A stretch of DNA of 64,000 nucleotides from Chitinophaga pinensis (lineage in GTDB: Bacteria; Bacteroidota; Bacteroidia; UBA7662). How positions within the stretch are numbered: position 1 is the stretch's first letter; every line of letters begins with the position of its first letter. The notes beneath the pieces were generated by a model. That model was not told where the DNA came from and did no database searches. It saw only the letters and a program-made list of their open reading frames with translations. Location of the stretch: positions 65,169-129,168 of the forward strand of contig CAMCHJ010000004.1 of the NCBI GenBank assembly GCA_945874665.1, written 5' to 3'. The translations under genes were made by a program, and so were the position numbers. Shown here in pieces: positions 1 through 64,000 of this stretch.

Positions 1-171
1 AAGCTCATTTGGGAAGAGAAAGCAGAGCGCATTTACACCGACCAATACGTGCGTATCATTCGTCCCGATGAAATTATCTACGGGGACGGCATGGAGTCGA
101 ACCAAAACTTCACCAAATACAAAATCCTCAACATCCGCGGCACCATTGCGTTAAACGAAGAAGTGGAATAG
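1..171 (+). CDS. lptC: LPS export periplasmic protein LptC, C-terminal end (partial)
   Basis: The first 56 codons of the window are open in frame 1 and end with TAG at 169-171; the 5' part lies outside. The peptide contains DQYVRIIRPDEIIYGDGMES and ends in NIRGTIALNEEVE. This matches the last beta-strands of Bacteroidota LptC, where a 'T/P-DE-IIYG-G-ES' stretch is typical. LptC is an inner-membrane-anchored bridge protein that passes lipopolysaccharide from LptB2FG to LptA. The gene order lptC, CNNM/CBS protein, PpiD is common in this phylum and supports the call. Only the C-terminus is visible, so the assignment rests on a short stretch plus synteny. Confidence 0.7.
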   Translation, partial: KLIWEEKAERIYTDQYVRIIRPDEIIYGDGMESNQNFTKYKILNIRGTIALNEEVE

Positions 172-209
172 CCAACATCTTTGGTTATCTTTGACGCCCA
201 AATACCATC

Positions 210-1481
210 GTGGAAGTTATCTTAATCATCCTGCTAAGCCTTGTGCTTTCCGCCTTTTTTTCGGGGATGGAGATTGCTTTTTTTTCGGCCAATAAATTCA
301 GGGTAGAGCTCAAAAGCAAACAAGGTATTCTCAATGCACGCTTGATTGCAGGATTTTTAAAGAAGCCATCCGATTTTATCGGAGCCATATTGGTAGGCAA
401 CAACATCGCCTTGGTTATCTATGGTTCGATGATGGCCGTGTTGCTTGAGCCGGTTATTTTTAGCTGGTTTGGGGCTAATTTCGACAATGAATTGGTGATT
501 TTAGCCGTTCAAACGCTGCTTTCGACCGTGGTTGTATTGCTTTTTGGGGAGTTTTTGCCAAAATCTATTTTCCGGTTAAACTCCGACAGGCTCTTGTTTT
601 TGTTTGCCGTGCCCATGCAATTTTTCTACATCCTCTTTTACCCTTTGGTATGGGTGGTGGTGCGTTTGGCCAATGCCATTTTAAGGCTCTTTTTTGGACT
701 ACGCCTGGAGGAAAACAATCCTGTTTTCGGTAAAAACGACCTTGATCACCTCATTCAAGAAAACAATACGCCAGAGCAGCAGCAAGGCAATCAAGACGTA
801 GACTTAAATTATTTTCAAAACGCCCTTTATTTCACTGAAGTAAAAGTGCGTGAATGCATGGTACACCGCACCGAAATTGTGGGTATCAGTAAAACTGAAA
901 GCATCGACAAGTTGGTGGCTTTGTTTGCCGAAAGTGAGCATTCCAAAATACTCGTTTACGAAGAAAGCATCGACAACATCATAGGCTATGTGCATTTTCA
1001 GGCAGTTTTAAGCATGCCAGCGCAAATTGCCGAGGTAACCTTGCCCATCATGATTGTGCCCGAAAGTATGTCGGCCATGCTTTTGCTAAAGCAGTTTAAC
1101 ACCGACCGCCGCAGCATTGCTTTGGTGGTAGATGAGTTTGGTGGCACCAGTGGCATTGTTACGGTGGAAGATTTGATCGAAGAGATTTTTGGGGAGATTG
1201 AAGACGAGCACGACGTAGATGATTTGATAGAAAAGCAACTTTCTGAAAATGAATTCATATTTTCGGCCCGGCATGAGGTTGATTATTTGAACGATGCTTT
1301 CAAACTCGGCTTACCAGATGGCGATTATGAGACGTTAGGGGGGTTAATCATCGAATTTCACCAATCGATTCCGGAAGCCAACGAAATGATTGAAATACCA
1401 GGCTTCAGGATTTTTATCCTCACCGTAGGTGAAACCAGGATAGAAACACTGCGGCTGATCAAATTATCTACGGAGGATTAA
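210..1481 (+). CDS. CNNM/CBS-domain membrane protein (CorC/HlyC, GldE-like)
   Basis: 423 residues from a GTG start at 210, 38 bases after lptC. Residues about 1-190 form a CNNM/DUF21 membrane domain with several hydrophobic helices (SAFFSGMEIAFFSANKFR, then GAILVGNNIALVIYGSMMA). Two CBS domains follow at about 205-330, including VVDEFGGTSGIVTVEDLIEE, and a CorC_HlyC C-terminal domain at about 340-420 (GDYETLGGLIIEF). The family is linked to divalent cation export. In Bacteroidota a paralogue, GldE, is tied to gliding motility and T9SS function, and its usual place between lptC and ppiD is seen here. Whether this copy is GldE proper or a general CorC-like exporter cannot be decided from the sequence. 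The GTG start fits the first hydrophobic helix directly; no ATG lies nearby. Confidence 0.85.
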   Translation: MEVILIILLSLVLSAFFSGMEIAFFSANKFRVELKSKQGILNARLIAGFLKKPSDFIGAILVGNNIALVIYGSMMAVLLEPVIFSWFGANFDNELVILAVQTLLSTVVVLLFGEFLPKSIFRLNSDRLLFLFAVPMQFFYILFYPLVWVVVRLANAILRLFFGLRLEENNPVFGKNDLDHLIQENNTPEQQQGNQDVDLNYFQNALYFTEVKVRECMVHRTEIVGISKTESIDKLVALFAESEHSKILVYEESIDNIIGYVHFQAVLSMPAQIAEVTLPIMIVPESMSAMLLLKQFNTDRRSIALVVDEFGGTSGIVTVEDLIEEIFGEIEDEHDVDDLIEKQLSENEFIFSARHEVDYLNDAFKLGLPDGDYETLGGLIIEFHQSIPEANEMIEIPGFRIFILTVGETRIETLRLIKLSTED

Positions 1482-1502
1482 CAGCTTTCCTGAAAAACGG
1501 AC

Positions 1503-1532
1503 TTGATAATGTCCAGCTAAACTTTATTTTTG
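1503..1532 (+). promoter_or_regulatory. Promoter for the PpiD-like gene
   Basis: A TTG (1503-1505) and a TATTTTTG box (1525-1532) are separated by 19 bases. This matches the Bacteroidota -33/-7 consensus (TTTG, about 19 bp, TAnnTTTG). The -7 box ends 28 bases before the start codon at 1561, so the peptidyl-prolyl isomerase can be transcribed separately from the two upstream genes. Confidence 0.7.
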
Positions 1533-1560
1533 CGCAATAATTTAAATTAGAATTCAATAT

Positions 1561-3666
1561 ATGTCAATCATTACTCAAATCAGAAACAAAGCGGGCCTGA
1601 TGGTCGCCATCATTGGTTTGGCGATACTTTCGTTTCTGTTGATGGACGTTTTTAGTGGCAACGGAATATTCGGTGGGCCACCTTCCAATACTGTAGGTGA
1701 AATTGATGGGGACGAGATTGGCTTGATGTCGTTCGAAACCCGCATCAACGAGGCCGTTGAGAATTACAAAATCAACAGCCAGCAGGATCAGGTAGATGAC
1801 CAGACCCTCGGAATGTTGCGTGAAAACGTATGGAACGAGCTCATTCGTGAAAAAATACTCGGCACCAGCTACAAGCAGTTAGGTTTAGCTGTATCGGCTG
1901 AAGAATTGTTCGACATGGTGCAAGGCACCAACATCAACCCTTCGGTGCGTCAGGCTTTCTCGAACCCGCAAACAGGCGAGTTCGACCGTGCTCAGGTAGT
2001 GCAGTTTCTCCGCAATTTGAGTGAGCAGCCTGAGGATGTGCAGCGCAGGTGGTTCAACTTCGAGAAGTACATCAAATCGGAGCGCGAAAACCAGAAGTAC
2101 AACAATTTGGTGAACAAAGGCCTTTATGTGCCTAAGTTCTTTGCCAGCAGCTACAACAAAGACAATACACTTCAAGCCAACGGTCGCTTTATTTTGATGG
2201 ATTATGCGTTGATAGGTGACAGCACCATCGAGGCTAGCGAAAAAGAGCTGAAGGCCTATTATAACAACCACAAAAAGGATTACGAGAGCAAGGACGAGAT
2301 CCGTGCAGTAGATTATTTGGTGTTTGATGTATTGGCAAGCGAGGAAGATGATGCGCGTGCTTTGAAGCAAATGACCGAGTTGCGCGAGCAGTTCATTGCT
2401 TCTGCTGACGACTCCTTGTTTGTGGCCTTGAACTCAGACTTGCCTTTCGATGATAATTTTGTTGCAGCGTCGGCTTTGGTAAGTGAGGTACAAAAACAAC
2501 TATTTGCAGGCATTACCACTGGTGTGAGTGATGTTTATCGGGAAGGTGATTTTTACAAAATGACCAAGATGATCATCCGTACTGCCCGTCCCGATTCGGT
2601 GAAAGCCCGTCATATTTTGGTGCGCATCAACGAAGGTGAAGCGCCGGAAGTAGCGAAGGCACGTGCAGACAGTTTGTTTGCACTGGCAAAAAATGGTGGC
2701 GATTTTGCTGCTTTAGCGAAGGCCAACAGTGCTGATCCCGGCTCTGCGGAAAAAGGGGGTGACCTCGGATTTTTTGCTGAGGGCATGATGGTGAAGCCGT
2801 TTAATGATGCTGCTTTCGGGGGCAAAAAAGGAGATATGGTTGTTGTGCAGTCAGAGTTTGGCTTCCACATCATCAACATCACCGACCAAAAAGGACGCAA
2901 AGAGGTAGCCAAATTTGCCACCATTGCAAATAAAATTGAACCAAGTACCGATACTTACCGCGATGTGTACGCCAAAGCGGGTAAGTTTTTAAGCGCTACC
3001 AAAGACGCTGATGCCTTCGAAAAAAACATTGAAGAGCAAGGTTTGGTGAAGCGTTCAGCGGAAGTTATCCGTGTAAACGACCGCAGCGTGGCAGGCATGG
3101 AAGGTTCACGTGAAATGGTACGCTGGGCATTTCGCTCAGAAAAAGGTGCCGTAAGCAGCGTATTCGAAATTGGCAACACATACATTGTGGCTAGTCTTGT
3201 TACCGTTTCGCCCAAAGGCATCAAAGCTTTTGAGGACGTAAAGGAAGACGTGGAAGCCAAAGTGAAGCGCGAAAAGAAAGCGGAGCAATTGTTAGCCCGT
3301 GCCGAAAAGGCGATTGCAAAAGGAGGTTCTAACCTGGATGCCATCGCGCGCGCAGCTGAAAGCATGGTGCAGCCTTTTGCCAACGCCACTTTCCAGTCGA
3401 ACTTTTTAAATGGTATTGGCCGCGAGCCCGTGCTCAGCGGTGTGATTTTTGCCTTAGAAGCTGGTAAAATGAGTCAAGCCCTCAAAGGCGAGCGTGGTGT
3501 TTACATTGTGGCAGTAGATGGTTTTAGTGGATATGACCAAAAGGCAGATCTTACGGCGAGCAAACAAACCATCAGCAACCAACTGGCATCGAGAGCCGCT
3601 TCGGAGGCCTTTAACGCCAAAAAGGAGCTTATTAAACTTGAAGACAACCGTCACTTGTTTTACTAA
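1561..3666 (+). CDS. PpiD/SurA-type periplasmic peptidyl-prolyl cis-trans isomerase
   Basis: 701 residues. An N-terminal cytoplasmic stub and one transmembrane helix (about residues 12-32) anchor it in the inner membrane. A SurA_N-like chaperone region follows (about 35-200). A parvulin-type PPIC domain lies at about 347-445, recognised by ARHILVRI, DPGSAEKGGDLGFFAEGMMV and SEFGFHIINI. A second, degenerate rotamase-like segment may lie at about 250-340. PpiD-like proteins assist folding of outer-membrane and secreted proteins leaving the Sec translocon, which suits a genome encoding very large exported proteins. It has its own canonical promoter and a strong terminator and so is probably monocistronic. 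The ATG at 1561 is the only start that leaves a proper membrane anchor. Confidence 0.9.
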   Translation: MSIITQIRNKAGLMVAIIGLAILSFLLMDVFSGNGIFGGPPSNTVGEIDGDEIGLMSFETRINEAVENYKINSQQDQVDDQTLGMLRENVWNELIREKILGTSYKQLGLAVSAEELFDMVQGTNINPSVRQAFSNPQTGEFDRAQVVQFLRNLSEQPEDVQRRWFNFEKYIKSERENQKYNNLVNKGLYVPKFFASSYNKDNTLQANGRFILMDYALIGDSTIEASEKELKAYYNNHKKDYESKDEIRAVDYLVFDVLASEEDDARALKQMTELREQFIASADDSLFVALNSDLPFDDNFVAASALVSEVQKQLFAGITTGVSDVYREGDFYKMTKMIIRTARPDSVKARHILVRINEGEAPEVAKARADSLFALAKNGGDFAALAKANSADPGSAEKGGDLGFFAEGMMVKPFNDAAFGGKKGDMVVVQSEFGFHIINITDQKGRKEVAKFATIANKIEPSTDTYRDVYAKAGKFLSATKDADAFEKNIEEQGLVKRSAEVIRVNDRSVAGMEGSREMVRWAFRSEKGAVSSVFEIGNTYIVASLVTVSPKGIKAFEDVKEDVEAKVKREKKAEQLLARAEKAIAKGGSNLDAIARAAESMVQPFANATFQSNFLNGIGREPVLSGVIFALEAGKMSQALKGERGVYIVAVDGFSGYDQKADLTASKQTISNQLASRAASEAFNAKKELIKLEDNRHLFY

Positions 3667-3694
3667 GCCTGCCTAGTTTAAACTTTTTGGAGAG

Positions 3695-3722
3695 CCTTTC
3701 CGTTTTACGGAAAGGTTTTCTT
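3695..3722 (+). terminator. Rho-independent terminator after the PpiD-like gene
   Basis: Perfect 9-bp stem CCTTTCCGT (3695-3703) / ACGGAAAGG (3707-3715) with a 3-base loop, followed by TTTTCTT. It lies 28 bases after the stop codon at 3666. Confidence 0.8.
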
Positions 3723-3744
3723 GTTATAGAGACAAGCTTTTGTC

Positions 3745-4245
3745 ATGGAGTTAATACAAAATAAAGTTGCTGAAAGCGGGTTGATAGTCATAGATCCCGC
3801 CCAATACCTCGTCGGAATACAGGTGGAAGCTTTCGATTTGAAGGATTTTCTGTTTCATGGCATGGTGTTGCGGGAGAAAGATTTCCGGGAGCAACTCAAG
3901 GGCCTTGATTGGAAAAGGTATGCAGGTCAGTTTGTGGCCATACATTGCTCAACCGATGCCATCCTACCTACTTGGGCATTTATGCTGGTAACCCAGTATT
4001 TACACCGGGTAGGCGCTCATGCAGCAGCCACAACCCCAGCCAACCGGCGCGAGCAGCTGGCTTTAGCCGCCATACAAAAGGCAGATTTCAGCAGTTATGA
4101 AAATGCCAAGGTAATTTTAAAAGGTTGTGGCGACGAAAACGTACCAACGAGCTTGTACACCGCATTGAGCAGCGCTTTGCTGCCCCATGTAAAAAGTCTG
4201 ATGTACGGAGAACCCTGTTCCACCGTGCCAGTTTATAAAAAGTAA
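3745..4245 (+). CDS. DUF2480 family protein
   Basis: 166 residues, of a conserved Bacteroidota family with no established function. Recognisable features are the start LIQNKVAESGLIVIDPAQYL, the acidic/aromatic stretch EAFDLKDFLFHGMVLREKDF, and a central H-C-STDAILPTWAFML segment. Family members are soluble and have no signal peptide; none is seen here. It lies 4 bases upstream of the lytic transglycosylase gene and is probably cotranscribed with it. Two Cys residues near the end (about 127 and 158) are visible, but I cannot assign a metal site. Family recognition is fairly sure; the role is unknown. Confidence 0.8.
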   Translation: MELIQNKVAESGLIVIDPAQYLVGIQVEAFDLKDFLFHGMVLREKDFREQLKGLDWKRYAGQFVAIHCSTDAILPTWAFMLVTQYLHRVGAHAAATTPANRREQLALAAIQKADFSSYENAKVILKGCGDENVPTSLYTALSSALLPHVKSLMYGEPCSTVPVYKK

Positions 4246-4249
4246 GGAC

Positions 4250-5455
4250 ATGAAATTCAGTGAACTGAGACAGCATAAATACTTCCAGAGTTTTCTACTA
4301 GCCCTGGTAGCAGGCTTGGTGTTTAAAGTCGCCAGCTCGAGTAAATACACCGACGACAGTGAGTATTTAGAACAATTTTGGAAGAATTACCAGGTGTATG
4401 CCGTGCCCTTTCCGGAGGATTTGTACTTCGCTGGTGAGGTTGTTCCGATGTACGACTTTGAAGTACGGGAGCGTGTAGATCGCGAGTTATTGGTAAATAC
4501 GTATTTCCAGTCGGCTTCGATTTTGCATTTCAAAAAAGCAGCACGGTGGTTCCCAGAGATTGAAAAAATACTCAAAGCCGAAGGCATCCCCGATGATTTT
4601 AAATACCTCGCCGTGATTGAAAGCGGTTTGTCGAATGCCATTAGCGGACAAGGGGCTGTGGGCTATTGGCAGATCATGAAAAATACCGGTTTAGAGCTTG
4701 GCATGCAGATAGATGAAGAAGTGGACGAGCGTTATGACCCCATTAAATCGACCTATGCGGCCTGCAAGTATTTCAAAAGGGCGTACAAGGAATTTGGTAG
4801 CTGGACCTTGGTAGCTGCTTCTTACAACATGGGCATGACAGGTTTGCGTCGTCAGGTAGGGCAGCAGGGCTTGGAGGACTACCATGGTTTGCATCTCAAC
4901 AACGAAACCTCCCGTTATGTACCGCGCTTGCTTGCGGTAAAACTCATCATGGAGCAGCCTAAGAAATATGGTTTTCACTTCCGCGACGCCCATCTTTACA
5001 AACCATTAAAAACCAATACCGTAAAGGTAGATACGGCCATTGCCGATTTGGTGGTCTTTGCCAAGAGCCAAGGCATTACCTACAAGCACCTCAAAGTTTT
5101 TAACCCTTGGATGCGCAAAACGTATTTGCCGGCACCCAAAGCTGGAAAACAATATGCGATTCAAATTCCTGACCCCTCGGTGTTTAATGCCCAGCAGGAA
5201 CTAAAGGCCGCCTATAAAATCGTGTTGCCAGAGGTAGAGGCCATCGAAAAAAAGGCCACAGCACCGACCTACATAGAAGTAAAACACCTGGTTGAAAAAG
5301 GCCAGACCCTGCGCGACATTGCCACCATGTTTGAAGTAAAGGTTGTTGATTTGGTAATTTGGAATGATTTGGAGAGTACTGAGGTGGTAAAAGGACAAAC
5401 GATTATTGTGCATGTGAAAAAGCCAGTTGTCGATGAAGCTGTTGAAGCTCAATAG
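4250..5455 (+). CDS. MltD-like lytic transglycosylase with LysM domain
   Basis: 401 residues. An N-terminal hydrophobic segment (about 10-30) is a signal peptide or anchor. An SLT/goose-lysozyme-like domain spans about 105-225, with putative catalytic Glu124 in [11 protein letters not shown], then [13 protein letters not shown] and [16 protein letters not shown] single LysM peptidoglycan-binding motif is visible at about 340-390 ([20 protein letters not shown]). It cleaves the glycan backbone of peptidoglycan to 1,6-anhydro products in the periplasm. It is translationally close to the DUF2480 gene and 22 bases upstream of uvrA. MltD of Enterobacteria carries two LysM copies; here one clear copy and possibly a degenerate one (about 255-300, with [20 protein letters not shown]) are present. 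Confidence 0.88.
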
Positions 5456-5477
5456 CAATTCGTAGCTTCGCATCTGA

Positions 5478-8303
5478 ATGAAAAACCACATCCACCCTCC
5501 GCAATCTGAAGAGCTCATAGAGGTATTTGGTGCGCGGGAACACAACCTCAAAAACATTGATGTAAGCATACCGCGGAATGCGCTCGTGGTGATTACTGGC
5601 TTGAGTGGCAGCGGCAAGTCGTCGTTGGCCTTCGAGACCATTTATGCTGAAGGCCAGCGGCGGTATATGGAAAGCTTTTCGGCCTATGCTCGGCAGTTTA
5701 TCGGCGATATGGAGCGGCCCGATGTAGACAAGATTGAAGGACTGAGTCCTGTGATTTCCATCGAGCAAAAAACCACCTCGCGCAACCCGCGCTCTACGGT
5801 GGGCACCATTACCGAGGTGTACGATTTTATGCGTTTGTTGTATGCGCGGGTGGGCGAGGCCTACTCACACATCACTGGCAAGCGCATGCAGCGCTACACA
5901 GAGGCACAAATCGAAGAGAACATACAACAGCGTTTCCACGGCAAGAAAATTGCCATACTAGCGCCCATGGTACGTGCCCGCAAAGGGCATTACCGCGAAT
6001 TGTTTGAGCAGATGCGCAAACAGGGCTATCTCAAAATGCGAATTGATGGGGAAGTGGTGGATTTGGCACCGAAAATGCAACTCGATCGGTACAAGGTGCA
6101 CGACATTGAGCTGGTGGTGGATCGGCTCATTCCCGAGCCCGACGAATACAAGCGCATGCGACAGTCGATTCAACAGGCACTGCGCCTCGGCAAAGGCATC
6201 ATGCTGGTGCTTGATTACGACACCAATGCACTCTTTTACTTCAGTAAATATTTGATGGATGCCGAGAGTGGCTTGGCCTACGACGAACCGCAGCCGAATA
6301 CGTTTAGCTTTAACTCACCTTATGGGGCTTGCGAGCATTGCGATGGCTTGGGCACCATTCCTGAGATTGACCCCGAGCTGATCATGCCCGATCCGATGCT
6401 GAGCATTTCGGCGGGGGGATTGGCGCCCTTGGGCGAGTACCGCGATATTTGGGCTTTTAGAATGATCGGCGCTTTGTCGAAAAAATACAAGTTTAGTTTG
6501 AGCACGCCTGTGGGGCAGCTCGACGAAAAAGCAAAAGCGCTGCTGCTGCACGGGGCCGATGAACCCATTGAGGTGCCAGGTCGCTACAACGAGCAGTTTG
6601 GGCACCAGATACAGTTTGAGGGCTTGATAAATATGTTGCGTAAGCAGCAAGACGATGCCGGCTCGGTGAGCATGCAGTCGTGGGCGGAGGAGTACGTAAC
6701 CCACATCGATTGCCCCGTATGTAAAGGCGGACGCCTGAAGCAAGAGGCGTTACACTACCGCATCAACGGACTCAATATTTCGGAGCTCAGTCGCATGGAG
6801 CTGGCCGATTTGTCGGCCTGGTTTCACCAGCTCAACGGTTATTTTGAAGGACAGTCGCAGCTCATTGCCACAGAAGTATTAAAAGAGATTGTGACGCGGA
6901 TTCAGTTTTTGCTGGACATTGGACTCGGGTATTTGTCGCTCAACCGGGGTGCCAACAGCCTGAGCGGAGGCGAATCGCAACGCATCCGTTTGGCCACGCA
7001 GATAGGTTCGCAATTGGTGGGGGTACTGTACATCCTTGATGAACCGAGTATTGGTCTGCACCAGCGCGACAACCACCGCTTGATTGATTCGCTGAAGAAA
7101 CTACGCGATGCCGGCAATACGGTTTTGGTGGTGGAACACGATGAAGACATGATTCGGGAGAGTGATTACGTGATCGATATTGGTCCTGGGGCCGGCGCCC
7201 ACGGTGGACAAATTGTAGGTGCAGGCACGCCAGCGCAGTTTTTAAAGTTGCCAACCTTAACGGCGGCTTATTTAAATGGCGAGCAGAAAATCCCTATCAA
7301 GCCCATCCGCAAGCCAGCAAAGCAGCAGTACTTAGAGCTCAAGGGCGTAAGCGGCCATAATTTAAAAGGATTTGATGTGCGTTTTCCGCTCGGGCAGTTC
7401 ATCTGTGTAACGGGGGTGTCGGGTTCGGGTAAATCGACCTTGATCAACGAAACGCTTTATCCCATCTTGAGCCAATACCTCTATAACAGCCGCAAAAAGC
7501 CGCTGGCCTACAAAAGCATCGAAGGTTTGAAGCTGGTTGACAAAGTGATTGAAATTGACCAAGCGCCTATTGGTCGCACGCCGCGTTCGAACCCAAGCAC
7601 CTACACTGGTGTATTTTCGGACATCCGGTCGTTGTTTTCGGAGCTACCCGAGTCGAAAATTCGGGGCTACAAGCCAGGCCGCTTTTCCTTTAATGTAAAA
7701 GGCGGGCGCTGCGAAAGTTGCGGGGGCGCTGGCGTGCGGGTAATTGAGATGAATTTTTTACCCGATGTGCAGGTGCCTTGTGAGGGTTGCGGCGGCAAGC
7801 GCTACAACCGCGAAACGCTGGAAGTGCGCTACCGCAGCCAGTCGATCAGCGATGTATTAGACATGAGCATCGACGCGGCAGTGGCATTTTTTGCCAATAT
7901 GCCCAACATCTTACGGAAAATAAAAACGCTGCAGGACGTGGGCTTGGGCTATTTGACCTTGGGGCAGCCATCTACCACTTTGTCGGGCGGCGAAGCACAA
8001 AGGGTAAAACTGGCATCAGAGTTATCCAAAAAAGACACAGGCAGTACATTCTACATTCTAGACGAGCCGACCACGGGTTTGCATTTTGAAGACGTGCGGG
8101 TATTGATGGAAGTGCTGCATGCCCTGGTGGATCGGGGCAATACCGTATTGGTGATTGAGCACAACATTGATGTGATTCGCACGGCCGATTATGTGATTGA
8201 TATAGGGCCGGAGGGGGGTAAGTATGGTGGGAGTATCATTTATGAAGGGGATGTGGTTGGCTTAAAGCAAATGAAAGACAATGCCACTGCTCGGTACCTG
8301 TAA
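5478..8303 (+). CDS. uvrA: UvrABC system subunit A
   Basis: 941 residues, the usual UvrA length. Two ABC ATPase halves: first Walker [15 protein letters not shown] near residue 40 with signature [14 protein letters not shown] near 495; second Walker [17 protein letters not shown] near 650 with signature [15 protein letters not shown] near 840. Zinc-binding cysteine pairs are visible: CEHCDGLG (about 286) with CPVCKGG, and CESCGGAG with CEGCGGKRY around 745-775. UvrA dimers recognise bulky DNA lesions and load UvrB in nucleotide excision repair. It follows the lytic transglycosylase by 22 bases, and a TAGCTTCG sequence just before the ATG is a near-match to a -7 box, so it may also have its own promoter. 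Confidence 0.98.
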
Positions 8304-8313
8304 GTGATCCATT

Positions 8314-8357
8314 AAAAAAAAAAGGTCGATAAGTTGGATTGTTAAGCCTTTTTTTTA
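8314..8357 (+). terminator. Possible A/T-flanked terminator after uvrA
   Basis: An A10-GG run (8314-8325) can pair with CC-T8 (8348-8357) around a loop of about 22 bases that contains the -33 element of the next gene. It would work as a weak intrinsic terminator for uvrA. The stem is almost entirely A-T, so confidence is limited. Confidence 0.35.
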
Positions 8358-8363
8358 CTTTTG
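8334..8363 (+). promoter_or_regulatory. Promoter of the 2341-residue T9SS protein
   Basis: TTG (8334-8336), a 19-base spacer and TACTTTTG (8356-8363) match the Bacteroidota consensus exactly. The -7 box ends 27 bases before the ATG at 8391. It sits inside the possible uvrA terminator hairpin. Confidence 0.72.
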
Positions 8364-8390
8364 ACATTAATCTAAAACAAAACTTGTAGT

Positions 8391-11300
8391 ATGAACAACA
8401 ACTATTCAATGAGTAGTCTGAAAGGCCTATTGCCCGGAAGACGCTGGCTGTTGCTTCTTTCACTGGTTTTTCTAACGGCCAACGTTTTTGGTCAGGCGAG
8501 AAATTACCAGTTTGGACAGAGCAGCGCGGCCTACACGGAAATTACCGGAGGAACCGTTTCCACCGCCACTGGCGATGATGGAACACAGGTGATAACGATG
8601 CCATTTCCATTTACCTACGCAGGAGCTGCGGTAACTGACATCACTATTGGTACAAACGGTTTTGTGCGTATGGCTGGTGGTTCGATTTTCAGTTCAAACT
8701 GGACGAACTCCTTGACAAGCACAGCCAGTTTGCCTGTGTTGGCTCCTTTTTGGGATGACCATAACTTGGGAACTGGAACTATTGTTTACAATACAACAGG
8801 AACTGCTCCGAATCGTCAGTTTGTAATTGAATTTAGAGATTTAGTTACTTCTGGAACAGGAAATGGAACGGCAACATCACGTGCACGTTTCAAAGTAACG
8901 CTGTTCGAAACTTCGAATCAGATTGTTTACCATTATGGAACATCAACGGTTACCACAACAATTTCAGGTTCTATCGGCATGAACAGCTCGCCTGGTGGTG
9001 TTGGTCAGTTTTTGAGTGTTACGCCAGGGGTGAATGCCACTGCAAATACAAGCGTAGCAAACAATGCCATTGTAACACTTCCGGATAGTGGTGTAGTTTA
9101 TACTTTTACACCGAGCCCAGCAGCATGTAACATGCCATGGGCTATCTCGTCTTCAAACGTTCTTCAAACTGGTTTTACTATTAGCTGGAGAAATTCAGGT
9201 AGCACGTCTTATCGCTATGTTGTTGGTACTTCTGCTACCCTTCCTACTGGTACCGGTACACTCGTTTCAGATACCTTTGCTGCTGTAACTGGTTTGGTTC
9301 AAAATACTGCATATTATGTATATATAAGATCTGCTTGTACCGGTGGTACAAATTCTGGCTGGGCTGGTCCAGTATTGGTTAATACAGGCGGTCCTGTATC
9401 GAGTGTTGCCTCAGGCCTCTGGAGTAATCCGCTTACATGGTCAACAGGTGCTGTGCCAAATGCCGCTTCAGCAGTAACCATTTCTGCAAACGACTCGGTT
9501 ATTTTTGATTTAGCCACCGCATTTGCAGCTAGTTTGCAAGTTAACGGTGTATTAGGTGTAAATGCAGCTGCTCAGCGCATTTTGACGGTAGCTGGTAACG
9601 TTAACGTAACAAGTTCTGGTAGCTTGAACTTTGGTGTTCCAACTACAGGTACTGCTGCTCGTATCATTGATTTGACGGGTAACTTTTCAAATGCTGGTAA
9701 CTCTAACATGGCTAATGGCAATGCTGTTATTCGTTTTATAGGTACTACGCCTCAAACCTTCACCAATACGGGTGCTTTACTAAACAATGCTGTTGGTCAA
9801 TTAGGCATTTCAAATGCTGCTGGTGTAACTTTAGCTTCTCCAGTAACGGTTGGCTTTAACTTGGATTTGATTGCGGGTGTATTAACCGCTGGTAACAACC
9901 TTACTTTTGATCAACTGGCAGTTACGGGTACTTCTTCTCAAGTACGTCGTTCTCCTTTGGGCTCATTGGTGGGTACGCCTACTATAACTTCTACTGTACA
10001 CAATGTGCAGTATGTGTTCTTTACAGGCCAGACTTCTACGCTCATTACAGAAGGCCCGGAAATGCCTGCCTCACGCACTATCAATGCGCTAACGATTAGT
10101 AATCCTGCAGGTTTAAACCTAACTGGTAACTTAACATTAACGGCTGCTGCCTCTGCTTTGACCCTTACTAGTGGTATTATCAATTTGCCTGCTGGTAATA
10201 AGATCATTTGTTCAAACCCTGCTTATGCGCCACTTGCTGGTTCTGCTACTTCGTTTGTAAATGGTGGATTTGAAGTGGTGGTTTCTTCTGGAACAGCAAC
10301 AACCCGTAATTTCCCTGTAGGTTCAGTTGTAACTGGCGTTCCTGTACGAGGCCATGTGGTTATTGCTTCAATAATCACGGGTGCAACTACACCACAGTCT
10401 GTAACTGTAATGCCTGCTGGCACACCATCTGGTGGCGGCGTGAGCCCTATGGGTCCACGTTCATTTGAAATTACAGCCACTGGTTCAATTGGTACCACAG
10501 CTACTGTTGCTTTGAACTGGGATGCCAGAGAGGCCGTGACTTTTGCTGGTAGTTTAGCGAACATTCGCATCGTACAGGCCAGTGCTTTAACAGGCGCTTG
10601 GACGGCACGCAGTGTTTCAGCAACATCAGGTTCTTTGACAGGTGTAGGAACACGCACAACAACTGCAATCAACCTTACTACCGGTGGTAATTTGTTTGCC
10701 TGGGGTTCAGTTGCATCTGGCGACGTTGCAGTAACAAACATAACTAGTCCAGTAAGTGGCGCATGTTTTGGTGCAAGCGAAACCGTAGTTGCAGTACTCA
10801 GAAACGAAGGTGCAAGCATCGATCGTTCTGTCAGCAACATTACCGTGAAAGGCACTGTAACCACTCCGAGTGGAACAATCATTAACTTGAACAACGTAGT
10901 GAGAAACACAGGTACTTTTGCAATTGGCCAAACAGATACCATTATTTTCACGAATGCTTTGAATATGGTTGATTCTGGTAACTATGTAATTAGTGTTTTC
11001 ATTGATTCGCTTACTGCTTCGTTGCGTACTAACGACACCCTTGCGCGTGTTGTTCGTAGTGATGCTTGGACGGCACGTGCTAACCCTGCAATAATTGTTA
11101 CTAGCCAAAGTTCTGTTGTAGAAGTGCTCCGTAACGGGGTGGCTGCTACAGCTGCTGGTGTTTTGCCACGCAATACAGCTGCTGTTAGGCTTTCAGAGTT
11201 AATCGTTTTCAGAACGGGCACTGGGGCACAGCCTATTTACCCTAGTTACATTCCAGCTGCTGCCCAAGATTTCTTGGAGATTACCAATTTTGGTGATACA

Positions 11301-14300
11301 GCTGCGAACATTGGTGGTTGGAATTTGGAGATTTTCGGTACGGGAGCTCGTACGTATGCTTTCCCAGCAGGTACAGTGTTACCAGCAGGTGGTGTATTGA
11401 TATTGCATATTGGTCCTGGTACCGATGATGTAGCCAACAGGTACTACAATACAGGCGGTGCTAATGATGCCTTGTTTTCTACTAGTACTGCAGGTATAAC
11501 TTTGCGTAACGGCAGTTCATTGGTAGATGCGGTTGCATTCAGAGGTTATACGTTCCCTACTACTGCGGGTGTGTCTGCTGCTGATTGGTCTGGCAATAGC
11601 CCAACCACTTCTTCTGCAGGTTTGATGCTCGTGAATTTTGATAACAACAATGCTTCGAATTGGGTGGTTAGTACATCTACTTTGTTTACCAGCATTGGTG
11701 CCTTTAATCCGAACATGTCGTTTGTTTCGCGTAACGTATCTTGGACTGGCCCTAGCGGTTTCACAGCAACAGGATATACGGCACCAACAGGTACTCGTAA
11801 CACTGGTGCTACTGAGCTGTACACAGCAACCATTTCAGGTGGTGCTAGCTGCGTAAGAACGGCAGTGGCTACCTTACAAGTTGTTGTGCCAGTAACCCCT
11901 GTTGCAGGATTTTCTAGAAGCAGCAACACCGCCACTACTGGTGCAGTTGTTTCTACGGTAACCCTTACGGATACATCTTTAAACATTCCTTTCGTACGTC
12001 GTTGGACAATTACTCCGAACACAGTAACGTTTGTGAACGGCACCAACGATAGCAGTATAGCACCACAAGTGCAGTTTACAGCTGTTGGAAGCTACGCAGT
12101 TAAATTGCGAGTTTCAAACCCAGCAGGTACTGATAGCGTGACTGTGAGTAATGCTGTAAACGTAGTTTTGGGATATTGTGCTTCGAATGCTACTAATACA
12201 GGTGATACTAAAATCGACTCTGTAAGGTTAGGAACAGCATTAACGGGCTCAGCTTCTAATACTTGTCAAGCTTACACCAATTTCGCAGATTCATTGGGTG
12301 TAGTTGCTGTTATTACTAAAACGCAGCCTTTCCCTATGATGGTTCGCAGTGGTTATTGCGGTACTACAGGCTATGCGGCACGCGGTCGCGTTTTCATCGA
12401 CTTTAATAAAGATGGTTCATTTACAGCTGACGAAGCCGTTGCAGATTTTGGTCCGCTAACAGCTACTGGATCTGGTTCTGCTAGAGAGTGGTTCAGTATG
12501 AATTTGATTGTTCCTGTGAGTGCAGATACCGGTATTGCGCGTTTGCGCGTTGTATACAGTGAAGGCTCAGGTTTTGCTACTGTATTAGGTTGTGGTACGT
12601 ACGGTTATGGTGAAACAGAAGATTATTTGGTACGCATTACCAATCCAATCATCGCTAACCCTGTTTTGGCTTCACCGGCAAACAATACATTCTTGAATGT
12701 AAATGGTCCTGACCAAGTTCGCGTAAATATCAACTGGACGCCAGCTACACGTTTCTCAGGTACAGGTGCTGCGGCTTCTTACTCTTGGCAATTGGCTAGC
12801 AGAACAGCGGGTAACTTTAATACCCCATTGCTTTCGTTGGCTTCAAACAATTCGGGTGCAGATACTGCCTTGACTTTGTCAATTGGTCAATTAGATGCTG
12901 CACTTACTTCTTTGAGTGTTGCAGTTGGTGATACTGTTAAAGGAATTTGGAGAGTGAGAGCCATTTCAGGAACTGATACTGTATTCAGTCCTCAGACTTG
13001 GAACATTGACATTCGCCGCGGTACAGTTACCGAAGCGGTTACTGCCTTCAGCCTAGTAACACCACCGAACAATACCATTTTGTCAGTGGAAGGCCCTGGT
13101 TCACAAACTGCACAGATTCGTTGGACTAGACCGGTAGTTGCTGGTACTGCACCTGTAACCTACCAATGGTTGGCTACTGGCCCTGGTGGTAACTTCAATA
13201 CGCCTTTAGCGACATTGAATGCCAATGGTTCAGACACTTCTTTGACCTTGAGCTACACAGCTATTGATGCCCTCTTAGCTAGCTTGAACGTAAACGTGGG
13301 TGATTCTGCGCGACTAGATTGGACAGTACGTGTTAACTCTGGTACATTTACACGTTTGGCAACCCAAACTTGGAGAATTACCATGGTACGCGGTGGTATT
13401 GCGCCATTACGTTTTGCTATTGCCCCTGTTGCCAACGGCGGTACTACTGGCGTACGTGCTCCTAACGGAACATCTGGCCACACCTTCTTCCGTGCAGCGT
13501 CGTTTGTACCTGCGAGTGAATTGGCTGCTGCAGGTATCCAGAGTGGTGCAACCATTACAGGCTTTGCACTTCGTACAACTACGGGTGCTGATGCTCCTGC
13601 TAGAGGTAAGATGAGTTTGTACTTGTCGAATGGTCAGAATACTACTTATACACGTGGAACTGCTTGGACTGGTGCTATCACTGGTTTGAACTTACACCAT
13701 GATGATTCGGTAAGCATTCAGACTGGAGCAGGTACCATGCTCTTGCAATTCAGCCAGCCTTTCGTTTACACGGGTGGTTCAATTGAGTTGGCTTACGAGT
13801 GGAATGGTTCTGCACCGTTTGCTACTGTGGCTGCAGTTTATGCTGCTAACACAGCAATAGCTGCTAGTTTGGTTTCAGGCGCATCTGCTACTGCAGCCCC
13901 TGCAACGCTTGCAGCAACTGCTTTCCGTCCTGAGTTTACTTGGGGTGTGGATGATCGCAAGGCAAACGAAATCGAGGTAATCACCATGTTTGCCAAAGGT
14001 CGTAACCCACTTAACTACGGCACACCAGAAGTAGTTCAGGCGATTGTTAGAAACAATGGATATCAGGTAAGGAACAACGTCCCTGTAACTTTAAGTGTTG
14101 CAGGTCCGAATAACTTTACCCAGTTCAATGTTCAAACCATCACAAGATTGGCGATTGATGCTACACAGTTAGTTACTTTCTCACCTATCAACGGATCAAC
14201 TTTAGGTTATAATAACATGACTGTAAGTGTGCCTGCTGATGACGTTGCTGCGAACAATGCTAAGACTTGGGCGCAAGAACAAACAGATAGTATCTTCAGC

Positions 14301-15416
14301 TATAACGACTCTGTTACCGTAGGTAATAGTTCAGTAGGCTACAATACTGGCTCTGGCTTGTTGTTGACTCGTTTCAGCATCAACGGTACACGTTCAATTG
14401 CGGCTGCTCGCATTAGAATCGGTGAGGGCGCTGCCATTGCTGGTAACAGTGTGTCTGCTGTGGTATTGAACGAGAGTGGCGTGATTGTTTCGCAGTCTGC
14501 TCCAGTAGCATTAACTGCTGCCGATTTGCGTACTTGGGTAGTATTCCCATTCACTGCTCCGGCTAACGTTACCAATGGTAATTTCTACATCGGATTAGCC
14601 CAAACAGCGAATGCTACTACAGGTTATTTCCCTGTGGCTTTCCAAGCTGAAACACCAACGCGTGCGAATGCCTACTTCACTGCACCACTTGCTGGTGGTG
14701 TTGTTCCTTCGCCTGTTGCTGGTTTCCGTTTGATGATTGAGGCTCATGTTGGCGCTCCATTTGTACCAGCAGATACTTTGTCACGTTTCAACTTGGTGGC
14801 TCCTTCAAACAACACCACTTTGAACATCCAAGGTGATCCTACTCAAACTGCTCAAATTCGTTGGAGGACTTCTACCCGCACAGGCGGTATAGGTACCACC
14901 ACTTATCAGTGGTTGTTGGATGTACCTGCAGGTGATTTCTCTAACCCAGTGCTTCGTGTGAATGCTGGTACGGATACATCGCTTACCCTTACTTATGGAC
15001 AGATTGTTGACAGCTTAGCTGCCAAGGGTGTGCAAGTAGGTAGTGGATTTGCAGGTCGTTGGAATGTGCTTGCAACTAACGGCCCAGTAAGTCGTTTGGC
15101 GAACATTCCGTTCATCATCACTTTGAACCGTGGTGTGATGACTTCTATCGAAGAAACTGATTTCAGCAAATCAATCAGCTTGTATCCGAACCCTGCTGCT
15201 TATTCTGCCAAGTTGCAGATTAACACACCAGGTGACAAGGAGCTTAGCATCGTGATTGTTAACGCTGTAGGTCAGGAGATGAAGAAGTTCAACGTAAGCA
15301 GTTCTATTGCTAACGACATCGAGCTTGATTTGACAAGCTTGAATCAAGGTTTGTACTTTGTACGTGTAACTAATGGCAGTGAAATGGCCATTAAGCGTTT
15401 GATGATTCAGCGCTAA
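8391..15416 (+). CDS. Giant secreted multidomain protein with T9SS type A sorting domain
   Basis: 2341 residues. The signal peptide is at about 16-35 (WLLLLSLVFLTANVFGQA). Visible order: an N-terminal beta-sandwich (40-250); an Fn3-like domain (CNMPWAISSSN to SGWAGP, about 245-325); a G8-like segment (GLWSNPLTWSTGAVPN, about 340); Ser/Thr/Gly-rich beta repeats; a CARDB-like region (about 785-890); a lamin-tail domain (about 935-1060); a PKD-like domain (about 1165-1255); a GEVED domain (RGRVFIDFNKDGSFTADE to GYGETEDYLVRI, about 1330-1420); three SusE-like domains; another beta-sandwich and CARDB-like region; and a C-terminal sorting domain (SLYPNPA to ASIKRLMIQ-type end). T9SS would carry it across the outer membrane, where the sorting domain is cleaved. 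Lamin-tail, GEVED and PKD modules are common in surface adhesins and enzymes, but no catalytic motif was recognised, so an adhesive or structural role is an inference. Codon choice favours CGT, GGT, GCT and AAC, unlike its neighbours. Confidence 0.88.
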   Translation: MNNNYSMSSLKGLLPGRRWLLLLSLVFLTANVFGQARNYQFGQSSAAYTEITGGTVSTATGDDGTQVITMPFPFTYAGAAVTDITIGTNGFVRMAGGSIFSSNWTNSLTSTASLPVLAPFWDDHNLGTGTIVYNTTGTAPNRQFVIEFRDLVTSGTGNGTATSRARFKVTLFETSNQIVYHYGTSTVTTTISGSIGMNSSPGGVGQFLSVTPGVNATANTSVANNAIVTLPDSGVVYTFTPSPAACNMPWAISSSNVLQTGFTISWRNSGSTSYRYVVGTSATLPTGTGTLVSDTFAAVTGLVQNTAYYVYIRSACTGGTNSGWAGPVLVNTGGPVSSVASGLWSNPLTWSTGAVPNAASAVTISANDSVIFDLATAFAASLQVNGVLGVNAAAQRILTVAGNVNVTSSGSLNFGVPTTGTAARIIDLTGNFSNAGNSNMANGNAVIRFIGTTPQTFTNTGALLNNAVGQLGISNAAGVTLASPVTVGFNLDLIAGVLTAGNNLTFDQLAVTGTSSQVRRSPLGSLVGTPTITSTVHNVQYVFFTGQTSTLITEGPEMPASRTINALTISNPAGLNLTGNLTLTAAASALTLTSGIINLPAGNKIICSNPAYAPLAGSATSFVNGGFEVVVSSGTATTRNFPVGSVVTGVPVRGHVVIASIITGATTPQSVTVMPAGTPSGGGVSPMGPRSFEITATGSIGTTATVALNWDAREAVTFAGSLANIRIVQASALTGAWTARSVSATSGSLTGVGTRTTTAINLTTGGNLFAWGSVASGDVAVTNITSPVSGACFGASETVVAVLRNEGASIDRSVSNITVKGTVTTPSGTIINLNNVVRNTGTFAIGQTDTIIFTNALNMVDSGNYVISVFIDSLTASLRTNDTLARVVRSDAWTARANPAIIVTSQSSVVEVLRNGVAATAAGVLPRNTAAVRLSELIVFRTGTGAQPIYPSYIPAAAQDFLEITNFGDTAANIGGWNLEIFGTGARTYAFPAGTVLPAGGVLILHIGPGTDDVANRYYNTGGANDALFSTSTAGITLRNGSSLVDAVAFRGYTFPTTAGVSAADWSGNSPTTSSAGLMLVNFDNNNASNWVVSTSTLFTSIGAFNPNMSFVSRNVSWTGPSGFTATGYTAPTGTRNTGATELYTATISGGASCVRTAVATLQVVVPVTPVAGFSRSSNTATTGAVVSTVTLTDTSLNIPFVRRWTITPNTVTFVNGTNDSSIAPQVQFTAVGSYAVKLRVSNPAGTDSVTVSNAVNVVLGYCASNATNTGDTKIDSVRLGTALTGSASNTCQAYTNFADSLGVVAVITKTQPFPMMVRSGYCGTTGYAARGRVFIDFNKDGSFTADEAVADFGPLTATGSGSAREWFSMNLIVPVSADTGIARLRVVYSEGSGFATVLGCGTYGYGETEDYLVRITNPIIANPVLASPANNTFLNVNGPDQVRVNINWTPATRFSGTGAAASYSWQLASRTAGNFNTPLLSLASNNSGADTALTLSIGQLDAALTSLSVAVGDTVKGIWRVRAISGTDTVFSPQTWNIDIRRGTVTEAVTAFSLVTPPNNTILSVEGPGSQTAQIRWTRPVVAGTAPVTYQWLATGPGGNFNTPLATLNANGSDTSLTLSYTAIDALLASLNVNVGDSARLDWTVRVNSGTFTRLATQTWRITMVRGGIAPLRFAIAPVANGGTTGVRAPNGTSGHTFFRAASFVPASELAAAGIQSGATITGFALRTTTGADAPARGKMSLYLSNGQNTTYTRGTAWTGAITGLNLHHDDSVSIQTGAGTMLLQFSQPFVYTGGSIELAYEWNGSAPFATVAAVYAANTAIAASLVSGASATAAPATLAATAFRPEFTWGVDDRKANEIEVITMFAKGRNPLNYGTPEVVQAIVRNNGYQVRNNVPVTLSVAGPNNFTQFNVQTITRLAIDATQLVTFSPINGSTLGYNNMTVSVPADDVAANNAKTWAQEQTDSIFSYNDSVTVGNSSVGYNTGSGLLLTRFSINGTRSIAAARIRIGEGAAIAGNSVSAVVLNESGVIVSQSAPVALTAADLRTWVVFPFTAPANVTNGNFYIGLAQTANATTGYFPVAFQAETPTRANAYFTAPLAGGVVPSPVAGFRLMIEAHVGAPFVPADTLSRFNLVAPSNNTTLNIQGDPTQTAQIRWRTSTRTGGIGTTTYQWLLDVPAGDFSNPVLRVNAGTDTSLTLTYGQIVDSLAAKGVQVGSGFAGRWNVLATNGPVSRLANIPFIITLNRGVMTSIEETDFSKSISLYPNPAAYSAKLQINTPGDKELSIVIVNAVGQEMKKFNVSSSIANDIELDLTSLNQGLYFVRVTNGSEMAIKRLMIQR
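12661..15130 (+). repeat. Three SusE-like repeat domains within the T9SS protein
   Basis: Three copies of about 115-120 residues start near 12661, 13045 and 14776. Each begins with a SP/TP-x-NNT-x-L motif (SPANNTFLNVNG, TPPNNTILSVEG, APSNNTTLNIQG), then an I/V-x-W strand, SYSWQL/TYQWLA/TYQWLL, GNFNTP or GDFSNP, D-T-(A/S)-L-T-L, and ends in a W-x-V-x-A strand and a FI(I)D/TL-RG linker. The pattern resembles the starch-binding-associated SusE/SusF outer-membrane domains. The first two are adjacent; the third is separated by about 1.4 kb. Confidence 0.6.
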
Positions 15417-15435
15417 GCGAAACGTAGCTCATTTG

Positions 15436-15472
15436 ATCCCCCGTTCGGTAACGAGCGGGGGATTTTTTGTTT
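15436..15472 (+). terminator. Strong terminator of the 2341-residue protein gene
   Basis: Stem ATCCCCCG (15436-15443) / CGGGGGAT (15456-15463), extended by TCG/CGA around a GTAA loop, followed by a T tract (TTTTTTGTTT). It starts 20 bases after the stop codon. Confidence 0.9.
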
Positions 15473-15720
15473 AGAGTGGGTGGTTTCTATGGTATTTGGT
15501 TTTTTTTATCACAGAGTTTGTGTTTGGGTGGAAGGATGCTTATTTCAAACGCAACTAGTTTAAGTTGATGCAACAAGGTGCAGCTGGGGGCTGGTTACAG
15601 AGATGTAGCCTTTCCTGTTCATATGCTTTTGGCGGAGCTACACAGATGGCTGTTTCACAGCCAGGTACCAAAACAAAATTGGGGGTACATAAGAACAGCT
15701 TAGATGAGCACGATTTCATT
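15473..15720. other. Non-coding interval, no feature recognised
   Basis: Between the terminator and the repeat array no coding potential, tRNA or promoter was recognised. Base composition is mixed. Only short unrelated direct repeats are seen. Confidence 0.5.
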
Positions 15721-15842
15721 CGCCAGAGCCTGCTCCGTCTCTGAGCGAGCCGCGGGCGAGCGGCCTGTCAGGGAGCAACGCGACCGGTCTGTTAACAAAC
15801 CGAAGGTTTGCGGTCTGTAAAGCGAGCCGCAGGCGAGCAGTC
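15721..15842. repeat. Array of diverged 24-26 bp intergenic units
   Basis: Four to five consecutive units end in a shared C-x-G-(C/T)-CTGT or close variant. Boundaries read as 15721-15742 (most degenerate), 15743-15768, 15769-15792, 15793-15818 and 15819-15842 (truncated by the terminator). Three units have a CCG-nn-GG core (CCGCGGG, CCGAAGG, CCGCAGG) flanked by variable arms such as GCGAG/CGAGC or CAAA/TTTG. Only one unit (AAACCGAAGGTTT) is a true dyad. No repeat-associated protein lies next to it. Confidence 0.55.
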
Positions 15843-15878
15843 AAAAAAAAATCCCCGCTCCAAAAGAAGCAGGGATTA
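15842..15878 (-). terminator. Terminator of the SSS-LOG-M23-Bcp operon
   Basis: On the minus strand the sequence reads ATCCCTGCTTC, TTTT, GGAGCGGGGAT and then a run of nine T. The stem is 11 bp with G-U pairs. It starts about 29 bases after the bcp stop codon. Confidence 0.85.
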
Positions 15879-15906
15879 AAATTTAAGTCGAAGTGGTAAG
15901 GCTGGC

Positions 15907-16356
15907 TTAAATAATTTGAGCGGTATGCTCCTTGGTATTTACCTTGTCGATTACCTTTTCTAGGATGCCTGCTTCGTTGATGATGAAGGTGACGCGGTCA
16001 GTACCCATGTATTTGCGGCCATACATGCTCTTTTCTATCCAGGTGCCGTAGGCTTCGTGCGTGCTTTTGTCTTCATCGGCCAGTAAGTCAAATGGCAGGC
16101 TGTATTTGGTCGCAAATTTGTCATGCGACTTTACGCTGTCGGAGCTAACACCGATAACTACGTAGCCCGCTGCTTGCAAAGCACTGTGGTTATCGCGGAG
16201 GTTGCAGGCCTCGGCAGTGCAGCCCGGGGTATCGTCTTTTGGGTAGAAATAGAGGGCTATTTTTTTGCCGGCAAAGGTATCCAGACTGATGGTTTCACCC
16301 CGCTGGTTTAAGCCGCTGAAATGGGGGGCTTTGCTGCCCACTGTTGGTTTGCTCAT
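15907..16356 (-). CDS. bcp: Thioredoxin-dependent peroxiredoxin (Bcp/PrxQ)
   Basis: 149 residues, cytoplasmic. It has the AhpC/TSA fold with peroxidatic Cys in TPGCTAEACNLRD and the second Cys five residues later, the PrxQ/Bcp arrangement. Downstream motifs are ALYFYPKDDTPGC, GVSSDSVKSHDKFATKY and the C-terminal AYGTWIEKSMYGRKYMG. It reduces hydrogen and organic peroxides using thioredoxin. Its ATG overlaps the stop codon of the M23 peptidase gene (ATGA, 16353-16356), which indicates translational coupling. It is the last gene of a four-gene minus-strand operon ended by a strong terminator. Confidence 0.95.
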   Translation of the reverse strand: MSKPTVGSKAPHFSGLNQRGETISLDTFAGKKIALYFYPKDDTPGCTAEACNLRDNHSALQAAGYVVIGVSSDSVKSHDKFATKYSLPFDLLADEDKSTHEAYGTWIEKSMYGRKYMGTDRVTFIINEAGILEKVIDKVNTKEHTAQII

Positions 16357-18080
16357 GGAATGTGAATTTTATTGGTATACGTGGCGGTGTTGCCCACACC
16401 ATCTTTAACAACTAAACGGAGATTTAGATTTCCTTTGGGACTGTTTTCATGAATGGTGTAGGATAGTGAAGCCGTTTTGCCATCGAATACAGCTTTTTGC
16501 CATTGATCGTCGAGATACAAATGGTAGGAGCCTAGGCCCGCCAGATTATCACTCAGGGTGAAGCGAATTTGTTGGCCGAGGGCATAGGTGCCGCCCGGGC
16601 GCAAAGAAAGTACTTTGATGGTAGGCTTGATGGTGTCGATGGCGAGGTAAAAGTCGCCGAGTCCGCGTGCTTTGGCCTTAAACCAGTCGCCTTCCCACTT
16701 GCCGAGCAGCGCCGAGCGGCCTTTATTGATGTTGATGTTTACCAGGACTGTTTTTGATTTTAAGCTGTCGGCCAGTCCGCTCTGGCGGATGGAGAGGTCG
16801 TAGAAGCCATGTACGGGCACCTCGGCTTTGTGTACGGTGTGCACCGCCGAAAACATGGCGTAAGGCTTGGCGCTGCGGGTGTATTCAAAATCAAGGGTGT
16901 CATAGAGGTTGTTGGCAGGCATGTTTAGCCGCAGGTCTTCGGTTGCCCATGACCAAGTTTCATTGGGAGAGAAGCGTTTTAATATCACAGTAGGAGGCGC
17001 TATTTCTGCGGTGCTATGAGCGGCGCCATGTACGGTGAATTGCATGGAGGTTTGATTGCCATTGTAATCCTCAACGCTGAGCTGATAGGTTTTGCTTTCG
17101 CCAGGCGAAAGCTCCAGTGTGGCACCCTTTACAGGCTGCCGCACCATGGCTAAGAGGTTTCCAGAAGACTTAAAGCCACGGTAAATCTGATCGCGGTGAA
17201 GCATGCGGGCTTGGTAGTCCATCACCGCATTGGCATAACGGGTTTCATTAAATTCAAACCGATCGGCAGTGAATGCATACAGCGTATCGCTGCCACTGCG
17301 AATCACAAGCTTATGGATGCCATTACGGAACTCATTGCCGTTGTGCTTGTCCCAGGCGCGCACCTGCACATAGCACGGACCTGCGGTCTCTAAACGTTGC
17401 GCAATGCTGTATTGGCCGTTTGCAGCACGTACCGCCGCAAACCGCTTTTTATTGCTGCTGCCGTTGATGCGCGCATCACGACTGTACGGTACCACTTCGA
17501 GGTAATCGATTACAGGCGCGATGTTGTCGGGAATAACGAAACCGAAGTATTTAGGGTTGATGATGGCTTCTGTTTTGGTGTCGCGCAGTTCGAAGTGCAG
17601 ATGCGGTCCGCCAGAGCCGCCCGAATTGCCACTGAAAGCCACCACTTGGCCTTTGGTAACAGGGAGCTCGTTGGGGTACAGCGGTATGTCGAGTTCGAAG
17701 TTTTGCTTTTCGTAATGCTTTTTTTCTACCCAGCTTTTGATGGGCTCTTCAAAGTCGCGCAGGTGCGCATAAACAGTGGTGTAGCCATTGGGGTGGTCGA
17801 TGTACAGGGCGTTGCCATAGCCATAAGCCGATACTTTAATGCGACTTACATGCCCTTCGGCAGCTGCATATATTTTGAGGCCTTCCACGCTGTTGGTACG
17901 GATGTCGAGACCGCTGTGAAAGTGGTTGGTGCGCAGTTCGCCAAAACTACCAGAGAGTTTAATGGGAATGTCGAGCGGCGACCGGAAATAGTCTTTCGGG
18001 TAGGTCTGCGCCCCTAGCCAAAGCGGTATGCTCAAAAACCCGATGAGGAGGCATCGGGTAAAGCGGTTGTTTTGGGTCAT
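16353..18080 (-). CDS. Secreted M23 family metallopeptidase
   Basis: 575 residues. An N-terminal signal peptide (LLIGFLSIPLWLGAQT) is followed by an M23/LytM domain at about 35-180 with zinc motifs HFHSGLDI and PHLHFELRD. About 390 C-terminal residues form beta-rich, Ig-like extensions (for example GHVSRIK is within the core, while NKIHIP closes the last domain). The family hydrolyses peptidoglycan cross-links or acts as an inactive amidase activator; the zinc ligands look intact. Large C-terminal extensions of this type are common in Bacteroidota M23 proteins. It lies 2 bases downstream of the LOG gene and overlaps bcp by 4. Confidence 0.88.
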   Translation of the reverse strand: MTQNNRFTRCLLIGFLSIPLWLGAQTYPKDYFRSPLDIPIKLSGSFGELRTNHFHSGLDIRTNSVEGLKIYAAAEGHVSRIKVSAYGYGNALYIDHPNGYTTVYAHLRDFEEPIKSWVEKKHYEKQNFELDIPLYPNELPVTKGQVVAFSGNSGGSGGPHLHFELRDTKTEAIINPKYFGFVIPDNIAPVIDYLEVVPYSRDARINGSSNKKRFAAVRAANGQYSIAQRLETAGPCYVQVRAWDKHNGNEFRNGIHKLVIRSGSDTLYAFTADRFEFNETRYANAVMDYQARMLHRDQIYRGFKSSGNLLAMVRQPVKGATLELSPGESKTYQLSVEDYNGNQTSMQFTVHGAAHSTAEIAPPTVILKRFSPNETWSWATEDLRLNMPANNLYDTLDFEYTRSAKPYAMFSAVHTVHKAEVPVHGFYDLSIRQSGLADSLKSKTVLVNININKGRSALLGKWEGDWFKAKARGLGDFYLAIDTIKPTIKVLSLRPGGTYALGQQIRFTLSDNLAGLGSYHLYLDDQWQKAVFDGKTASLSYTIHENSPKGNLNLRLVVKDGVGNTATYTNKIHIP

Positions 18081-18082
18081 GC

Positions 18083-18796
18083 TTAGAAGTTAGGACTCAG
18101 TACAAATTTGCTATAGAAGTCTTCGATATGCGCCACCGCATCGTCGGCCGTATCTACAATTTTCATGAGGTCGAGGTCAATCGGATTTACGTTGTGCTCT
18201 TCTTCTAACATGGTGGTTGTGATCCAGTCAATTAAACCCTGCCAATAGCTGCTTCCCACCAAAACAATCGGGAATTTGCCGATTTTATGGGTTTGGATGA
18301 GGGTTAGGGCTTCAAAAAGCTCGTCCATGGTGCCAAAGCCACCAGGCAGTACAATAAAGCCTTGCGCATATTTGATAAACATGAGCTTGCGCACAAAGAA
18401 ATAATCGAAATTGATGAGCTTATCGCCATCTATGTAAGGATTGCTGAACTGCTCAAAGGGCAGGTCGATGTTGAGGCCTACCGATTTTCCGCCGGCCAGC
18501 TTGGCGCCTTTGTTGCCGGCTTCCATGATGCCAGGACCGCCACCCGTGATCACGCCGTAGCCTTTTTCAGTGAGTTTGCGCCCCACTTCTTCAGCCAATA
18601 GGTAATATTTATTGTCGGGTTTGGTACGCGCCGATCCAAAAATGGATACGCAAGGGCCAATGCGTGAAAGCTTCTCGAAGCCTTCTACAAACTCTGCGAT
18701 GATTTTAAAAATCTGCCAAGAGGAAGCGGCTTTTATCTCTGTCCAGCTTTTTTGTTCAAAAGCCCCGCGGATCATTTCGTCTTTATCTGCACTCAT
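18083..18796 (-). CDS. LOG family protein (TIGR00730), cytokinin riboside phosphoribohydrolase-like
   Basis: 237 residues. The two family motifs are present: GGGPGIMEAGNKGA, and PGGFGTMDELFEALTLIQ, which carries the PGGxGTxxE active-site signature. Members are nucleotide 5'-monophosphate phosphoribohydrolases; in plants and some bacteria they release cytokinins, and in most bacteria the real substrate is unclear. An extra N-terminal segment of about 40 residues (SWTEIKAASSWQIFKIIAEF) is typical of the longer bacterial subgroup. It sits between the symporter gene (11-base gap) and the M23 gene (2-base gap) in one operon; the partners do not suggest a specific substrate. Confidence 0.9.
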   Translation of the reverse strand: MSADKDEMIRGAFEQKSWTEIKAASSWQIFKIIAEFVEGFEKLSRIGPCVSIFGSARTKPDNKYYLLAEEVGRKLTEKGYGVITGGGPGIMEAGNKGAKLAGGKSVGLNIDLPFEQFSNPYIDGDKLINFDYFFVRKLMFIKYAQGFIVLPGGFGTMDELFEALTLIQTHKIGKFPIVLVGSSYWQGLIDWITTTMLEEEHNVNPIDLDLMKIVDTADDAVAHIEDFYSKFVLSPNF

Positions 18797-18807
18797 AGTA
18801 ACACAAT

Positions 18808-20247
18808 TTATGGCTTTTTAGGCAATCGAAGCAGCCACAAGCCACAAAAAGTTAACAGGCCATTGAGGATGAGCAACTCAAATCCAAATTTATAGCCGTT
18901 GAGCCATGCTTCGGAGTTGTTGCTCAGGACATAACAAAAAATCGGAGATAAAATGGCCACCCCCGGCACCCATTTGTCTTTTACCGACCAAGTGGTAAAT
19001 AGACCAAAGGCGAACATCCCCAACAAAGGGCCGTAAGTGTAACCCGCCACTTTAAAAAGCTGGGTAATGAGGGAGTCGTCGTGCAGCGAGCGAAACAGCA
19101 GGATTTGCAAACCAAGTACTACCGACATCCCAATATGCACCCACATGCGGGTTTTTACGCTGCCTTTGTCTTTATTGAAGCCCAAAAAATCTACACAAAA
19201 CGACGTGGTGAGGGCTGTAAGTGCCGAGTCTGCACTCGAATAAGCCGCCGCAATGAGTCCGATTACAAAGGTGAACCCCGCAAGCGGCGCAAAGTGCTGC
19301 AAGGCGAGCATGGGAAAAAGCTCGTCTGCTTGGGCAGGAATGGCAATGCCTTTGGCTTCGCTGTAGATGTAGAGCAGGGCGCCCAAGCTCAGAAACAGCA
19401 AGTTCACGCCAATGAGCACCAAGCTGAACCAGAACATGTTTTTTTGCGCATCCCGCAAGCTGCGGCAGGAGAGGTTTTTTTGCATCATGTCTTGGTCGAG
19501 GCCCGTCATCACAATGGTGATAAATGCGCCAGAGAAAAACATCTTGAAAAAGTTCTGCGGACCGGTCCAGTCCCAAAAAAACACCTTTGAATACTGGCTA
19601 TCGGCCACTAGAGCGGGCAAAGCCGAAATGCTTACCTCTAATTCAGCAGCGATGATGCCAATGGAAATGAGTACGGCGCCAATCAAAAAAGCCGTTTGCA
19701 GGGTATCGGTCCAGATAATGGTTTTGATGCCGCTCCTAAACGTGTACAGCCAAATGAGCACGATGGTCACCGCTACCGTTACCCAAAACGGTACCTCCCA
19801 TTGCGCGAGCACAAAACGATCGAGCACCATGGCCACGAGGTACAGGCGAAAGGACGAGCCGATGGTGCGCGACAGTAGAAAAAACGAGGCGCCGGTTTTG
19901 TGACTCGATTTGCCCAGTCGTTCGCGCAAATAGGCGTAAATGCTCGTCAAGTTGAGCTTGTAATACAGCGGTAGCAGGATGTTGATGATGGCCAAGTAGC
20001 CCAAAAAATAGCCTAGCACCAATTGCATATAGCTGAAAGCTTGAGTGCCTACGGTGCCGGGTATGGAGATAAAGGTTACGCCTGAGAGACTCGAGCCAAT
20101 CATGCCGAAGGCCACAATGTACCAAGGCGAAGAGCGGTTGGCTAAGAAAAAGGAGCTGTTGTCTGATTTGCGGCCTGTGATCCAAGAGATGCCAATGAGG
20201 AACAAAAAGTAGGCAGAAATGACGATGAGAATGAGGCTTGGACTCAT
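18808..20247 (-). CDS. Sodium:solute symporter family protein
   Basis: 479 residues with about 13 hydrophobic segments along the whole length, as expected for the SSS/LeuT-fold family. Typical motifs are FFLANRSSPWYIVAFGMIGSSLSGVTFISIPG in the first two helices (cited in part), TIIWTDTLQTAFLIGAV and FVIGLIAAAYSSADSALTALTTSFCVD near helix 8, where sodium-binding Ser/Thr residues lie. The substrate (sugar, amino acid, sialic acid or other) cannot be read from the sequence. It is the first gene of a four-gene minus-strand operon and diverges from recR with a 63-base gap. No exact -7 box was found on its strand. Confidence 0.9.
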   Translation of the reverse strand: MSPSLILIVISAYFLFLIGISWITGRKSDNSSFFLANRSSPWYIVAFGMIGSSLSGVTFISIPGTVGTQAFSYMQLVLGYFLGYLAIINILLPLYYKLNLTSIYAYLRERLGKSSHKTGASFFLLSRTIGSSFRLYLVAMVLDRFVLAQWEVPFWVTVAVTIVLIWLYTFRSGIKTIIWTDTLQTAFLIGAVLISIGIIAAELEVSISALPALVADSQYSKVFFWDWTGPQNFFKMFFSGAFITIVMTGLDQDMMQKNLSCRSLRDAQKNMFWFSLVLIGVNLLFLSLGALLYIYSEAKGIAIPAQADELFPMLALQHFAPLAGFTFVIGLIAAAYSSADSALTALTTSFCVDFLGFNKDKGSVKTRMWVHIGMSVVLGLQILLFRSLHDDSLITQLFKVAGYTYGPLLGMFAFGLFTTWSVKDKWVPGVAILSPIFCYVLSNNSEAWLNGYKFGFELLILNGLLTFCGLWLLRLPKKP

Positions 20248-20297
20248 ATGAAAACGACAGATATTTAGTGAAATAACCTAGGTGTCAACGAAGGTAG

Positions 20298-20305
20298 TAT
20301 TTTTG
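20298..20305 (+). promoter_or_regulatory. -7 box immediately before recR
   Basis: TATTTTTG matches the Bacteroidota -7 consensus but ends only 5 bases before the recR ATG. No good -33 TTTG was found 19-23 bases upstream. If it is used, the recR transcript would be nearly leaderless. Confidence 0.45.
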
Positions 20306-20310
20306 GGCTT

Positions 20311-20916
20311 ATGAATTTTCCATCGCGCTTGATTGAAGAGGCTGTGAATGCTTTTTCGCGTTTCCCAGGTATCGGCAAAAAAACGGCTTTGCGCTTAACG
20401 CTGCATTTATTGCGACAGCAGCAAGCGGAGGCGCTGGAGTTGGCGCGGGCCGTGACCAATTTGGCCACCAATGTGCAATACTGCCGTACCTGCCACAACA
20501 TCAGCGATGCGCCAGTATGCCAAATCTGCGCCAATAAGTCGCGCAACCAAGCCCTGGTGTGCGTGGTTGCCGATATGCGGGATGTAATTGCTATTGAAAA
20601 TACAGGGCAGTACAACGGCTTGTACCATGTTTTAGGGGGATTGATTACGCCGATGGAGGGCATTGGTCCCGACCAGCTCAAAATTGGCAGTCTCGAAGAA
20701 CGCCTCGCCGCCGGCGAAGTGCGGGAGTTGCTCCTGGCTTTTTCTGCTACCATGGAAGGCGACACCACTGCTTTTTACATTGGCAGAAAGTTGCAGGGCC
20801 GCGACATCCGCATCAGTACCATTGCCCGCGGTATTTCGATTGGGGGCGAACTGGAATATGCCGATGAAATTACGCTAGGCCGTTCTATTCAACAGCGGAT
20901 TCCGTTTCAGTCGTAG
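20311..20916 (+). CDS. recR: Recombination protein RecR
   Basis: 201 residues, the usual RecR length. A helix-hairpin-helix lies at the N-terminus (FPGIGKKTALRLTLHLL), then a C4 zinc finger (YCRTCHNISDAPVCQICANK, about 57-76) and a TOPRIM domain (VVADMRDVIAIENTGQYNGL). A C-terminal Walker-like GGELEYADEITLGRSI closes it. RecR with RecO loads RecA on gapped DNA. The ATG at 20311 is correct because the MNFPSRLIEEAVNAFSRFPG start is the family start. The 3' end overlaps the convergent GT39 gene by 32 bases. Confidence 0.97.
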   Translation: MNFPSRLIEEAVNAFSRFPGIGKKTALRLTLHLLRQQQAEALELARAVTNLATNVQYCRTCHNISDAPVCQICANKSRNQALVCVVADMRDVIAIENTGQYNGLYHVLGGLITPMEGIGPDQLKIGSLEERLAAGEVRELLLAFSATMEGDTTAFYIGRKLQGRDIRISTIARGISIGGELEYADEITLGRSIQQRIPFQS

Positions 20917-22567
20917 GCGCCCCCGCCTGCACCACATACCAAGTGGTGAGCTGTCCTTTGTCGGAAATCCAGCCTGGTTGTTCAAAAACCAAGTGGTAGG
21001 AAAAGGTGTTTTGGGCGGCAGCCGATTGAAAATCTCCAAAATTACTGCTGTTCAAGAGTAAAAGGGTGTTAGGCGCCGCGAGTTGCTGCTGCCAAAGCGC
21101 TGCATCGGTAGCTTCTTGATAAGCGATGGCCTGGGTGCTGAGGTAATAGGGCAAACTCGGCAAATGAAAATTGCGACTGAGCAAAAGGGTTTTGGTAGGA
21201 TGGGCTTCGGCCATAAAACGCGCCACCGATTTGGTAGCACCCCGCAGCGGTTCTATGCTCGGCAGCAACACCAGCCAGCCCATCAATAAAAAGAAAATAC
21301 TTTGTGCGAGCATGCTTCTGAAGGCCCAGGCCATTTGCGCGCGCAGCAGGAAAACAACGGTTGCCATCCCCAAGAACAGAAAACCAACACCTGTGATGCG
21401 GGCGGCAAGGATGCCAGTGCTGTTAAACAAAAAGCCATCTCCCACGGGAGCAGCGGCAGCTAAAGGCAGTCCAATGCCTAACGCAATGCAAAGCACTAAA
21501 TAGAGCAGGAGACCGCCTTTGAGCCAATTTTGTTGGCGGAAGTTGTAAGTGGACAGCTGGCCGATTTGAGCGCCCAGCAGTAAGGCAATGGCGGGATAAG
21601 CGCCGAGGGCGTAGGCTGGGAGTTTAGATTTGAGCAATTCATAAATCAACCAGCCGCTGATGAGCCAAGCGATGAGCATAAACTGCTTAAAATCTGGCTT
21701 CCGCCAGCTGTAGCCGCTAAAAAGCTGCTGAAAGGCTTTTGGGAGGAGGGCGGTGAAAGGCAAAAAAGCGATGAGGATGGTGGCGAGGTAATAGCCTGGG
21801 GGACCGGTTTGGCCGAGTACTTCGTTGTTTACGCGGCTCACCGTATACCAGTCGATCATCCAGCGAATAAACGCGCCGTCGTCGGTTTGCCACGCCAGTC
21901 TGCCCCACACCAGCAAAGGCAAAGCCGCCACCGGAAAAAGCAACCAAGGCTGAAATGCGAGGATTTTTTTGCGCTCCGGCGAAAAAAGCAAAATCAAACC
22001 GAGCATGCCAAAGGTAAGGATAAGCACTGGTGGGCCTTTGACGAGCAGGGCGCCGGCGGTGCCCAGTATAAAATACAATTGCTCTTGCCAGCGGGGCTGC
22101 TTAAAAAATCGCAGCAACGACAGCACCGCTAAAGTCTCAAAAAACAGCAGCGAGGCATCGGTAACCGATATTTTGATGAGGTGCGGGAGGAAGAGGTTGG
22201 CTGCTAAAATCCAGGCGGCTGCTTGCGCAGTGGCTTTGCCAAAAACGGCTGCTGCACGGTAGCGCAGTAGTAAAACGGTGCCGATGGTGGCTAAAAAAGC
22301 TGGAAACCGCACGGCAAATTCGTTTACGCCCCAAAGTAGGTAGCTCACGGCAATGCTCCAAAAGTGAAAAGGGGTTTTGCGGTGGATTTCGCTCCACAAA
22401 AATTCAGGGATGAGCCAGTTGCCCGAAGTGCGCATTTGCCACGCAAAAGCGGCGTAGGCCGATTCGTCTTGGTCCCACACCGACAAGCCGTTACCCGCCA
22501 ACCAAGCCACGGCAAAAAGCGCCATCCATACCCATTGCTCGTATTTGGGTTGAGGTAAAAGGTTCAT
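20885..22567 (-). CDS. ArnT-like GT39 family membrane glycosyltransferase
   Basis: 560 residues from the ATG at 22567; an in-frame TTG at 22594 would overlap the TerB-like gene and is less likely. Multiple membrane helices run along the protein. The first periplasmic loop holds the expected acidic motif in WDQDESAYAAFAWQMR, followed by the family stretch SEIHRKTPFHFWSIAVSYLL and VNEFAVRFPAFLATIGTVLL. Such enzymes move sugars from polyprenyl-phosphate donors to lipid A, protein or other acceptors on the periplasmic side; the acceptor here is unknown. It lies 8 bases downstream of the TerB-like gene, and its end overlaps recR by 32 bases on the opposite strand. Confidence 0.85.
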   Translation of the reverse strand: MNLLPQPKYEQWVWMALFAVAWLAGNGLSVWDQDESAYAAFAWQMRTSGNWLIPEFLWSEIHRKTPFHFWSIAVSYLLWGVNEFAVRFPAFLATIGTVLLLRYRAAAVFGKATAQAAAWILAANLFLPHLIKISVTDASLLFFETLAVLSLLRFFKQPRWQEQLYFILGTAGALLVKGPPVLILTFGMLGLILLFSPERKKILAFQPWLLFPVAALPLLVWGRLAWQTDDGAFIRWMIDWYTVSRVNNEVLGQTGPPGYYLATILIAFLPFTALLPKAFQQLFSGYSWRKPDFKQFMLIAWLISGWLIYELLKSKLPAYALGAYPAIALLLGAQIGQLSTYNFRQQNWLKGGLLLYLVLCIALGIGLPLAAAAPVGDGFLFNSTGILAARITGVGFLFLGMATVVFLLRAQMAWAFRSMLAQSIFFLLMGWLVLLPSIEPLRGATKSVARFMAEAHPTKTLLLSRNFHLPSLPYYLSTQAIAYQEATDAALWQQQLAAPNTLLLLNSSNFGDFQSAAAQNTFSYHLVFEQPGWISDKGQLTTWYVVQAGAPTTETESAVE

Positions 22568-22575
22568 ACAGCTGC

Positions 22576-22929
22576 CTACTCGGTTTCGCCCCAAGCTTCA
22601 AATAGCTTGTTGATGAAGATGTTTTCTTCTTGGGTGATGCGGTTGTCGGACTTGATGAGGTCCATGGCCAGCTGCAAAAACGCGGAACGGTCGCTTTGGG
22701 TGCTCTGGGAATAAAAGGCGTTCATGGCTTCTCGAAATTCCAGCATTTGTGCCTCTTGGGAGATGGCCTGGATTCTGATCTGCTCGTTTTGCATGGTGGC
22801 TATGATGGTATTGGTATCGAATTGGTTGCCCAAAAAATCTAAAATGAGCGCTTGCTCATGTTCTATTTGCTTGCCATCTACATTGGCCAATAGCAGGAGC
22901 ATTTTATAACCAGCCGTAACTTTATTCAT
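22576..22929 (-). CDS. TerB-like alpha-helical protein
   Basis: 117 residues, all-helical and acidic, with no signal peptide. The pattern LLLLANVDGKQIEHEQALILDFLG, QLAMDLIKSDNRITQEENIFINKLF resembles the TerB/TerB-like (DUF533) fold, in which two DGxI/DNRI-like turns flank helical pairs. TerB proteins occur in tellurite-resistance and stress loci, but stand-alone TerB-like genes have no fixed role. It is placed between the HAD-like gene (53-base gap) and GT39 (8-base gap). The family assignment is from pattern only. Confidence 0.6.
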   Translation of the reverse strand: MNKVTAGYKMLLLLANVDGKQIEHEQALILDFLGNQFDTNTIIATMQNEQIRIQAISQEAQMLEFREAMNAFYSQSTQSDRSAFLQLAMDLIKSDNRITQEENIFINKLFEAWGETE

Positions 22930-22982
22930 TGCCTAAAACTTTTGATGACACAAAAAAATGCCTTTTTATGCAATTAAAATAG

Positions 22983-23417
22983 TTAATCTTTGAAAACTTC
23001 TATCGTTTTGGTCACGCGTACAAGGTCGGTGAATTTGCCTTCATAACGGGTGGCGCGCACAATGTGGTTGTCGATCCAGTGGTAATTGCCGCCCCTTGGC
23101 TTGTTCATGAGCAGTGCGTGGTATTTGAAGCCGTATTGCGTGAGCCAAGTTTCGGTAATCTCCCGCAAATCTTCGGTTCTGGAGGTAAAAAAGGTGATGA
23201 TGTGGCCTTCTTCATGCCACTTATTAACCATGTCGAGTGCGTCGGGGAAGGGTTGGCAGTGGCGCATACGCTCTGGCTCCTCGTTTGGTACGTCTTCGGT
23301 TACGGTGCCGTCGATGTCGATGAGGAAATTGCGGACTTCGGCGGGGAGTAAGGGACTGGCGGCTTTGCCTTGCTCGTCGAAGGCTTCATTGAGGCTAGGG
23401 AGCTGGGGTTGGGACAT
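22983..23417 (-). CDS. HAD-superfamily phosphatase-like protein
   Basis: 144 residues. HAD motif I is FLIDIDGTVTED with both Asp residues; motif II is FFTSR; a Lys in LLMNKPRGGNYHWIDNH takes the motif III position, and the acidic motif IV may be the Asp in WIDNH. No large cap domain is present, so it is a small minimal HAD hydrolase, possibly acting on a sugar phosphate or a macromolecule. In this phylum related proteins are often labelled phosphoheptose isomerase, which the motifs do not support. Its start lies within the end of the upstream gene (23-base overlap), implying coupling. Confidence 0.7.
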   Translation of the reverse strand: MSQPQLPSLNEAFDEQGKAASPLLPAEVRNFLIDIDGTVTEDVPNEEPERMRHCQPFPDALDMVNKWHEEGHIITFFTSRTEDLREITETWLTQYGFKYHALLMNKPRGGNYHWIDNHIVRATRYEGKFTDLVRVTKTIEVFKD

Positions 23418-23922
23418 GGACTGGGACGGTGAGGTTTAGGTTAAAATCAGTGATGCGCAATCTGCCCACTTGGTAGGTAGTGTAGGTGCGCAGTCCTATT
23501 TTGTAAAAAAACAAAGCACCTCCGAGCATGGCGGCGGAGCTGATGATAGCGGAGTTGGTAACCAAAGGCCTGAGGCCCGAAGTAACACCATTGATGGCCA
23601 CAATGCCTGGCCACAGCACCCCGGCAAGGCCCAAGTTGGTTGCTGCCCCGAGCGCCGCTGCGCGATAAATGCGAACGGCTTGAATTTGGCTGAGACCTAC
23701 TTTGAAGCCGGCAACAATCAAACTGTCTTTTAAAAGCAATTCAATGTCGCCGCTGATCCAGCCGTGTGGACCAACTTTTAGCTGAATGCGGTCGCCCTCA
23801 TAGAACCGCTTGCCCAGCTGGCCGTTTTTTTTGTAAACAGACAATTGTTTGCTTTGGGAAAAACACGCATTACCAACGCCAATAAGCAGGAAGAGTAAAA
23901 GAAAAAGGGGCTTTTTAATCAC
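23395..23922 (-). CDS. Secreted hypothetical protein
   Basis: 175 residues. A clear signal peptide (PLFLLLFLLIGVGNACFSQS) is followed by a short basic segment with the motif KKNGQLGKRFYEGDRIQLKV and then GDIELLLKDSLIVAG. Two hydrophobic, glycine-rich segments lie at about 90-115 and 125-145 (AAALGAATNLGLAGVLWPGI; AIISSAAMLGGALFFYKIGL), suggesting insertion in the inner membrane. I do not recognise a named domain. A near-match TAAATTTA box precedes the ATG. It overlaps the HAD-like gene and is probably the first gene of a hypothetical-HAD-TerB-GT39 transcript. Confidence 0.7.
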   Translation of the reverse strand: MIKKPLFLLLFLLIGVGNACFSQSKQLSVYKKNGQLGKRFYEGDRIQLKVGPHGWISGDIELLLKDSLIVAGFKVGLSQIQAVRIYRAAALGAATNLGLAGVLWPGIVAINGVTSGLRPLVTNSAIISSAAMLGGALFFYKIGLRTYTTYQVGRLRITDFNLNLTVPVHVPTPAP

Positions 23923-23960
23923 ACCTAAATTTACAAAGAATTCAAATTACGAGGTAGTTC

Positions 23961-23992
23961 TATTTGGTTAATCAACCATCGAACACCAAATA
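23961..23992 (-). repeat. Inverted repeat between response regulator and secreted hypothetical gene
   Basis: TATTTGGT (23961-23968) and ACCAAATA (23985-23992) form a perfect 8-bp inverted repeat around 16 bases, with a nested TGGTT-AATC-AACCA. There is no T run, so it may be an operator or a non-canonical terminator for the response regulator gene. Confidence 0.35.
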
Positions 23993-24071
23993 ATCAGTGC
24001 GTCCATTTTAAGCAGATTGTGATAAACCGCCTTGGTTTTGTTTAAATGTGTTTTGAACGCCATTTGCCGGC

Positions 24072-24809
24072 TTAGCGGGTTGCGTGCGAAGGGGCAAGGC
24101 CGTAAAATTTCTTATAGCTGTAGCTGAAATAACTCAGGCTGTTGAAGCCGGTGGTTTGGGCAATGTCTGAAAGCGTGCCGGCATTTCTTTCAATCATTTT
24201 CCGCGCTTTTTCTAAGCGGTATTCCCGAATGAGTTGGTTTAGATTTTTATTAACGCTGATTTTGATTTTGCGTTGAATGGTAGATTTACTGATGCCGAGG
24301 TGCTTGGCAATCATGTCCACCGATAAATTATAATCGCTCAAATGCTCTTCGATAAACTGAATGATATCACGAATGAGCCGCTCGTTTTTTGGGATGATAT
24401 TGTCTTCATTTACCGCAATGAGGCCTTTTTTAAGCATTTTTTGGTGCTTGGTGATGAGGTTTTCTGACCGTACCAGCAGCTCCTCTGCCGAAAATGGCTT
24501 CATGATGTAGTCGTCGGCACCCAGTTGAAGTCCTTCGATTTTAGAGGCCATCATGGTTTTGGCGGTCAAAAAAATGACAGGTATAAATTCGGTGGCTGGG
24601 TTGTTTTTAAGCTTGAGTAACAGCTCAAAGCCATCCTCTTCTGGCATGATCACATCTGAAACAATGAGGTCAGGGGCAAATTTCAGGGCTCGGTCGTAGC
24701 CGCTTTTGCCGTTGTCGGCAGTGGCTACTTGGTACTGTTGCGATTCAAACAGCTCTGTGATGTTTTCGCGGAGCTTGACTTCGTCTTCGATGATTAAAAC
24801 TTTGTTCAT
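24072..24809 (-). CDS. Response regulator: receiver plus AraC-type DNA-binding domain
   Basis: 245 residues. The receiver domain (1-120) has the acidic pair Glu8/Asp9, phospho-acceptor Asp52 in LIVSDVIMPEEDG, Thr82 and Lys104 in YIMKPF. An AraC/XylS helix-turn-helix pair fills 145-245 (LSVDMIAKHLGISKSTIQRK and LSDIAQTTGFNSLSYFSYSY). Its ATG overlaps the stop of the adjacent histidine kinase gene (ATGA at 24806-24809), so the two are a coupled two-component pair. Free receiver-AraC regulators in Bacteroidota often control polysaccharide or stress genes; the targets here are unknown. Confidence 0.93.
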   Translation of the reverse strand: MNKVLIIEDEVKLRENITELFESQQYQVATADNGKSGYDRALKFAPDLIVSDVIMPEEDGFELLLKLKNNPATEFIPVIFLTAKTMMASKIEGLQLGADDYIMKPFSAEELLVRSENLITKHQKMLKKGLIAVNEDNIIPKNERLIRDIIQFIEEHLSDYNLSVDMIAKHLGISKSTIQRKIKISVNKNLNQLIREYRLEKARKMIERNAGTLSDIAQTTGFNSLSYFSYSYKKFYGLAPSHATR

Positions 24810-26836
24810 AGGCTTAGTTCAACAATAAAGGTAGTACCACCTAGGCGATGGCTGTTAAAATGGATTTTGCCATCGTGTAAGTCAATAAATTCTTTGACTA
24901 TCACCAGACCGAGGCCTGTTCCTGGCGTTTGATCTACGTTGCTTCCGCGGAAAAAAGGCTCGAAAACGCGTTTTTTATCACTGGCATGTATGCCGATGCC
25001 GTAATCCCGCACCGCTATTTCTATTTTATTTCTTTTGAATTGCAGCAATATTTCTGGCGTTGCTTTTCCAACTGAAAATTTGAGGGCATTGCTCAATAAA
25101 TTGAGCAGGCAGTGTGTAATCAGCTGCTCATCGATGGCTACAGCTTTGGCTTTACCCAGCTGCTTGAACAACGGTATTCGAGGATCTGGGCCATTGCTGA
25201 AGTGATGCGCTACCAAATGGTTGATGAGGTCGGCAAGGTGCACCATTTTGCGTTGCAGCTTGGTTTTGCCAGCCTGCATTTTGCCCAAAAGGAGGATGTC
25301 GTTCATCAGGTCGCCAACCCGATGGATTTCGCTGCCCATCCTCTGAAAATGTTTTTCACACATCTGCCTCAAGTTTTCATCTGCCGCCTGGAGGTAAATG
25401 CGTAGGATATCAAGACTCGATTGAATGGTGGCCAAAGGCGTCCTAAACTCATGAGAGGCCATCAGGATGAAGCGCGAACGGAGTTCCATTAATTCTTTTT
25501 CTTTTTCAATGGCCCTTGCGATATCTGCTTCCGCTTTTTTACGTGCGGTAATGTCTACAACGGTGCCGGTTGAGCCCATGCTTTCGCCATCAGGGCCCAA
25601 TATACTTTTCGTTTTAACTTCCGCCCACACCAGTTTACCCAGTTTGTGCTGGTATTGTAACTCCACATTGGTGTAGATATTTGGCGAATTGGCCATGCGC
25701 TCCAAAGTAGGTGGAATGGCAGGCAGCGATGCTGGGGCTAAAAAGTCATAGCCTTTTCTGCCGAGGGATTCTTCCACGCTGTAGCCAGTAAGTTGTTCCC
25801 ACGATTGGTTCAGAAAGGTGATGTGGCCTGCAGCATCCGCCTCAAACACTACTTCTCGCAAATTATTGACGAGTGTATGATATTGCCGTGCGTTTTCGGC
25901 CAACACTTGTTCATGTATTTTGCGTTCTGTAATGTCGGCATCGCTGCCGCCAATGCGCACTGGGCGGCCGGCCGCGTTGAGTTCAACGGCGCTGCGACTT
26001 AACACCCAAAGGTAATGACCGTTACCATGCCGCATGCGGTACTCTATGTCGTTGGTGCCCTTACCCACCTCCATAAATTGTTTGAGATTTTGGTCCACCC
26101 GCTCTACGTCATCGGGGTGTACCAAGGAGAGCCAGCTTTCGTAAGTCCAAGTAAAGGCACTTTCCGCAAAGCCAAACATCTCTTTCCAGCGCGGGCTCAC
26201 ATAGGTTTGGTTGGTGAGGAGGTTGATGTCCCAGATGCCGTCTTTTGAACCCGTCAAGGCCAAATTGAACCGCATATTTTTTTCTTCTAGCTCGGTACGG
26301 AGCTGGAGGTTTTCGATGAAAAACCCGAAGGCGTTGGCGAGGGTTTGCAGGGCACTGATTTCGGGGGGTTCCCACAACCGCACTTCCCTGCAAGCGTCGT
26401 AGCCTATAAAGCCCCAAAGTTGGTTATTTGTTAGGATGGGCAAAAAAAGGTAGGATTGTATTTCTTGTTGCGTCATGATGCTTTTGAAGGGCTCGCTGCT
26501 GTCGGCAACGGCGCCATAAAAGGCATTTCCAGAGGATAAAACGTCAAATAATGTCGGCTCGACGTCGTAAGAAAGGTCCTGTAAATTAGGGTTTTCAATC
26601 TGCACACTTACCCCGTCAAAGGCCCATTCTACGAGCTGGCTCATGCGCACGCAGCCGTCTTCGAAGTTGTTTTTGAATATATAACAACGATCTACTTCGG
26701 CCGACTTACCCATGATTTCAACTACCGCAGCGATGGTTTTATCAAAGTCTTGGTAACGCACCAACTGCAGCGAAGCCTGCGCAACGCCTAGCAGCGTGCC
26801 CTCTAGCGGATGAGGCAGTTGTAGTTCCTTTAACAT
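24806..26836 (-). CDS. GAF-PAS-PAS sensor histidine kinase
   Basis: 676 residues from the ATG at 26836; an in-frame TTG at 26884 would add 16 residues of poor quality. An N-terminal GAF-like domain (about 10-180, with EVDRCYIFKNNF and LFLPILTNNQLWGFIGYD) is followed by two PAS/PAC units (about 185-315 and 315-440; ADITERKIHEQ and VVDITARKKAE mark their ends). The HisKA domain carries the H-box ASHEFRTPLATIQ. The ATPase domain has the N-box LLNLLSNALKFS, G1 DYGIGIHASDKK and G2 GTGLGLVIVKEF. There is no transmembrane helix, so it is a soluble sensor of an internal signal. It is cotranscribed with the receiver-AraC gene. Confidence 0.92.
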   Translation of the reverse strand: MLKELQLPHPLEGTLLGVAQASLQLVRYQDFDKTIAAVVEIMGKSAEVDRCYIFKNNFEDGCVRMSQLVEWAFDGVSVQIENPNLQDLSYDVEPTLFDVLSSGNAFYGAVADSSEPFKSIMTQQEIQSYLFLPILTNNQLWGFIGYDACREVRLWEPPEISALQTLANAFGFFIENLQLRTELEEKNMRFNLALTGSKDGIWDINLLTNQTYVSPRWKEMFGFAESAFTWTYESWLSLVHPDDVERVDQNLKQFMEVGKGTNDIEYRMRHGNGHYLWVLSRSAVELNAAGRPVRIGGSDADITERKIHEQVLAENARQYHTLVNNLREVVFEADAAGHITFLNQSWEQLTGYSVEESLGRKGYDFLAPASLPAIPPTLERMANSPNIYTNVELQYQHKLGKLVWAEVKTKSILGPDGESMGSTGTVVDITARKKAEADIARAIEKEKELMELRSRFILMASHEFRTPLATIQSSLDILRIYLQAADENLRQMCEKHFQRMGSEIHRVGDLMNDILLLGKMQAGKTKLQRKMVHLADLINHLVAHHFSNGPDPRIPLFKQLGKAKAVAIDEQLITHCLLNLLSNALKFSVGKATPEILLQFKRNKIEIAVRDYGIGIHASDKKRVFEPFFRGSNVDQTPGTGLGLVIVKEFIDLHDGKIHFNSHRLGGTTFIVELSL

Positions 26837-26877
26837 CGCTTTAAAGTTAAGAAAACACCGCACAATCCAATTAAATG

Positions 26878-26890
26878 GCAACAATGTTGC
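26878..26890. repeat. 13-bp dyad between the sensor kinase and lpdA
   Basis: GCAACA-A-TGTTGC is a perfect 6-bp dyad with a one-base centre, 42 bases upstream of the kinase ATG and 98 bases upstream of lpdA. Size and symmetry fit an operator; no protein is implicated. Confidence 0.3.
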
Positions 26891-26946
26891 ATAAATAATT
26901 TGTAGACAGGGAGCTGTTTCGCTGGTGATGGGCTTTTGTGGCGATT

Positions 26947-26981
26947 TTTGATATGAAAGCAGCCATTTTCCCTTATTTTTG
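26947..26981 (+). promoter_or_regulatory. Possible lpdA promoter
   Basis: TTTG (26947-26950), a 23-base spacer and TATTTTTG (26974-26981). The -7 box ends 7 bases before the ATG at 26989 and 13 before the in-frame ATG at 26995, so the leader would be very short. The spacer is at the long end of the known range. Confidence 0.4.
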
Positions 26982-26988
26982 TGGCATT

Positions 26989-28398
26989 ATGGATATGCAA
27001 TACGATTTAGCCGTTATTGGCTCTGGTCCCGGCGGTTATGTAGCCGCCATCCGGGCTGCGCAGCTCGGACTCAAAACCGCGATTATTGAACGCTACAATA
27101 CCTTGGGCGGTACCTGTTTGAACGTGGGTTGTATTCCCTCTAAGGCCCTGCTCGACTCCTCAGAGCATTATCACAACGCCGAGCATACGTTTAAAGGCCA
27201 TGGCATTGACCTCACGGGCTTGAAGGTCAATCTCCCTGAGATGATCAGCCGCAAAAACGAGGTGGTGAAGCAAAATGTGGACGGCATTGCCTTCCTCATG
27301 AAGAAAAATAAAATTACGGTGTATCACGGACATGGCGCATTTGCCGATGCCAACACCATCCAAATAAACAAAGAAGACGGCAGCAGCGAGCAAATTACCG
27401 CTAAAAACGTAATCATTGCCACGGGTTCGAAGCCAGCTACCGTTCCAGGCGTTGAAATTGATAAAAAACGCGTCATTACCTCTACTGAAGCCCTCAATTT
27501 GCCAGAAGTGCCTAAAAGCATGGTGGTGATTGGCGGGGGTGTAATTGGCATGGAGCTCGGCTCCGTGTATGCCCGCTTGGGTGCCAAAATCACCGTAGTG
27601 GAGTTTACCAACAGCCTCATTCCTACCATGGATGCGGCCATGGGGCGTGAGTTGCAAAAGTCGCTGGCTAAGCTGGGCTTTGAGTTTCATTTTGGACATA
27701 AAGTAACGGCGGTGGTGACCAAGGGCAAGCAGACCGTGGTAACGTATGAAGATTTGAAATCGGGCGAGGTAAAGGAGCTCAAGGCTGATTACACGCTTGT
27801 TTCGGTAGGGCGCAAGCCATATACCGACAGTTTGCACCTCGACAAAGCCGGTTTGCAAACCGACGATCGAGGCCGTGTAGCGGTGAACGGTCATTTGCAA
27901 ACTGCGGTGCCACACATCTACGCCATTGGCGATGTGGTACGCGGGGCCATGTTGGCGCATAAAGCCGAAGAAGAAGGGGTGTACGTGGCCGAGTTGATTG
28001 CGGGACAAAAGCCGCACATCAATTACCTGCTCATTCCCAATGTGGTGTACACTTGGCCTGAAGTGGCGAGTGTGGGCCATACCGAGCAGGAGCTCAAAGA
28101 TGCCGGCACGCCATTTAAATCAGGTCAGTTTCCGTTCAAAGCCAGCGGTCGCGCGCGCGCCTCCGGCGATGTAGACGGCGTAGTGAAAGTATATGCCCAC
28201 AAAGACACCGACGAAATTTTAGGCGTGCACATGATTGGTCCACGCGTGGCCGACATGATTGCCGAAGCCGTGGTAGCCATGGAGTTCCGTGCCAGTGCCG
28301 AGGACATTGCGCGCATGAGTCACGCCCACCCCACCTACACCGAAGTATTTAGAGAAGCTTGTTTGGCTGCCAGCGCAAACAGGGCGTTGCATATGTAA
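26989..28398 (+). CDS. lpdA: Dihydrolipoyl dehydrogenase (E3)
   Basis: 469 residues from ATG 26989. In-frame starts upstream at 26938 would place extra residues ahead of the FAD motif and would lie upstream of the likely promoter. The FAD-binding motif is VIGSGPGGYVAAIRAAQLG; the redox-active disulfide is in GTCLNVGCIPSKALL; the NAD-binding GGGVIGMELGSVYARLG lies near 180; and the C-terminal HAHPTYTEVFREA carries the catalytic His-Glu pair. E3 re-oxidises dihydrolipoamide in pyruvate, 2-oxoglutarate and branched-chain dehydrogenase complexes and in glycine cleavage. No E1/E2 genes lie next to it, so this is a shared, stand-alone E3. Confidence 0.97.
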   Translation: MDMQYDLAVIGSGPGGYVAAIRAAQLGLKTAIIERYNTLGGTCLNVGCIPSKALLDSSEHYHNAEHTFKGHGIDLTGLKVNLPEMISRKNEVVKQNVDGIAFLMKKNKITVYHGHGAFADANTIQINKEDGSSEQITAKNVIIATGSKPATVPGVEIDKKRVITSTEALNLPEVPKSMVVIGGGVIGMELGSVYARLGAKITVVEFTNSLIPTMDAAMGRELQKSLAKLGFEFHFGHKVTAVVTKGKQTVVTYEDLKSGEVKELKADYTLVSVGRKPYTDSLHLDKAGLQTDDRGRVAVNGHLQTAVPHIYAIGDVVRGAMLAHKAEEEGVYVAELIAGQKPHINYLLIPNVVYTWPEVASVGHTEQELKDAGTPFKSGQFPFKASGRARASGDVDGVVKVYAHKDTDEILGVHMIGPRVADMIAEAVVAMEFRASAEDIARMSHAHPTYTEVFREACLAASANRALHM

Positions 28399-28414
28399 AT
28401 GCAGTGTAAAAGGC

Positions 28415-29209
28415 ATGGTTGAGTCGCTAAAAGTACTCGTGGTTGGTGCTGGCTGGCTGGGTTTGCCCTTAGCTGTGGCCTTGCAGCAGGCTGGCCATGA
28501 AGTATGCGTGAGCAATCGCTCCGGACAAAGTGCTGCCTTTGAAGCGGCAGGTTTACGCGCCTTGGCGCTGGATGTAGACCAGTTGTTACCCGATTTAACC
28601 GCCTATCAAATGGTGGTTGCCAGTTTTCCGCCTGCCGCCCGAGGAGGCAACGATGCGCTTTATGCCGAGCGGCTGCAGCGCTTGTGCCAAGGGCTCGCCT
28701 CCAACTGTCGCTTTGTATTGGTCAGCAGCACCTCCGTTTACCCACAAGCGGGTGGCGTGTATCACGAAAACAGCGAAACTGTGGAGGAGCAGGTCGTACG
28801 CCGTGGCGAGCTCGCAGTTTTACAACATTTTCCTGAGGCTTTGATTTTACGTGCGGGGGGATTGGCAGGCTACGACCGGCGCATTGGCAAGCATTTCAGC
28901 GGTCGGGAGATAGCCGACCCCTCCCAAGTGGTAAACCTCATTCACCGCGACGACCTGGTGCGAGCAGCGCTGCATTTGCTCCAAGTCAATGCACACGGCT
29001 ATTACAACCTTGTGGCACCCGAGCACCCGCGCAAAGCCGCGGTATATGCTGCCGATTTACACGCACTTGACCTACCACCCTTGCTTTTGCCTGCTGAACC
29101 GGAGCAAAGCGTCCCGCGCCTCATCAGCTGCGATAAACTTTTAGAAACGGGCTATCGCTTTCAATATCCTCATCCTTTATTTTTTTCAGGACAGGATGGT
29201 AGCGCGTAA
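28415..29209 (+). CDS. NAD(P)-binding epimerase/dehydratase-like protein
   Basis: 264 residues. The N-terminal Rossmann motif VLVVGAGWLGLPLAVALQQAG places it in the extended SDR/YeeZ-like group. SFPPAARGGND and VLVSSTSVYP follow, the latter in the position of the active-site Ser region. The pattern RAGGLAGYDRRIG and NLIHRDDLVRAALHLL is typical of the subgroup. The Tyr-x-x-x-Lys dyad of classical SDRs is not evident, so catalysis as an epimerase is uncertain. The gene lies 16 bases after lpdA and may share its transcript. A generic 'SDR family oxidoreductase' label is safest. Confidence 0.75.
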   Translation: MVESLKVLVVGAGWLGLPLAVALQQAGHEVCVSNRSGQSAAFEAAGLRALALDVDQLLPDLTAYQMVVASFPPAARGGNDALYAERLQRLCQGLASNCRFVLVSSTSVYPQAGGVYHENSETVEEQVVRRGELAVLQHFPEALILRAGGLAGYDRRIGKHFSGREIADPSQVVNLIHRDDLVRAALHLLQVNAHGYYNLVAPEHPRKAAVYAADLHALDLPPLLLPAEPEQSVPRLISCDKLLETGYRFQYPHPLFFSGQDGSA

Positions 29210-29509
29210 ATGCAGTCTATTGACTAGGCTTTGCCCCCTCTAGATGCGTCCTTGCTACTAAAACTGTTAATTCCGCTTTATGGCTTAACCAAATGTGCAG
29301 ATCATGGGTGAAGAAGTTGCCATCTGGTTTTATGCCAAAATCATGGGCACGCAGATTAAAGCAAACTGAACCATTTCAGGGTGAAAAATTGGATCATTCG
29401 AAAATGAAAAGTATACTGTCTTTAAGCCCGTCATTACTTTCAATAAAATCCAACTAAATATACTTAAAACGGGCTTTTTTAGCGATATTCGTAAAGCTAA
29501 ACATCCCCT
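29210..29509. other. Non-coding interval with a wide-loop hairpin
   Basis: About 300 bases. The only structure seen is AAGCCCGT (29424-29431) pairing with ACGGGCTT (29469-29476) followed by TTTT. That is a terminator-like element with a 37-base loop, in front of the universal stress gene. No coding sequence or RNA gene was recognised in the rest. Confidence 0.5.
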
Positions 29510-30331
29510 ATGAAACACCTTCTGTGCGCAACCGATTTTTCTGATGGTGGCAACAACGCGGTGGCTTATGCCGCGGCCTTGGCCAGCTGTAGTGCTGCCA
29601 CTTTGCATTTGGTACATGCCTATAAAATGCAGTCTAGTGCAGCTACGGTGTTTAAAGGACTCAACGATATTTTGGAAGCCGATGCCAAAGAGGCGTTAGC
29701 GGGCTTGAAAGAGGCCTTGTTGCAAGCACATCCCGATTTAAAAGTGGTTGTTTATGCCGCTTTCGGTAATTCGGATGTGGTTATTGAGCAAAAGGCCAAT
29801 GCCGTAGAGGCCGATTTGATTGTGGTGGGCACCCGTGGTAAATCGCTGCTCGACACCCTGTTTTTTGGAAGCACAAGCACGGCTTTGTGCAAAAAGGTGG
29901 GTCGACCGCTTTTGCTTGTGCCGCCCACTTGTTACTTTGGAGAAGGCAAGGACGTAGCCTATGCCACCGCTTTGCGAAGCGATGTGCCACCGGAGATTTT
30001 GATGTTTTTGAAGCATTTTGGAAAGGTGATCGATAAAAAATTCAGCGTCATTCATGTGTATGATGGCTATAACCCGCTTACGCCAGTCCAAGAGGTACGT
30101 TATACCCAGCTGCAAGAGGTGTTGGGCATTTCCTTCGATGAGCAACATTTGATGCACAATGAGGATGTAATGGCTGCTATTCTACAGCATGTAACAGCAC
30201 ATCAAAGCGCGGTGCTGGCCCTGCACCTGTATCATTATGGGTTTTTAGAGAGACTCTTTATGCCATCTATCGCCGAAGCTTTGCTCAGCAAAGCCAAATT
30301 GCCGCTTCTTTTGTTGCCGGTAGCGCCCTGA
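29510..30331 (+). CDS. Universal stress protein with two UspA domains
   Basis: 273 residues. The first UspA domain (1-145) carries LLCATDFSDGGNNAVAYA and the ATP-binding signature VVGTRGKSLLDTLFFGSTST, followed by RPLLLVPP. The second domain (about 150-273) is more diverged (AYATALRSDVPPEILMFLKH; KLPLLLLPVAP) and lacks a clear ATP-binding loop. Tandem UspA proteins are cytoplasmic stress-response factors in many Bacteroidota. It stands alone between two non-coding intervals. Confidence 0.9.
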   Translation: MKHLLCATDFSDGGNNAVAYAAALASCSAATLHLVHAYKMQSSAATVFKGLNDILEADAKEALAGLKEALLQAHPDLKVVVYAAFGNSDVVIEQKANAVEADLIVVGTRGKSLLDTLFFGSTSTALCKKVGRPLLLVPPTCYFGEGKDVAYATALRSDVPPEILMFLKHFGKVIDKKFSVIHVYDGYNPLTPVQEVRYTQLQEVLGISFDEQHLMHNEDVMAAILQHVTAHQSAVLALHLYHYGFLERLFMPSIAEALLSKAKLPLLLLPVAP

Positions 30332-30427
30332 GGCAGCCGCAATGCAGCAGTCAAAATGCGGCAGGCAGCTTTTGTTTCGACGCGCCTCAGCCAAATTTTT
30401 GTACATTCGTCCCATAATTTTTAGCAC

Positions 30428-30943
30428 ATGATCATTGCTCCAGAAAAGGTAGTCGGCTTAACCTTCGAATTGCGCGTAAACAACGGCAATACCGACAATA
30501 GATTGATTGAAACAGCTGGTTCCGACAATCCTTTTTACTACTTAGTTGGCCAAAGCGGCTTGCCACCTGCCTTCGAAACAGCCTTAATGGGCTTGGATGC
30601 AGGTAAAAAGTTTGACTTTACAATCGATATGCTCGAGGCCTATGGTCCAGTGGAGCAAGAAGCCATCATGGACATTCCCAATGCCGTTTTTACTGATCCA
30701 AGCGGTGCCTTTGACACTGAAAACGTGAGCATAGGCAAGTTTTTGTATTTAGAAGATGAGCAAGGCGACCAGCACCGCGGCAAGGTGATTGGGGTACAGC
30801 CGGAAACGGTTACGATGGATTTCAACCATCCTTTGGCGGGCTTTAACCTCCATTTTTCGGGCGAAATTTTAGACGTGCGTACTGCCGAAGCCGACGAATT
30901 GGCTCACGGCCATGTACATGGTCCTGGTGGACACCACCATTAA
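30428..30943 (+). CDS. SlyD-type FKBP peptidyl-prolyl cis-trans isomerase
   Basis: 171 residues. FKBP domain with an inserted flap: LTFELRVNNGN at the start, YLVGQSGLPPAFETALMGLDAGKKF around the active site, and a loop with NVSIGKFLYLEDEQGDQHRG forming the insert-in-flap. The C-terminus ends in a His-rich tail (HGHVHGPGGHHH) that binds metals in SlyD proteins. No signal peptide, so cytoplasmic; it combines chaperone and prolyl isomerase activity. The M61 peptidase gene follows 15 bases later and is probably cotranscribed. A TACATTCG box 18 bases before the ATG is a near -7 match. Confidence 0.9.
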   Translation: MIIAPEKVVGLTFELRVNNGNTDNRLIETAGSDNPFYYLVGQSGLPPAFETALMGLDAGKKFDFTIDMLEAYGPVEQEAIMDIPNAVFTDPSGAFDTENVSIGKFLYLEDEQGDQHRGKVIGVQPETVTMDFNHPLAGFNLHFSGEILDVRTAEADELAHGHVHGPGGHHH

Positions 30944-30958
30944 TCAAACCCCTATCTC

Positions 30959-32749
30959 ATGAAGCAAGTAAGTGTTTTCACACTTGCGCTGGTAGCATTA
31001 TGCCATTTCGGTAGTGCAGCGCAAGCACCCCTCAGTTATACCATCAGCTTTCCGAAGCCTTCGAGTCATTATGTGGAGGTGGAGCTGAACGTGGCGGCCG
31101 ACGCACAGGACACGGTGGAGCTGCGTTTGCCGGTTTGGACCCCAGGTTCTTATTTGATTCGTGAGTTTTCGCGCAATTTAGATGGCATGCAGGCCAACAG
31201 TATGGGTGCACCGCTTGCCGTTCAGCAGTTCGAAAAGAATGCCTGGCGTCTGGTGAAGGCGCCAGGAGCGGCGCTGCAACTGCGCTATCGGGTGTATAGC
31301 AAGGAGTTCAGTGTGCGTACCAGCTTTGTAGATGAGGAGCGGGCAGCTTTGGTGGGGACTACTTATTTACTTTTTATACCCAAATACCTGCAAGCGCGGC
31401 ACGAGTTAACCATCCAGCCGTATTCAAAATGGAAAAATGTGGCCACGGCTTTGCCTCAAATCGGCAACAATGTTTGGCAGCTTTACGCCAACAACTACGA
31501 CGAATTGGTAGATGCGCCCATCGAAATAGGGAATTTTAAGTCGTTTAGCTTTGAAGAAGCAGGCGTGCAACACCAGGTGGCCATGTCTGGACTAGATAAA
31601 TTTCCAGAGAAAGAACTGAAGCGCGACATGGCTAAAATTGTTGCAGTTGCAACAGATGTTTTCGGCCATCAGCCCAACCAAAACTACCTTTTTATAGTGC
31701 AGCACAGTTTACAAGGCGGGGGAGGCTTGGAGCACAGCGCCAGCACCACGCTTCAAACACGTAAAACAGCTTACGATACGCCCAAGAGCTACCAAGATTT
31801 TATGGGATTGGTGGCGCACGAGTATTTTCATTTGTGGAATGTAAAGCGCTTGCGGCCGGTGGCTTTGGGTCCTTTTGACTACAACCGCGAAAACTACACA
31901 CACAACCTGTGGTTTTCGGAGGGCTTTACGAGCTATTACGACAACCTACTTTTGGCACGCACCGCTTTGATGGAAGAGGGTGATTACTTGAAAGTGCTTA
32001 GCAGTGGTTTTGAAGCCGTTTTGGGCAATAAAGGGGATGAGGTGCAGTCGGTGGCACAGTCGAGCCTCGAGGCCTGGATTAAATTTTACCTGCGCAACGA
32101 AAACTCCAACAACATTAGCGTGAGCTACTACCGCAAAGGCGCCATGCTTGGATTTGTGTTTGATGCTGCCTTGTTAGCGGCAACGGAGGGGGCGTTTGGA
32201 CTCGATTCGGTGCTGAAACGCATGTACCACCGGTATGCGCTGGGGCTCAACCGTGGTTTTACCGATGCGGAGTTATGTGACGAGTTTCGGCAGCACTTGG
32301 GTGCCGAGGCCGACAGTATTTTTAAGCACTACATTTACGGCACCCGACCTATCGATTTTGCAAGGTTTGCCAGTTATGCAGGTTTGGTTTTGGAAGATAC
32401 CGCGAGCCGCAAGCCCCTTGCTTATTTTGGGGCGGCATGGCGCAAGCAGGCCGACAAGCAATTTATAACTGCTTTACGGGAAGGCAGCGCTGCTTGGGAA
32501 ATCGGTTTACAAACCGATGATGTGTTGTTGAAGGTGAATGGCAAAGCCGAAAAAGACTTTGATGCTTGGCTGGCGCAGCAGCAACCTGGTGATAAAATCA
32601 AGCTCAAAATCTGGCGCCGTGGCGAAGAAATTACTTTTGAAGGCAAAATAGGTACGTATCCTGCGCCACGTTTTTATCTTTACAAACAGCCTGATGCCTC
32701 GGCACAGCAACGTTTGATTTATGAAAAACTGGTCGGTTACCCTTTTTAG
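30959..32749 (+). CDS. Exported M61 glycyl aminopeptidase with PDZ domain
   Basis: 596 residues. Signal peptide (VSVFTLALVALCHFGSAAQA), then the M61 N-terminal beta domain with PVWTPGSYLIREFSRNLDG. The catalytic gluzincin motif is LVAHEYFHLWNVKRLRP near 285, with the further Glu in FSEGFTSYYDNLL. A PDZ domain lies at about 495-590 (VLEDTASRKPL to GEEITFEGKIG). The peptidase removes N-terminal glycine or alanine residues. It follows slyD by 15 bases, and its last 29 bases overlap the next gene. A second M61 gene without a signal peptide lies at 42423-44099. Confidence 0.92.
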   Translation: MKQVSVFTLALVALCHFGSAAQAPLSYTISFPKPSSHYVEVELNVAADAQDTVELRLPVWTPGSYLIREFSRNLDGMQANSMGAPLAVQQFEKNAWRLVKAPGAALQLRYRVYSKEFSVRTSFVDEERAALVGTTYLLFIPKYLQARHELTIQPYSKWKNVATALPQIGNNVWQLYANNYDELVDAPIEIGNFKSFSFEEAGVQHQVAMSGLDKFPEKELKRDMAKIVAVATDVFGHQPNQNYLFIVQHSLQGGGGLEHSASTTLQTRKTAYDTPKSYQDFMGLVAHEYFHLWNVKRLRPVALGPFDYNRENYTHNLWFSEGFTSYYDNLLLARTALMEEGDYLKVLSSGFEAVLGNKGDEVQSVAQSSLEAWIKFYLRNENSNNISVSYYRKGAMLGFVFDAALLAATEGAFGLDSVLKRMYHRYALGLNRGFTDAELCDEFRQHLGAEADSIFKHYIYGTRPIDFARFASYAGLVLEDTASRKPLAYFGAAWRKQADKQFITALREGSAAWEIGLQTDDVLLKVNGKAEKDFDAWLAQQQPGDKIKLKIWRRGEEITFEGKIGTYPAPRFYLYKQPDASAQQRLIYEKLVGYPF

Positions 32750-34127
32750 CAGTCTCGCACTCCTTTTTACCACTTCTACCTACGCACAACCGCTGGCGCA
32801 AGCCGGGCAAGCCGCATTTATAAGGCAGGTTTTTGACAGCGCCTTGGTGCAGGGGCAGTCCTGGTCTATGCTCGAACACCTCTGCAAAAAAATAGGCCAC
32901 CGGCTCAGCGGCAGTGAAAACGCGCACAAAGCGGTGCTATACACCCGCAGTCAGATGCTCAAACTCGGCTTCGACAGCGTATGGTTGCAGCCCGTGATGG
33001 TACCCGTTTGGGTACGCGGCGCGAAAGAAAAGGCCTATTTGTTGCAAAGCAAGCGGACTGCGGGAGGGCTCATTCAGCAGCAGCAAATGGCTGTGGAGAT
33101 TTTAGCTTTGGGGGGATCGGTGGCCACACCGCCGGGTGGATTAACAGCTGGGGTGGTCGAAGTAGCTGATTTAGAAGCCTTGCGTGCGTTGCCAGCGGCA
33201 GCGGCTAAAGGCAAAATAGTATTCATCAATGAGGCGTTTGATCCACGCAACATCCATACGTTTGAGAGTTACGGTCATTGTGTGGGCAACCGCTACCACG
33301 GCGCACGCGAAGCAGCAGCTAAAGGCGCTGTGGGTGTGATTGTGCGCTCGCTAACCCACCGCATCGACGCTTACCCGCATACGGGCGTGATGTCGTATGG
33401 GGAGGCGCAGGAGCGGATTCCTGCTGCGGCCATCAGCACTTTGCATGCCGAGCAGCTGAGTCAAATGTTGCGTGAGAAGCAAGAAATACGGCTCTTTATG
33501 GAGCTAGATTGTGAGAGCAGGCCGGATACTTTGTCGTACAATGTTGTAGGACAAATACATGGCCGAGAGCTGCGCGATGAGCTCATTGTGGTGGGCGGTC
33601 ACCTCGACAGCTGGGATGTAGGCGAGGGTGCCCACGACGATGGCGTTGGCTGTGTACACAGCATCGAGGCCTTGCGTTTGCTCCGGGTAAACGGCTATCA
33701 GCCCCGGCGCTCGTTGCGGGCCATCATGTTTATGAATGAAGAAAACGGCCTGCGAGGCGGCGAGGAGTATGCACGATTGGCCAAGGAGTTAAACGAAAAG
33801 CATTTTGCGGCCATTGAATCGGACCGCGGTGGATTTTCACCTCGGCAGTTCAACGTAGAAGCCGATTCAGTGGTGATTGCCGAGATGCAAAAGTGGCTGC
33901 CGCTTTTTGAGCCTTATGGCGTACACAGCATCAAAGCAGGTGGCAGCGGTGCCGATGTGGGGCGTTTGCGCGGTAATGCTGAGGCTTTGCTAGGTTTTGT
34001 GCCTGATTCGCAACGCTATTTCGACTTCCACCATGCCAATTCCGATGTGCTGGAGGCTGTAAACCGCCGCGAACTTGAGTTGGGTTCTGCCGCCATCGCC
34101 GCATTGATTTATTTGCTCGACCAATAG
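32721..34127 (+). CDS. Exported M28 family zinc peptidase
   Basis: 468 residues. The start at 32721 gives a clear signal peptide (LFSSLALLFTTSTYA), so the 29-base overlap with the M61 gene is real. A PA-like insert is followed by the zinc catalytic core: VVGGHLDSWDVGEGAHDDGVG (metal ligands His and Asp), MFMNEENG (Glu base and ligand), ESDRGG and FDFHHANSD (last His ligand). The spacing resembles PGCP/carboxypeptidase Q more than bacterial aminopeptidases. Together with the adjacent M61 enzyme it suggests extracytoplasmic peptide breakdown. Confidence 0.9.
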   Translation: MKNWSVTLFSSLALLFTTSTYAQPLAQAGQAAFIRQVFDSALVQGQSWSMLEHLCKKIGHRLSGSENAHKAVLYTRSQMLKLGFDSVWLQPVMVPVWVRGAKEKAYLLQSKRTAGGLIQQQQMAVEILALGGSVATPPGGLTAGVVEVADLEALRALPAAAAKGKIVFINEAFDPRNIHTFESYGHCVGNRYHGAREAAAKGAVGVIVRSLTHRIDAYPHTGVMSYGEAQERIPAAAISTLHAEQLSQMLREKQEIRLFMELDCESRPDTLSYNVVGQIHGRELRDELIVVGGHLDSWDVGEGAHDDGVGCVHSIEALRLLRVNGYQPRRSLRAIMFMNEENGLRGGEEYARLAKELNEKHFAAIESDRGGFSPRQFNVEADSVVIAEMQKWLPLFEPYGVHSIKAGGSGADVGRLRGNAEALLGFVPDSQRYFDFHHANSDVLEAVNRRELELGSAAIAALIYLLDQ

Positions 34128-34303
34128 AGACCACCCTTCGATAAACTCGGGACCATCCCCCATATCAAAACCGCCAATCGCCAATCAAATTCGCCCAACA
34201 GAAATCATAAAACATTTGGCCCTAGCGTATGTCATTCTGAGCAGCATGCTCATTTTGGCAGGTATAATGATAGTGCTTGCTCCCAAATCTAAAATAGCTA
34301 TCA
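34128..34303. other. Intergenic patchwork of repeat-like fragments
   Basis: Non-coding. It contains CTTCGATAAACTC (34136-34148), identical to 44145-44157 in another intergenic region, and GTCATTCTGAGC (34231-34242), a sequence often found in dispersed bacterial intergenic repeats. No gene, RNA or promoter was recognised. Confidence 0.45.
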
Positions 34304-34366
34304 GAAATCGGAAATCAGAAATCGGAAATCGGAAATCATAAATCATAAATCGGAAATCAGAAATCT
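34304..34366. repeat. Nine tandem 7-bp repeats downstream of manC
   Basis: Nine uninterrupted copies of (G/T)AAATC(A/G/T) start at 34304 and end 1 base before the manC stop codon region. Copy order: GAAATCG, GAAATCA, GAAATCG, GAAATCG, GAAATCA, TAAATCA, TAAATCG, GAAATCA, GAAATCT. The array is non-coding, so copy-number change would alter only the 3' untranslated part of manC. Confidence 0.85.
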
Positions 34367-34367
34367 T

Positions 34368-35672
34368 TCACTCGCCCAAGCGAGTAATCAGCACCACCGC
34401 CGTTTCTGTCTCTGAATCGTTACTGAGCAAAGCATCTTCGTTGGGCTGCACCACTTGGCCTGCAACCATCGGCCGGTCGTTGATGCTAACCGCCTTGCCG
34501 AGCGCCAATTGAATGGTCGTGCCCGTCTCAAAATCAACCTCCATGCTTTGTTGCGGCAAGATTCGAGCCTCTTCAATGCTATAAATAGCTGTACTCAGCG
34601 CTACTTTAGAGCTTCCATAAGGGGTCTCAATGCTTTCATGGGCCAAAAGAAGGGGTGAGTCTTCCTTTTTTAGGGCATCAACCACCTTTTTCACCGATTG
34701 ACTGTCGCCTTTTTTACCTATCAGCGTGGCTGATGGTGTGTGCACTACAAACAAATCGCTTACCCCCAACATCACCAGCTGACTATCGGCTACGTTAAGC
34801 AGTAAATTATTAGCAGCATCAATGTTTAAACTGTTGGGCTGCACGGTATTGCCTTGGGCATCGGTAGGAAGCTCGCCATAGAGGGCGTCAAAACTACCGA
34901 GGTCGCTCCAGCCGATGTCGGCGGGCACCATGCGTACCCGACTGCTTTTCTCCATCACACCATAGTCAATACTGATGTCAGGAATGGCCAGCATGCTCTC
35001 AAAATCGGGTTCATGCACCTCATCCTGCGCGCGAAAACGGGCAGCGGCGGCTTTGGAGGCGGCATATACCTCAGGACTGTGCTGTTCCAGTTCGTTCAAA
35101 AAGCTGCCTGCCGTAAAACAAAACATACCGCTGTTCCAGTAATAATTGCCTTTTTGGAGATAGCCTTGCGCAGTTGCAGCATCGGGTTTTTCACGAAACG
35201 ACAGCACTTCGTTGCCAGCCGCTTCGATGTAGCCAAAACCTGTTTCAGCATAGGTGGGTTGGATGCCGAATGTGACTAGAAAGCCTTCTTTAGCAAACGA
35301 AACTGCCTTTTCAACGGCTTCTTGATAAGCTTTTTGCTTTTTAATGAGGTGATCGGAGGGTGTAACAAGTACAATTTCTGCCGGATCCATCATTAAACAA
35401 GCCAATGCAATGGCCGGTGCAGTGTTTCGTCCCACCGGCTCGAGTACGAAGCTGCTTTGGTGCGCGCCCAATTGTCGCAACGCCAGCAAGTACTGGTCCT
35501 GGTTGGTAACCACCATAAACCGCTGACATTGTTCCGCATTTCTTTCAACCGTTAATTCAAAAAGCGAGCGGCCGTTGAGGAGGGGGTAAAACTGTTTGGG
35601 ACTTAGTTTCCGAGACAGGGGCCAAAGGCGTGTACCGCTGCCGCCCGACAAAATTAGATTCGTTATTTGCAT
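34368..35672 (-). CDS. manC: Mannose-1-phosphate guanylyltransferase
   Basis: 434 residues from the ATG at 35672. The GTG one codon upstream is less likely. The nucleotidyltransferase core has LILSGGSGTRLWPLSRKLSP with PKQF, VVTNQDQYLLALRQL, EPVGRNTAPAIALACL and the metal-binding TPSDHLI. The C-terminal part (about 310-434) resembles the ManC/ManA cupin end (VVDALKKEDSPLL; SIEEARILPQQSMEVDFETG). It forms GDP-mannose for surface polysaccharide or glycoprotein. It is alone on its strand, next to a tandem repeat at its 3' end and divergent from the ArsR-like regulator. A bifunctional type II isomerase activity is possible but not certain. Confidence 0.88.
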   Translation of the reverse strand: MQITNLILSGGSGTRLWPLSRKLSPKQFYPLLNGRSLFELTVERNAEQCQRFMVVTNQDQYLLALRQLGAHQSSFVLEPVGRNTAPAIALACLMMDPAEIVLVTPSDHLIKKQKAYQEAVEKAVSFAKEGFLVTFGIQPTYAETGFGYIEAAGNEVLSFREKPDAATAQGYLQKGNYYWNSGMFCFTAGSFLNELEQHSPEVYAASKAAAARFRAQDEVHEPDFESMLAIPDISIDYGVMEKSSRVRMVPADIGWSDLGSFDALYGELPTDAQGNTVQPNSLNIDAANNLLLNVADSQLVMLGVSDLFVVHTPSATLIGKKGDSQSVKKVVDALKKEDSPLLLAHESIETPYGSSKVALSTAIYSIEEARILPQQSMEVDFETGTTIQLALGKAVSINDRPMVAGQVVQPNEDALLSNDSETETAVVLITRLGE

Positions 35673-35798
35673 CACAGCACGAATATAGCCAAGAGGATTT
35701 TAGCTGCTGCGCTTTAAGCTTTAAATTTTGGTTGTATTCTTGAATACCAATCATTCAGCCAGCATATTTTGCTTATCTTCCGCCCTTTAACACCCGAA

Positions 35799-36086
35799 AT
35801 GCTCAATTACGAAGATGTGAAAAACACCTTTGAGGTGCTCAACAGTTTGGACCAACCGAACCGTTTGCGCATTATTGAGCTTTTGCACAAGCACACTGAG
35901 TTAACGGTAACCGACTTGTGTGCACACATGGCCTTAGACCAGGGCCTGGTGTCGCACCACCTGCGTATTCTCACCAAAATTCAGGTCATTGAAATGCGTA
36001 AAAACGGTAAATACACGCACTACAGCTTAAATTACATGCGTTGGGTGTTGGTAAAAAGTGTGGTTAACGACCTTGCACACTTGTAA
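35799..36086 (+). CDS. ArsR-family winged-helix regulator without metal-site motif
   Basis: 95 residues from ATG 35799; the in-frame start at 35769 would add 10 residues. The winged helix carries LNSLDQPNRLRIIELLHKH, TVTDLCAHMALDQGLVSHHLRIL and a wing KNGKYTHYSLNY. ArsR metal sensors usually have ELCVCDL in this helix; here only one Cys is left (DLCAHM), so a metal sensor of the ArsR/SmtB type is unlikely. It lies immediately upstream of a rhodanese gene, which hints at sulfur or redox sensing, but a two-Cys persulfide site is not visible. Confidence 0.8.
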   Translation: MLNYEDVKNTFEVLNSLDQPNRLRIIELLHKHTELTVTDLCAHMALDQGLVSHHLRILTKIQVIEMRKNGKYTHYSLNYMRWVLVKSVVNDLAHL

Positions 36087-36110
36087 AAAGGAGGCAAAAG
36101 CCTACCTTTG
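36081..36110 (+). promoter_or_regulatory. Rhodanese promoter starting inside the ArsR-like gene
   Basis: TTG (36081-36083), 19-base spacer, TACCTTTG (36103-36110). The -33 lies in the last codons of the ArsR-like gene. The -7 box ends 20 bases before the ATG at 36131. Confidence 0.65.
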
Positions 36111-36130
36111 AGGCTCAATAATTGCCTGTC

Positions 36131-36445
36131 ATGCCATTCGAAAATTTATATTCTCCCGAGTTTCGCGCTGCTTTTGCTGCAGATGCACAAGCCGTTTTAC
36201 TCGACGTACGCTCAGCTGCTGAGGTGGCCGACCAAAAAATAGAGGGCAGCATCAACATCGACGTGCTGCAGCCCGATTTTACCGATCATATATCGGATTT
36301 AGACCCTACCAAAAACTATTTTGTGTACTGTCGCAGCGGCGGTCGCAGCTCGCAAGCTTGTATGCTGCTCGAGGAAGCCGGTTTCAGCGGTCGTTTGGTG
36401 AACTTAGCCGGTGGCATCACCCAGTACGACGGGCCTACCGTTTAA
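36131..36445 (+). CDS. Single-domain rhodanese-like sulfurtransferase
   Basis: 104 residues from ATG 36131. One rhodanese domain with the catalytic loop YCRSGGRSSQAC, whose Cys would form the persulfide; the N-terminal AVLLDVRSAAEVADQKIEG and the closing NLAGGITQYDG match the fold. It may deliver sulfane sulfur or act in stress defence. Its own promoter overlaps the ArsR-like gene, and the two genes are close enough (45 bases) to be cotranscribed as well. The 3' end overlaps the convergent serS by 4 bases. Confidence 0.9.
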   Translation: MPFENLYSPEFRAAFAADAQAVLLDVRSAAEVADQKIEGSINIDVLQPDFTDHISDLDPTKNYFVYCRSGGRSSQACMLLEEAGFSGRLVNLAGGITQYDGPTV

Positions 36446-37716
36446 CGAATAAACTCAAAGCCTGTGTAAGGCACCAGTGCTTTCGGAATGCGGATGCCTT
36501 CGGGTGTTTGGTGGTTTTCGAGCAAGGCGGCGACAATCCTTGGGAGGGCCATAGCTGAACCATTGAGTGTATGCGCCAGGTAGTTTTTACCATCGGCAGC
36601 TTTGTAGCGCAGTTTAAGGCGGTTGGCCTGAAAGCTTTCGAAATTACTTACCGAGCTTACTTCAAGCCAGCGGCCTTGGGCGGCACTCCACACCTCAAAA
36701 TCGTAAGTGAGGGCCGAGGCAAAGCTCATATCACCTCCGCACAGGCGTAAAATGCGGTATGGAAGCTCCAACGCCTCCACCAAACTGGCCACGTGTGCAC
36801 GCATTTTCTCAAGGGTTTCATAGCTTTTATCGGGATGGGCTAACTCTACAATCTCCACCTTGTCGAACTGATGCAAGCGGTTTAAACCCCGCACATCCTT
36901 GCCATAAGAACCTGCCTCGCGGCGAAAACAAGGGGTATAAGCGGTGTTTCGTACCGGAAAATCACTTTCTTTCAATATCACATCGCGGTACAAATTGGTT
37001 ACGGGCACCTCGGCCGTAGGAATGAGGTAGAGGTTATCGATGCCTACATAATACATTTGACCTTCCTTGTCAGGCAACTGACCAGTACCAAAGCCCGACG
37101 CTTCGTTCACCAAAATAGGCGGCTGCACCTCCAGGTAACCAGCAGCGGTGTTTTGGTCTAGAAAGAAGTTGATGAGTGCACGCTGCAATTTGGCGCCCGC
37201 TCCTTTGTAAACAGGGAAACCAGCACCCGTAACTTTTACGCCCAGCTCAAAGTCGATGATGTCGTACTGCGTGGTGAGCTCCCAGTGCGGCTTGCTATTC
37301 GCAGGCAGCACAGGAATGTGAGGTACTTGGTAAACGATCTCGTTGTCGTCAGGCGTTTTGCCTGCAGGAACGCTGTTGTGTGGTAAATTGGGCAGACGAA
37401 TTAACAAATCGAGACTCTTTTTTTCGAGTTCGTCCTTTTGATCTTCTAGCGCTTTGCTTTGCTCTTTGAGCGCGCCTACTTTGATTTTGAGCTCCTCAGC
37501 AGCGGTTTTTTCTCCGTTTTTCATCAAGCTGCCAATTTCTTTGGCCAGTTGGTTTTGCTCGGCCAAGAGGAGGTCGAGTTGCGCCTGTGCCGACTTGCGT
37601 GCATCGTCGGTTGCCAACACTTCCTCAACCATCGAAGCGGCATCGGCCAAGTTTTTGTGTTGCAATTTTTGGATCACCAGGTCGGTTTGCTGACGAATTT
37701 GTGCGAGTTGAAGCAT
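36442..37716 (-). CDS. serS: Seryl-tRNA synthetase
   Basis: 424 residues from ATG 37716, the family's usual start (MLQLAQIRQQTDLVIQKL). An N-terminal coiled-coil arm (about 25-110) is followed by the class II core: motif 2 region FRREAGSYGKDVRGLNRLHQF and motif 3 GSAMALPRIVAALLENHQ with the Arg in GIRIPKALVPYTG. It charges tRNA-Ser and tRNA-Sec. A TAGTTTTG -7 box (37738-37745, minus strand) lies 21 bases upstream of the ATG. The 3' end overlaps the rhodanese gene by 4 bases. Confidence 0.96.
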   Translation of the reverse strand: MLQLAQIRQQTDLVIQKLQHKNLADAASMVEEVLATDDARKSAQAQLDLLLAEQNQLAKEIGSLMKNGEKTAAEELKIKVGALKEQSKALEDQKDELEKKSLDLLIRLPNLPHNSVPAGKTPDDNEIVYQVPHIPVLPANSKPHWELTTQYDIIDFELGVKVTGAGFPVYKGAGAKLQRALINFFLDQNTAAGYLEVQPPILVNEASGFGTGQLPDKEGQMYYVGIDNLYLIPTAEVPVTNLYRDVILKESDFPVRNTAYTPCFRREAGSYGKDVRGLNRLHQFDKVEIVELAHPDKSYETLEKMRAHVASLVEALELPYRILRLCGGDMSFASALTYDFEVWSAAQGRWLEVSSVSNFESFQANRLKLRYKAADGKNYLAHTLNGSAMALPRIVAALLENHQTPEGIRIPKALVPYTGFEFIR

Positions 37717-37737
37717 CTTTATAAAGGAATTGACATG

Positions 37738-37772
37738 CAAAACTAAGCATGCTTATCGAAAAAACTTAGTTT
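37738..37772 (-). promoter_or_regulatory. serS -7 box inside an inverted repeat
   Basis: On the minus strand the order is AAACTAAG (37772-37765), T/A-rich spacer, CTTAGTTT (37747-37740) and TAGTTTTG (37745-37738) as the -7 box. The 8-bp inverted repeat has a 17-base loop and includes the last codons and stop of the upstream kinase gene. It may act as a terminator for the kinase transcript, an operator for serS, or both. No -33 TTTG was found. Confidence 0.4.
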
Positions 37773-39847
37773 AGGGGTAAACGAAGTGTAAAAACTGAGC
37801 CCTGTCCTTCGCGTGAATCCACCGAAATTTGGCCTTTTAGCAGTTCTGCGTATTTGCGCGCCAGGGTGAGGCCAATGCCTAAGCCTTCGTAACCCCGTAC
37901 TAATTGGTCTTCGCTGGTTCTAAAAGCTTCAAATATGTGTTTGAGATTGTTGGCTGCAATGCCCACGCCTGAGTCTTGTACTCGGAAACAAAAAGTAGGC
38001 TGACCTGCCCACAATTCGCGAATGAGCTCCACTTTGATGTAGCCCTGGTCGGTGAATTTGATAGCGTTTTGCAACAAATTGGATAAAATGCGCTCCACAA
38101 ATACTGCGTTTGATACCAAACTGATGGCGCCAGCAAAGTTTACAAAGTCTAACTGAAGTCCTTTCAGTAATAAATCACCTTCAAAGCGCCTCAAAATAGT
38201 GTACACAAGTTGCTCGGGATCAAAAGCCTCCAGCGGTAGGGTTTCGGGATGCGCTTCTGTTTTGGAAAGCTCCAAAATGGCACTCATGGTTTCAGCAAGG
38301 CGCTTGCTCGAGTCAAACAAGCTGTCGGCTACTTGGCGCATTTCGGGTGATTGAAGATTCTCTTTGAGGTGCTCACTCATGCCAATGATGCCGTTCATGG
38401 GCGTCCGCAACTCGTGGTTGATGTTGGCCAAGAAAAAGGTTTTGAGCCGGTCGGTACGCTCAGTTTTTTCAAAAGCTTGACGTAAATCGCGGGTGCGCTG
38501 GTTTATTTTTTCTTCTAAAGTGGCATTCAAGCGCCGCAAATCATCTTGGTTTTTGCGAATTAGCTGGTACTGGTTGATGATAAAAAACAGCACCAATAGC
38601 GTTAGGATGATGGCACCTATGTACACTTTGTTGAGCAATTGCTGCCGGTTAAGACGGGCATCGAGTAGACTTTTGTCTTTTTCCGATAAAGCTAACGCCT
38701 GTTCCTTGCGCTCGTTTTCATAACGGGCTTGGGTTTCGGCAAAAAGCAAATTGGTTTCTTCTTCCTTCAGAATGTCTTTTACCGCAACCAGTTCCTTGTA
38801 ATATTTTAAACTCAGGTTGGGCTGGCTGGTTCGGTCGTAGGCCTCTGTTAAGAGTTCTAGCGCTTGCAGTTGATTTGAGTAATCTTCGGCGTTTTTGGCT
38901 ATTTCTAAGGCCGATGAAGCACTTTGGATGCATCTGTTGTAGGCATTATTGACTAAATAAATGCTCGCCAGTCCATTAAGGGTCCGGGCTATGCCAGTAG
39001 GATTGGATATTTCTTCAGCAATTTGTAGGGATTGCCTGTAGTGCTCCTCTGACAAGGTTAAGCGATTGGTTTTGCGGTAAATTTCTGCCAAGTTGTAGTA
39101 AGAAGAAGCCATGCCGAACAGGTCGCCTAATTCTTTATCAATTTTGAAGGCACTCTCAAAGCTGTTGATGGCGCGTTCGAACTCACCGGTTTCTTCGTAG
39201 ATCAGGCCGATGTTACTGTGTGTATAACTGATGCCACGTTTGTTGCCTAATCGTACAAAAACCTCCTGCGCGTCGGTATAATGCTTACGAGCTTGCTCGA
39301 AATTATTTTGGTTGATATAAATGTTGCCAATGTTGCATTGCAGACCAGCAACGCCATTTTCTTGCCCCATCGCCTCCTTGTAACGCAAAGCCCTCAGGTA
39401 ATGGTCGAGTGCCAATTGGTAGCTGCTGCGTTTAAAAAAGATGGTGCCCATGTTTGAAAGCACGCTGCTGATACCGCTGCTGTCGTTTATCTGCAGGTAA
39501 ATGTCTTGTGCTTTTCGGGCCTCGCTCAAAGCCTCACTGAGGTGCCCTTGCAGTTGCAAAGCGGTGCTTATTACATTGTGAGCATCTGCTTTGGTGCTGG
39601 CCGATAGCTTGTCGCCCTCGCCGCGCAGCAACTGGTTCACAAGCTGGATGGTGCTGTCGGGATTGATTTCGTAATAGGCCTTGGCTAAATCGATGGTGAG
39701 CTGATGTGCCATGCGCCCGGTGGCTGCGTTGAGCTTGCGGCGTAATTCAGCCGGCTCTGACTGTGCTTGCAGTAAGGCGGGGTTGAATAAAGGCAACAAA
39801 AGCATGCAGCAAACTAGCCGCAAGAATCCTATTTTTGTATTTTTCAA
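37766..39847 (-). CDS. TPR-containing sensor histidine kinase
   Basis: 693 residues from a TTG at 39847, which gives a signal peptide (FLRLVCCMLLLPLFNPALLQ). At least seven TPR units (about 60-390; DHYLRALRYKEAMGQENGVA, YTHSNIGLIYEETGEFERAI) form the sensory part, which is periplasmic. One transmembrane helix (VYIGAIILTLLVLFFIINQY) and a coiled coil lead to HisKA (FLANINHELRTPMNGIIGMS, with the phospho-acceptor His), then N-box NLLQNAIKFTDQG, G1 DSGVGIAANN and G2 GLGIGLTLARKYAELLKG. No receiver or DNA-binding domain is attached, so its partner regulator is elsewhere. It is divergent from a small exported protein, whose ATG lies 10 bases away. Confidence 0.88.
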   Translation of the reverse strand: MKNTKIGFLRLVCCMLLLPLFNPALLQAQSEPAELRRKLNAATGRMAHQLTIDLAKAYYEINPDSTIQLVNQLLRGEGDKLSASTKADAHNVISTALQLQGHLSEALSEARKAQDIYLQINDSSGISSVLSNMGTIFFKRSSYQLALDHYLRALRYKEAMGQENGVAGLQCNIGNIYINQNNFEQARKHYTDAQEVFVRLGNKRGISYTHSNIGLIYEETGEFERAINSFESAFKIDKELGDLFGMASSYYNLAEIYRKTNRLTLSEEHYRQSLQIAEEISNPTGIARTLNGLASIYLVNNAYNRCIQSASSALEIAKNAEDYSNQLQALELLTEAYDRTSQPNLSLKYYKELVAVKDILKEEETNLLFAETQARYENERKEQALALSEKDKSLLDARLNRQQLLNKVYIGAIILTLLVLFFIINQYQLIRKNQDDLRRLNATLEEKINQRTRDLRQAFEKTERTDRLKTFFLANINHELRTPMNGIIGMSEHLKENLQSPEMRQVADSLFDSSKRLAETMSAILELSKTEAHPETLPLEAFDPEQLVYTILRRFEGDLLLKGLQLDFVNFAGAISLVSNAVFVERILSNLLQNAIKFTDQGYIKVELIRELWAGQPTFCFRVQDSGVGIAANNLKHIFEAFRTSEDQLVRGYEGLGIGLTLARKYAELLKGQISVDSREGQGSVFTLRLPLN
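39830..39837 (+). promoter_or_regulatory. -7 box of the small exported protein, within the kinase gene
   Basis: TATTTTTG, 20 bases before the ATG at 39858, lies inside the first codons of the divergent kinase gene. No convincing -33 was found. Confidence 0.45.
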
Positions 39848-39857
39848 GGCAATCGTA

Positions 39858-40328
39858 ATGCGTACTGCAAAATCGCAATTCACATTGGTAAAACGTATAT
39901 TTTTTTGTGTTGTGGTGTGTTTTTTTTCATGGAACACTCAAATACAAGCACAACAGGCTCCTATTGGCTCTGAATTAGGCTTGCGCTTTGGGGTGCGGCC
40001 GGCGTTGAGCTATCGCTTTATGCCAGCTGAAACGCATATGGTAGAGTTGCTGTTTGCCAAAAGCGGCTACAGTTTGATGTTAACTGCTCTTTATCAGAAG
40101 CAGCAGGCGGCCCTTTTTCCGGGTTTTTATACCCGTTACGGGGGTGGATTTTCGCTGGGGGGCTGGAACGAGCAGTTAGAATCGGGACTGGATGTCCAGG
40201 TAGGAGGGGATTATTACCTGCCTTTTTTACCCTTGGTAGTGAGTTTGGATGTGCGGCCTTGGATGCGTATTACGGGCGATTTTGGGGTGAATGGCGAGTT
40301 GGCAGCCACGTTGCGATACGTATTTTAG
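39858..40328 (+). CDS. Small exported protein, probable beta-barrel
   Basis: 156 residues from ATG 39858. A signal peptide (KRIFFCVVVCFFSWNTQIQA) is followed by alternating short strands ending in aromatic residues and a C-terminal YVF-like end (TLRYVF), typical of small outer-membrane barrels. Glycine-rich segments such as FYTRYGGGFSLGGWNEQLESG and WMRITGDFGVNGEL support this. No named family is recognised. Its start codon is only 10 bases from that of the divergent TPR kinase, so transcription of the two is likely interdependent. Confidence 0.65.
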   Translation: MRTAKSQFTLVKRIFFCVVVCFFSWNTQIQAQQAPIGSELGLRFGVRPALSYRFMPAETHMVELLFAKSGYSLMLTALYQKQQAALFPGFYTRYGGGFSLGGWNEQLESGLDVQVGGDYYLPFLPLVVSLDVRPWMRITGDFGVNGELAATLRYVF

Positions 40329-40541
40329 TCTTTTTGAGGGTTTTTCAGAAAAGTTTTTCTAAAAAAGCTGGGTATTACAGAAGAAATCCCTAAAATTGCC
40401 ATCGTCATCTGGAAAGCATGCTGTTTAAGCATCACCAGTATCTCAAATCCCTCCTACAGATTCATCTTCCTGATTCAACATCGCAAGCGTACGAGCTTCT
40501 GATAGGCAAGGGTTCCAACAAAATCGCATCAAATCATTACA
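40329..40541 (+). other. rho leader region
   Basis: 213 bases upstream of rho. A weak A/T hairpin (AGAAAA-GT-TTTTCT, about 40357-40370) lies after the previous gene. No consensus promoter was recognised. A short reading frame begins at 40418 (LFKHHQYLKSLLQIHL-like peptide) and runs into rho in another frame; it has no recognisable domain. Confidence 0.4.
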
Positions 40542-42344
40542 GTGATCGACAAAAAAGAAGGTGTAAGAACAGTGAAAACTGATTCTGCCGAAACAAAATC
40601 CCCAGAAAATGCTGCGGGCGAAACCAAGCGTCGTGGCAGACCAAGAAAAGTAGAGGCAGAGCGCCCCGAATTGTTTGATGAAGGCACTGTCGCCTTCGAT
40701 TTAGCCAATAGCTACGAGCCTGTCATCGAAAGTGTGGAGCCAGAAGTGCCCGTTTTTGAGGTCGATGCACCCGCAGCTACGGAAGTCGCGGCTGCCGAAG
40801 AAAACCCTGTGCAACCGATACAAGATCCAAATCGGCAGGGCGAGAACCAGCAAAACCCCAATCAAAAAGAGGCACGACCTGCTTTTGAACGCGGTAACCG
40901 CGAACCACGGGAGCCAAGAAGCATGCGAGCACCTGGTGAGCCGCGCAGCGAGAACCAGTTGGTCCGCGATGCCCGTGAGCCCCGAAACGAAAACCGCGAA
41001 AACGCAGGTAATCCTAATCAAACACAAGCCCCCCGCGATCCACAGGGCAATCGCGATCCACGCGAAAAGCAAGAGCGCCGCGAGTTCCGCAACGAGCGTG
41101 GGGAGCGCACAGATAACCGTCCAGAGCGCACAGACAACCGACAGGAGCGTACCGATCGTCCTGAACGTACCGACCGCCCCGAGCGTTTTGAGCGCCAAGA
41201 GCGCCCCGAGCGCCAGCCCGTTTACAATTTCGAAAACCTCGTTACCCACGAGGGCGTGCTCGAAATGATGCCCGATGGCTATGGCTTTTTACGCTCTTCT
41301 GACTACCACTACCTCGCATCCCCGGATGATGTGTATGTGGCCCCCAACCAAATTAAATCCTACAGCCTCAAAACCGGCGATACCGTAAAAGGCTATGTGC
41401 GCCCTCCCAAAGAAGGCGAAAAATATTTTGCGCTGACCCGCATCGAGGCCATCAATGGTCTCAGTCCCCAAGAAATCCGCGACCGCGTGCCGTTCGATTT
41501 CCTCACGCCCCTCTTTCCTAACGAACGCCTCAAACTCAGCAACAGACCTGAAAATTTGAGCATGCGCATCATGGATCTGTTTACGCCGATTGGTAAAGGA
41601 CAGCGTGGACTGATTGTGGCGCAGCCGAAAACGGGTAAGACTTTCTTGCTAAAAGACGTGGCCAATGCCATTGCGCAGAACCACCCTGAAGTATACCTCA
41701 TCATTTTGCTTATCGACGAGCGGCCAGAGGAAGTTACCGACATGGCCCGTTCGGTGAAAGCCGAGGTGGTAGCCTCTACCTTCGACGAGCCTGCCGACCG
41801 CCACGTAAAAGTGGCTAATATCGTACTCGAAAAGGCCAAACGCCTCGTAGAATGCGGGCACGATGTGGTGATTTTGCTTGACTCCATCACCCGCTTGGCG
41901 CGTGCCTACAATACGGTGCAGCCTGCCAGCGGTAAAATTTTGTCGGGTGGTGTAGACGCCAATGCCCTGCACAAGCCTAAGCGCTTCTTTGGTGCGGCCC
42001 GCAAAATCGAAAACGGCGGCTCGCTTACCATTTTAGCCACCGCTTTGATCGATACCGGCTCTAAAATGGACGAAGTGATCTTCGAAGAATTTAAAGGCAC
42101 GGGCAATATGGAGCTGCAGCTCGACCGTAAATTGTCGAACAAGCGCATTTACCCAGCCATCGATGTCATTGCATCGAGCACCCGCCGCGAGGATTTGCTG
42201 CTCGACAAAGACATCCTCAAGAAGATGTACATCCTGCGCAACCATTTCGCCGATATGAACTCGCAAGAGGCCATGGAGCTGCTGCTGCAAAACATGCGCG
42301 GCACCTTCTCCAACGAAGAGTTTTTGATGTCGATGAACCAGTAA
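40542..42344 (+). CDS. rho: Transcription termination factor Rho with disordered N-terminus
   Basis: 600 residues from a GTG at 40542. Residues 1-230 are low complexity and rich in R, E, N, D, P and Q, with an AT-hook-like RRGRPRK near 28-34 and tandem RPERTDR-like repeats near 190-225. The RNA-binding domain begins at about 235 ([20 protein letters not shown]). The ATPase core has [16 protein letters not shown] (Walker A), [34 protein letters not shown] and the C-terminal [20 protein letters not shown]. The SAP-like Rho_N helical bundle usual in Rho is not recognisable. It has a strong downstream terminator. Rho unwinds RNA and ends transcription. Confidence 0.9.
41101..41218 (+). repeat. 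Coding tandem repeats (RPERTDR-type) in rho
   Basis: An imperfect array of about 18-bp units encodes [37 protein letters not shown]. It falls in the disordered arginine-rich tract. Copy-number change by slippage would stay in frame. Confidence 0.65.
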
Positions 42345-42360
42345 GGTCACGCCATCACCC

Positions 42361-42401
42361 AAAAAAAAGCCCTTGTATCGGAAGATGCAGGGGCTTTTTT
42401 G
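42361..42401. terminator. Bidirectional terminator between rho and the M61 gene
   Basis: A8 then GCCCTTG (42369-42375) pairs with CAGGGGC (42388-42394) and is followed by T6. Flanked by A and T runs on both sides, it can stop both convergent genes, rho (+) and the M61 peptidase (-). Confidence 0.8.
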
Positions 42402-42422
42402 TGGGTTAAGTTTTGCCGTTCC

Positions 42423-44099
42423 TCAACGTGTCCACCGCGCAAAAGCCTCATCCTGCGCAGGGGTGGGGTTCGGTAGGCGTTCCAGCTTGTAGATGTCGAA
42501 CCAGCGGCCGTCACCAGCGCTGAGTACGGCCTGGTGTTCATGCAGCATTTTGTCTTTCCAGCGAATGTGGAGCTGGTCATCTTCGAGTTGTTGCGCAAGC
42601 AGTTGGTCGTCGGCTACCAAGCCGCAGTGGGCGGCAGGACTTCCTGGCGCCACCATGGCCACAATGCCATGTTCGCCGCCTGCTTTTACCCGAATGCCAT
42701 AGTTGCGCTCGAGTGGGTTTTCAGAGACGGTGCAGCGCAGGGTACAGCCTACTTGAGCAAGCGCCGCTGGCAAGGCAGTTTCTAAAGAGATTGGCTGCTG
42801 GTAATGTTGCTGGAAGAAGGCTTCGAAGCTGCAATCCGTGATTTCAAAGAGCAATTCTAGCAAGCGTACTTCATCATATGGCAATCCGTTCACTGCATCG
42901 GCGTATAAACGGCGCATGAGGGTGTCTAAACTATGCTCATTATCGGTGCAACGGCGCATTTCCATGTCCAAACACAAGGCATTCAGCATGCCCTCGGCAT
43001 AAATGCTCACCCGTCGGTGGGGTGCTGCAGGACCGCCGTAGCCATCTACCCAGGTATCGATGCTTGATTCGTGCAGGCTGTGGTTGTAGCGACCGTAATT
43101 GTCGAAGTGGCGTTTGAGGTACACATCTACCTCCTCGGCATAGGCTTGCCAGTCGAAAACCCCGCCCCGCAACAAAAACAAATCGCCATAATAGGTGGTG
43201 AAACCCTCGTACACATAGCCCAGTTGCGAGTAGTTTTCGTTTTGGTAGTCGTAAGGGGCAAAGGCTTCGGGTTGGATAAATTTAACGTTCCAAGTATGGA
43301 AAAGCTCGTGGGAGCTCACGCCAAGTAGCTCGGTGTAGAGGCCTTTGAAGGCGTTTTCAGCGGGACCAAGGGCAATGACCGTGCTATTGCGGTGCTCCAC
43401 CCCGTGGTACCAAGCATAGGGGAGGATGAGGTTGAGGTAGTGGTATTCCTGCACCGGCAAGGCGCCCATTGTGCGGATTTGAGCGGCAGTAAAAGCCTCA
43501 AAATCGCGTTTAAGCTGGTCGAAAGGCACTTGGCCAGCGCCGTGGAACCAAAGGTGGTAGCGCACCCCGTCGTGCAAAAAGCTGTCGTGCTGCAGTTGCC
43601 GCGATGCCAAGATGGGCATGTCTACCAATTCGTCGAAGTCAACCGTATGGTACAAGCCATCGGTGCGCAACATGCCCGTGGCCACCTCAAAATCGGCCTC
43701 TAGTTCAAGCAAAACACTGCAGGCTTGGCCGCGACTGTGCTCGGTGTACACGCAGCAGTGGACGGGATTCACGTAAAAAAGTTGCTCATCCACATAGCAA
43801 CTCCCACCATCGGCTTGGTTGGCGAAATAGCTGTAATGAAAATGGATGCGGCTGTTTTTGGGGGCGTGAACGCGCCAGCACGAGCGGTTGATTTTAGTGT
43901 ATTGGAGGGGCTCGCCATCGCTGTTACGCACTTCTAGGCCCACTACATTGCGCGCAAAATTACCCAATTCATAGCGACCTGGGCGCCAGTCGGGCAGCCA
44001 AATATCGGTATAATTGGTAGCTGGATGTGCCTCTAGCATTGCCAAAACGCGCAGGTGCCTGGGCCGCGCGGTATCAGGAGAAAGGTGGTAGTGTGCCAT
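42423..44099 (-). CDS. M61 glycyl aminopeptidase with PDZ, no signal peptide
   Basis: 558 residues from ATG 44099; a start at 44174 would add 25 residues lacking a signal sequence. N-terminal beta domain with PDWRPGRYELGNFARNVVG, gluzincin motif SSHELFHTWNVKFIQP, further Glu in YEGFTTYYGDLFLLRG, and a PDZ domain at about 445-535. Compared with the M61 gene at 30959-32749 it lacks an export signal, so it may act in the cytoplasm. It ends against the bidirectional terminator shared with rho. The upstream interval contains dispersed repeat-like sequence. Confidence 0.88.
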   Translation of the reverse strand: MAHYHLSPDTARPRHLRVLAMLEAHPATNYTDIWLPDWRPGRYELGNFARNVVGLEVRNSDGEPLQYTKINRSCWRVHAPKNSRIHFHYSYFANQADGGSCYVDEQLFYVNPVHCCVYTEHSRGQACSVLLELEADFEVATGMLRTDGLYHTVDFDELVDMPILASRQLQHDSFLHDGVRYHLWFHGAGQVPFDQLKRDFEAFTAAQIRTMGALPVQEYHYLNLILPYAWYHGVEHRNSTVIALGPAENAFKGLYTELLGVSSHELFHTWNVKFIQPEAFAPYDYQNENYSQLGYVYEGFTTYYGDLFLLRGGVFDWQAYAEEVDVYLKRHFDNYGRYNHSLHESSIDTWVDGYGGPAAPHRRVSIYAEGMLNALCLDMEMRRCTDNEHSLDTLMRRLYADAVNGLPYDEVRLLELLFEITDCSFEAFFQQHYQQPISLETALPAALAQVGCTLRCTVSENPLERNYGIRVKAGGEHGIVAMVAPGSPAAHCGLVADDQLLAQQLEDDQLHIRWKDKMLHEHQAVLSAGDGRWFDIYKLERLPNPTPAQDEAFARWTR

Positions 44100-44252
44100 G
44101 GCGTTAAGATAATGAAAAGACCGCTCACTTCGTTCGCTTTGGTACTTCGATAAACTCAGCAACCGGAATTGCACTCAGCAACTGCTGCTGCGCGCTCATC
44201 AAGCAGTTGCGGGGCTGCCTATCAGATCCTGCTACATTATTTTGAAATTTCA
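44100..44252. other. Intergenic interval with shared fragment
   Basis: Non-coding. CTTCGATAAACTC (44145-44157) is identical to 34136-34148. The neighbouring CGCTCACTTCGTTCGCTTT stretch and the CAGCAACTG/CAGTTGC arms near 44180-44210 look like the remains of a dispersed repeat. No gene or RNA was recognised; no DnaA box was seen. Confidence 0.4.
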
Positions 44253-44283
44253 TTTGTCTTTCAAAAACGAACGCTTATCTTTG
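44253..44283 (+). promoter_or_regulatory. Promoter of the rpmH-rnpA-yidD cluster
   Basis: TTTG (44253-44256), 19-base spacer and TATCTTTG (44276-44283): the best match in the window to the Bacteroidota consensus. It lies 25 bases upstream of the rpmH ATG and is well placed for a strongly expressed ribosomal gene. Confidence 0.85.
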
Positions 44284-44308
44284 CAGTCCTGATTTAAAAA
44301 CGAGAGCA

Positions 44309-44467
44309 ATGAAAAGGACTTTCCAGCCTTCGACCCGTAAGAGAAGAAATAAGCACGGTTTCCGTAATCGCATGGAGACTGCAAATGGTCGTAATGTGAT
44401 CGCACGTCGTCGTGCCAAAGGCCGCAAGCGCCTAACCGTATCTGACGAGAAGCGCCACAAGGCATAA
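44309..44467 (+). CDS. rpmH: 50S ribosomal protein L34
   Basis: 52 residues, too short for many gene finders. It starts with the family signature [20 protein letters not shown] and ends in [20 protein letters not shown]. Very basic, as expected of L34. It heads the conserved rpmH-rnpA-yidD cluster and has a near-perfect promoter. In many bacteria this cluster is near oriC, but no dnaA or DnaA boxes are visible here. Confidence 0.95.
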
Positions 44468-44504
44468 AATAGCGGCCCCTACCAGGCCTCAAGCCATAGG
44501 AGCC

Positions 44505-44897
44505 ATGAATACGTTTACCAAAGAAGAGCGATTGCGCAGCCGGCTTTTAATAGGTCGGATTTTTGCCGATGGCTCTTCTTTTTTTTTATTTCCCCTCGCC
44601 ATTCATTACCTCGAATTGCCAGCGGGAAGCCTAAGCCATCCCGCCCAGATTACTTTTTCTGTTGCTAAAAAGCGTTTCAAACGCGCCGTTGATCGCAACC
44701 TGCTCAAGCGCCGCTTGCGGGAGATCTACCGGTTAAACAAAGCCAATTTTTACACCGAATTGAACAATAGCAATAAACAAGTTGTATTTTTAGTTAGCTA
44801 TTCGGCTAAAGAGATCATGACCACCGAGCAACTTACCCTCAAGTTAGTGCCGGCACTCGATCGTTTGGTGAAAGAGCTTAACCTCGAGAAAGCTTGA
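44505..44897 (+). CDS. rnpA: Ribonuclease P protein component
   Basis: 130 residues. The RNR signature is seen in [28 protein letters not shown], where the basic helix binds RNase P RNA. RnpA helps the catalytic RNA mature the 5' ends of tRNA precursors. It is 37 bases downstream of rpmH and its stop overlaps the TTG start of yidD. Confidence 0.93.
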
Positions 44898-45103
44898 AAT
44901 ATTTGTTTATTGCCCTCATTCGGGTGTATCAATACGCCCTTTCCCCCCTGTTGCCCATGAGTTGCAGGTACCACCCAACGTGTTCGGTGTACGGGGTTGA
45001 GGCCATTCGCAAGCATGGCGCTTTTAAAGGCGGTTGGCTTACGCTTAAACGCATCGCCAGTTGTCACCCTTGGGGCGGACATGGGCATGATCCTGTGCCT
45101 TAA
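44894..45103 (+). CDS. yidD: Membrane protein insertion efficiency factor YidD
   Basis: 69 residues from a TTG that overlaps the rnpA stop codon (TTGA). The family signature is complete: [57 protein letters not shown]. YidD acts near YidC in membrane protein insertion. In many Bacteroidota yidC or an S41 protease follows; here an S41 protease does. Confidence 0.93.
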
Positions 45104-45119
45104 TTTACTACATTTGCTT

Positions 45120-46787
45120 ATGAACAAAATGAAAGCGTTTTTCCTGCGCAGTCGCCGTTGGCTGGCTGCTTTGCTCTTAGGTGTGATGTCGCTGGGCTCT
45201 GTGGCCTTCGTCAACAATTATTTTGAGCTCTCTAAAAACATCGAAATTTTTACGTCGCTGTACCGCGAGGTGAACACTTATTATGTAGATGAGATTGATC
45301 CAGCTAAATTCATGCGCACCGGCATCGATGCGATGATGAAAAGCTTGGACCCTTATACCGATTATATTTCGGAGTCGGAGATCGAGGATTTTCGTTTTAT
45401 GACCACTGGTCAGTATGGCGGCATCGGCTCGCTCATATCAAAAAAGGATGATTTTGTAATTATTGCCGACCCCTACGAGGGTTTTCCGGCCCAAAAAGCC
45501 GATTTACGGGCGGGAGATGTGCTGTTGGAGGTAGAAGGACAGTCGATGGAGGGCAAAAACACGGAAGACGTAAGCAAATTGCTTAAAGGCCAGCCGCGCA
45601 CCGAAGTTAAAATCAAAATCAGTCGCCTAGGCGAGCCCAAGCCGCTCGAAAAAGTGCTGCTGCGCGAAGAAATTAAGGTTGAAAGCGTGTCGTTTAGCGG
45701 CATGATCAACGAAGAAGTGGGCTACATCAACCTCAGCGGTTTCCGAACAAACGCAGCCAACGAGGTGCTCAAGGCCTTTAACGACCTCAAAAAGCAGGGC
45801 ATGAAAAAACTGGTGTTTGACCTGCGTGGCAACCTCGGGGGCTCGCTCGACGAAGCCATCCGCATCAGCGGTATTTTTGTGCCCCGCGGCAGTGTGGTGG
45901 TAGATACCAAGGGCAAGGTGAAGGAGTGGGATAAGACTTATCGCACCACCAACGAGCCCGCCGATGTGAACATGCCTATGGTGGTGTTGATCGATGGTTC
46001 ATCGGCTTCGGCTTCTGAGATTGTGTCGGGTGTGGTGCAAGACTACGACCGCGGCGTGGTGATTGGTCAAAAATCGTTTGGCAAGGGCCTTGTGCAAACC
46101 GTGCGCCCGCTGACCTACAACACCCAAGTTAAAATTACAACGGCCAAGTATTACATACCTAGCGGCCGCTGCATCCAAGCCATCGACTATTCAGAAAAAG
46201 ATGCCAACAACCGTCCAGTGAAAAAGGCCGATTCGTTGCGTACCGCTTTTAAAACCCGCAATGGCCGCGTGGTATATGATGCTGGCGGCGTGTCGCCCGA
46301 CATTGCCACCGAGGTGCGTCAGCTCAACAACATTACCGCCGTACTCGTTGGCAAGCGGCATGTGTTCGACTTTGCAACCATCTTCAGAAGCAAAAACAAA
46401 AGCATCAGCAGTCCTGAAACCTTTGTAGTAACAGAAGCTATTTACAACGACTTTTTGGAGTACATCAAAGACAAAGACTACGAATACACCACCGAAAGCG
46501 AAAAATTGCTGACCGATTTTAAAGAAAAGGCCACCAAAGAACAGTACTTCGATGCCATTTCGGCTGAGTACGATGCCTTGATTGTGAAGAAAAAGCGCGA
46601 CAAAGACCAAGACATTCAAAAGCACAAAGACGAGATTAAGTATTTCCTCGAGCAAGAAATTGTGGCGCGGTACTACTTCCAAAAAGGTCGTTTGCGCGCT
46701 TCATTCGATGATGACGTGGAAATGAAAGAAGCTTTAGTGGTGCTGAACGACGAGGCGAAATACAACTCTATTTTGAAGCCAAACTAA
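45120..46787 (+). CDS. S41 family carboxy-terminal processing protease
   Basis: 555 residues from ATG 45120; an earlier in-frame ATG at 44997 would read through yidD coding sequence. An N-terminal hydrophobic signal/anchor (WLAALLLGVMSLGS) is followed by a PDZ domain (about 75-165, GGIGSLISKKDDFVIIADPY) and the S41 core with catalytic Ser in LIDGSSASASEIVSGVVQDY and Lys in GQKSFGKGLVQTVRPL. A charged C-terminal extension of about 170 residues (KKKRDKDQDIQKHKDEIKYF) is typical of Bacteroidota CtpA. A TACATTTG box lies 3 bases before the ATG. CtpA-like proteases remove C-terminal tails in the periplasm. Confidence 0.92.
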   Translation: MNKMKAFFLRSRRWLAALLLGVMSLGSVAFVNNYFELSKNIEIFTSLYREVNTYYVDEIDPAKFMRTGIDAMMKSLDPYTDYISESEIEDFRFMTTGQYGGIGSLISKKDDFVIIADPYEGFPAQKADLRAGDVLLEVEGQSMEGKNTEDVSKLLKGQPRTEVKIKISRLGEPKPLEKVLLREEIKVESVSFSGMINEEVGYINLSGFRTNAANEVLKAFNDLKKQGMKKLVFDLRGNLGGSLDEAIRISGIFVPRGSVVVDTKGKVKEWDKTYRTTNEPADVNMPMVVLIDGSSASASEIVSGVVQDYDRGVVIGQKSFGKGLVQTVRPLTYNTQVKITTAKYYIPSGRCIQAIDYSEKDANNRPVKKADSLRTAFKTRNGRVVYDAGGVSPDIATEVRQLNNITAVLVGKRHVFDFATIFRSKNKSISSPETFVVTEAIYNDFLEYIKDKDYEYTTESEKLLTDFKEKATKEQYFDAISAEYDALIVKKKRDKDQDIQKHKDEIKYFLEQEIVARYYFQKGRLRASFDDDVEMKEALVVLNDEAKYNSILKPN

Positions 46788-46788
46788 G

Positions 46789-47610
46789 GTGCCCGGGCTG
46801 GAAGAGCTGATTATTTTTGCCTTGTTTGGCATTTTGAGCGGACTCATCGGCGGCTTTTTGGGCGTGGGCGGTGGCACGGTGTATGTGCCAGTATTGACCG
46901 CTTGGTTTGCCAGTGAGCAGCATCACGGACCAGCTTTTGTGACTTTCATCATCGGTAATTCGCTGTTTTTAACGCTGATTTCTGGTCTGAGCGGCTCTTG
47001 GAAGCAAAAGCGCCTTGGCAATTTTCATTTGAACGACACCTTGCTTGTGGGCGGCGCTGGTGCGGTAACGGCTTTGGCGGTGAGTATGTATTTGAGTGAG
47101 GTGGATTGGTACGATAAAAAGCAGTTTTCGCTACTTTTTACCATTGTGCTGCTGCCTTTGATTGTCCGCATGTTGTTTAAGCGCGCCAGCACCGAACTGC
47201 TGGCCTTCAACAAAGCCGACCGTCCCAAGTTGCTGCTGGTTGGTGCCCTGAGCGGCATGGTGTCGGCGTTATCGGGTTTGGGCGGGGGCGTGGTGATGGT
47301 GCCACTGCTGGTCGATTTGCTCAATTATCCCCTTAAAAAAGCCGCTTCGGTGAGCCTAGGCGCCATTGTACTCATGGCTTTTAGCACCGTGAGCTGGTAT
47401 GCTTTTCAGTTCGATAGTCCCGTTTTCAGCGACTGGCAAGTCGGCATGATCGCCTTCCCCGTTGTATTGCCCATGGCGCTTGGGGTGATGCTTGCCGCAC
47501 CTTGGGGCGTTCGCCTATCCACCAAAGTAGCACCGATTTACAGCAAAGTCTTTTTCCTGCTCTTTTTTATAATCGTAATTTTGCAAATGCATTTTAACAT
47601 TTTTGGCTAA
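46789..47610 (+). CDS. TauE/SafE family sulfite exporter-like permease
   Basis: 273 residues from a GTG one base after the protease stop codon. About eight membrane helices, with the repeated family motif GLIGGFLGVGGGTVYVPVLT in the first half and ALSGLGGGVVMVPLLVDLLN in the second. The family moves sulfur-containing or other organic anions. The single-base spacing shows translation coupling to the S41 protease gene, but a functional link is not obvious. Substrate unknown. Confidence 0.85.
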   Translation: MPGLEELIIFALFGILSGLIGGFLGVGGGTVYVPVLTAWFASEQHHGPAFVTFIIGNSLFLTLISGLSGSWKQKRLGNFHLNDTLLVGGAGAVTALAVSMYLSEVDWYDKKQFSLLFTIVLLPLIVRMLFKRASTELLAFNKADRPKLLLVGALSGMVSALSGLGGGVVMVPLLVDLLNYPLKKAASVSLGAIVLMAFSTVSWYAFQFDSPVFSDWQVGMIAFPVVLPMALGVMLAAPWGVRLSTKVAPIYSKVFFLLFFIIVILQMHFNIFG

Positions 47611-47623
47611 TTCCGTTGATACT

Positions 47624-49294
47624 ATGAAATACTTTCCCCTCCTCATAATGACCTTATTGGTGCACTTGGCGCAGGCCCAGCTGCCCGTTGAAAGCCTCTC
47701 TCCACGCCTCAAATACCATGTGTATTACTTGGCCGACGACAGCCTGCAAGGCCGCCAAACGGGTTCGGTGGGCGAGCAGAAAGCCGCCAACTACCTCATC
47801 AAAAACTTTATGGAGCTGGGTTTGCAGCCGGCTGGCGACAAAGGCAACTGGCGGCAGGCGTTTACTTTTACAGGGCGCCAAGAGTTCGGCAAAGAAAACA
47901 GTCTGCAAATTGATGGCAAAAAGCAAAAATGGCTCACGGCCTGGTTCACACTACCACAAAGTGCAACGGGCTTGGTCAAAGGCGACTTGGTGAAGGTGGG
48001 TTTTGGTATTACAAATAAAGAGTTGGGGCACGACGACTATGCTTCTCAGAATGATTTAGCCGGCAAAATTTTGTTGGTTCAGCTGAATAGTCCTGACGGC
48101 AACAACCCCCACGGTAAATTTGGCGCTGATGCTCAGATCGATCGAAAACTGCGCCTTGCCGCTGAAAAGGGTGCGATTGGCGTGATTTTTTATCCCGGCA
48201 GTGCTGAAGACGTTTTACCCGTTGATCAGCTCGATCGCCGTAGTCAGCAGCTCGACCTGCCGGCGGTGTGTTTGCGCTGGGATGCTTGGCAGGCCTTGTT
48301 ATCGACAGACCTGAAAAGTGCTACCTTTCAAACGCAAATCATCCGTCACCAAATAACTGGCAACAATGTGGTGGCGTACCTCGACCGTGGTGCGCCTTAC
48401 ACCATCGTTTATGGTGCGCACTACGACCACCTGGGCATGGCCGAATACGGCAGCTCGCTGCATGCAGGAGCACCAGCCATCCACAATGGTGCCGACGACA
48501 ACGCCAGTGGTACGGCGGGCTTGATTGAATTGGCGCGGTATTTCAGCAAACAACCAAAGGCTAAGTACAATTATTTATTCATGGCCTTTTCGGGTGAAGA
48601 ATTGGGTTTGCTCGGCTCCGCGTATTTCGCTAAAAACCCAACCGTTGATTTGAGCAAGGTGGCTGCCATGCTCAACATGGACATGATCGGCCGCCTAGAC
48701 CCTACCACCAAGCAAATCGGCGTAAATGGGGTGGGCACGTCGCCGGTTTGGAAAGCCTTGGCAGACAGTCTCGCCTATGGTTTAAAGCCCAAAACCACCG
48801 AAGCTGGCACAGGGGCATCCGATCACACCTCGTTTTACCTGCAAGATATTCCTGTATTGCATTACTTTACGGGCACGCATGGCGATTATCACAAGCCGTC
48901 GGACGATGCCGACAAAATAAATTACGACGGCATGGCCGAGGTAGTGAACTACATCATCCGCATGAGCAATGCCCTCGAAACAGGCGAAAAACTAGCATTT
49001 GTAAAGACCAGCGATGCTGACAGCCGTTCGGCGCCCCGCTTTAAAGTCACCTTGGGCATCATGCCCGACTACTTTTACGAAGGCCGCGGCATCAAGGTTG
49101 ACGGCGTAACTGCTGGTCGCCCAGCAGACAAAGCCGGAGTGCTCAAAGGTGACTTGCTTTTGGAGCTCGGCGATTACGAGCTGGCCGATATGCAAGCCTA
49201 TATGCAGGCCTTGGCGGCTTTCAATAAAGGCAACAGCACCAAAATCAAGCTCATTCGCGGCACCGAGACCTTGGAGCTCAACCTCACCTTTTAA
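47624..49294 (+). CDS. Exported M28 aminopeptidase with PA and PDZ domains
   Basis: 556 residues from ATG 47624; an earlier in-frame start would overlap the permease. Signal peptide (PLLIMTLLVHLAQA), a PA-like domain in the middle, and the M28 zinc site: YDHLGMAEY, NGADDNASGTAGLIELARYF, AFSGEELGLLGSAYF, NMDMIGRLD and HGDYHKPSDD. A PDZ domain closes the protein (about 480-556, GVTAGRPADKAGVLKGDLLL). It resembles the M28 peptidase at 32721-34127 in role but differs by its PDZ domain. It is 13 bases after the permease gene and its stop overlaps the tsaB ATG. Confidence 0.92.
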   Translation: MKYFPLLIMTLLVHLAQAQLPVESLSPRLKYHVYYLADDSLQGRQTGSVGEQKAANYLIKNFMELGLQPAGDKGNWRQAFTFTGRQEFGKENSLQIDGKKQKWLTAWFTLPQSATGLVKGDLVKVGFGITNKELGHDDYASQNDLAGKILLVQLNSPDGNNPHGKFGADAQIDRKLRLAAEKGAIGVIFYPGSAEDVLPVDQLDRRSQQLDLPAVCLRWDAWQALLSTDLKSATFQTQIIRHQITGNNVVAYLDRGAPYTIVYGAHYDHLGMAEYGSSLHAGAPAIHNGADDNASGTAGLIELARYFSKQPKAKYNYLFMAFSGEELGLLGSAYFAKNPTVDLSKVAAMLNMDMIGRLDPTTKQIGVNGVGTSPVWKALADSLAYGLKPKTTEAGTGASDHTSFYLQDIPVLHYFTGTHGDYHKPSDDADKINYDGMAEVVNYIIRMSNALETGEKLAFVKTSDADSRSAPRFKVTLGIMPDYFYEGRGIKVDGVTAGRPADKAGVLKGDLLLELGDYELADMQAYMQALAAFNKGNSTKIKLIRGTETLELNLTF

Positions 49295-49974
49295 TGGTCC
49301 CCAACTTACTGCTCATTGACACCGCCACGGCGCAGTGCAACGTGGGTTTGTTGCGGGCTGACCGGCTTTGGCAGCAGACCTTGCACGAAGGCTTTAAGCA
49401 TGCCGAGCAACTCACCACTTGCATCGACGCCTTGCTGCAAGAGGCGGGGCTGCAGTACAGTGAATTGGATGCGGTGGCGGTTACTGGCGGACCGGGGTCT
49501 TACACCGGTTTGCGCATTGGGGCGGCCACAGCCAAGGGCATTTGCTTTGGCACGGGTGCCAAGTTATTGGCGTTGAATACGCTGGATGTAATGGCGGAAG
49601 GATTTTTGCAAGCACACAGCGATTTGCCCGCCGATGCGCTGTTGATACCGATGTTGGATGCCCGGCGCATGGAAGTATTTACCACGGTGCGTGATTTAGC
49701 AGGCCAAAGCATGCTCGCCCCACAGGCTTTGGTTTTGGAGGTCGACAGTTTTGATGCTTGGCGCCAGCAGCCCTGTTATTTTTTTGGAGATGGGGCATTG
49801 AAATTTGAAGCGCTTTTTAACGCGCCTGCTGCTCATTTTTTTGAAGCGCTTTATTTGAGTCCAGCAGCCATGGCTACACTGGCAAAAAGAGCCTTTGCAT
49901 TAGGTGATTTCGAGTCTATTGCGTATTATCGCCCTGATTATCACAAGGATTTCTACACGCCGGCGGGAAAATAA
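49294..49974 (+). CDS. tsaB: tRNA threonylcarbamoyladenosine biosynthesis protein TsaB
   Basis: 226 residues. The start overlaps the last base of the peptidase stop codon (TAATG). The ASKHA fold shows LLIDTATAQCNVGLLRADRL, VAVTGGPGSYTGLRIGAATA and ALLIPMLDARRMEVFTTV. TsaB forms the TsaBDE complex that makes the t6A modification at tRNA position 37. The only tsa gene in the window. Confidence 0.95.
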   Translation: MVPNLLLIDTATAQCNVGLLRADRLWQQTLHEGFKHAEQLTTCIDALLQEAGLQYSELDAVAVTGGPGSYTGLRIGAATAKGICFGTGAKLLALNTLDVMAEGFLQAHSDLPADALLIPMLDARRMEVFTTVRDLAGQSMLAPQALVLEVDSFDAWRQQPCYFFGDGALKFEALFNAPAAHFFEALYLSPAAMATLAKRAFALGDFESIAYYRPDYHKDFYTPAGK

Positions 49975-50012
49975 TTGGCACAGCATCAAACAAAACTACT
50001 GGTTGGATTGAT

Positions 50013-50035
50013 ATTATTAAATCTTCCATTATTAA
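50013..50035 (+). repeat. Direct repeat upstream of the second ArsR-like gene
   Basis: Two copies of ATTATTAA at 50013-50020 and 50028-50035, spaced 7 bases apart, end 11 bases before the ATG at 50047. The arrangement could form two half-sites for autoregulation. No consensus promoter was found nearby. Confidence 0.35.
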
Positions 50036-50046
50036 GGTAGCGCATT

Positions 50047-50373
50047 ATGAACAGTCCTGGAATCGAAAAATTGCAAAGCAACATGGAACAACTCGATTTG
50101 AATGATTTGAAAATAGCCACAAAGACGTTTCGTGCCATCAATCACCCGTTGCGGTTGAACATTGTTCGTTTGATTGAGGAATTTAGTCGCTTATCGGTTA
50201 CCCAGATTTATTTCAAATTGCGGATTGAACAGTCAGTGGCTTCGCAACACTTGGCCATCTTGCGCGAATGCGATTTGTTGGAAGCTACACGAGATGGTAA
50301 AAATATTTATTACACCATCAACACACCCAAGTTGCATGCCATCCAGCGCAGCATTCAAACCCTCAGGGCTTAA
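50047..50373 (+). CDS. ArsR-family winged-helix regulator, no metal site
   Basis: 108 residues. Winged helix with TFRAINHPLRLNIVRLIEEF, VTQIYFKLRIEQSVASQHLA and the wing RDGKNIYYTINTPK. It is similar in order to the regulator at 35799 but lacks cysteines at the metal-binding helix entirely. It is convergent with the lamin-tail gene with an 11-base overlap, and lies 72 bases after tsaB. Its targets are unknown. Confidence 0.8.
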   Translation: MNSPGIEKLQSNMEQLDLNDLKIATKTFRAINHPLRLNIVRLIEEFSRLSVTQIYFKLRIEQSVASQHLAILRECDLLEATRDGKNIYYTINTPKLHAIQRSIQTLRA

Positions 50374-52900
50374 GGCGATTGATTACAATACGCTGTAAAA
50401 GCCGTCCCGTTTCTCCGTTTTCATCGTAAAAAGAAGCTTGCAACAGGTAAGCGCCAGTTTTTAAGGCTGCTCCTTGTACCGTGCCATCCCAAAATAGTTC
50501 CATTTCACCGGTACACAGTTGCAGAGGCAGCAAGGTAGCCAAGGATTTTCCTCCCGTATCCAAAACATCTATTTTTAGCATTTTGGCGCTGTTTGCCGAA
50601 AATTGAATCCGTGTTTGTTCCCATTGATCGGGACGAATGCTGGTAGGTTCGGCGGTAAAACCCGCGCGCATGGCTTGTGCTAAGTGCGTACGGCTGTTTT
50701 TTAGTCCTGGCGTACCCCGAATGCTCGTTTGTGCACTGCTAAAATTGCTTTGCGAGCTGCCTTCTAGTCGTTCAAGGGCCATGCCGCGGGTTTCGCTGAG
50801 GAGGGGATGGTGCAGACTATCGTTGAACAGCAACTGGTGGATGGTTTGGCCGGCTTGATCGAGCAGCACCAAGCGGCCCCCCGATTGGTTAAGGGTAGGC
50901 CAACTGCTCATCTGCAGTCGGTTGGTAAGCGGAACGGCGCCGAAATCGCGCTGTAAAGCCGTGGTATCTCTACAAAACACCATGTATTGGTTGGGGAAAA
51001 GCACAAAAGGGAGGCTGCTGAGTGCAATGGCCTGACTTGGTTGCCAGTCGTTGTCAGCAGCACTGATGATGGTTTTGCTGAGGTCGATGCTGTTGTTGCT
51101 GCCATTAAAAAGCTCAAAATAGCTGGTGCCTGCGGTGGTAGGGCGGTAATAAATTTCGTTGAACAGCAACTCGCCCGCCATGGGCATTTCGCCTTTGCCT
51201 ATGCGGTATTGCGCGGGTGGGGCCACTTGGCCGTGACAATCGTACCACTGGCTAGCGCTTACCAAGGAACCAGAGGAGCGGACTGTAACCACATCCACAG
51301 GCAGGGGTATTTTCCACTGATGTGCTACTTTACTGCTGTTGGGAAGCGCCAGCGGTGCTCCTTCCAACAACAACATACCTGGCTGCACGGCCTGTGAAAA
51401 CTGCAAGAGCACACTGTCGCCGGGCAGCCAGAGTGCGTACTGGAGCTGGGGCAAGGGAGGCGGCACAGGGCTGCCGAAAATGCTGTTGGGCTGGCCGGGA
51501 CTGCCTCCGTTGGGATGCTGACTGGCTTTCCAATTGCTGCTGTCGATACAATCGCTGCTTGCAGACACACGTTCATAGCTCCAGCCACCTTGTTGTTTTA
51601 CCACATTGCCGAGCCAAGGCACCTGGTAATGCATCGAATCGATCAACAAACCGGTATTGCTTCGGAGTCGCAGCCAGTCTTGGTCGTTATTAAGCAATGG
51701 CCACGGCTGCACTTCCAAAACTGGACCGTAACCTGTCCACAAAGACGCAGCGGCAGGCGGTACCAGCAACACAAAAGTTTTAGGTTGCAACACAAAATCA
51801 GGCAAAACACCATCCGTTCCCGGATCGCTCCACAGCCAGCCACCCATGGCAATGGGGTAATCGGTGGGGTTATACAATTCCACAAATTCTCCTTCCGGCA
51901 AACCAACTACCGGCGTGGGGTCGGCCATCAGTTCGTTGATCACCACATCGGCCGCTTGTAAGGTGCGGTGGAGTAGTTGGAGGGTGGTGTCGAGTACATT
52001 GCCGGCACTGTCGCTGAGCTGCACATCGAGCTCGAGGAGGGCTGGACTTGCGAACGGCTGTTGCCATTCGAGGTAAACGGAGCTGTCAATACCCGCTTGC
52101 ACAGCCGAAGGCGCACCCCAGCCAATCAACTGATAATTTGAAGGCAGTAATAAGTCACGCGCACGCGGCCATTCCGAAAATTTGAGCTCCCAGCCGCGGT
52201 CGCCCACCAGCACCGAGCGGGTTACGAGTGGCGCCAGGGTATCGGGAACAGGACCGCCAATGACCTCAAAATCATCCAAGAAAAACTTATCGGCACGGGT
52301 GGCGGTGTACACGAGCCGCAGTCCAAACCACTCGCTGCCACGATGCACCAAATCCGAAGCCGTGCCCTCCAGCACATACTGCTGTCCTGTGCCGCTGCTG
52401 TCGGTCCACAATTGCCAAAGCCCCTGCGCATCGCGTGCTACCTTCACTCGGAGCGGGTTGTCGTTACGGTTCAGCAGGCCATCGCGCCCATCGATGATTT
52501 TGGTACGTGTATTGCCGCTTTGTCGGTACAAACTCACTTCATCAGTGGTATTGCCGAGGCGCACAAAATAGCCATTCAGCGGTCCGTCGAAATGGCTTTC
52601 ATCGCTTACCAAATACACATCCGCATAATTGGTAGAGGAGGGGTTGAATGCCAGTCGCGACCACCATTCCCAGCTCGCCCCATGGATGGCTTGCGAAGTG
52701 GTACGCAGCTGCGAGCGGGCACTGCTGCCGGGTGCCAGCAATTGCAGTTGTCGTTGGCCGTTGATGGTAAAATGACTGCTATCGCCAAGCCAGGCAGGTG
52801 CTGCGTGGAAATTACTGTCGGTAAACGCATCCACAAATTGCGCGGCGCAAAAATGGCCTGTACAGAGCCACAAAAGCGTAAGCGAGACTAAAGTTTTCAT
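50363..52900 (-). CDS. Surface protein with LamG-like and two lamin-tail domains
   Basis: 845 residues. Signal peptide (LVSLTLLWLCTGHFCAAQ). An N-terminal concanavalin A/LamG-like domain (about 20-220) is followed by an Ig-like linker (about 225-320). Two lamin-tail (LTD) domains lie at about 325-460 (INELMADPTPVVGLPEGEFV) and 585-720 (LLFNEIYYRPTTAGTSYFEL). The C-terminus (about 745-845) resembles the FlgD/CHU_C-like Ig fold that ends many Bacteroidota surface proteins (LQASFYDENGETGRLLQRIV). No enzymatic motif. Its gene overlaps the ArsR-like gene by 11 bases at the 3' end. A secreted adhesive or ligand-binding role is inferred. Confidence 0.75.
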   Translation of the reverse strand: MKTLVSLTLLWLCTGHFCAAQFVDAFTDSNFHAAPAWLGDSSHFTINGQRQLQLLAPGSSARSQLRTTSQAIHGASWEWWSRLAFNPSSTNYADVYLVSDESHFDGPLNGYFVRLGNTTDEVSLYRQSGNTRTKIIDGRDGLLNRNDNPLRVKVARDAQGLWQLWTDSSGTGQQYVLEGTASDLVHRGSEWFGLRLVYTATRADKFFLDDFEVIGGPVPDTLAPLVTRSVLVGDRGWELKFSEWPRARDLLLPSNYQLIGWGAPSAVQAGIDSSVYLEWQQPFASPALLELDVQLSDSAGNVLDTTLQLLHRTLQAADVVINELMADPTPVVGLPEGEFVELYNPTDYPIAMGGWLWSDPGTDGVLPDFVLQPKTFVLLVPPAAASLWTGYGPVLEVQPWPLLNNDQDWLRLRSNTGLLIDSMHYQVPWLGNVVKQQGGWSYERVSASSDCIDSSNWKASQHPNGGSPGQPNSIFGSPVPPPLPQLQYALWLPGDSVLLQFSQAVQPGMLLLEGAPLALPNSSKVAHQWKIPLPVDVVTVRSSGSLVSASQWYDCHGQVAPPAQYRIGKGEMPMAGELLFNEIYYRPTTAGTSYFELFNGSNNSIDLSKTIISAADNDWQPSQAIALSSLPFVLFPNQYMVFCRDTTALQRDFGAVPLTNRLQMSSWPTLNQSGGRLVLLDQAGQTIHQLLFNDSLHHPLLSETRGMALERLEGSSQSNFSSAQTSIRGTPGLKNSRTHLAQAMRAGFTAEPTSIRPDQWEQTRIQFSANSAKMLKIDVLDTGGKSLATLLPLQLCTGEMELFWDGTVQGAALKTGAYLLQASFYDENGETGRLLQRIVINRLKP

Positions 52901-52926
52901 CTTTCAAATAAGGAGAAGAAAAACAT

Positions 52927-52934
52927 TAATTTTG
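52927..52934 (+). promoter_or_regulatory. asd -7 box
   Basis: TAATTTTG, ending 32 bases before the asd ATG. A TTTC at 52902-52905 (spacer 21) is a near-match to the -33 element. It lies between two divergent genes. Confidence 0.55.
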
Positions 52935-52966
52935 ACGCATCTTTTATCACAAATAGCGCATTTAAA

Positions 52967-53962
52967 ATGAAAGTAGCTGTAGTAGGAGCCACCGGTATGG
53001 TTGGCGAGATGATGCGTCGGGTTTTAACCGAGCGCGCTTTTCCGATAACCGAGTTTTTGGCGGTTGCCTCAGCCCGATCGGTGGGCAAGGAGGTGCGCTT
53101 CAAAGACAAAATCTACCAAGTAATTTCAATGGAAGAGGCGGTGGCTGCCCGGCCCGACATCGCCCTTTTTTCGGCAGGCGGTAGTGTTTCGCGCGAGTGG
53201 GCGCCCCGTTTTGCGGAGGTGGGCACGGTGGTAATCGACAACAGCTCGGCTTGGCGCATGGAGGCCGACCGGCCTTTGGTAGTACCCGAATTGAACGCCG
53301 ACATCCTCACCAAAAACGATAAAATCATTGCCAATCCCAATTGCAGCACCATACAATTGGTAGTGGCGCTCAACCTGCTGCACCAGCGTTACAAAGCCCG
53401 GCGGATTGTGGTGAGCACCTACCAAAGTGTTACAGGAACGGGGGTGAAAGCCGTTACCCAACTCATGAACGAGCGCGCTGGCGTGGTCGGAGAGCAGGCG
53501 TACCAGCACCCCATCGACCTGAATTGCTTGCCGCAGATTGATATTTTTACCGACAGCGGTTATACCAAGGAAGAGCTCAAAATGACCAACGAAACGGTCA
53601 AAATAATGCGCGATCCGCTGATTCGGCTCACGGCCACCACGGTACGGGTACCGGTGATGGGCGGTCACAGCGAGGCGGTGAATGTGGAGTTTGAGGAGGA
53701 GTTTGACCTCGCCGAGCTGCGCGCCTTATTGGCCAAAACGCCCGGTGTAGTGGTACAAGACGAGCCCAAAGCAGGCGTTTACCCCATGCCGATAAACAGT
53801 CACAACCGCGACGAGGTGTTTGTGGGCCGCTTGCGCCGCGACGAATCCCAGCCGCGCACCCTCAACATGTGGGTGGTGGCGGATAATTTACGCAAAGGCG
53901 CGGCTACCAATGCCGTGCAAATTGCGGAGTATTTGGTAGAAAAGGGCTTGGTGGGGAAGTAA
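52967..53962 (+). CDS. asd: Aspartate-semialdehyde dehydrogenase
   Basis: 331 residues. N-terminal NADP motif VAVVGATGMVGEMMRRVL; active-site Cys126 in IANPNCSTIQLVVAL; catalytic His region in TTVRVPVMGGHSEAVNVEFE. Asd makes aspartate semialdehyde for lysine, methionine, threonine and diaminopimelate. The start is set by the hydrophobic first strand. The DUF1543 gene begins immediately after its stop codon. Confidence 0.96.
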   Translation: MKVAVVGATGMVGEMMRRVLTERAFPITEFLAVASARSVGKEVRFKDKIYQVISMEEAVAARPDIALFSAGGSVSREWAPRFAEVGTVVIDNSSAWRMEADRPLVVPELNADILTKNDKIIANPNCSTIQLVVALNLLHQRYKARRIVVSTYQSVTGTGVKAVTQLMNERAGVVGEQAYQHPIDLNCLPQIDIFTDSGYTKEELKMTNETVKIMRDPLIRLTATTVRVPVMGGHSEAVNVEFEEEFDLAELRALLAKTPGVVVQDEPKAGVYPMPINSHNRDEVFVGRLRRDESQPRTLNMWVVADNLRKGAATNAVQIAEYLVEKGLVGK

Positions 53963-54523
53963 ATGCTGTCTGCACCCAAACTCTTTATGGTACTGCTCGG
54001 CTGCAAACCTGCAGGCAGGCACACCGAGCAACACGATGTTTTTTTTGGCATTGCCAGCGAATTGCACGACCTCATTCCTGCCTTTGAGTCGTTTTGGCCC
54101 GAGGCCAAAGGCAAATTGCATGTAGACGGCTGGCGGGAAGTACAGCATGTAAATGGCTACCGCGTGGAGCTAGTGCCCCGTGAAAAAGCCCTTCCCCAAC
54201 AAATAAAGCTGTTTTTCATCAACCTCGGCGGCTACAAGCCCGGCGAATTCGAGGAGTTTCACTACAAAATGCTGGTCGCGGCCCCCACCAAGGCAGAGGC
54301 GGTGCGGGAGGCCAAGCAGACCGCCTTCTTCAAGCATACCGGCTTTGCCGGTGCCAACGCCCACATCGACGACCAGTACGGGGTGGATGTGGATGACGTG
54401 ATGGAGGTGGAGGACATTTTGGCTCCGGAGTTGCGTGAGCGGTATGCGTTGCAGTTCAGCCACACCCCTTCCCTTGCAGAAGATGTATTGCAGTTGGGGT
54501 ATTTTAAGCTGAATGCTATTTAA
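53963..54523 (+). CDS. DUF1543 domain-containing protein
   Basis: 186 residues; the ATG follows the asd stop codon directly. The family opening LFMVLLGCKPAGRHTEQHDV is clear, as is HKMLVAAPTKAEAVREAKQT-like sequence in the middle (GEFEEFHYKMLVAAPTKAEA). No signal peptide. A small conserved Bacteroidota and Proteobacteria family without proven function. Position after asd suggests cotranscription but not a shared pathway. Confidence 0.8.
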   Translation: MLSAPKLFMVLLGCKPAGRHTEQHDVFFGIASELHDLIPAFESFWPEAKGKLHVDGWREVQHVNGYRVELVPREKALPQQIKLFFINLGGYKPGEFEEFHYKMLVAAPTKAEAVREAKQTAFFKHTGFAGANAHIDDQYGVDVDDVMEVEDILAPELRERYALQFSHTPSLAEDVLQLGYFKLNAI

Positions 54524-54711
54524 TCACTGTTTAAAAGCTACTTCGAGTAAATATGTACGATTACATTACTCAACCAATAAGCATTAGGAGGTTGGGTTGT
54601 GTATTAAAGCGTAATTATTTGATAATTAACTTATGCGTTTCGCAAGATGCGGGGGTTAAATGACGGTTAAGCAATATTTATTAACTTTGTCTGTTAACAA
54701 AAATTACCAAG
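54524..54711 (+). other. Intergenic region with dyad and -7 box of the giant gene
   Basis: The interval carries a 7-bp A/T dyad TAATTAT-TTG-ATAATTA (54612-54628), a CAACC/GGTTG pair around 54573-54597, and a TAACTTTG -7 box (54682-54689) 22 bases before the GTG start at 54712. No good -33 element was found. Nothing else was recognised. Confidence 0.45.
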
Positions 54712-57700
54712 GTGAAAAATACTTATTCTCTTCCCTTAATCAAATGGCCAATGTGGTCTGTTTTTTTTAGTCAGTTTACATGCTTGTCAAAGCGTTTGCC
54801 AATACTGAGTTGGTTCTTTGTCATGATGTTCATCAGCCATTTATCGAGCGCTTCGATTCTCTACGTAGGTGTGCAGGGGACAAATATTGCCGGCTCTGGA
54901 ACAGAACAACTGCCTTTTCAAACCATCCAATTTGCTTATAGTCAGGCCAATTCTACTGATACCATTATTCTACTTCCCGGCATTTATAATCAGCAATTTA
55001 CTTTTGCTGCCATCAAGGATGTAGTATTAGCCTCAAAATATTTACTTACTCAAGACACTTCTTTTATCTCAACAACCATTATCGATGGAAGTCAGTATTT
55101 TGGCCAATCTGCCTTAATTGAAATTTATGGTGGTTCTAGTAAAATACGTATTAAAGGATTGACAATCCAGAATTCAACGGCGAGGGTTTTGTTTGTCTCA
55201 AATTCAGGTAATTCAAACATATCAAATTGCTATTTCAAAAATAACGGAAATTCCTCCTTATGGGGAACACTTTCAATTAACGCAATCACTAACAGCAACT
55301 TCTCTTTATTTGAGAGTCGATTTATTGGAAATCGTGGCAGATACATCATCGGAGGCCCAATAACGATTGAGCGATGTTTTTTTAGTGCTAATGGACAGGG
55401 CCAAGGTGTATTTGAAAATGCCATTATATACCCTGAGCATAATGGGGCGAAATCTAGGATTTTATATAATTATTTTACTGGAAATCATATCCCGTGTATA
55501 GCTGGTGGAGGCAATGCTAATGGTATGGATAGCGTAGAGATTATTAATAACACAATAATAAATAATAATGCCGCTGGGTTTTATGTCCAAAATTATGGCG
55601 GTGGACAGAAGTTTTATCTTACCAATAATATCATTCAAGGAAATACCCCCAACCTACTATTTAATAACAGCGGATATTCTCATGTTATTTTTCGAAACAA
55701 TTACATCAGTCCTTTTTCCAAAAACCAAGAGCCCAGTCCTTTAAATTTTTTAATTGTTCACATACATACAGATTCTACAGGAAACGGCGGATTGCGTTTC
55801 AATCAAAATAATGGACTTTTTGAGTTAGCACCAAGTAGTAAGTTAATTGGTGCAGGTGCAACAATCGCTTCCTTATCTGCTGATTTTTTAGGTCAGGTGG
55901 TGCCTAATCCATTGAATACAATTTTAGATTTAGGTGCGATTGAAAGTAATGCGGGAGCGCCTACGATTGTTTTCGATTCAATCCAGCCAGTTTGCTCCAG
56001 CCAGCCTAATTTTCTCCTCAATAATGTTTCGCCTCCTGGGGGAACTTTCGCTGGTCCAGGCATAATAAATGGAAATACGTTCAGTCCATCGTTAGCAGGA
56101 GCTGGCCGCCATGTTGTTCTTTATACCTTCATTAATGCCAATAGCCTAACGATTATAGATTCGTTTGAAATTGAAGTTCTTTTTGCTCCGGTTGTGCAAT
56201 TAAGCAATTTAGGAGATTCAATACTTTGTTTTGGTGGTTCTGCCTTATTAGTGGCAGACAGTGTGCCTGGCGCTACTTATCGTTGGATACAAGAGGATGC
56301 GATTGTGAATGGATTAAAAGTAGAGGTGTACAGCACGCATTCGGGTGTAGGTTCGAACAACGACTACCCGGCACAACCCACTTCGCGTGCTGAGTTTAAT
56401 AAGTTTTTTGATACGACCTATCAAAGCACGAGTTTACACTATCAGGGAAGGCACAATGCTCTGCAGAGCTTGAGTTGGAGTGGAATGGCCGCGCTTACAA
56501 ATGCTGGCATCGCGGTTCCTAATAATGGTGACTTCTTTGCAGTTCAGGTAAGTGGGTTTTTCAATCCCAGTGAAACGGGCACATATCGTTTCAATGCTAG
56601 TTCTGATGACCACATGGATTTGATTATTGGAGATAGTTTGGTTTTGTCCTCGTATTTGGCAAGTAACGGCCAAATCTATTTACAAGCTGGTCAGCGGGTA
56701 GCATTCAAGGCGCGCATGCAAGAGTATGGGGGCTATGAGTCATTAAATGTGCGCTGGGAGAAACCATCTCATTTAAATTCGGGCAATTGGCAATTAGATA
56801 CGCTTGAGTTGAATGGTTCACGTGGCGCCGTTGTATTGGCTGACACTGCAAGGAGTATCATGGTGGCTGAAAGCGGGACTTATCGTGCCGATGTAACCAC
56901 AATTACGGGCTGTACAGTAAGCAGTAATGCCTTGCAGATATCAGTATTTCCTTTGCCGGTGGTAACCCTCGCGGCTTTCAATCCAGTTTGTTTAACCGAT
57001 AGCGTAAGCATTCCGCTTACGAATGGACGGCCACTAGGCGGCACCTATAGCGGTGTTGGCGTAAGCAATGGGGTGTTCAATTCGTTGACGGCAGGAGCTG
57101 GCGTGCACGAGATATTCTATACTTACACCGATAGTACGGGCAATGGCTGTACCAATACAGCTATTCAGAAAATGGTGGTATTGCCTCTTACAGTGAATAT
57201 GCAGGTTGCCAATTTTTGTGCTCCTGGCCAAGCGATTGCGAGCATTGCCGATTCATCGGTTTATGGCGTGCAGTGGTTTAGAAACAACCAGTTGATTAAG
57301 GATGTGCCTGTTTCTTATGCTTTTTCAGGACAGGAGTTGCATACGAATTTGGGCTTTCCCTATGATATGATTTTGGATGCACAAGGCAATCGATATATTG
57401 TGCAATTTCAGGCGCAGCGTGTGGTGCGTTATGCGCCGGGCCAACAGAATTTCACGGTAGCAGCAGGTGGTAATGGCAATGGAGCCGGCTTGAATCAGTT
57501 ACACAATCCAACAGGTGTTGCTGTAGATGCTGCAGGTAATGTGTTTGTGGCAGATCATTCCAATCACCGGATTGTTCGCTGGGCACCTGGGGCCACTGCA
57601 GGTGTTGTTGTTGCCGGAAGTGCTTTGGGCATTAATGGCACCGCGACCAACCAATTACATCACCCTTATCAGTTAAAGTTTGATGGTTCAGGTAGGTTGT

Positions 57701-60700
57701 ATGTGACAGATAGAGATAATCACAGGGTAATGCGTTATCCTGCAACAGTTAGTACAACTACTACTGCATTAGCAGGTACGGTGATTGTGGGTGCTGCAGG
57801 AACTGGCAGCGCTAACAATCAATTGAATGCACCCTACGCTATATTCATTGATGTACAGACGAATAGGATGTATGTAAGTGATGATAATAATGCAAGGATC
57901 ATGCGCTATGATTTGTCGGCGACCAATGTGGCCAACTCAGGCATGCGTGTTGCTGGCGGTAATGGTCATGGAGCCGGCTTGAATCAGTTCTCGAACCATA
58001 TTGCGGGAATTTTGGTGCAAGGAGGAGATATTTACTTGGCTGATATGCATGGTGCTCGGATCATGCGTTGGAAAGAGGGGGCAGCGAGTGGACAAGTGAT
58101 TGCAGGGGGTGTTGGTTATGGCCCACAGTTGTTCAGGGTCTCTAGGCCAACGGCTGTTCGCATAGATGCGCAAGGCAATCTGGAGTACTTAGAAAGAGAC
58201 CATGCGCGTTTGGTGCGATTTGCTGCCAACAGTTCAAACCGCGATACGCTTGCCTTTACCGAGGCGGGAGTTTACCGGGCAGAGTTCAAGCGATTCGGCT
58301 TAAATTGCGTATCCACATCGTCTAACTTTACCATCAACAAGCCAATTGCGCAGATATCCTCCTCAAGAGGGTCAACGGTATGTGAAGGCGACACCACTAC
58401 TTTGAGTACGCCTGCACTGGCTGGTTATGCCTATCAATGGTACAAAAATGGCCAATCGATTGCGGGTGCAAACACCAACACTTACATTACGAGTGTTCCT
58501 GGAAGTTATACGGTGGAGACGGGTGATTCGAGTGGTTGTTTCTTTACTTCGGCCCTGTTTGTTATTCATGCAAAACCGCAGGTTAACCTCACTGCTGATG
58601 GCTTATGCCTTGGGTCATTATTGCAGGTTTCGACCACTGATTCAAATGTAGTTGGATTTGATTGGCTGCAGAATGGCAGTGTTGTCAATCAAGTGCGTGC
58701 TGGCTTTGAAGAAGCAGGGGAGCCATTTGTGGCCGCGAATACTGGCAATATGTTTGGTTTGAACCAACCGTTTGACCTTGCTACGGATAATTTGGGGAAT
58801 ATTTACTACAGTGAGCAAGGTAATCACAGGGTTGTTAGGCGTGCGCCCGATGGTTCGTCGCCGTTGGTGGTGGCAGGTAATGGAATTGCAGGTTCTGGAT
58901 TAAGTGCATTGGATCGACCTACAGGAATTTTCGTCGATGCTGCGTTGAATGTTTACGTGGCGGATATGGGTAATCACCGAGTGGTTAAATGGGCGCCAGG
59001 TGCAACGCAAGGGGAGTTAGTGGCTGGCACAACGGGAGTGGCAGGAAGCACTTTAGCACGATTGAATGAGCCTATGGATGTAGTGGTGGATGATTCGGGA
59101 GCGGTATATGTGGCTGATAAAAACAACCACAGGGTAGTAAGGTGGATGCCAAATGCTACTTCTGGTACTTTATTTGCGGGCACTGGAACTTCTGGAACGT
59201 CAATTAATCAGTTAAATGAGCCGTATGGTTTGGCAATTTGGAAGGGCGGGGTTTACATTGCAGACCATTGGAATAGTAGGGTAATTCGCGTATTCAATGG
59301 CATCAACACAGTAGTTGCCACTAATTTGCCGAATGGAGACCAGCGGATTTCCAGTGTTCATGTAGATAAAATAGGTGCAATATATCTATCTGAATTGTTC
59401 AATAATCGTGTTGTTCGATGGTTTCCAGGTGCATCTACTGGTGAAGTTGTTGCTGGTGGCAATGCCAACGGTAATGCAGCCAACCAACTTGGCCAGCAGA
59501 TTTATGGCATTACCACGGATTTGCAAGGCAATTTGTATGTAGCAGATGGCATTTGGAATCAACGAATCATGAAATACAACCGAGTAATTATAGAGACAGA
59601 CTCGTTTGTTCCCACAACATCAGGCAGTTATGGTTTAATGACGCATACCGTACAAGGTTGTAGCTATCAACATTCAGGTGCTTTACAAATCCTCTCTCCT
59701 GAAGTCAATTTGACTTCTTCAGCTGGATTAGATGTTTGTGAAGGAGATACTACAAGCTTAAGTACTATTCAAGATTCAACGTACACATTTAAATGGTTCA
59801 GAAATGGGGCACAAATAGCTGGAGCAACAGCCAGCAATCTTACAGCATTTGAGCCTGGTTTATATCACGTGGAGGTGCTTGACAGCAATGCTTGTTCAAG
59901 GACTTCTGAAAGCATGCGCATTTGGCCCAAGCCAGTTGCTACCCTTACGGCTAATGGCTTGTGTTTGGGCTCACAACTAACGACCAATTTACCTGACAGT
60001 AATGTGGTTCAGATTGACTGGTTCAGGAATAATCAGTTGGTAAAACAAGTAAGCCGCAAATATTTGAGTGAAGGGCAGCCTGTTTTAGGCAACTTCAATG
60101 GCTGGATCAACAACATTCCGTTTCATTGGGGCATGGGTGATTTTCACATCCATACCGACGGGTCTATCTATATCTCTGATATGCACGACAGGCGTGTAGT
60201 TAGGTATTTTCCGAGCACAGGCCAATTTACAGTGGTAGCTGGTGGTAACGGAAGTGGCAATGCATTGAATCAATTGGATAATCCGCAGGGGGTATTTGTA
60301 ACCTCAAATGGAGATGTATATGTGGCCGATTATGGCAATCATCGGGTTGTGCGTTGGTCACCAGGCGCCACGGCTGGTGTAGTGGTTGCAGGCGCAACGG
60401 GTCAAGCGGGTTCAGCGTTGAACAGGCTCCATGGCCCATTGGATGTGTTTGTAGATCAAATAGGGCAAATGTTCATCGCAGATGAACAAAACCATCGCGT
60501 GATGCGATGGGCGCCGAATGCAACTAGCGGTGTGTTGGTGGCAGGTTCTACTGGACAGGTTGGGTCAGCACTTAATCAGCTGCACTCACCAGTTCGTGTA
60601 TTTGTTTCGAATAGTGGGTTACTTTATGTAAGTGATATTTCTAACAACCGGGTAATGCGCTATGCTCCTGGCAGTTCAACGGGTACAGTTGTGGCCGGTG

Positions 60701-63700
60701 GTAATGGGGCGGGTATTGGTCTCCAGCAATTAAATACGCCTATTGGTATTTTTGTAGACCAAACTGAGGCTTTATACATTGCTGATCTTCAAAATAATAG
60801 AGTTGTAAAGTGGAATAATGGTGCCACAGCTGGGCAAGTAGTTTCTAACAATGATAGCCTGAGCATGCCGAACCGAGTTAATCAGCCAAGAAGTGTGGCT
60901 ATCGGGCCTAACAAGGAGCTCTATGTTGTTTCTAATAGTCAACTATTGCTCAAGTTTGGATTCGATGCCATGACCTCAGATTTACTTGTTCCAGAAAATG
61001 CTGGTAGTTACTTTGTTAAGATGTTGACCAAACAGGGGTGCGAAAACAGCTCAATGCCAAGCATTATAAGCTCTCCAGATGTTAACTTACAATCTTCACT
61101 TGGTTTTGATGTTTGCGAGGGAGATACTACGCAGTTAAGCACCATTCAGAATGCGACTTATACCTATCGTTGGTTAAAAGATGGTATTCAGGTTGCAGGA
61201 GCTACAAATAGCTTTATTAACGTATCTCAGCCGGGCTTGTATCAAGTTGAAGTAACGGATAGCAATAGTTGTTTAAGGTCTTCCGAGACCCTTCGTGTAT
61301 GGCCGAAGCCGCTTGTGAGCTTGACAGCCGATGGCGTTTGCTTAGGCAGTGAATTACTCACCAATACGCCGGATAGTCAGGTTGTACAAATAGACTGGTT
61401 CAGAAACAACCAATTGTTTAGAAATACCAGAGCTAACTTTAAGGCAAATGGAAGTGCTCACCTCGGATATTTTAATGGTTTGTGGCTACGTGATATTGAA
61501 TTTCAAGGGGCGGGCATCAGTGATGTACATGTACATCAGGATGGGGCTATGTATGTGTTAGCACAAACAAATCAGTTTTCTGGGATCAGCGTTTTGAAAT
61601 ATACTCCTAATGCTAATGCGTTTGTACTGGTAGCTGGTGGCAATGGTTTCGGTAGTGCACTTAACCAAATTGGCGGATTTTCTGCTGCCATAGGCTATGG
61701 CGGCCTGTTTGTTGCTGAAAATGGGGATATCTATGTGGCCGACCGTACAAATCACCGTGTGGTGAAATGGACGCCAGGTGCAGCCCAAGGTATTGTAGTG
61801 GCTGGCGGCAATGGAAGTGGCTCAGCATTAAATCAACTCAGCAACCCGCAATCAGTTTTTGTTAATGGTTCAGGGGATGTTTTTGTAGTAGATCAGTCGA
61901 ATCACAGGGTAGTTCGTTGGTCGATAAGTGCCAATACGGGAGTGGTAGTCGCCGGAGGTAATGGCTTGGGCGCTGGATTAACCCAGTTTAATAACCCGCG
62001 CTTTGTAACGGCAACTTCAAATGGTGATCTTTATATAAGTGATCAGAACAACCATCGGGTAGTACGTTATGCAGCAGGTGCCAGCGCAGGTGTCGTAGTG
62101 GCTGGAGGTAATTTTAGTGGTACAGCACTAAACCAGCTTAATCAACCTAATGGCATTGCAGTTGACAAGTCCGGCAATGTTTTTGTTGCAGATCGATTTA
62201 ATAATCGTATTGTGAGATGGGCGCCTGGCAGTACTTCGGGAGAGGTAGTTGCTGGCTTGAACCTAGGAAATGCTTCAGGTTTAGATCGCACAACTCGTCC
62301 AGTTAGTTTAAAATTAGGGTCAGATTACAGGCTTTATGTAACCAGTGTGGATACTGTGAATGGTTCGATTAACCTAAATAGCTCGAATCGGTTGATGAGT
62401 TTCGAATTAAACAGGTTAGTGGCAGATACCCTTCGTGCCCAGCAAGGGGGTAACTACAGCGTTGTTTTTACGAATATAACCGGCTGTTCTAATGGAAGTC
62501 AAGAACTCAATGTATTTGACCCACAAGTCAATTTCCCTGCCTTGGCCAACAGCTGTATTTCAGATGCATCGCGGTTGCTGAATACCGCTACACCAGTCGG
62601 TGGCACGTATTTTGGCTTAGGCGTTGATACCGGCTATTTCCATCCAAGTATTGCAGGAGTGGGTAGTCACATGCTCTATTACCTATATACTGATTCCAAT
62701 GGTTGCTCTAAACTCGACAGCCAGACCATTCAGGTAGTCCCTGAGCCAGTGGTGAGCATCGATACGCTCGGTAGCATGAATTTATGTCGAGGTGAGTCGG
62801 TTGTTCTGCAGTCGCCATTAGTAACCGGTCAAACCTACCAGTGGTACCGCAATGGGGTATTGATTCCGCAAGCCACACAGCGCGCGTTTACCGTGCGTGA
62901 TACAGTGAGTGCACAGTACCATGTGATGGTGACCAGGAATGTGTGCGAAAAGAGCTCAGATACCTTGGAAGTGGTTGTGAGACCCAAGCCGGTGGTCACC
63001 ATTGCAAACCCGGGAGCAGCTACGATTTGTCAAGGTGATTCGGTGATTTTGCAAGCAGCGAGCGATACGGATGTTACCTATCAATGGTATCGCAATAACC
63101 AGCTTTTGGTGGGCAGTACACAAACCTCTTTAGTGGCCAATCAATCGGGAAGCTATACATGCCAAGTAATCAAGGCAAACGGCTGTGCAGATACGTCGAA
63201 TGTACTAGCCTTGACTGTACTTGACTTTCCAATTGCTCAAATCACACCTGCCAGTGCCACCACGGTTTGTGATGGTCAAATAGTGCTATTGAACGCCAAT
63301 CAAGGGGTGGGCCTCACGCACCGCTGGTTTAGGAACGGTGTGCTGATTCCTGGGGCTAACGCATTCAATTATCAAGCCACTACCAGTGGTGACTATACAG
63401 TGGAGGTGATGCGCCAGCAGCTTTGTGAAACCCTTTCGCAAGCAGTTACAGTAGTGGTTAATCCATTACCACAAATCAGCATAGCCGCTACACAGGGTAA
63501 TCAGTTTTGTTCCGGTGATTCAATCTTAATCACGGCGCAGTCAACAGCACAAGTGCTGCGGTATGCCTGGTTCCGCAATGGTCAATCGACTCCTAGTGAT
63601 TCAACAGCCAATTTTTATGCCACCTTGCCGGGCCATTACCACGCCCGTGTGTTTGACTCAGCTGGTTGCGATCAGGCCTCTGATTCGGTTTTGGTGGGCT

Positions 63701-64000
63701 ATTTTAATCCTCCTTTTGCCAATGAAGCCATTTGTGCTATCTCTGTAGATACTTTAGCTGGTAGAAACGTAGTGGTTTGGGAGAAAACGGCTGGAGTGCG
63801 CACCTCGTCCTATAATGTTTACAGAGAAGGAGCCATCTCAGGTCAGTACAACCTCATAGGTAATGTGCCTTATGATTCCCTTTCTATATTCATCGACACT
63901 ACGGCAAATCCGTTATCGCAAAGTTTCCGCTACAGGTTAGCAACGGTTGACTCTTGCGGTTTTGTTTCGGCTCAAAGCAGTGTACACCGTACGATTCACT
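54712..64000 (+). CDS. Giant secreted multidomain protein: beta-helix, PA14, NHL propellers, Ig and Fn3 (partial)
   Basis: One frame stays open from a GTG at 54712 to the window edge, at least 3096 codons; an ATG at 54751 is an alternative start. A hydrophobic export segment (PILSWFFVMMFISHLSSASI) is followed by a pectate-lyase-like beta-helix (54850-55950, with ILYVGVQGTNIAGSGTEQLP). Next are a PA14-like domain (56300-56790, SGFFNPSETGTYRFNASSDD), then four modules of about 457 residues from 57190 to 62520. Each module has a six-unit NHL propeller with NHRVVRW-type motifs, and the last three also have an intact Ig-like domain. The PA14 domain and all four propellers appear inserted in Ig-like domains. 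GGTY-type domains lie near 56000, 57000 and 62600; four tandem Ig-like domains and an Fn3 start close the visible part. No sorting domain or stop is reached. A large surface adhesin or matrix protein is likely but not proved. Confidence 0.9.
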   Translation, partial: MKNTYSLPLIKWPMWSVFFSQFTCLSKRLPILSWFFVMMFISHLSSASILYVGVQGTNIAGSGTEQLPFQTIQFAYSQANSTDTIILLPGIYNQQFTFAAIKDVVLASKYLLTQDTSFISTTIIDGSQYFGQSALIEIYGGSSKIRIKGLTIQNSTARVLFVSNSGNSNISNCYFKNNGNSSLWGTLSINAITNSNFSLFESRFIGNRGRYIIGGPITIERCFFSANGQGQGVFENAIIYPEHNGAKSRILYNYFTGNHIPCIAGGGNANGMDSVEIINNTIINNNAAGFYVQNYGGGQKFYLTNNIIQGNTPNLLFNNSGYSHVIFRNNYISPFSKNQEPSPLNFLIVHIHTDSTGNGGLRFNQNNGLFELAPSSKLIGAGATIASLSADFLGQVVPNPLNTILDLGAIESNAGAPTIVFDSIQPVCSSQPNFLLNNVSPPGGTFAGPGIINGNTFSPSLAGAGRHVVLYTFINANSLTIIDSFEIEVLFAPVVQLSNLGDSILCFGGSALLVADSVPGATYRWIQEDAIVNGLKVEVYSTHSGVGSNNDYPAQPTSRAEFNKFFDTTYQSTSLHYQGRHNALQSLSWSGMAALTNAGIAVPNNGDFFAVQVSGFFNPSETGTYRFNASSDDHMDLIIGDSLVLSSYLASNGQIYLQAGQRVAFKARMQEYGGYESLNVRWEKPSHLNSGNWQLDTLELNGSRGAVVLADTARSIMVAESGTYRADVTTITGCTVSSNALQISVFPLPVVTLAAFNPVCLTDSVSIPLTNGRPLGGTYSGVGVSNGVFNSLTAGAGVHEIFYTYTDSTGNGCTNTAIQKMVVLPLTVNMQVANFCAPGQAIASIADSSVYGVQWFRNNQLIKDVPVSYAFSGQELHTNLGFPYDMILDAQGNRYIVQFQAQRVVRYAPGQQNFTVAAGGNGNGAGLNQLHNPTGVAVDAAGNVFVADHSNHRIVRWAPGATAGVVVAGSALGINGTATNQLHHPYQLKFDGSGRLYVTDRDNHRVMRYPATVSTTTTALAGTVIVGAAGTGSANNQLNAPYAIFIDVQTNRMYVSDDNNARIMRYDLSATNVANSGMRVAGGNGHGAGLNQFSNHIAGILVQGGDIYLADMHGARIMRWKEGAASGQVIAGGVGYGPQLFRVSRPTAVRIDAQGNLEYLERDHARLVRFAANSSNRDTLAFTEAGVYRAEFKRFGLNCVSTSSNFTINKPIAQISSSRGSTVCEGDTTTLSTPALAGYAYQWYKNGQSIAGANTNTYITSVPGSYTVETGDSSGCFFTSALFVIHAKPQVNLTADGLCLGSLLQVSTTDSNVVGFDWLQNGSVVNQVRAGFEEAGEPFVAANTGNMFGLNQPFDLATDNLGNIYYSEQGNHRVVRRAPDGSSPLVVAGNGIAGSGLSALDRPTGIFVDAALNVYVADMGNHRVVKWAPGATQGELVAGTTGVAGSTLARLNEPMDVVVDDSGAVYVADKNNHRVVRWMPNATSGTLFAGTGTSGTSINQLNEPYGLAIWKGGVYIADHWNSRVIRVFNGINTVVATNLPNGDQRISSVHVDKIGAIYLSELFNNRVVRWFPGASTGEVVAGGNANGNAANQLGQQIYGITTDLQGNLYVADGIWNQRIMKYNRVIIETDSFVPTTSGSYGLMTHTVQGCSYQHSGALQILSPEVNLTSSAGLDVCEGDTTSLSTIQDSTYTFKWFRNGAQIAGATASNLTAFEPGLYHVEVLDSNACSRTSESMRIWPKPVATLTANGLCLGSQLTTNLPDSNVVQIDWFRNNQLVKQVSRKYLSEGQPVLGNFNGWINNIPFHWGMGDFHIHTDGSIYISDMHDRRVVRYFPSTGQFTVVAGGNGSGNALNQLDNPQGVFVTSNGDVYVADYGNHRVVRWSPGATAGVVVAGATGQAGSALNRLHGPLDVFVDQIGQMFIADEQNHRVMRWAPNATSGVLVAGSTGQVGSALNQLHSPVRVFVSNSGLLYVSDISNNRVMRYAPGSSTGTVVAGGNGAGIGLQQLNTPIGIFVDQTEALYIADLQNNRVVKWNNGATAGQVVSNNDSLSMPNRVNQPRSVAIGPNKELYVVSNSQLLLKFGFDAMTSDLLVPENAGSYFVKMLTKQGCENSSMPSIISSPDVNLQSSLGFDVCEGDTTQLSTIQNATYTYRWLKDGIQVAGATNSFINVSQPGLYQVEVTDSNSCLRSSETLRVWPKPLVSLTADGVCLGSELLTNTPDSQVVQIDWFRNNQLFRNTRANFKANGSAHLGYFNGLWLRDIEFQGAGISDVHVHQDGAMYVLAQTNQFSGISVLKYTPNANAFVLVAGGNGFGSALNQIGGFSAAIGYGGLFVAENGDIYVADRTNHRVVKWTPGAAQGIVVAGGNGSGSALNQLSNPQSVFVNGSGDVFVVDQSNHRVVRWSISANTGVVVAGGNGLGAGLTQFNNPRFVTATSNGDLYISDQNNHRVVRYAAGASAGVVVAGGNFSGTALNQLNQPNGIAVDKSGNVFVADRFNNRIVRWAPGSTSGEVVAGLNLGNASGLDRTTRPVSLKLGSDYRLYVTSVDTVNGSINLNSSNRLMSFELNRLVADTLRAQQGGNYSVVFTNITGCSNGSQELNVFDPQVNFPALANSCISDASRLLNTATPVGGTYFGLGVDTGYFHPSIAGVGSHMLYYLYTDSNGCSKLDSQTIQVVPEPVVSIDTLGSMNLCRGESVVLQSPLVTGQTYQWYRNGVLIPQATQRAFTVRDTVSAQYHVMVTRNVCEKSSDTLEVVVRPKPVVTIANPGAATICQGDSVILQAASDTDVTYQWYRNNQLLVGSTQTSLVANQSGSYTCQVIKANGCADTSNVLALTVLDFPIAQITPASATTVCDGQIVLLNANQGVGLTHRWFRNGVLIPGANAFNYQATTSGDYTVEVMRQQLCETLSQAVTVVVNPLPQISIAATQGNQFCSGDSILITAQSTAQVLRYAWFRNGQSTPSDSTANFYATLPGHYHARVFDSAGCDQASDSVLVGYFNPPFANEAICAISVDTLAGRNVVVWEKTAGVRTSSYNVYREGAISGQYNLIGNVPYDSLSIFIDTTANPLSQSFRYRLATVDSCGFVSAQSSVHRTIH

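Follow-up and report, generated by a model that had tools for sequence, protein, structure and literature searches.

A window of 64,000 nucleotides of DNA from Chitinophaga pinensis encodes a giant protein in which four six-bladed NHL propellers are each located between two halves of one Ig_7-like domain. We consider it very probable that these propellers are nested inside split Ig domains, with the chain leaving its host to fold the guest before returning to complete it. The original prediction, made from the letters of the window, had suggested that an Ig fold holds a guest propeller in place of a loop, and this proposal is borne out by AlphaFold2 models, by tests with hidden Markov models (HMMs) and by the recurrence of the arrangement in other genomes.

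Domain organization of the giant protein

The open reading frame of the protein (54712-63999) is found on the + strand, as are all features described below. It overruns the end of the window, and the continuation of the contig (L011:381-10238) defines a full length of 3285 amino acids. At the C-terminus, a T9SS type A sorting domain (aa 3211-3282; TIGR04183, E 2.7e-9, above the cut-off) identifies the protein as T9SS cargo that is predicted to be secreted. In a Pfam search of the whole protein, NHL repeats were detected with an E-value of 6.9e-63, and Ig_7 and PA14 were also reported. A probable right-handed β-helix at aa 136-332 (55117-55707) is based on a weak match to the Pfam family Beta_helix (E 0.0019, 18.3 bits compared to a cut-off of 25.9).

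At residues 492-747, an Ig is split by a PA14 domain at a position that matches the insertion site of the NHL propellers. The N-terminal (aa 492-534, 56185-56313) and C-terminal halves (aa 710-747, 56839-56952) of this host bracket the guest region (aa 535-709, 56314-56838), whose Pfam PA14 core spans residues 116-198 of the module. The four NHL modules, here named N1 to N4, contain guests of about 300-330 residues. In N1, the N-terminal half of the Ig extends through strand C' (aa 825-865, 57184-57306) and is followed by a six-bladed NHL propeller (aa 866-1176, 57307-58239) and by a C-terminal half consisting of strands E, F and G (aa 1177-1212, 58240-58347). The equivalent succession of N-terminal half, propeller and C-terminal half is found in N2 (aa 1288-1328, 58573-58695; aa 1329-1628, 58696-59595; aa 1629-1664, 59596-59703), N3 (aa 1740-1780, 59929-60051; aa 1781-2088, six-bladed, 60052-60975; aa 2089-2124, 60976-61083) and N4 (aa 2199-2239, 61306-61428; aa 2240-2570, 61429-62421; aa 2571-2606, 62422-62529). 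Uninterrupted Ig_7 domains are located between N1 and N2 (aa 1207-1290, 58330-58581), between N2 and N3 (aa 1659-1742, 59686-59937) and between N3 and N4 (aa 2118-2201, 61063-61314), and four others follow each other in series (aa 2676-2995, 62737-63696). The uninterrupted Igs pass the curated cut-off of Pfam Ig_7 (PF19081, CHU_C-associated Ig-like) and thus belong to this family.

All eight motifs that had been taken to mark the half-domains are present in order and in a single frame, displaced by at most 5 bases. Those of the N-terminal halves are VQWFRNNQLIKDV (57268-57306), FDWLQNGSVVNQV (58657-58695), IDWFRNNQLVKQV (60013-60051) and IDWFRNNQLFRNT (61390-61428), and the C-terminal-half motifs end at 58308, 59661, 61041 and 62487. 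The same Ig family does indeed occur uninterrupted elsewhere in the protein, as exemplified by the stretch from DVCEGDTTSLST to DSNACSRTSE (59731-59910). The split had been placed after the Trp-containing strand and before a strand ending in Gly-Cys. While its recurrent position holds, the site can be refined to follow strand C', which is one beyond the Trp-bearing strand C, and to precede strand E, and the Gly-Cys ending does not apply to N1, which ends in LNC instead.

Relationship between the two halves of the hosts

A structure prediction by AlphaFold2 was obtained for residues 1655-2207, which encompass N3 together with the uninterrupted Igs on either side, using as input only 14 related sequences. 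In the resulting model (mean pLDDT 87.3, pTM 0.74), the N-terminal half of the N3 host forms strands B (102-105 in model numbering, LTTN), C (111-118, VVQIDWFR) and C' (121-127, QLVKQVS), which are followed by the propeller, and the C-terminal half forms strands E (435-438, SDLL), F (444-452, GSYFVKMLT) and G (463-466, SIIS). The strands of the preceding uninterrupted Ig are located at 27-30 (TSLS), 38-43 (TFKWFR), 46-50 (AQIAG), 55-58 (NLTA), 62-69 (GLYHVEVL) and 81-84 (MRIW), and those of the following one at 486-489 (TQLS), 497-502 (TYRWLK), 505-510 (IQVAGA), 514-517 (FINV), 521-528 (GLYQVEVT) and 540-543 (LRVW). Strand set and order are thus identical in the split host and its neighbors and the spacing is similar, which places the propeller in the position of the C'-E loop. 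The model therefore supports the formation of one Ig fold from both flanks, with the pairing of strands across the split being read from the strand pattern. Flanks folding as separate small domains or coil, an outcome that would have spoken against nesting, are not what the models gave, as the predicted host halves display the strand set of an Ig. Both prediction and sequence thus describe a discontinuous Ig-like fold around a guest, which is the defining feature of a split domain.

Five blades of the N3 guest have four strands each. The last one has three and seems to be completed by the strand QPVL from the N-terminal side as its likely fourth. From this strand count, the two ends of the propeller probably meet in one blade. 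The assignment of the guests as NHL repeats forming a six-bladed propeller is consistent between Pfam, the AlphaFold2 model and a Foldseek search, where the closest structures to the N3 guest are Pizza6, PknD and TRIM71, NHL propellers that resemble it in sequence and predicted fold. The strands of the host were repeated and the propeller was well predicted in a second model of a module from another contig (the second copy in L083), whose LamG part, for which only two sequences were available, was poorly predicted and given no weight.

The relationship between the flanks was also investigated by sequence comparison, using an Ig HMM trained solely on the seven uninterrupted Igs of the giant protein, four of which constitute the series at its C-terminal side, with the split hosts excluded. 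In 14 modules, the NHL segment was removed and the halves were rejoined either without linker, with an X linker or with a Gly-Ser linker, and 200 shuffles were scored per module and linker. Rejoined halves outscored either half alone in all 14 modules without linker and in 13 of them with X or Gly-Ser linkers. The exception, L017b, scored slightly below its own C-terminal half when linkers were used. Rejoined halves also outscored halves placed in reversed order in each of the 14 modules. A single shuffle reached the true rejoined score, in one module from outside the window and with one linker, and a chance likeness of the flanks to an Ig is rejected by this comparison. A preliminary run, in which the linker sequence came from an actual Ig and possibly inflated the scores, had already given this result, which held in the neutral-linker runs that superseded it.

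The Pfam model is less sensitive to the split hosts. Among the four rejoined NHL hosts of the window, only N3 matched Ig_7, and did so weakly (E 0.0062), which indicates that these hosts are divergent. The rejoined host of PA14 matched with an E-value of 1.3e-4, which is still under the curated cut-off. With 17.2 and 22.6 bits compared to a cut-off of 27.3, the best scores of rejoined hosts fall short of curated Ig_7 membership. Unlike in ordinary Ig_7 domains, the halves of the propeller hosts are separated by at least 300 residues, so that the split hosts escape the Ig_7 model when the protein is searched intact.

A further line of evidence is provided by the linkage of the two halves. HMMs of the half-domains were trained on the first 14 modules and applied to 25 further NHL blocks that had not been used for training. 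At a threshold of 2 bits, both halves were found next to 14 blocks, neither next to nine, the C-terminal half alone next to two and the N-terminal half alone next to none (Fisher p 2.7e-5), a co-occurrence that is supportive rather than independent proof, since some of the loci had been fetched by models that include the half-domains and the numbers are biased accordingly. The corresponding counts (both, neither, C-terminal only, N-terminal only) are 12, 10, 2 and 1 at 4 bits and 11, 10, 3 and 1 at 6 bits. One of the blocks with only a C-terminal half is found in L083, where the N-terminal half is displaced by a further insertion.

That the flanks would instead be separate small domains or linkers, with propellers and Igs alternating in series, might be argued from the fact that neither half of N3 on its own matched any Pfam family and that most rejoined NHL hosts miss Ig_7, but we reject this arrangement as highly improbable in light of the rejoining scores, the predicted strands, where each half contributes some of the strands of an Ig in their proper order, with complete Igs on either side, and the 23 of 25 NHL blocks in which the halves are either found together or both absent.

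Occurrence and origin of the nested modules

The nesting of NHL propellers in Igs is not unique to the giant protein but recurs in other Bacteroidota. A scan of contigs identified nested modules in L012 (three), L013 (one), L014 (three), L015 (one) and L017 (two), which originate from metagenome-assembled genomes assigned to Chitinophagales, Chitinophagaceae, Sphingobacteriia, Sphingobacteriales and Bacteroidetes, and further modules are found in G602, a member of the family of the window genome, and in G253, G391, G577 and G673. Full-length nested matches, defined as beginning no later than position 10 of the model and ending no earlier than position 370, were detected in at least five of 395 genomes of the class and at least three of 395 genomes of a sample of the phylum, both including the genome of the window, and in at least 12 of 199 genomes of the order containing G391. 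Altogether, the survey of Bacteroidota that had been proposed as a check yielded at least 15 distinct genomes with full-length matches beyond that of the window, all counts being lower bounds as few candidates were scored per genome. No nested match was found in the two nearest relatives of the same genus, nor in most of the family. The recurrence elsewhere may reflect common descent in combination with transfer.

Nested modules from eleven genomes or contigs, 20 in total, were aligned. Two cysteines, Cys14 and Cys373 (numbered according to the first row), one in each half, are invariant in all 20 sequences, as are a glycine preceding strand F and core residues of the propeller. A disulfide bond joining the two halves of the Ig is plausible from this conservation. 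The first L083 module, which is not part of the alignment, lacks the first cysteine.

The modules of the window are spaced by 463, 452 and 459 residues. Among the four copies, identities range from 35 to 46% for guests and from 25 to 53% for hosts, compared to mean identities to modules found elsewhere of 35% for guests and 21% for hosts, and the identities of host and guest correlate with r 0.72 (190 non-independent pairs). Judged from these sequence relationships, tandem duplication seems to have produced the four copies from a unit consisting of the split Ig with its propeller and the following Ig. The original prediction had emphasized four repeats of one insertion point. The shared site is confirmed, whereas its repetition in the protein, given the apparent tandem duplication, counts as a single observation and not as four independent insertions.

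The insertion site is not restricted to a single type of guest. Searches with the PA14 module found no relatives in viral contigs and, in 295 genomes, only matches to the PA14 region, and its nesting is thus seen solely in the giant protein. In L083, two copies of a module of the type Ig(NHL(LamG)) contain a Laminin_G_3 domain (E 7.8e-23) within a propeller, which itself resides within an Ig.

Comparison with known systems and proposed role

The hybrid domain of integrin β is an Ig-like host that holds a complete inserted I-like domain, and in prolyl oligopeptidase a propeller is the guest of a hydrolase. To our knowledge, in neither of the two is a propeller held by an Ig. A search of the PDB with the nested profile returned propeller-only alignments, with no matched chain also covering both Ig halves.

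The closest parallel is provided by RTX adhesins such as FrhA, MpIBP and AhLap, where 'split Ig-like domains' hold ligand-binding domains away from the axis of the adhesin and the termini of the guests lie on one side (PMC10865825, PMC12077191). As in these proteins, the host described here is an Ig-like domain with discontinuous sequence, where the chain exits, folds a guest and returns to complete the Ig, both systems contain very long chains of Ig-like domains and in both PA14 is found as a guest. The adjacent termini of the RTX guests would have a counterpart in the geometry that the strand count of the model suggests for the NHL propeller. Unlike in RTX adhesins, the main type of guest is the six-bladed NHL propeller, which is present in four copies, and the type I secretion and C-terminal RTX repeats of the former contrast with a T9SS type A tail, which sets the protein apart from this class. 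The exit point of the chain differs as well, as it is located after C' in our case and after the first strand in AhLap, the only RTX-like case with a strand-by-strand description. The paper on the latter does not use the word 'propeller', and within the open-access literature searched we found no description of an NHL or other propeller nested in an Ig. The initial remark that no described protein was known to have this arrangement holds, within the literature searched, for the propeller guest and for its combination with the T9SS route, but not for the general split-Ig design, which is already known from RTX adhesins (PMC10865825, PMC12077191).

Taken as a whole, we regard as the probable explanation that the protein is a T9SS-exported rod of Igs, some of which are split to carry propellers and PA14 as binding heads on an adhesin-like stalk. 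In such a secreted rod of Ig_7-like domains, the chain would exit four of the Igs after C', fold a full NHL propeller and re-enter for strands E, F and G, and a fifth Ig would hold PA14 in a similar manner. The rod of Igs would continue with each propeller hanging from its side, a side-on geometry that we infer from the location of the termini: since the ends of a propeller would meet in one blade and those of an Ig are located at opposite poles, nesting would keep the rod running with the propellers at its side. For the displayed units themselves, a role as binding heads on a surface-attached stalk is in our judgement evenly balanced.

In a different scenario, the nested units would be structural bulk or spacers of a long surface fiber without a specific ligand, as might be expected from the divergence of the guests (35-46% identical) and the lack of a shared outstanding surface motif noted among them. 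We consider this unlikely in view of the presence of PA14 as a guest of distinct fold at the identical site and of the binding domains that are carried by the split Igs of adhesins with studied guests (PMC12077191). Less likely still, the propellers could act as enzymes, for example of a lactonase- or lyase-like type (as in SGL or Vgb), on a stalk of Igs. Pfam and NCBIfam do report matches to SGL/gluconolactonase-like, ScyE/ScyF and, weakly, Vgb-like models, but these lie near NHL and their matches thus carry little weight, whereas the strongest Pfam family is NHL itself, with NHL domains and designed Pizza propellers as the nearest structural matches.

Returning to the display of binding heads on a rod of split Igs, its generalization is more tentative. 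It is conceivable, although we would not yet favor it, that the C'-E loop of Ig_7-type domains serves as a general socket for varied guests (NHL, PA14 and LamG-holding propellers) in secreted proteins of Bacteroidota, as a T9SS counterpart of the display found in RTX adhesins that standard annotation has overlooked because the host is split. The models presented here show a propeller as guest of an Ig host and offer a simple geometric rationale for the arrangement. Since ordinary domain annotation misses split hosts, binding heads on giant surface proteins of Bacteroidota may be overlooked, and if split Igs mark ligand-binding guests as reported for RTX adhesins, they would point to many candidate binding domains in T9SS cargo.

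PA14 guest and NHL repeats in the genome

Outside the region of the four propeller modules, the giant protein contains a further Ig-like domain with a nested PA14 domain (56185-56952 of the window), which occupies the same Ig site as predicted for the propellers. Among the 295 genomes of the class that were searched, no nested relatives of this PA14 module were found. Within the genome from which the window originates, the search turned up a single further NHL repeat match beyond the giant protein, at C1:388716-388796 in a frame of 433 residues.

Two further proteins encoded in the window

The window also encodes a second giant T9SS-type protein of 2341 residues (8391-15416), which combines SusE, GEVED, LTD and G8 domains with a secretion tail. 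Adjoining the gene of the propeller-bearing giant protein, the minus strand encodes an 845-residue protein (50363-52900) that carries a Lamin Tail Domain and also weakly matches a FlgD-like Ig domain.

Triple nesting

In a contig catalogued as viral (L083, IMGVR_UViG_3300042691_052503), whose content is a single long, Bacteroidota-like ORF, a split Ig domain holds an NHL propeller, which itself holds a concanavalin A-like Laminin_G_3 domain, with two copies of this triple-nested module arranged in tandem (93-1952 and 2217-4067).
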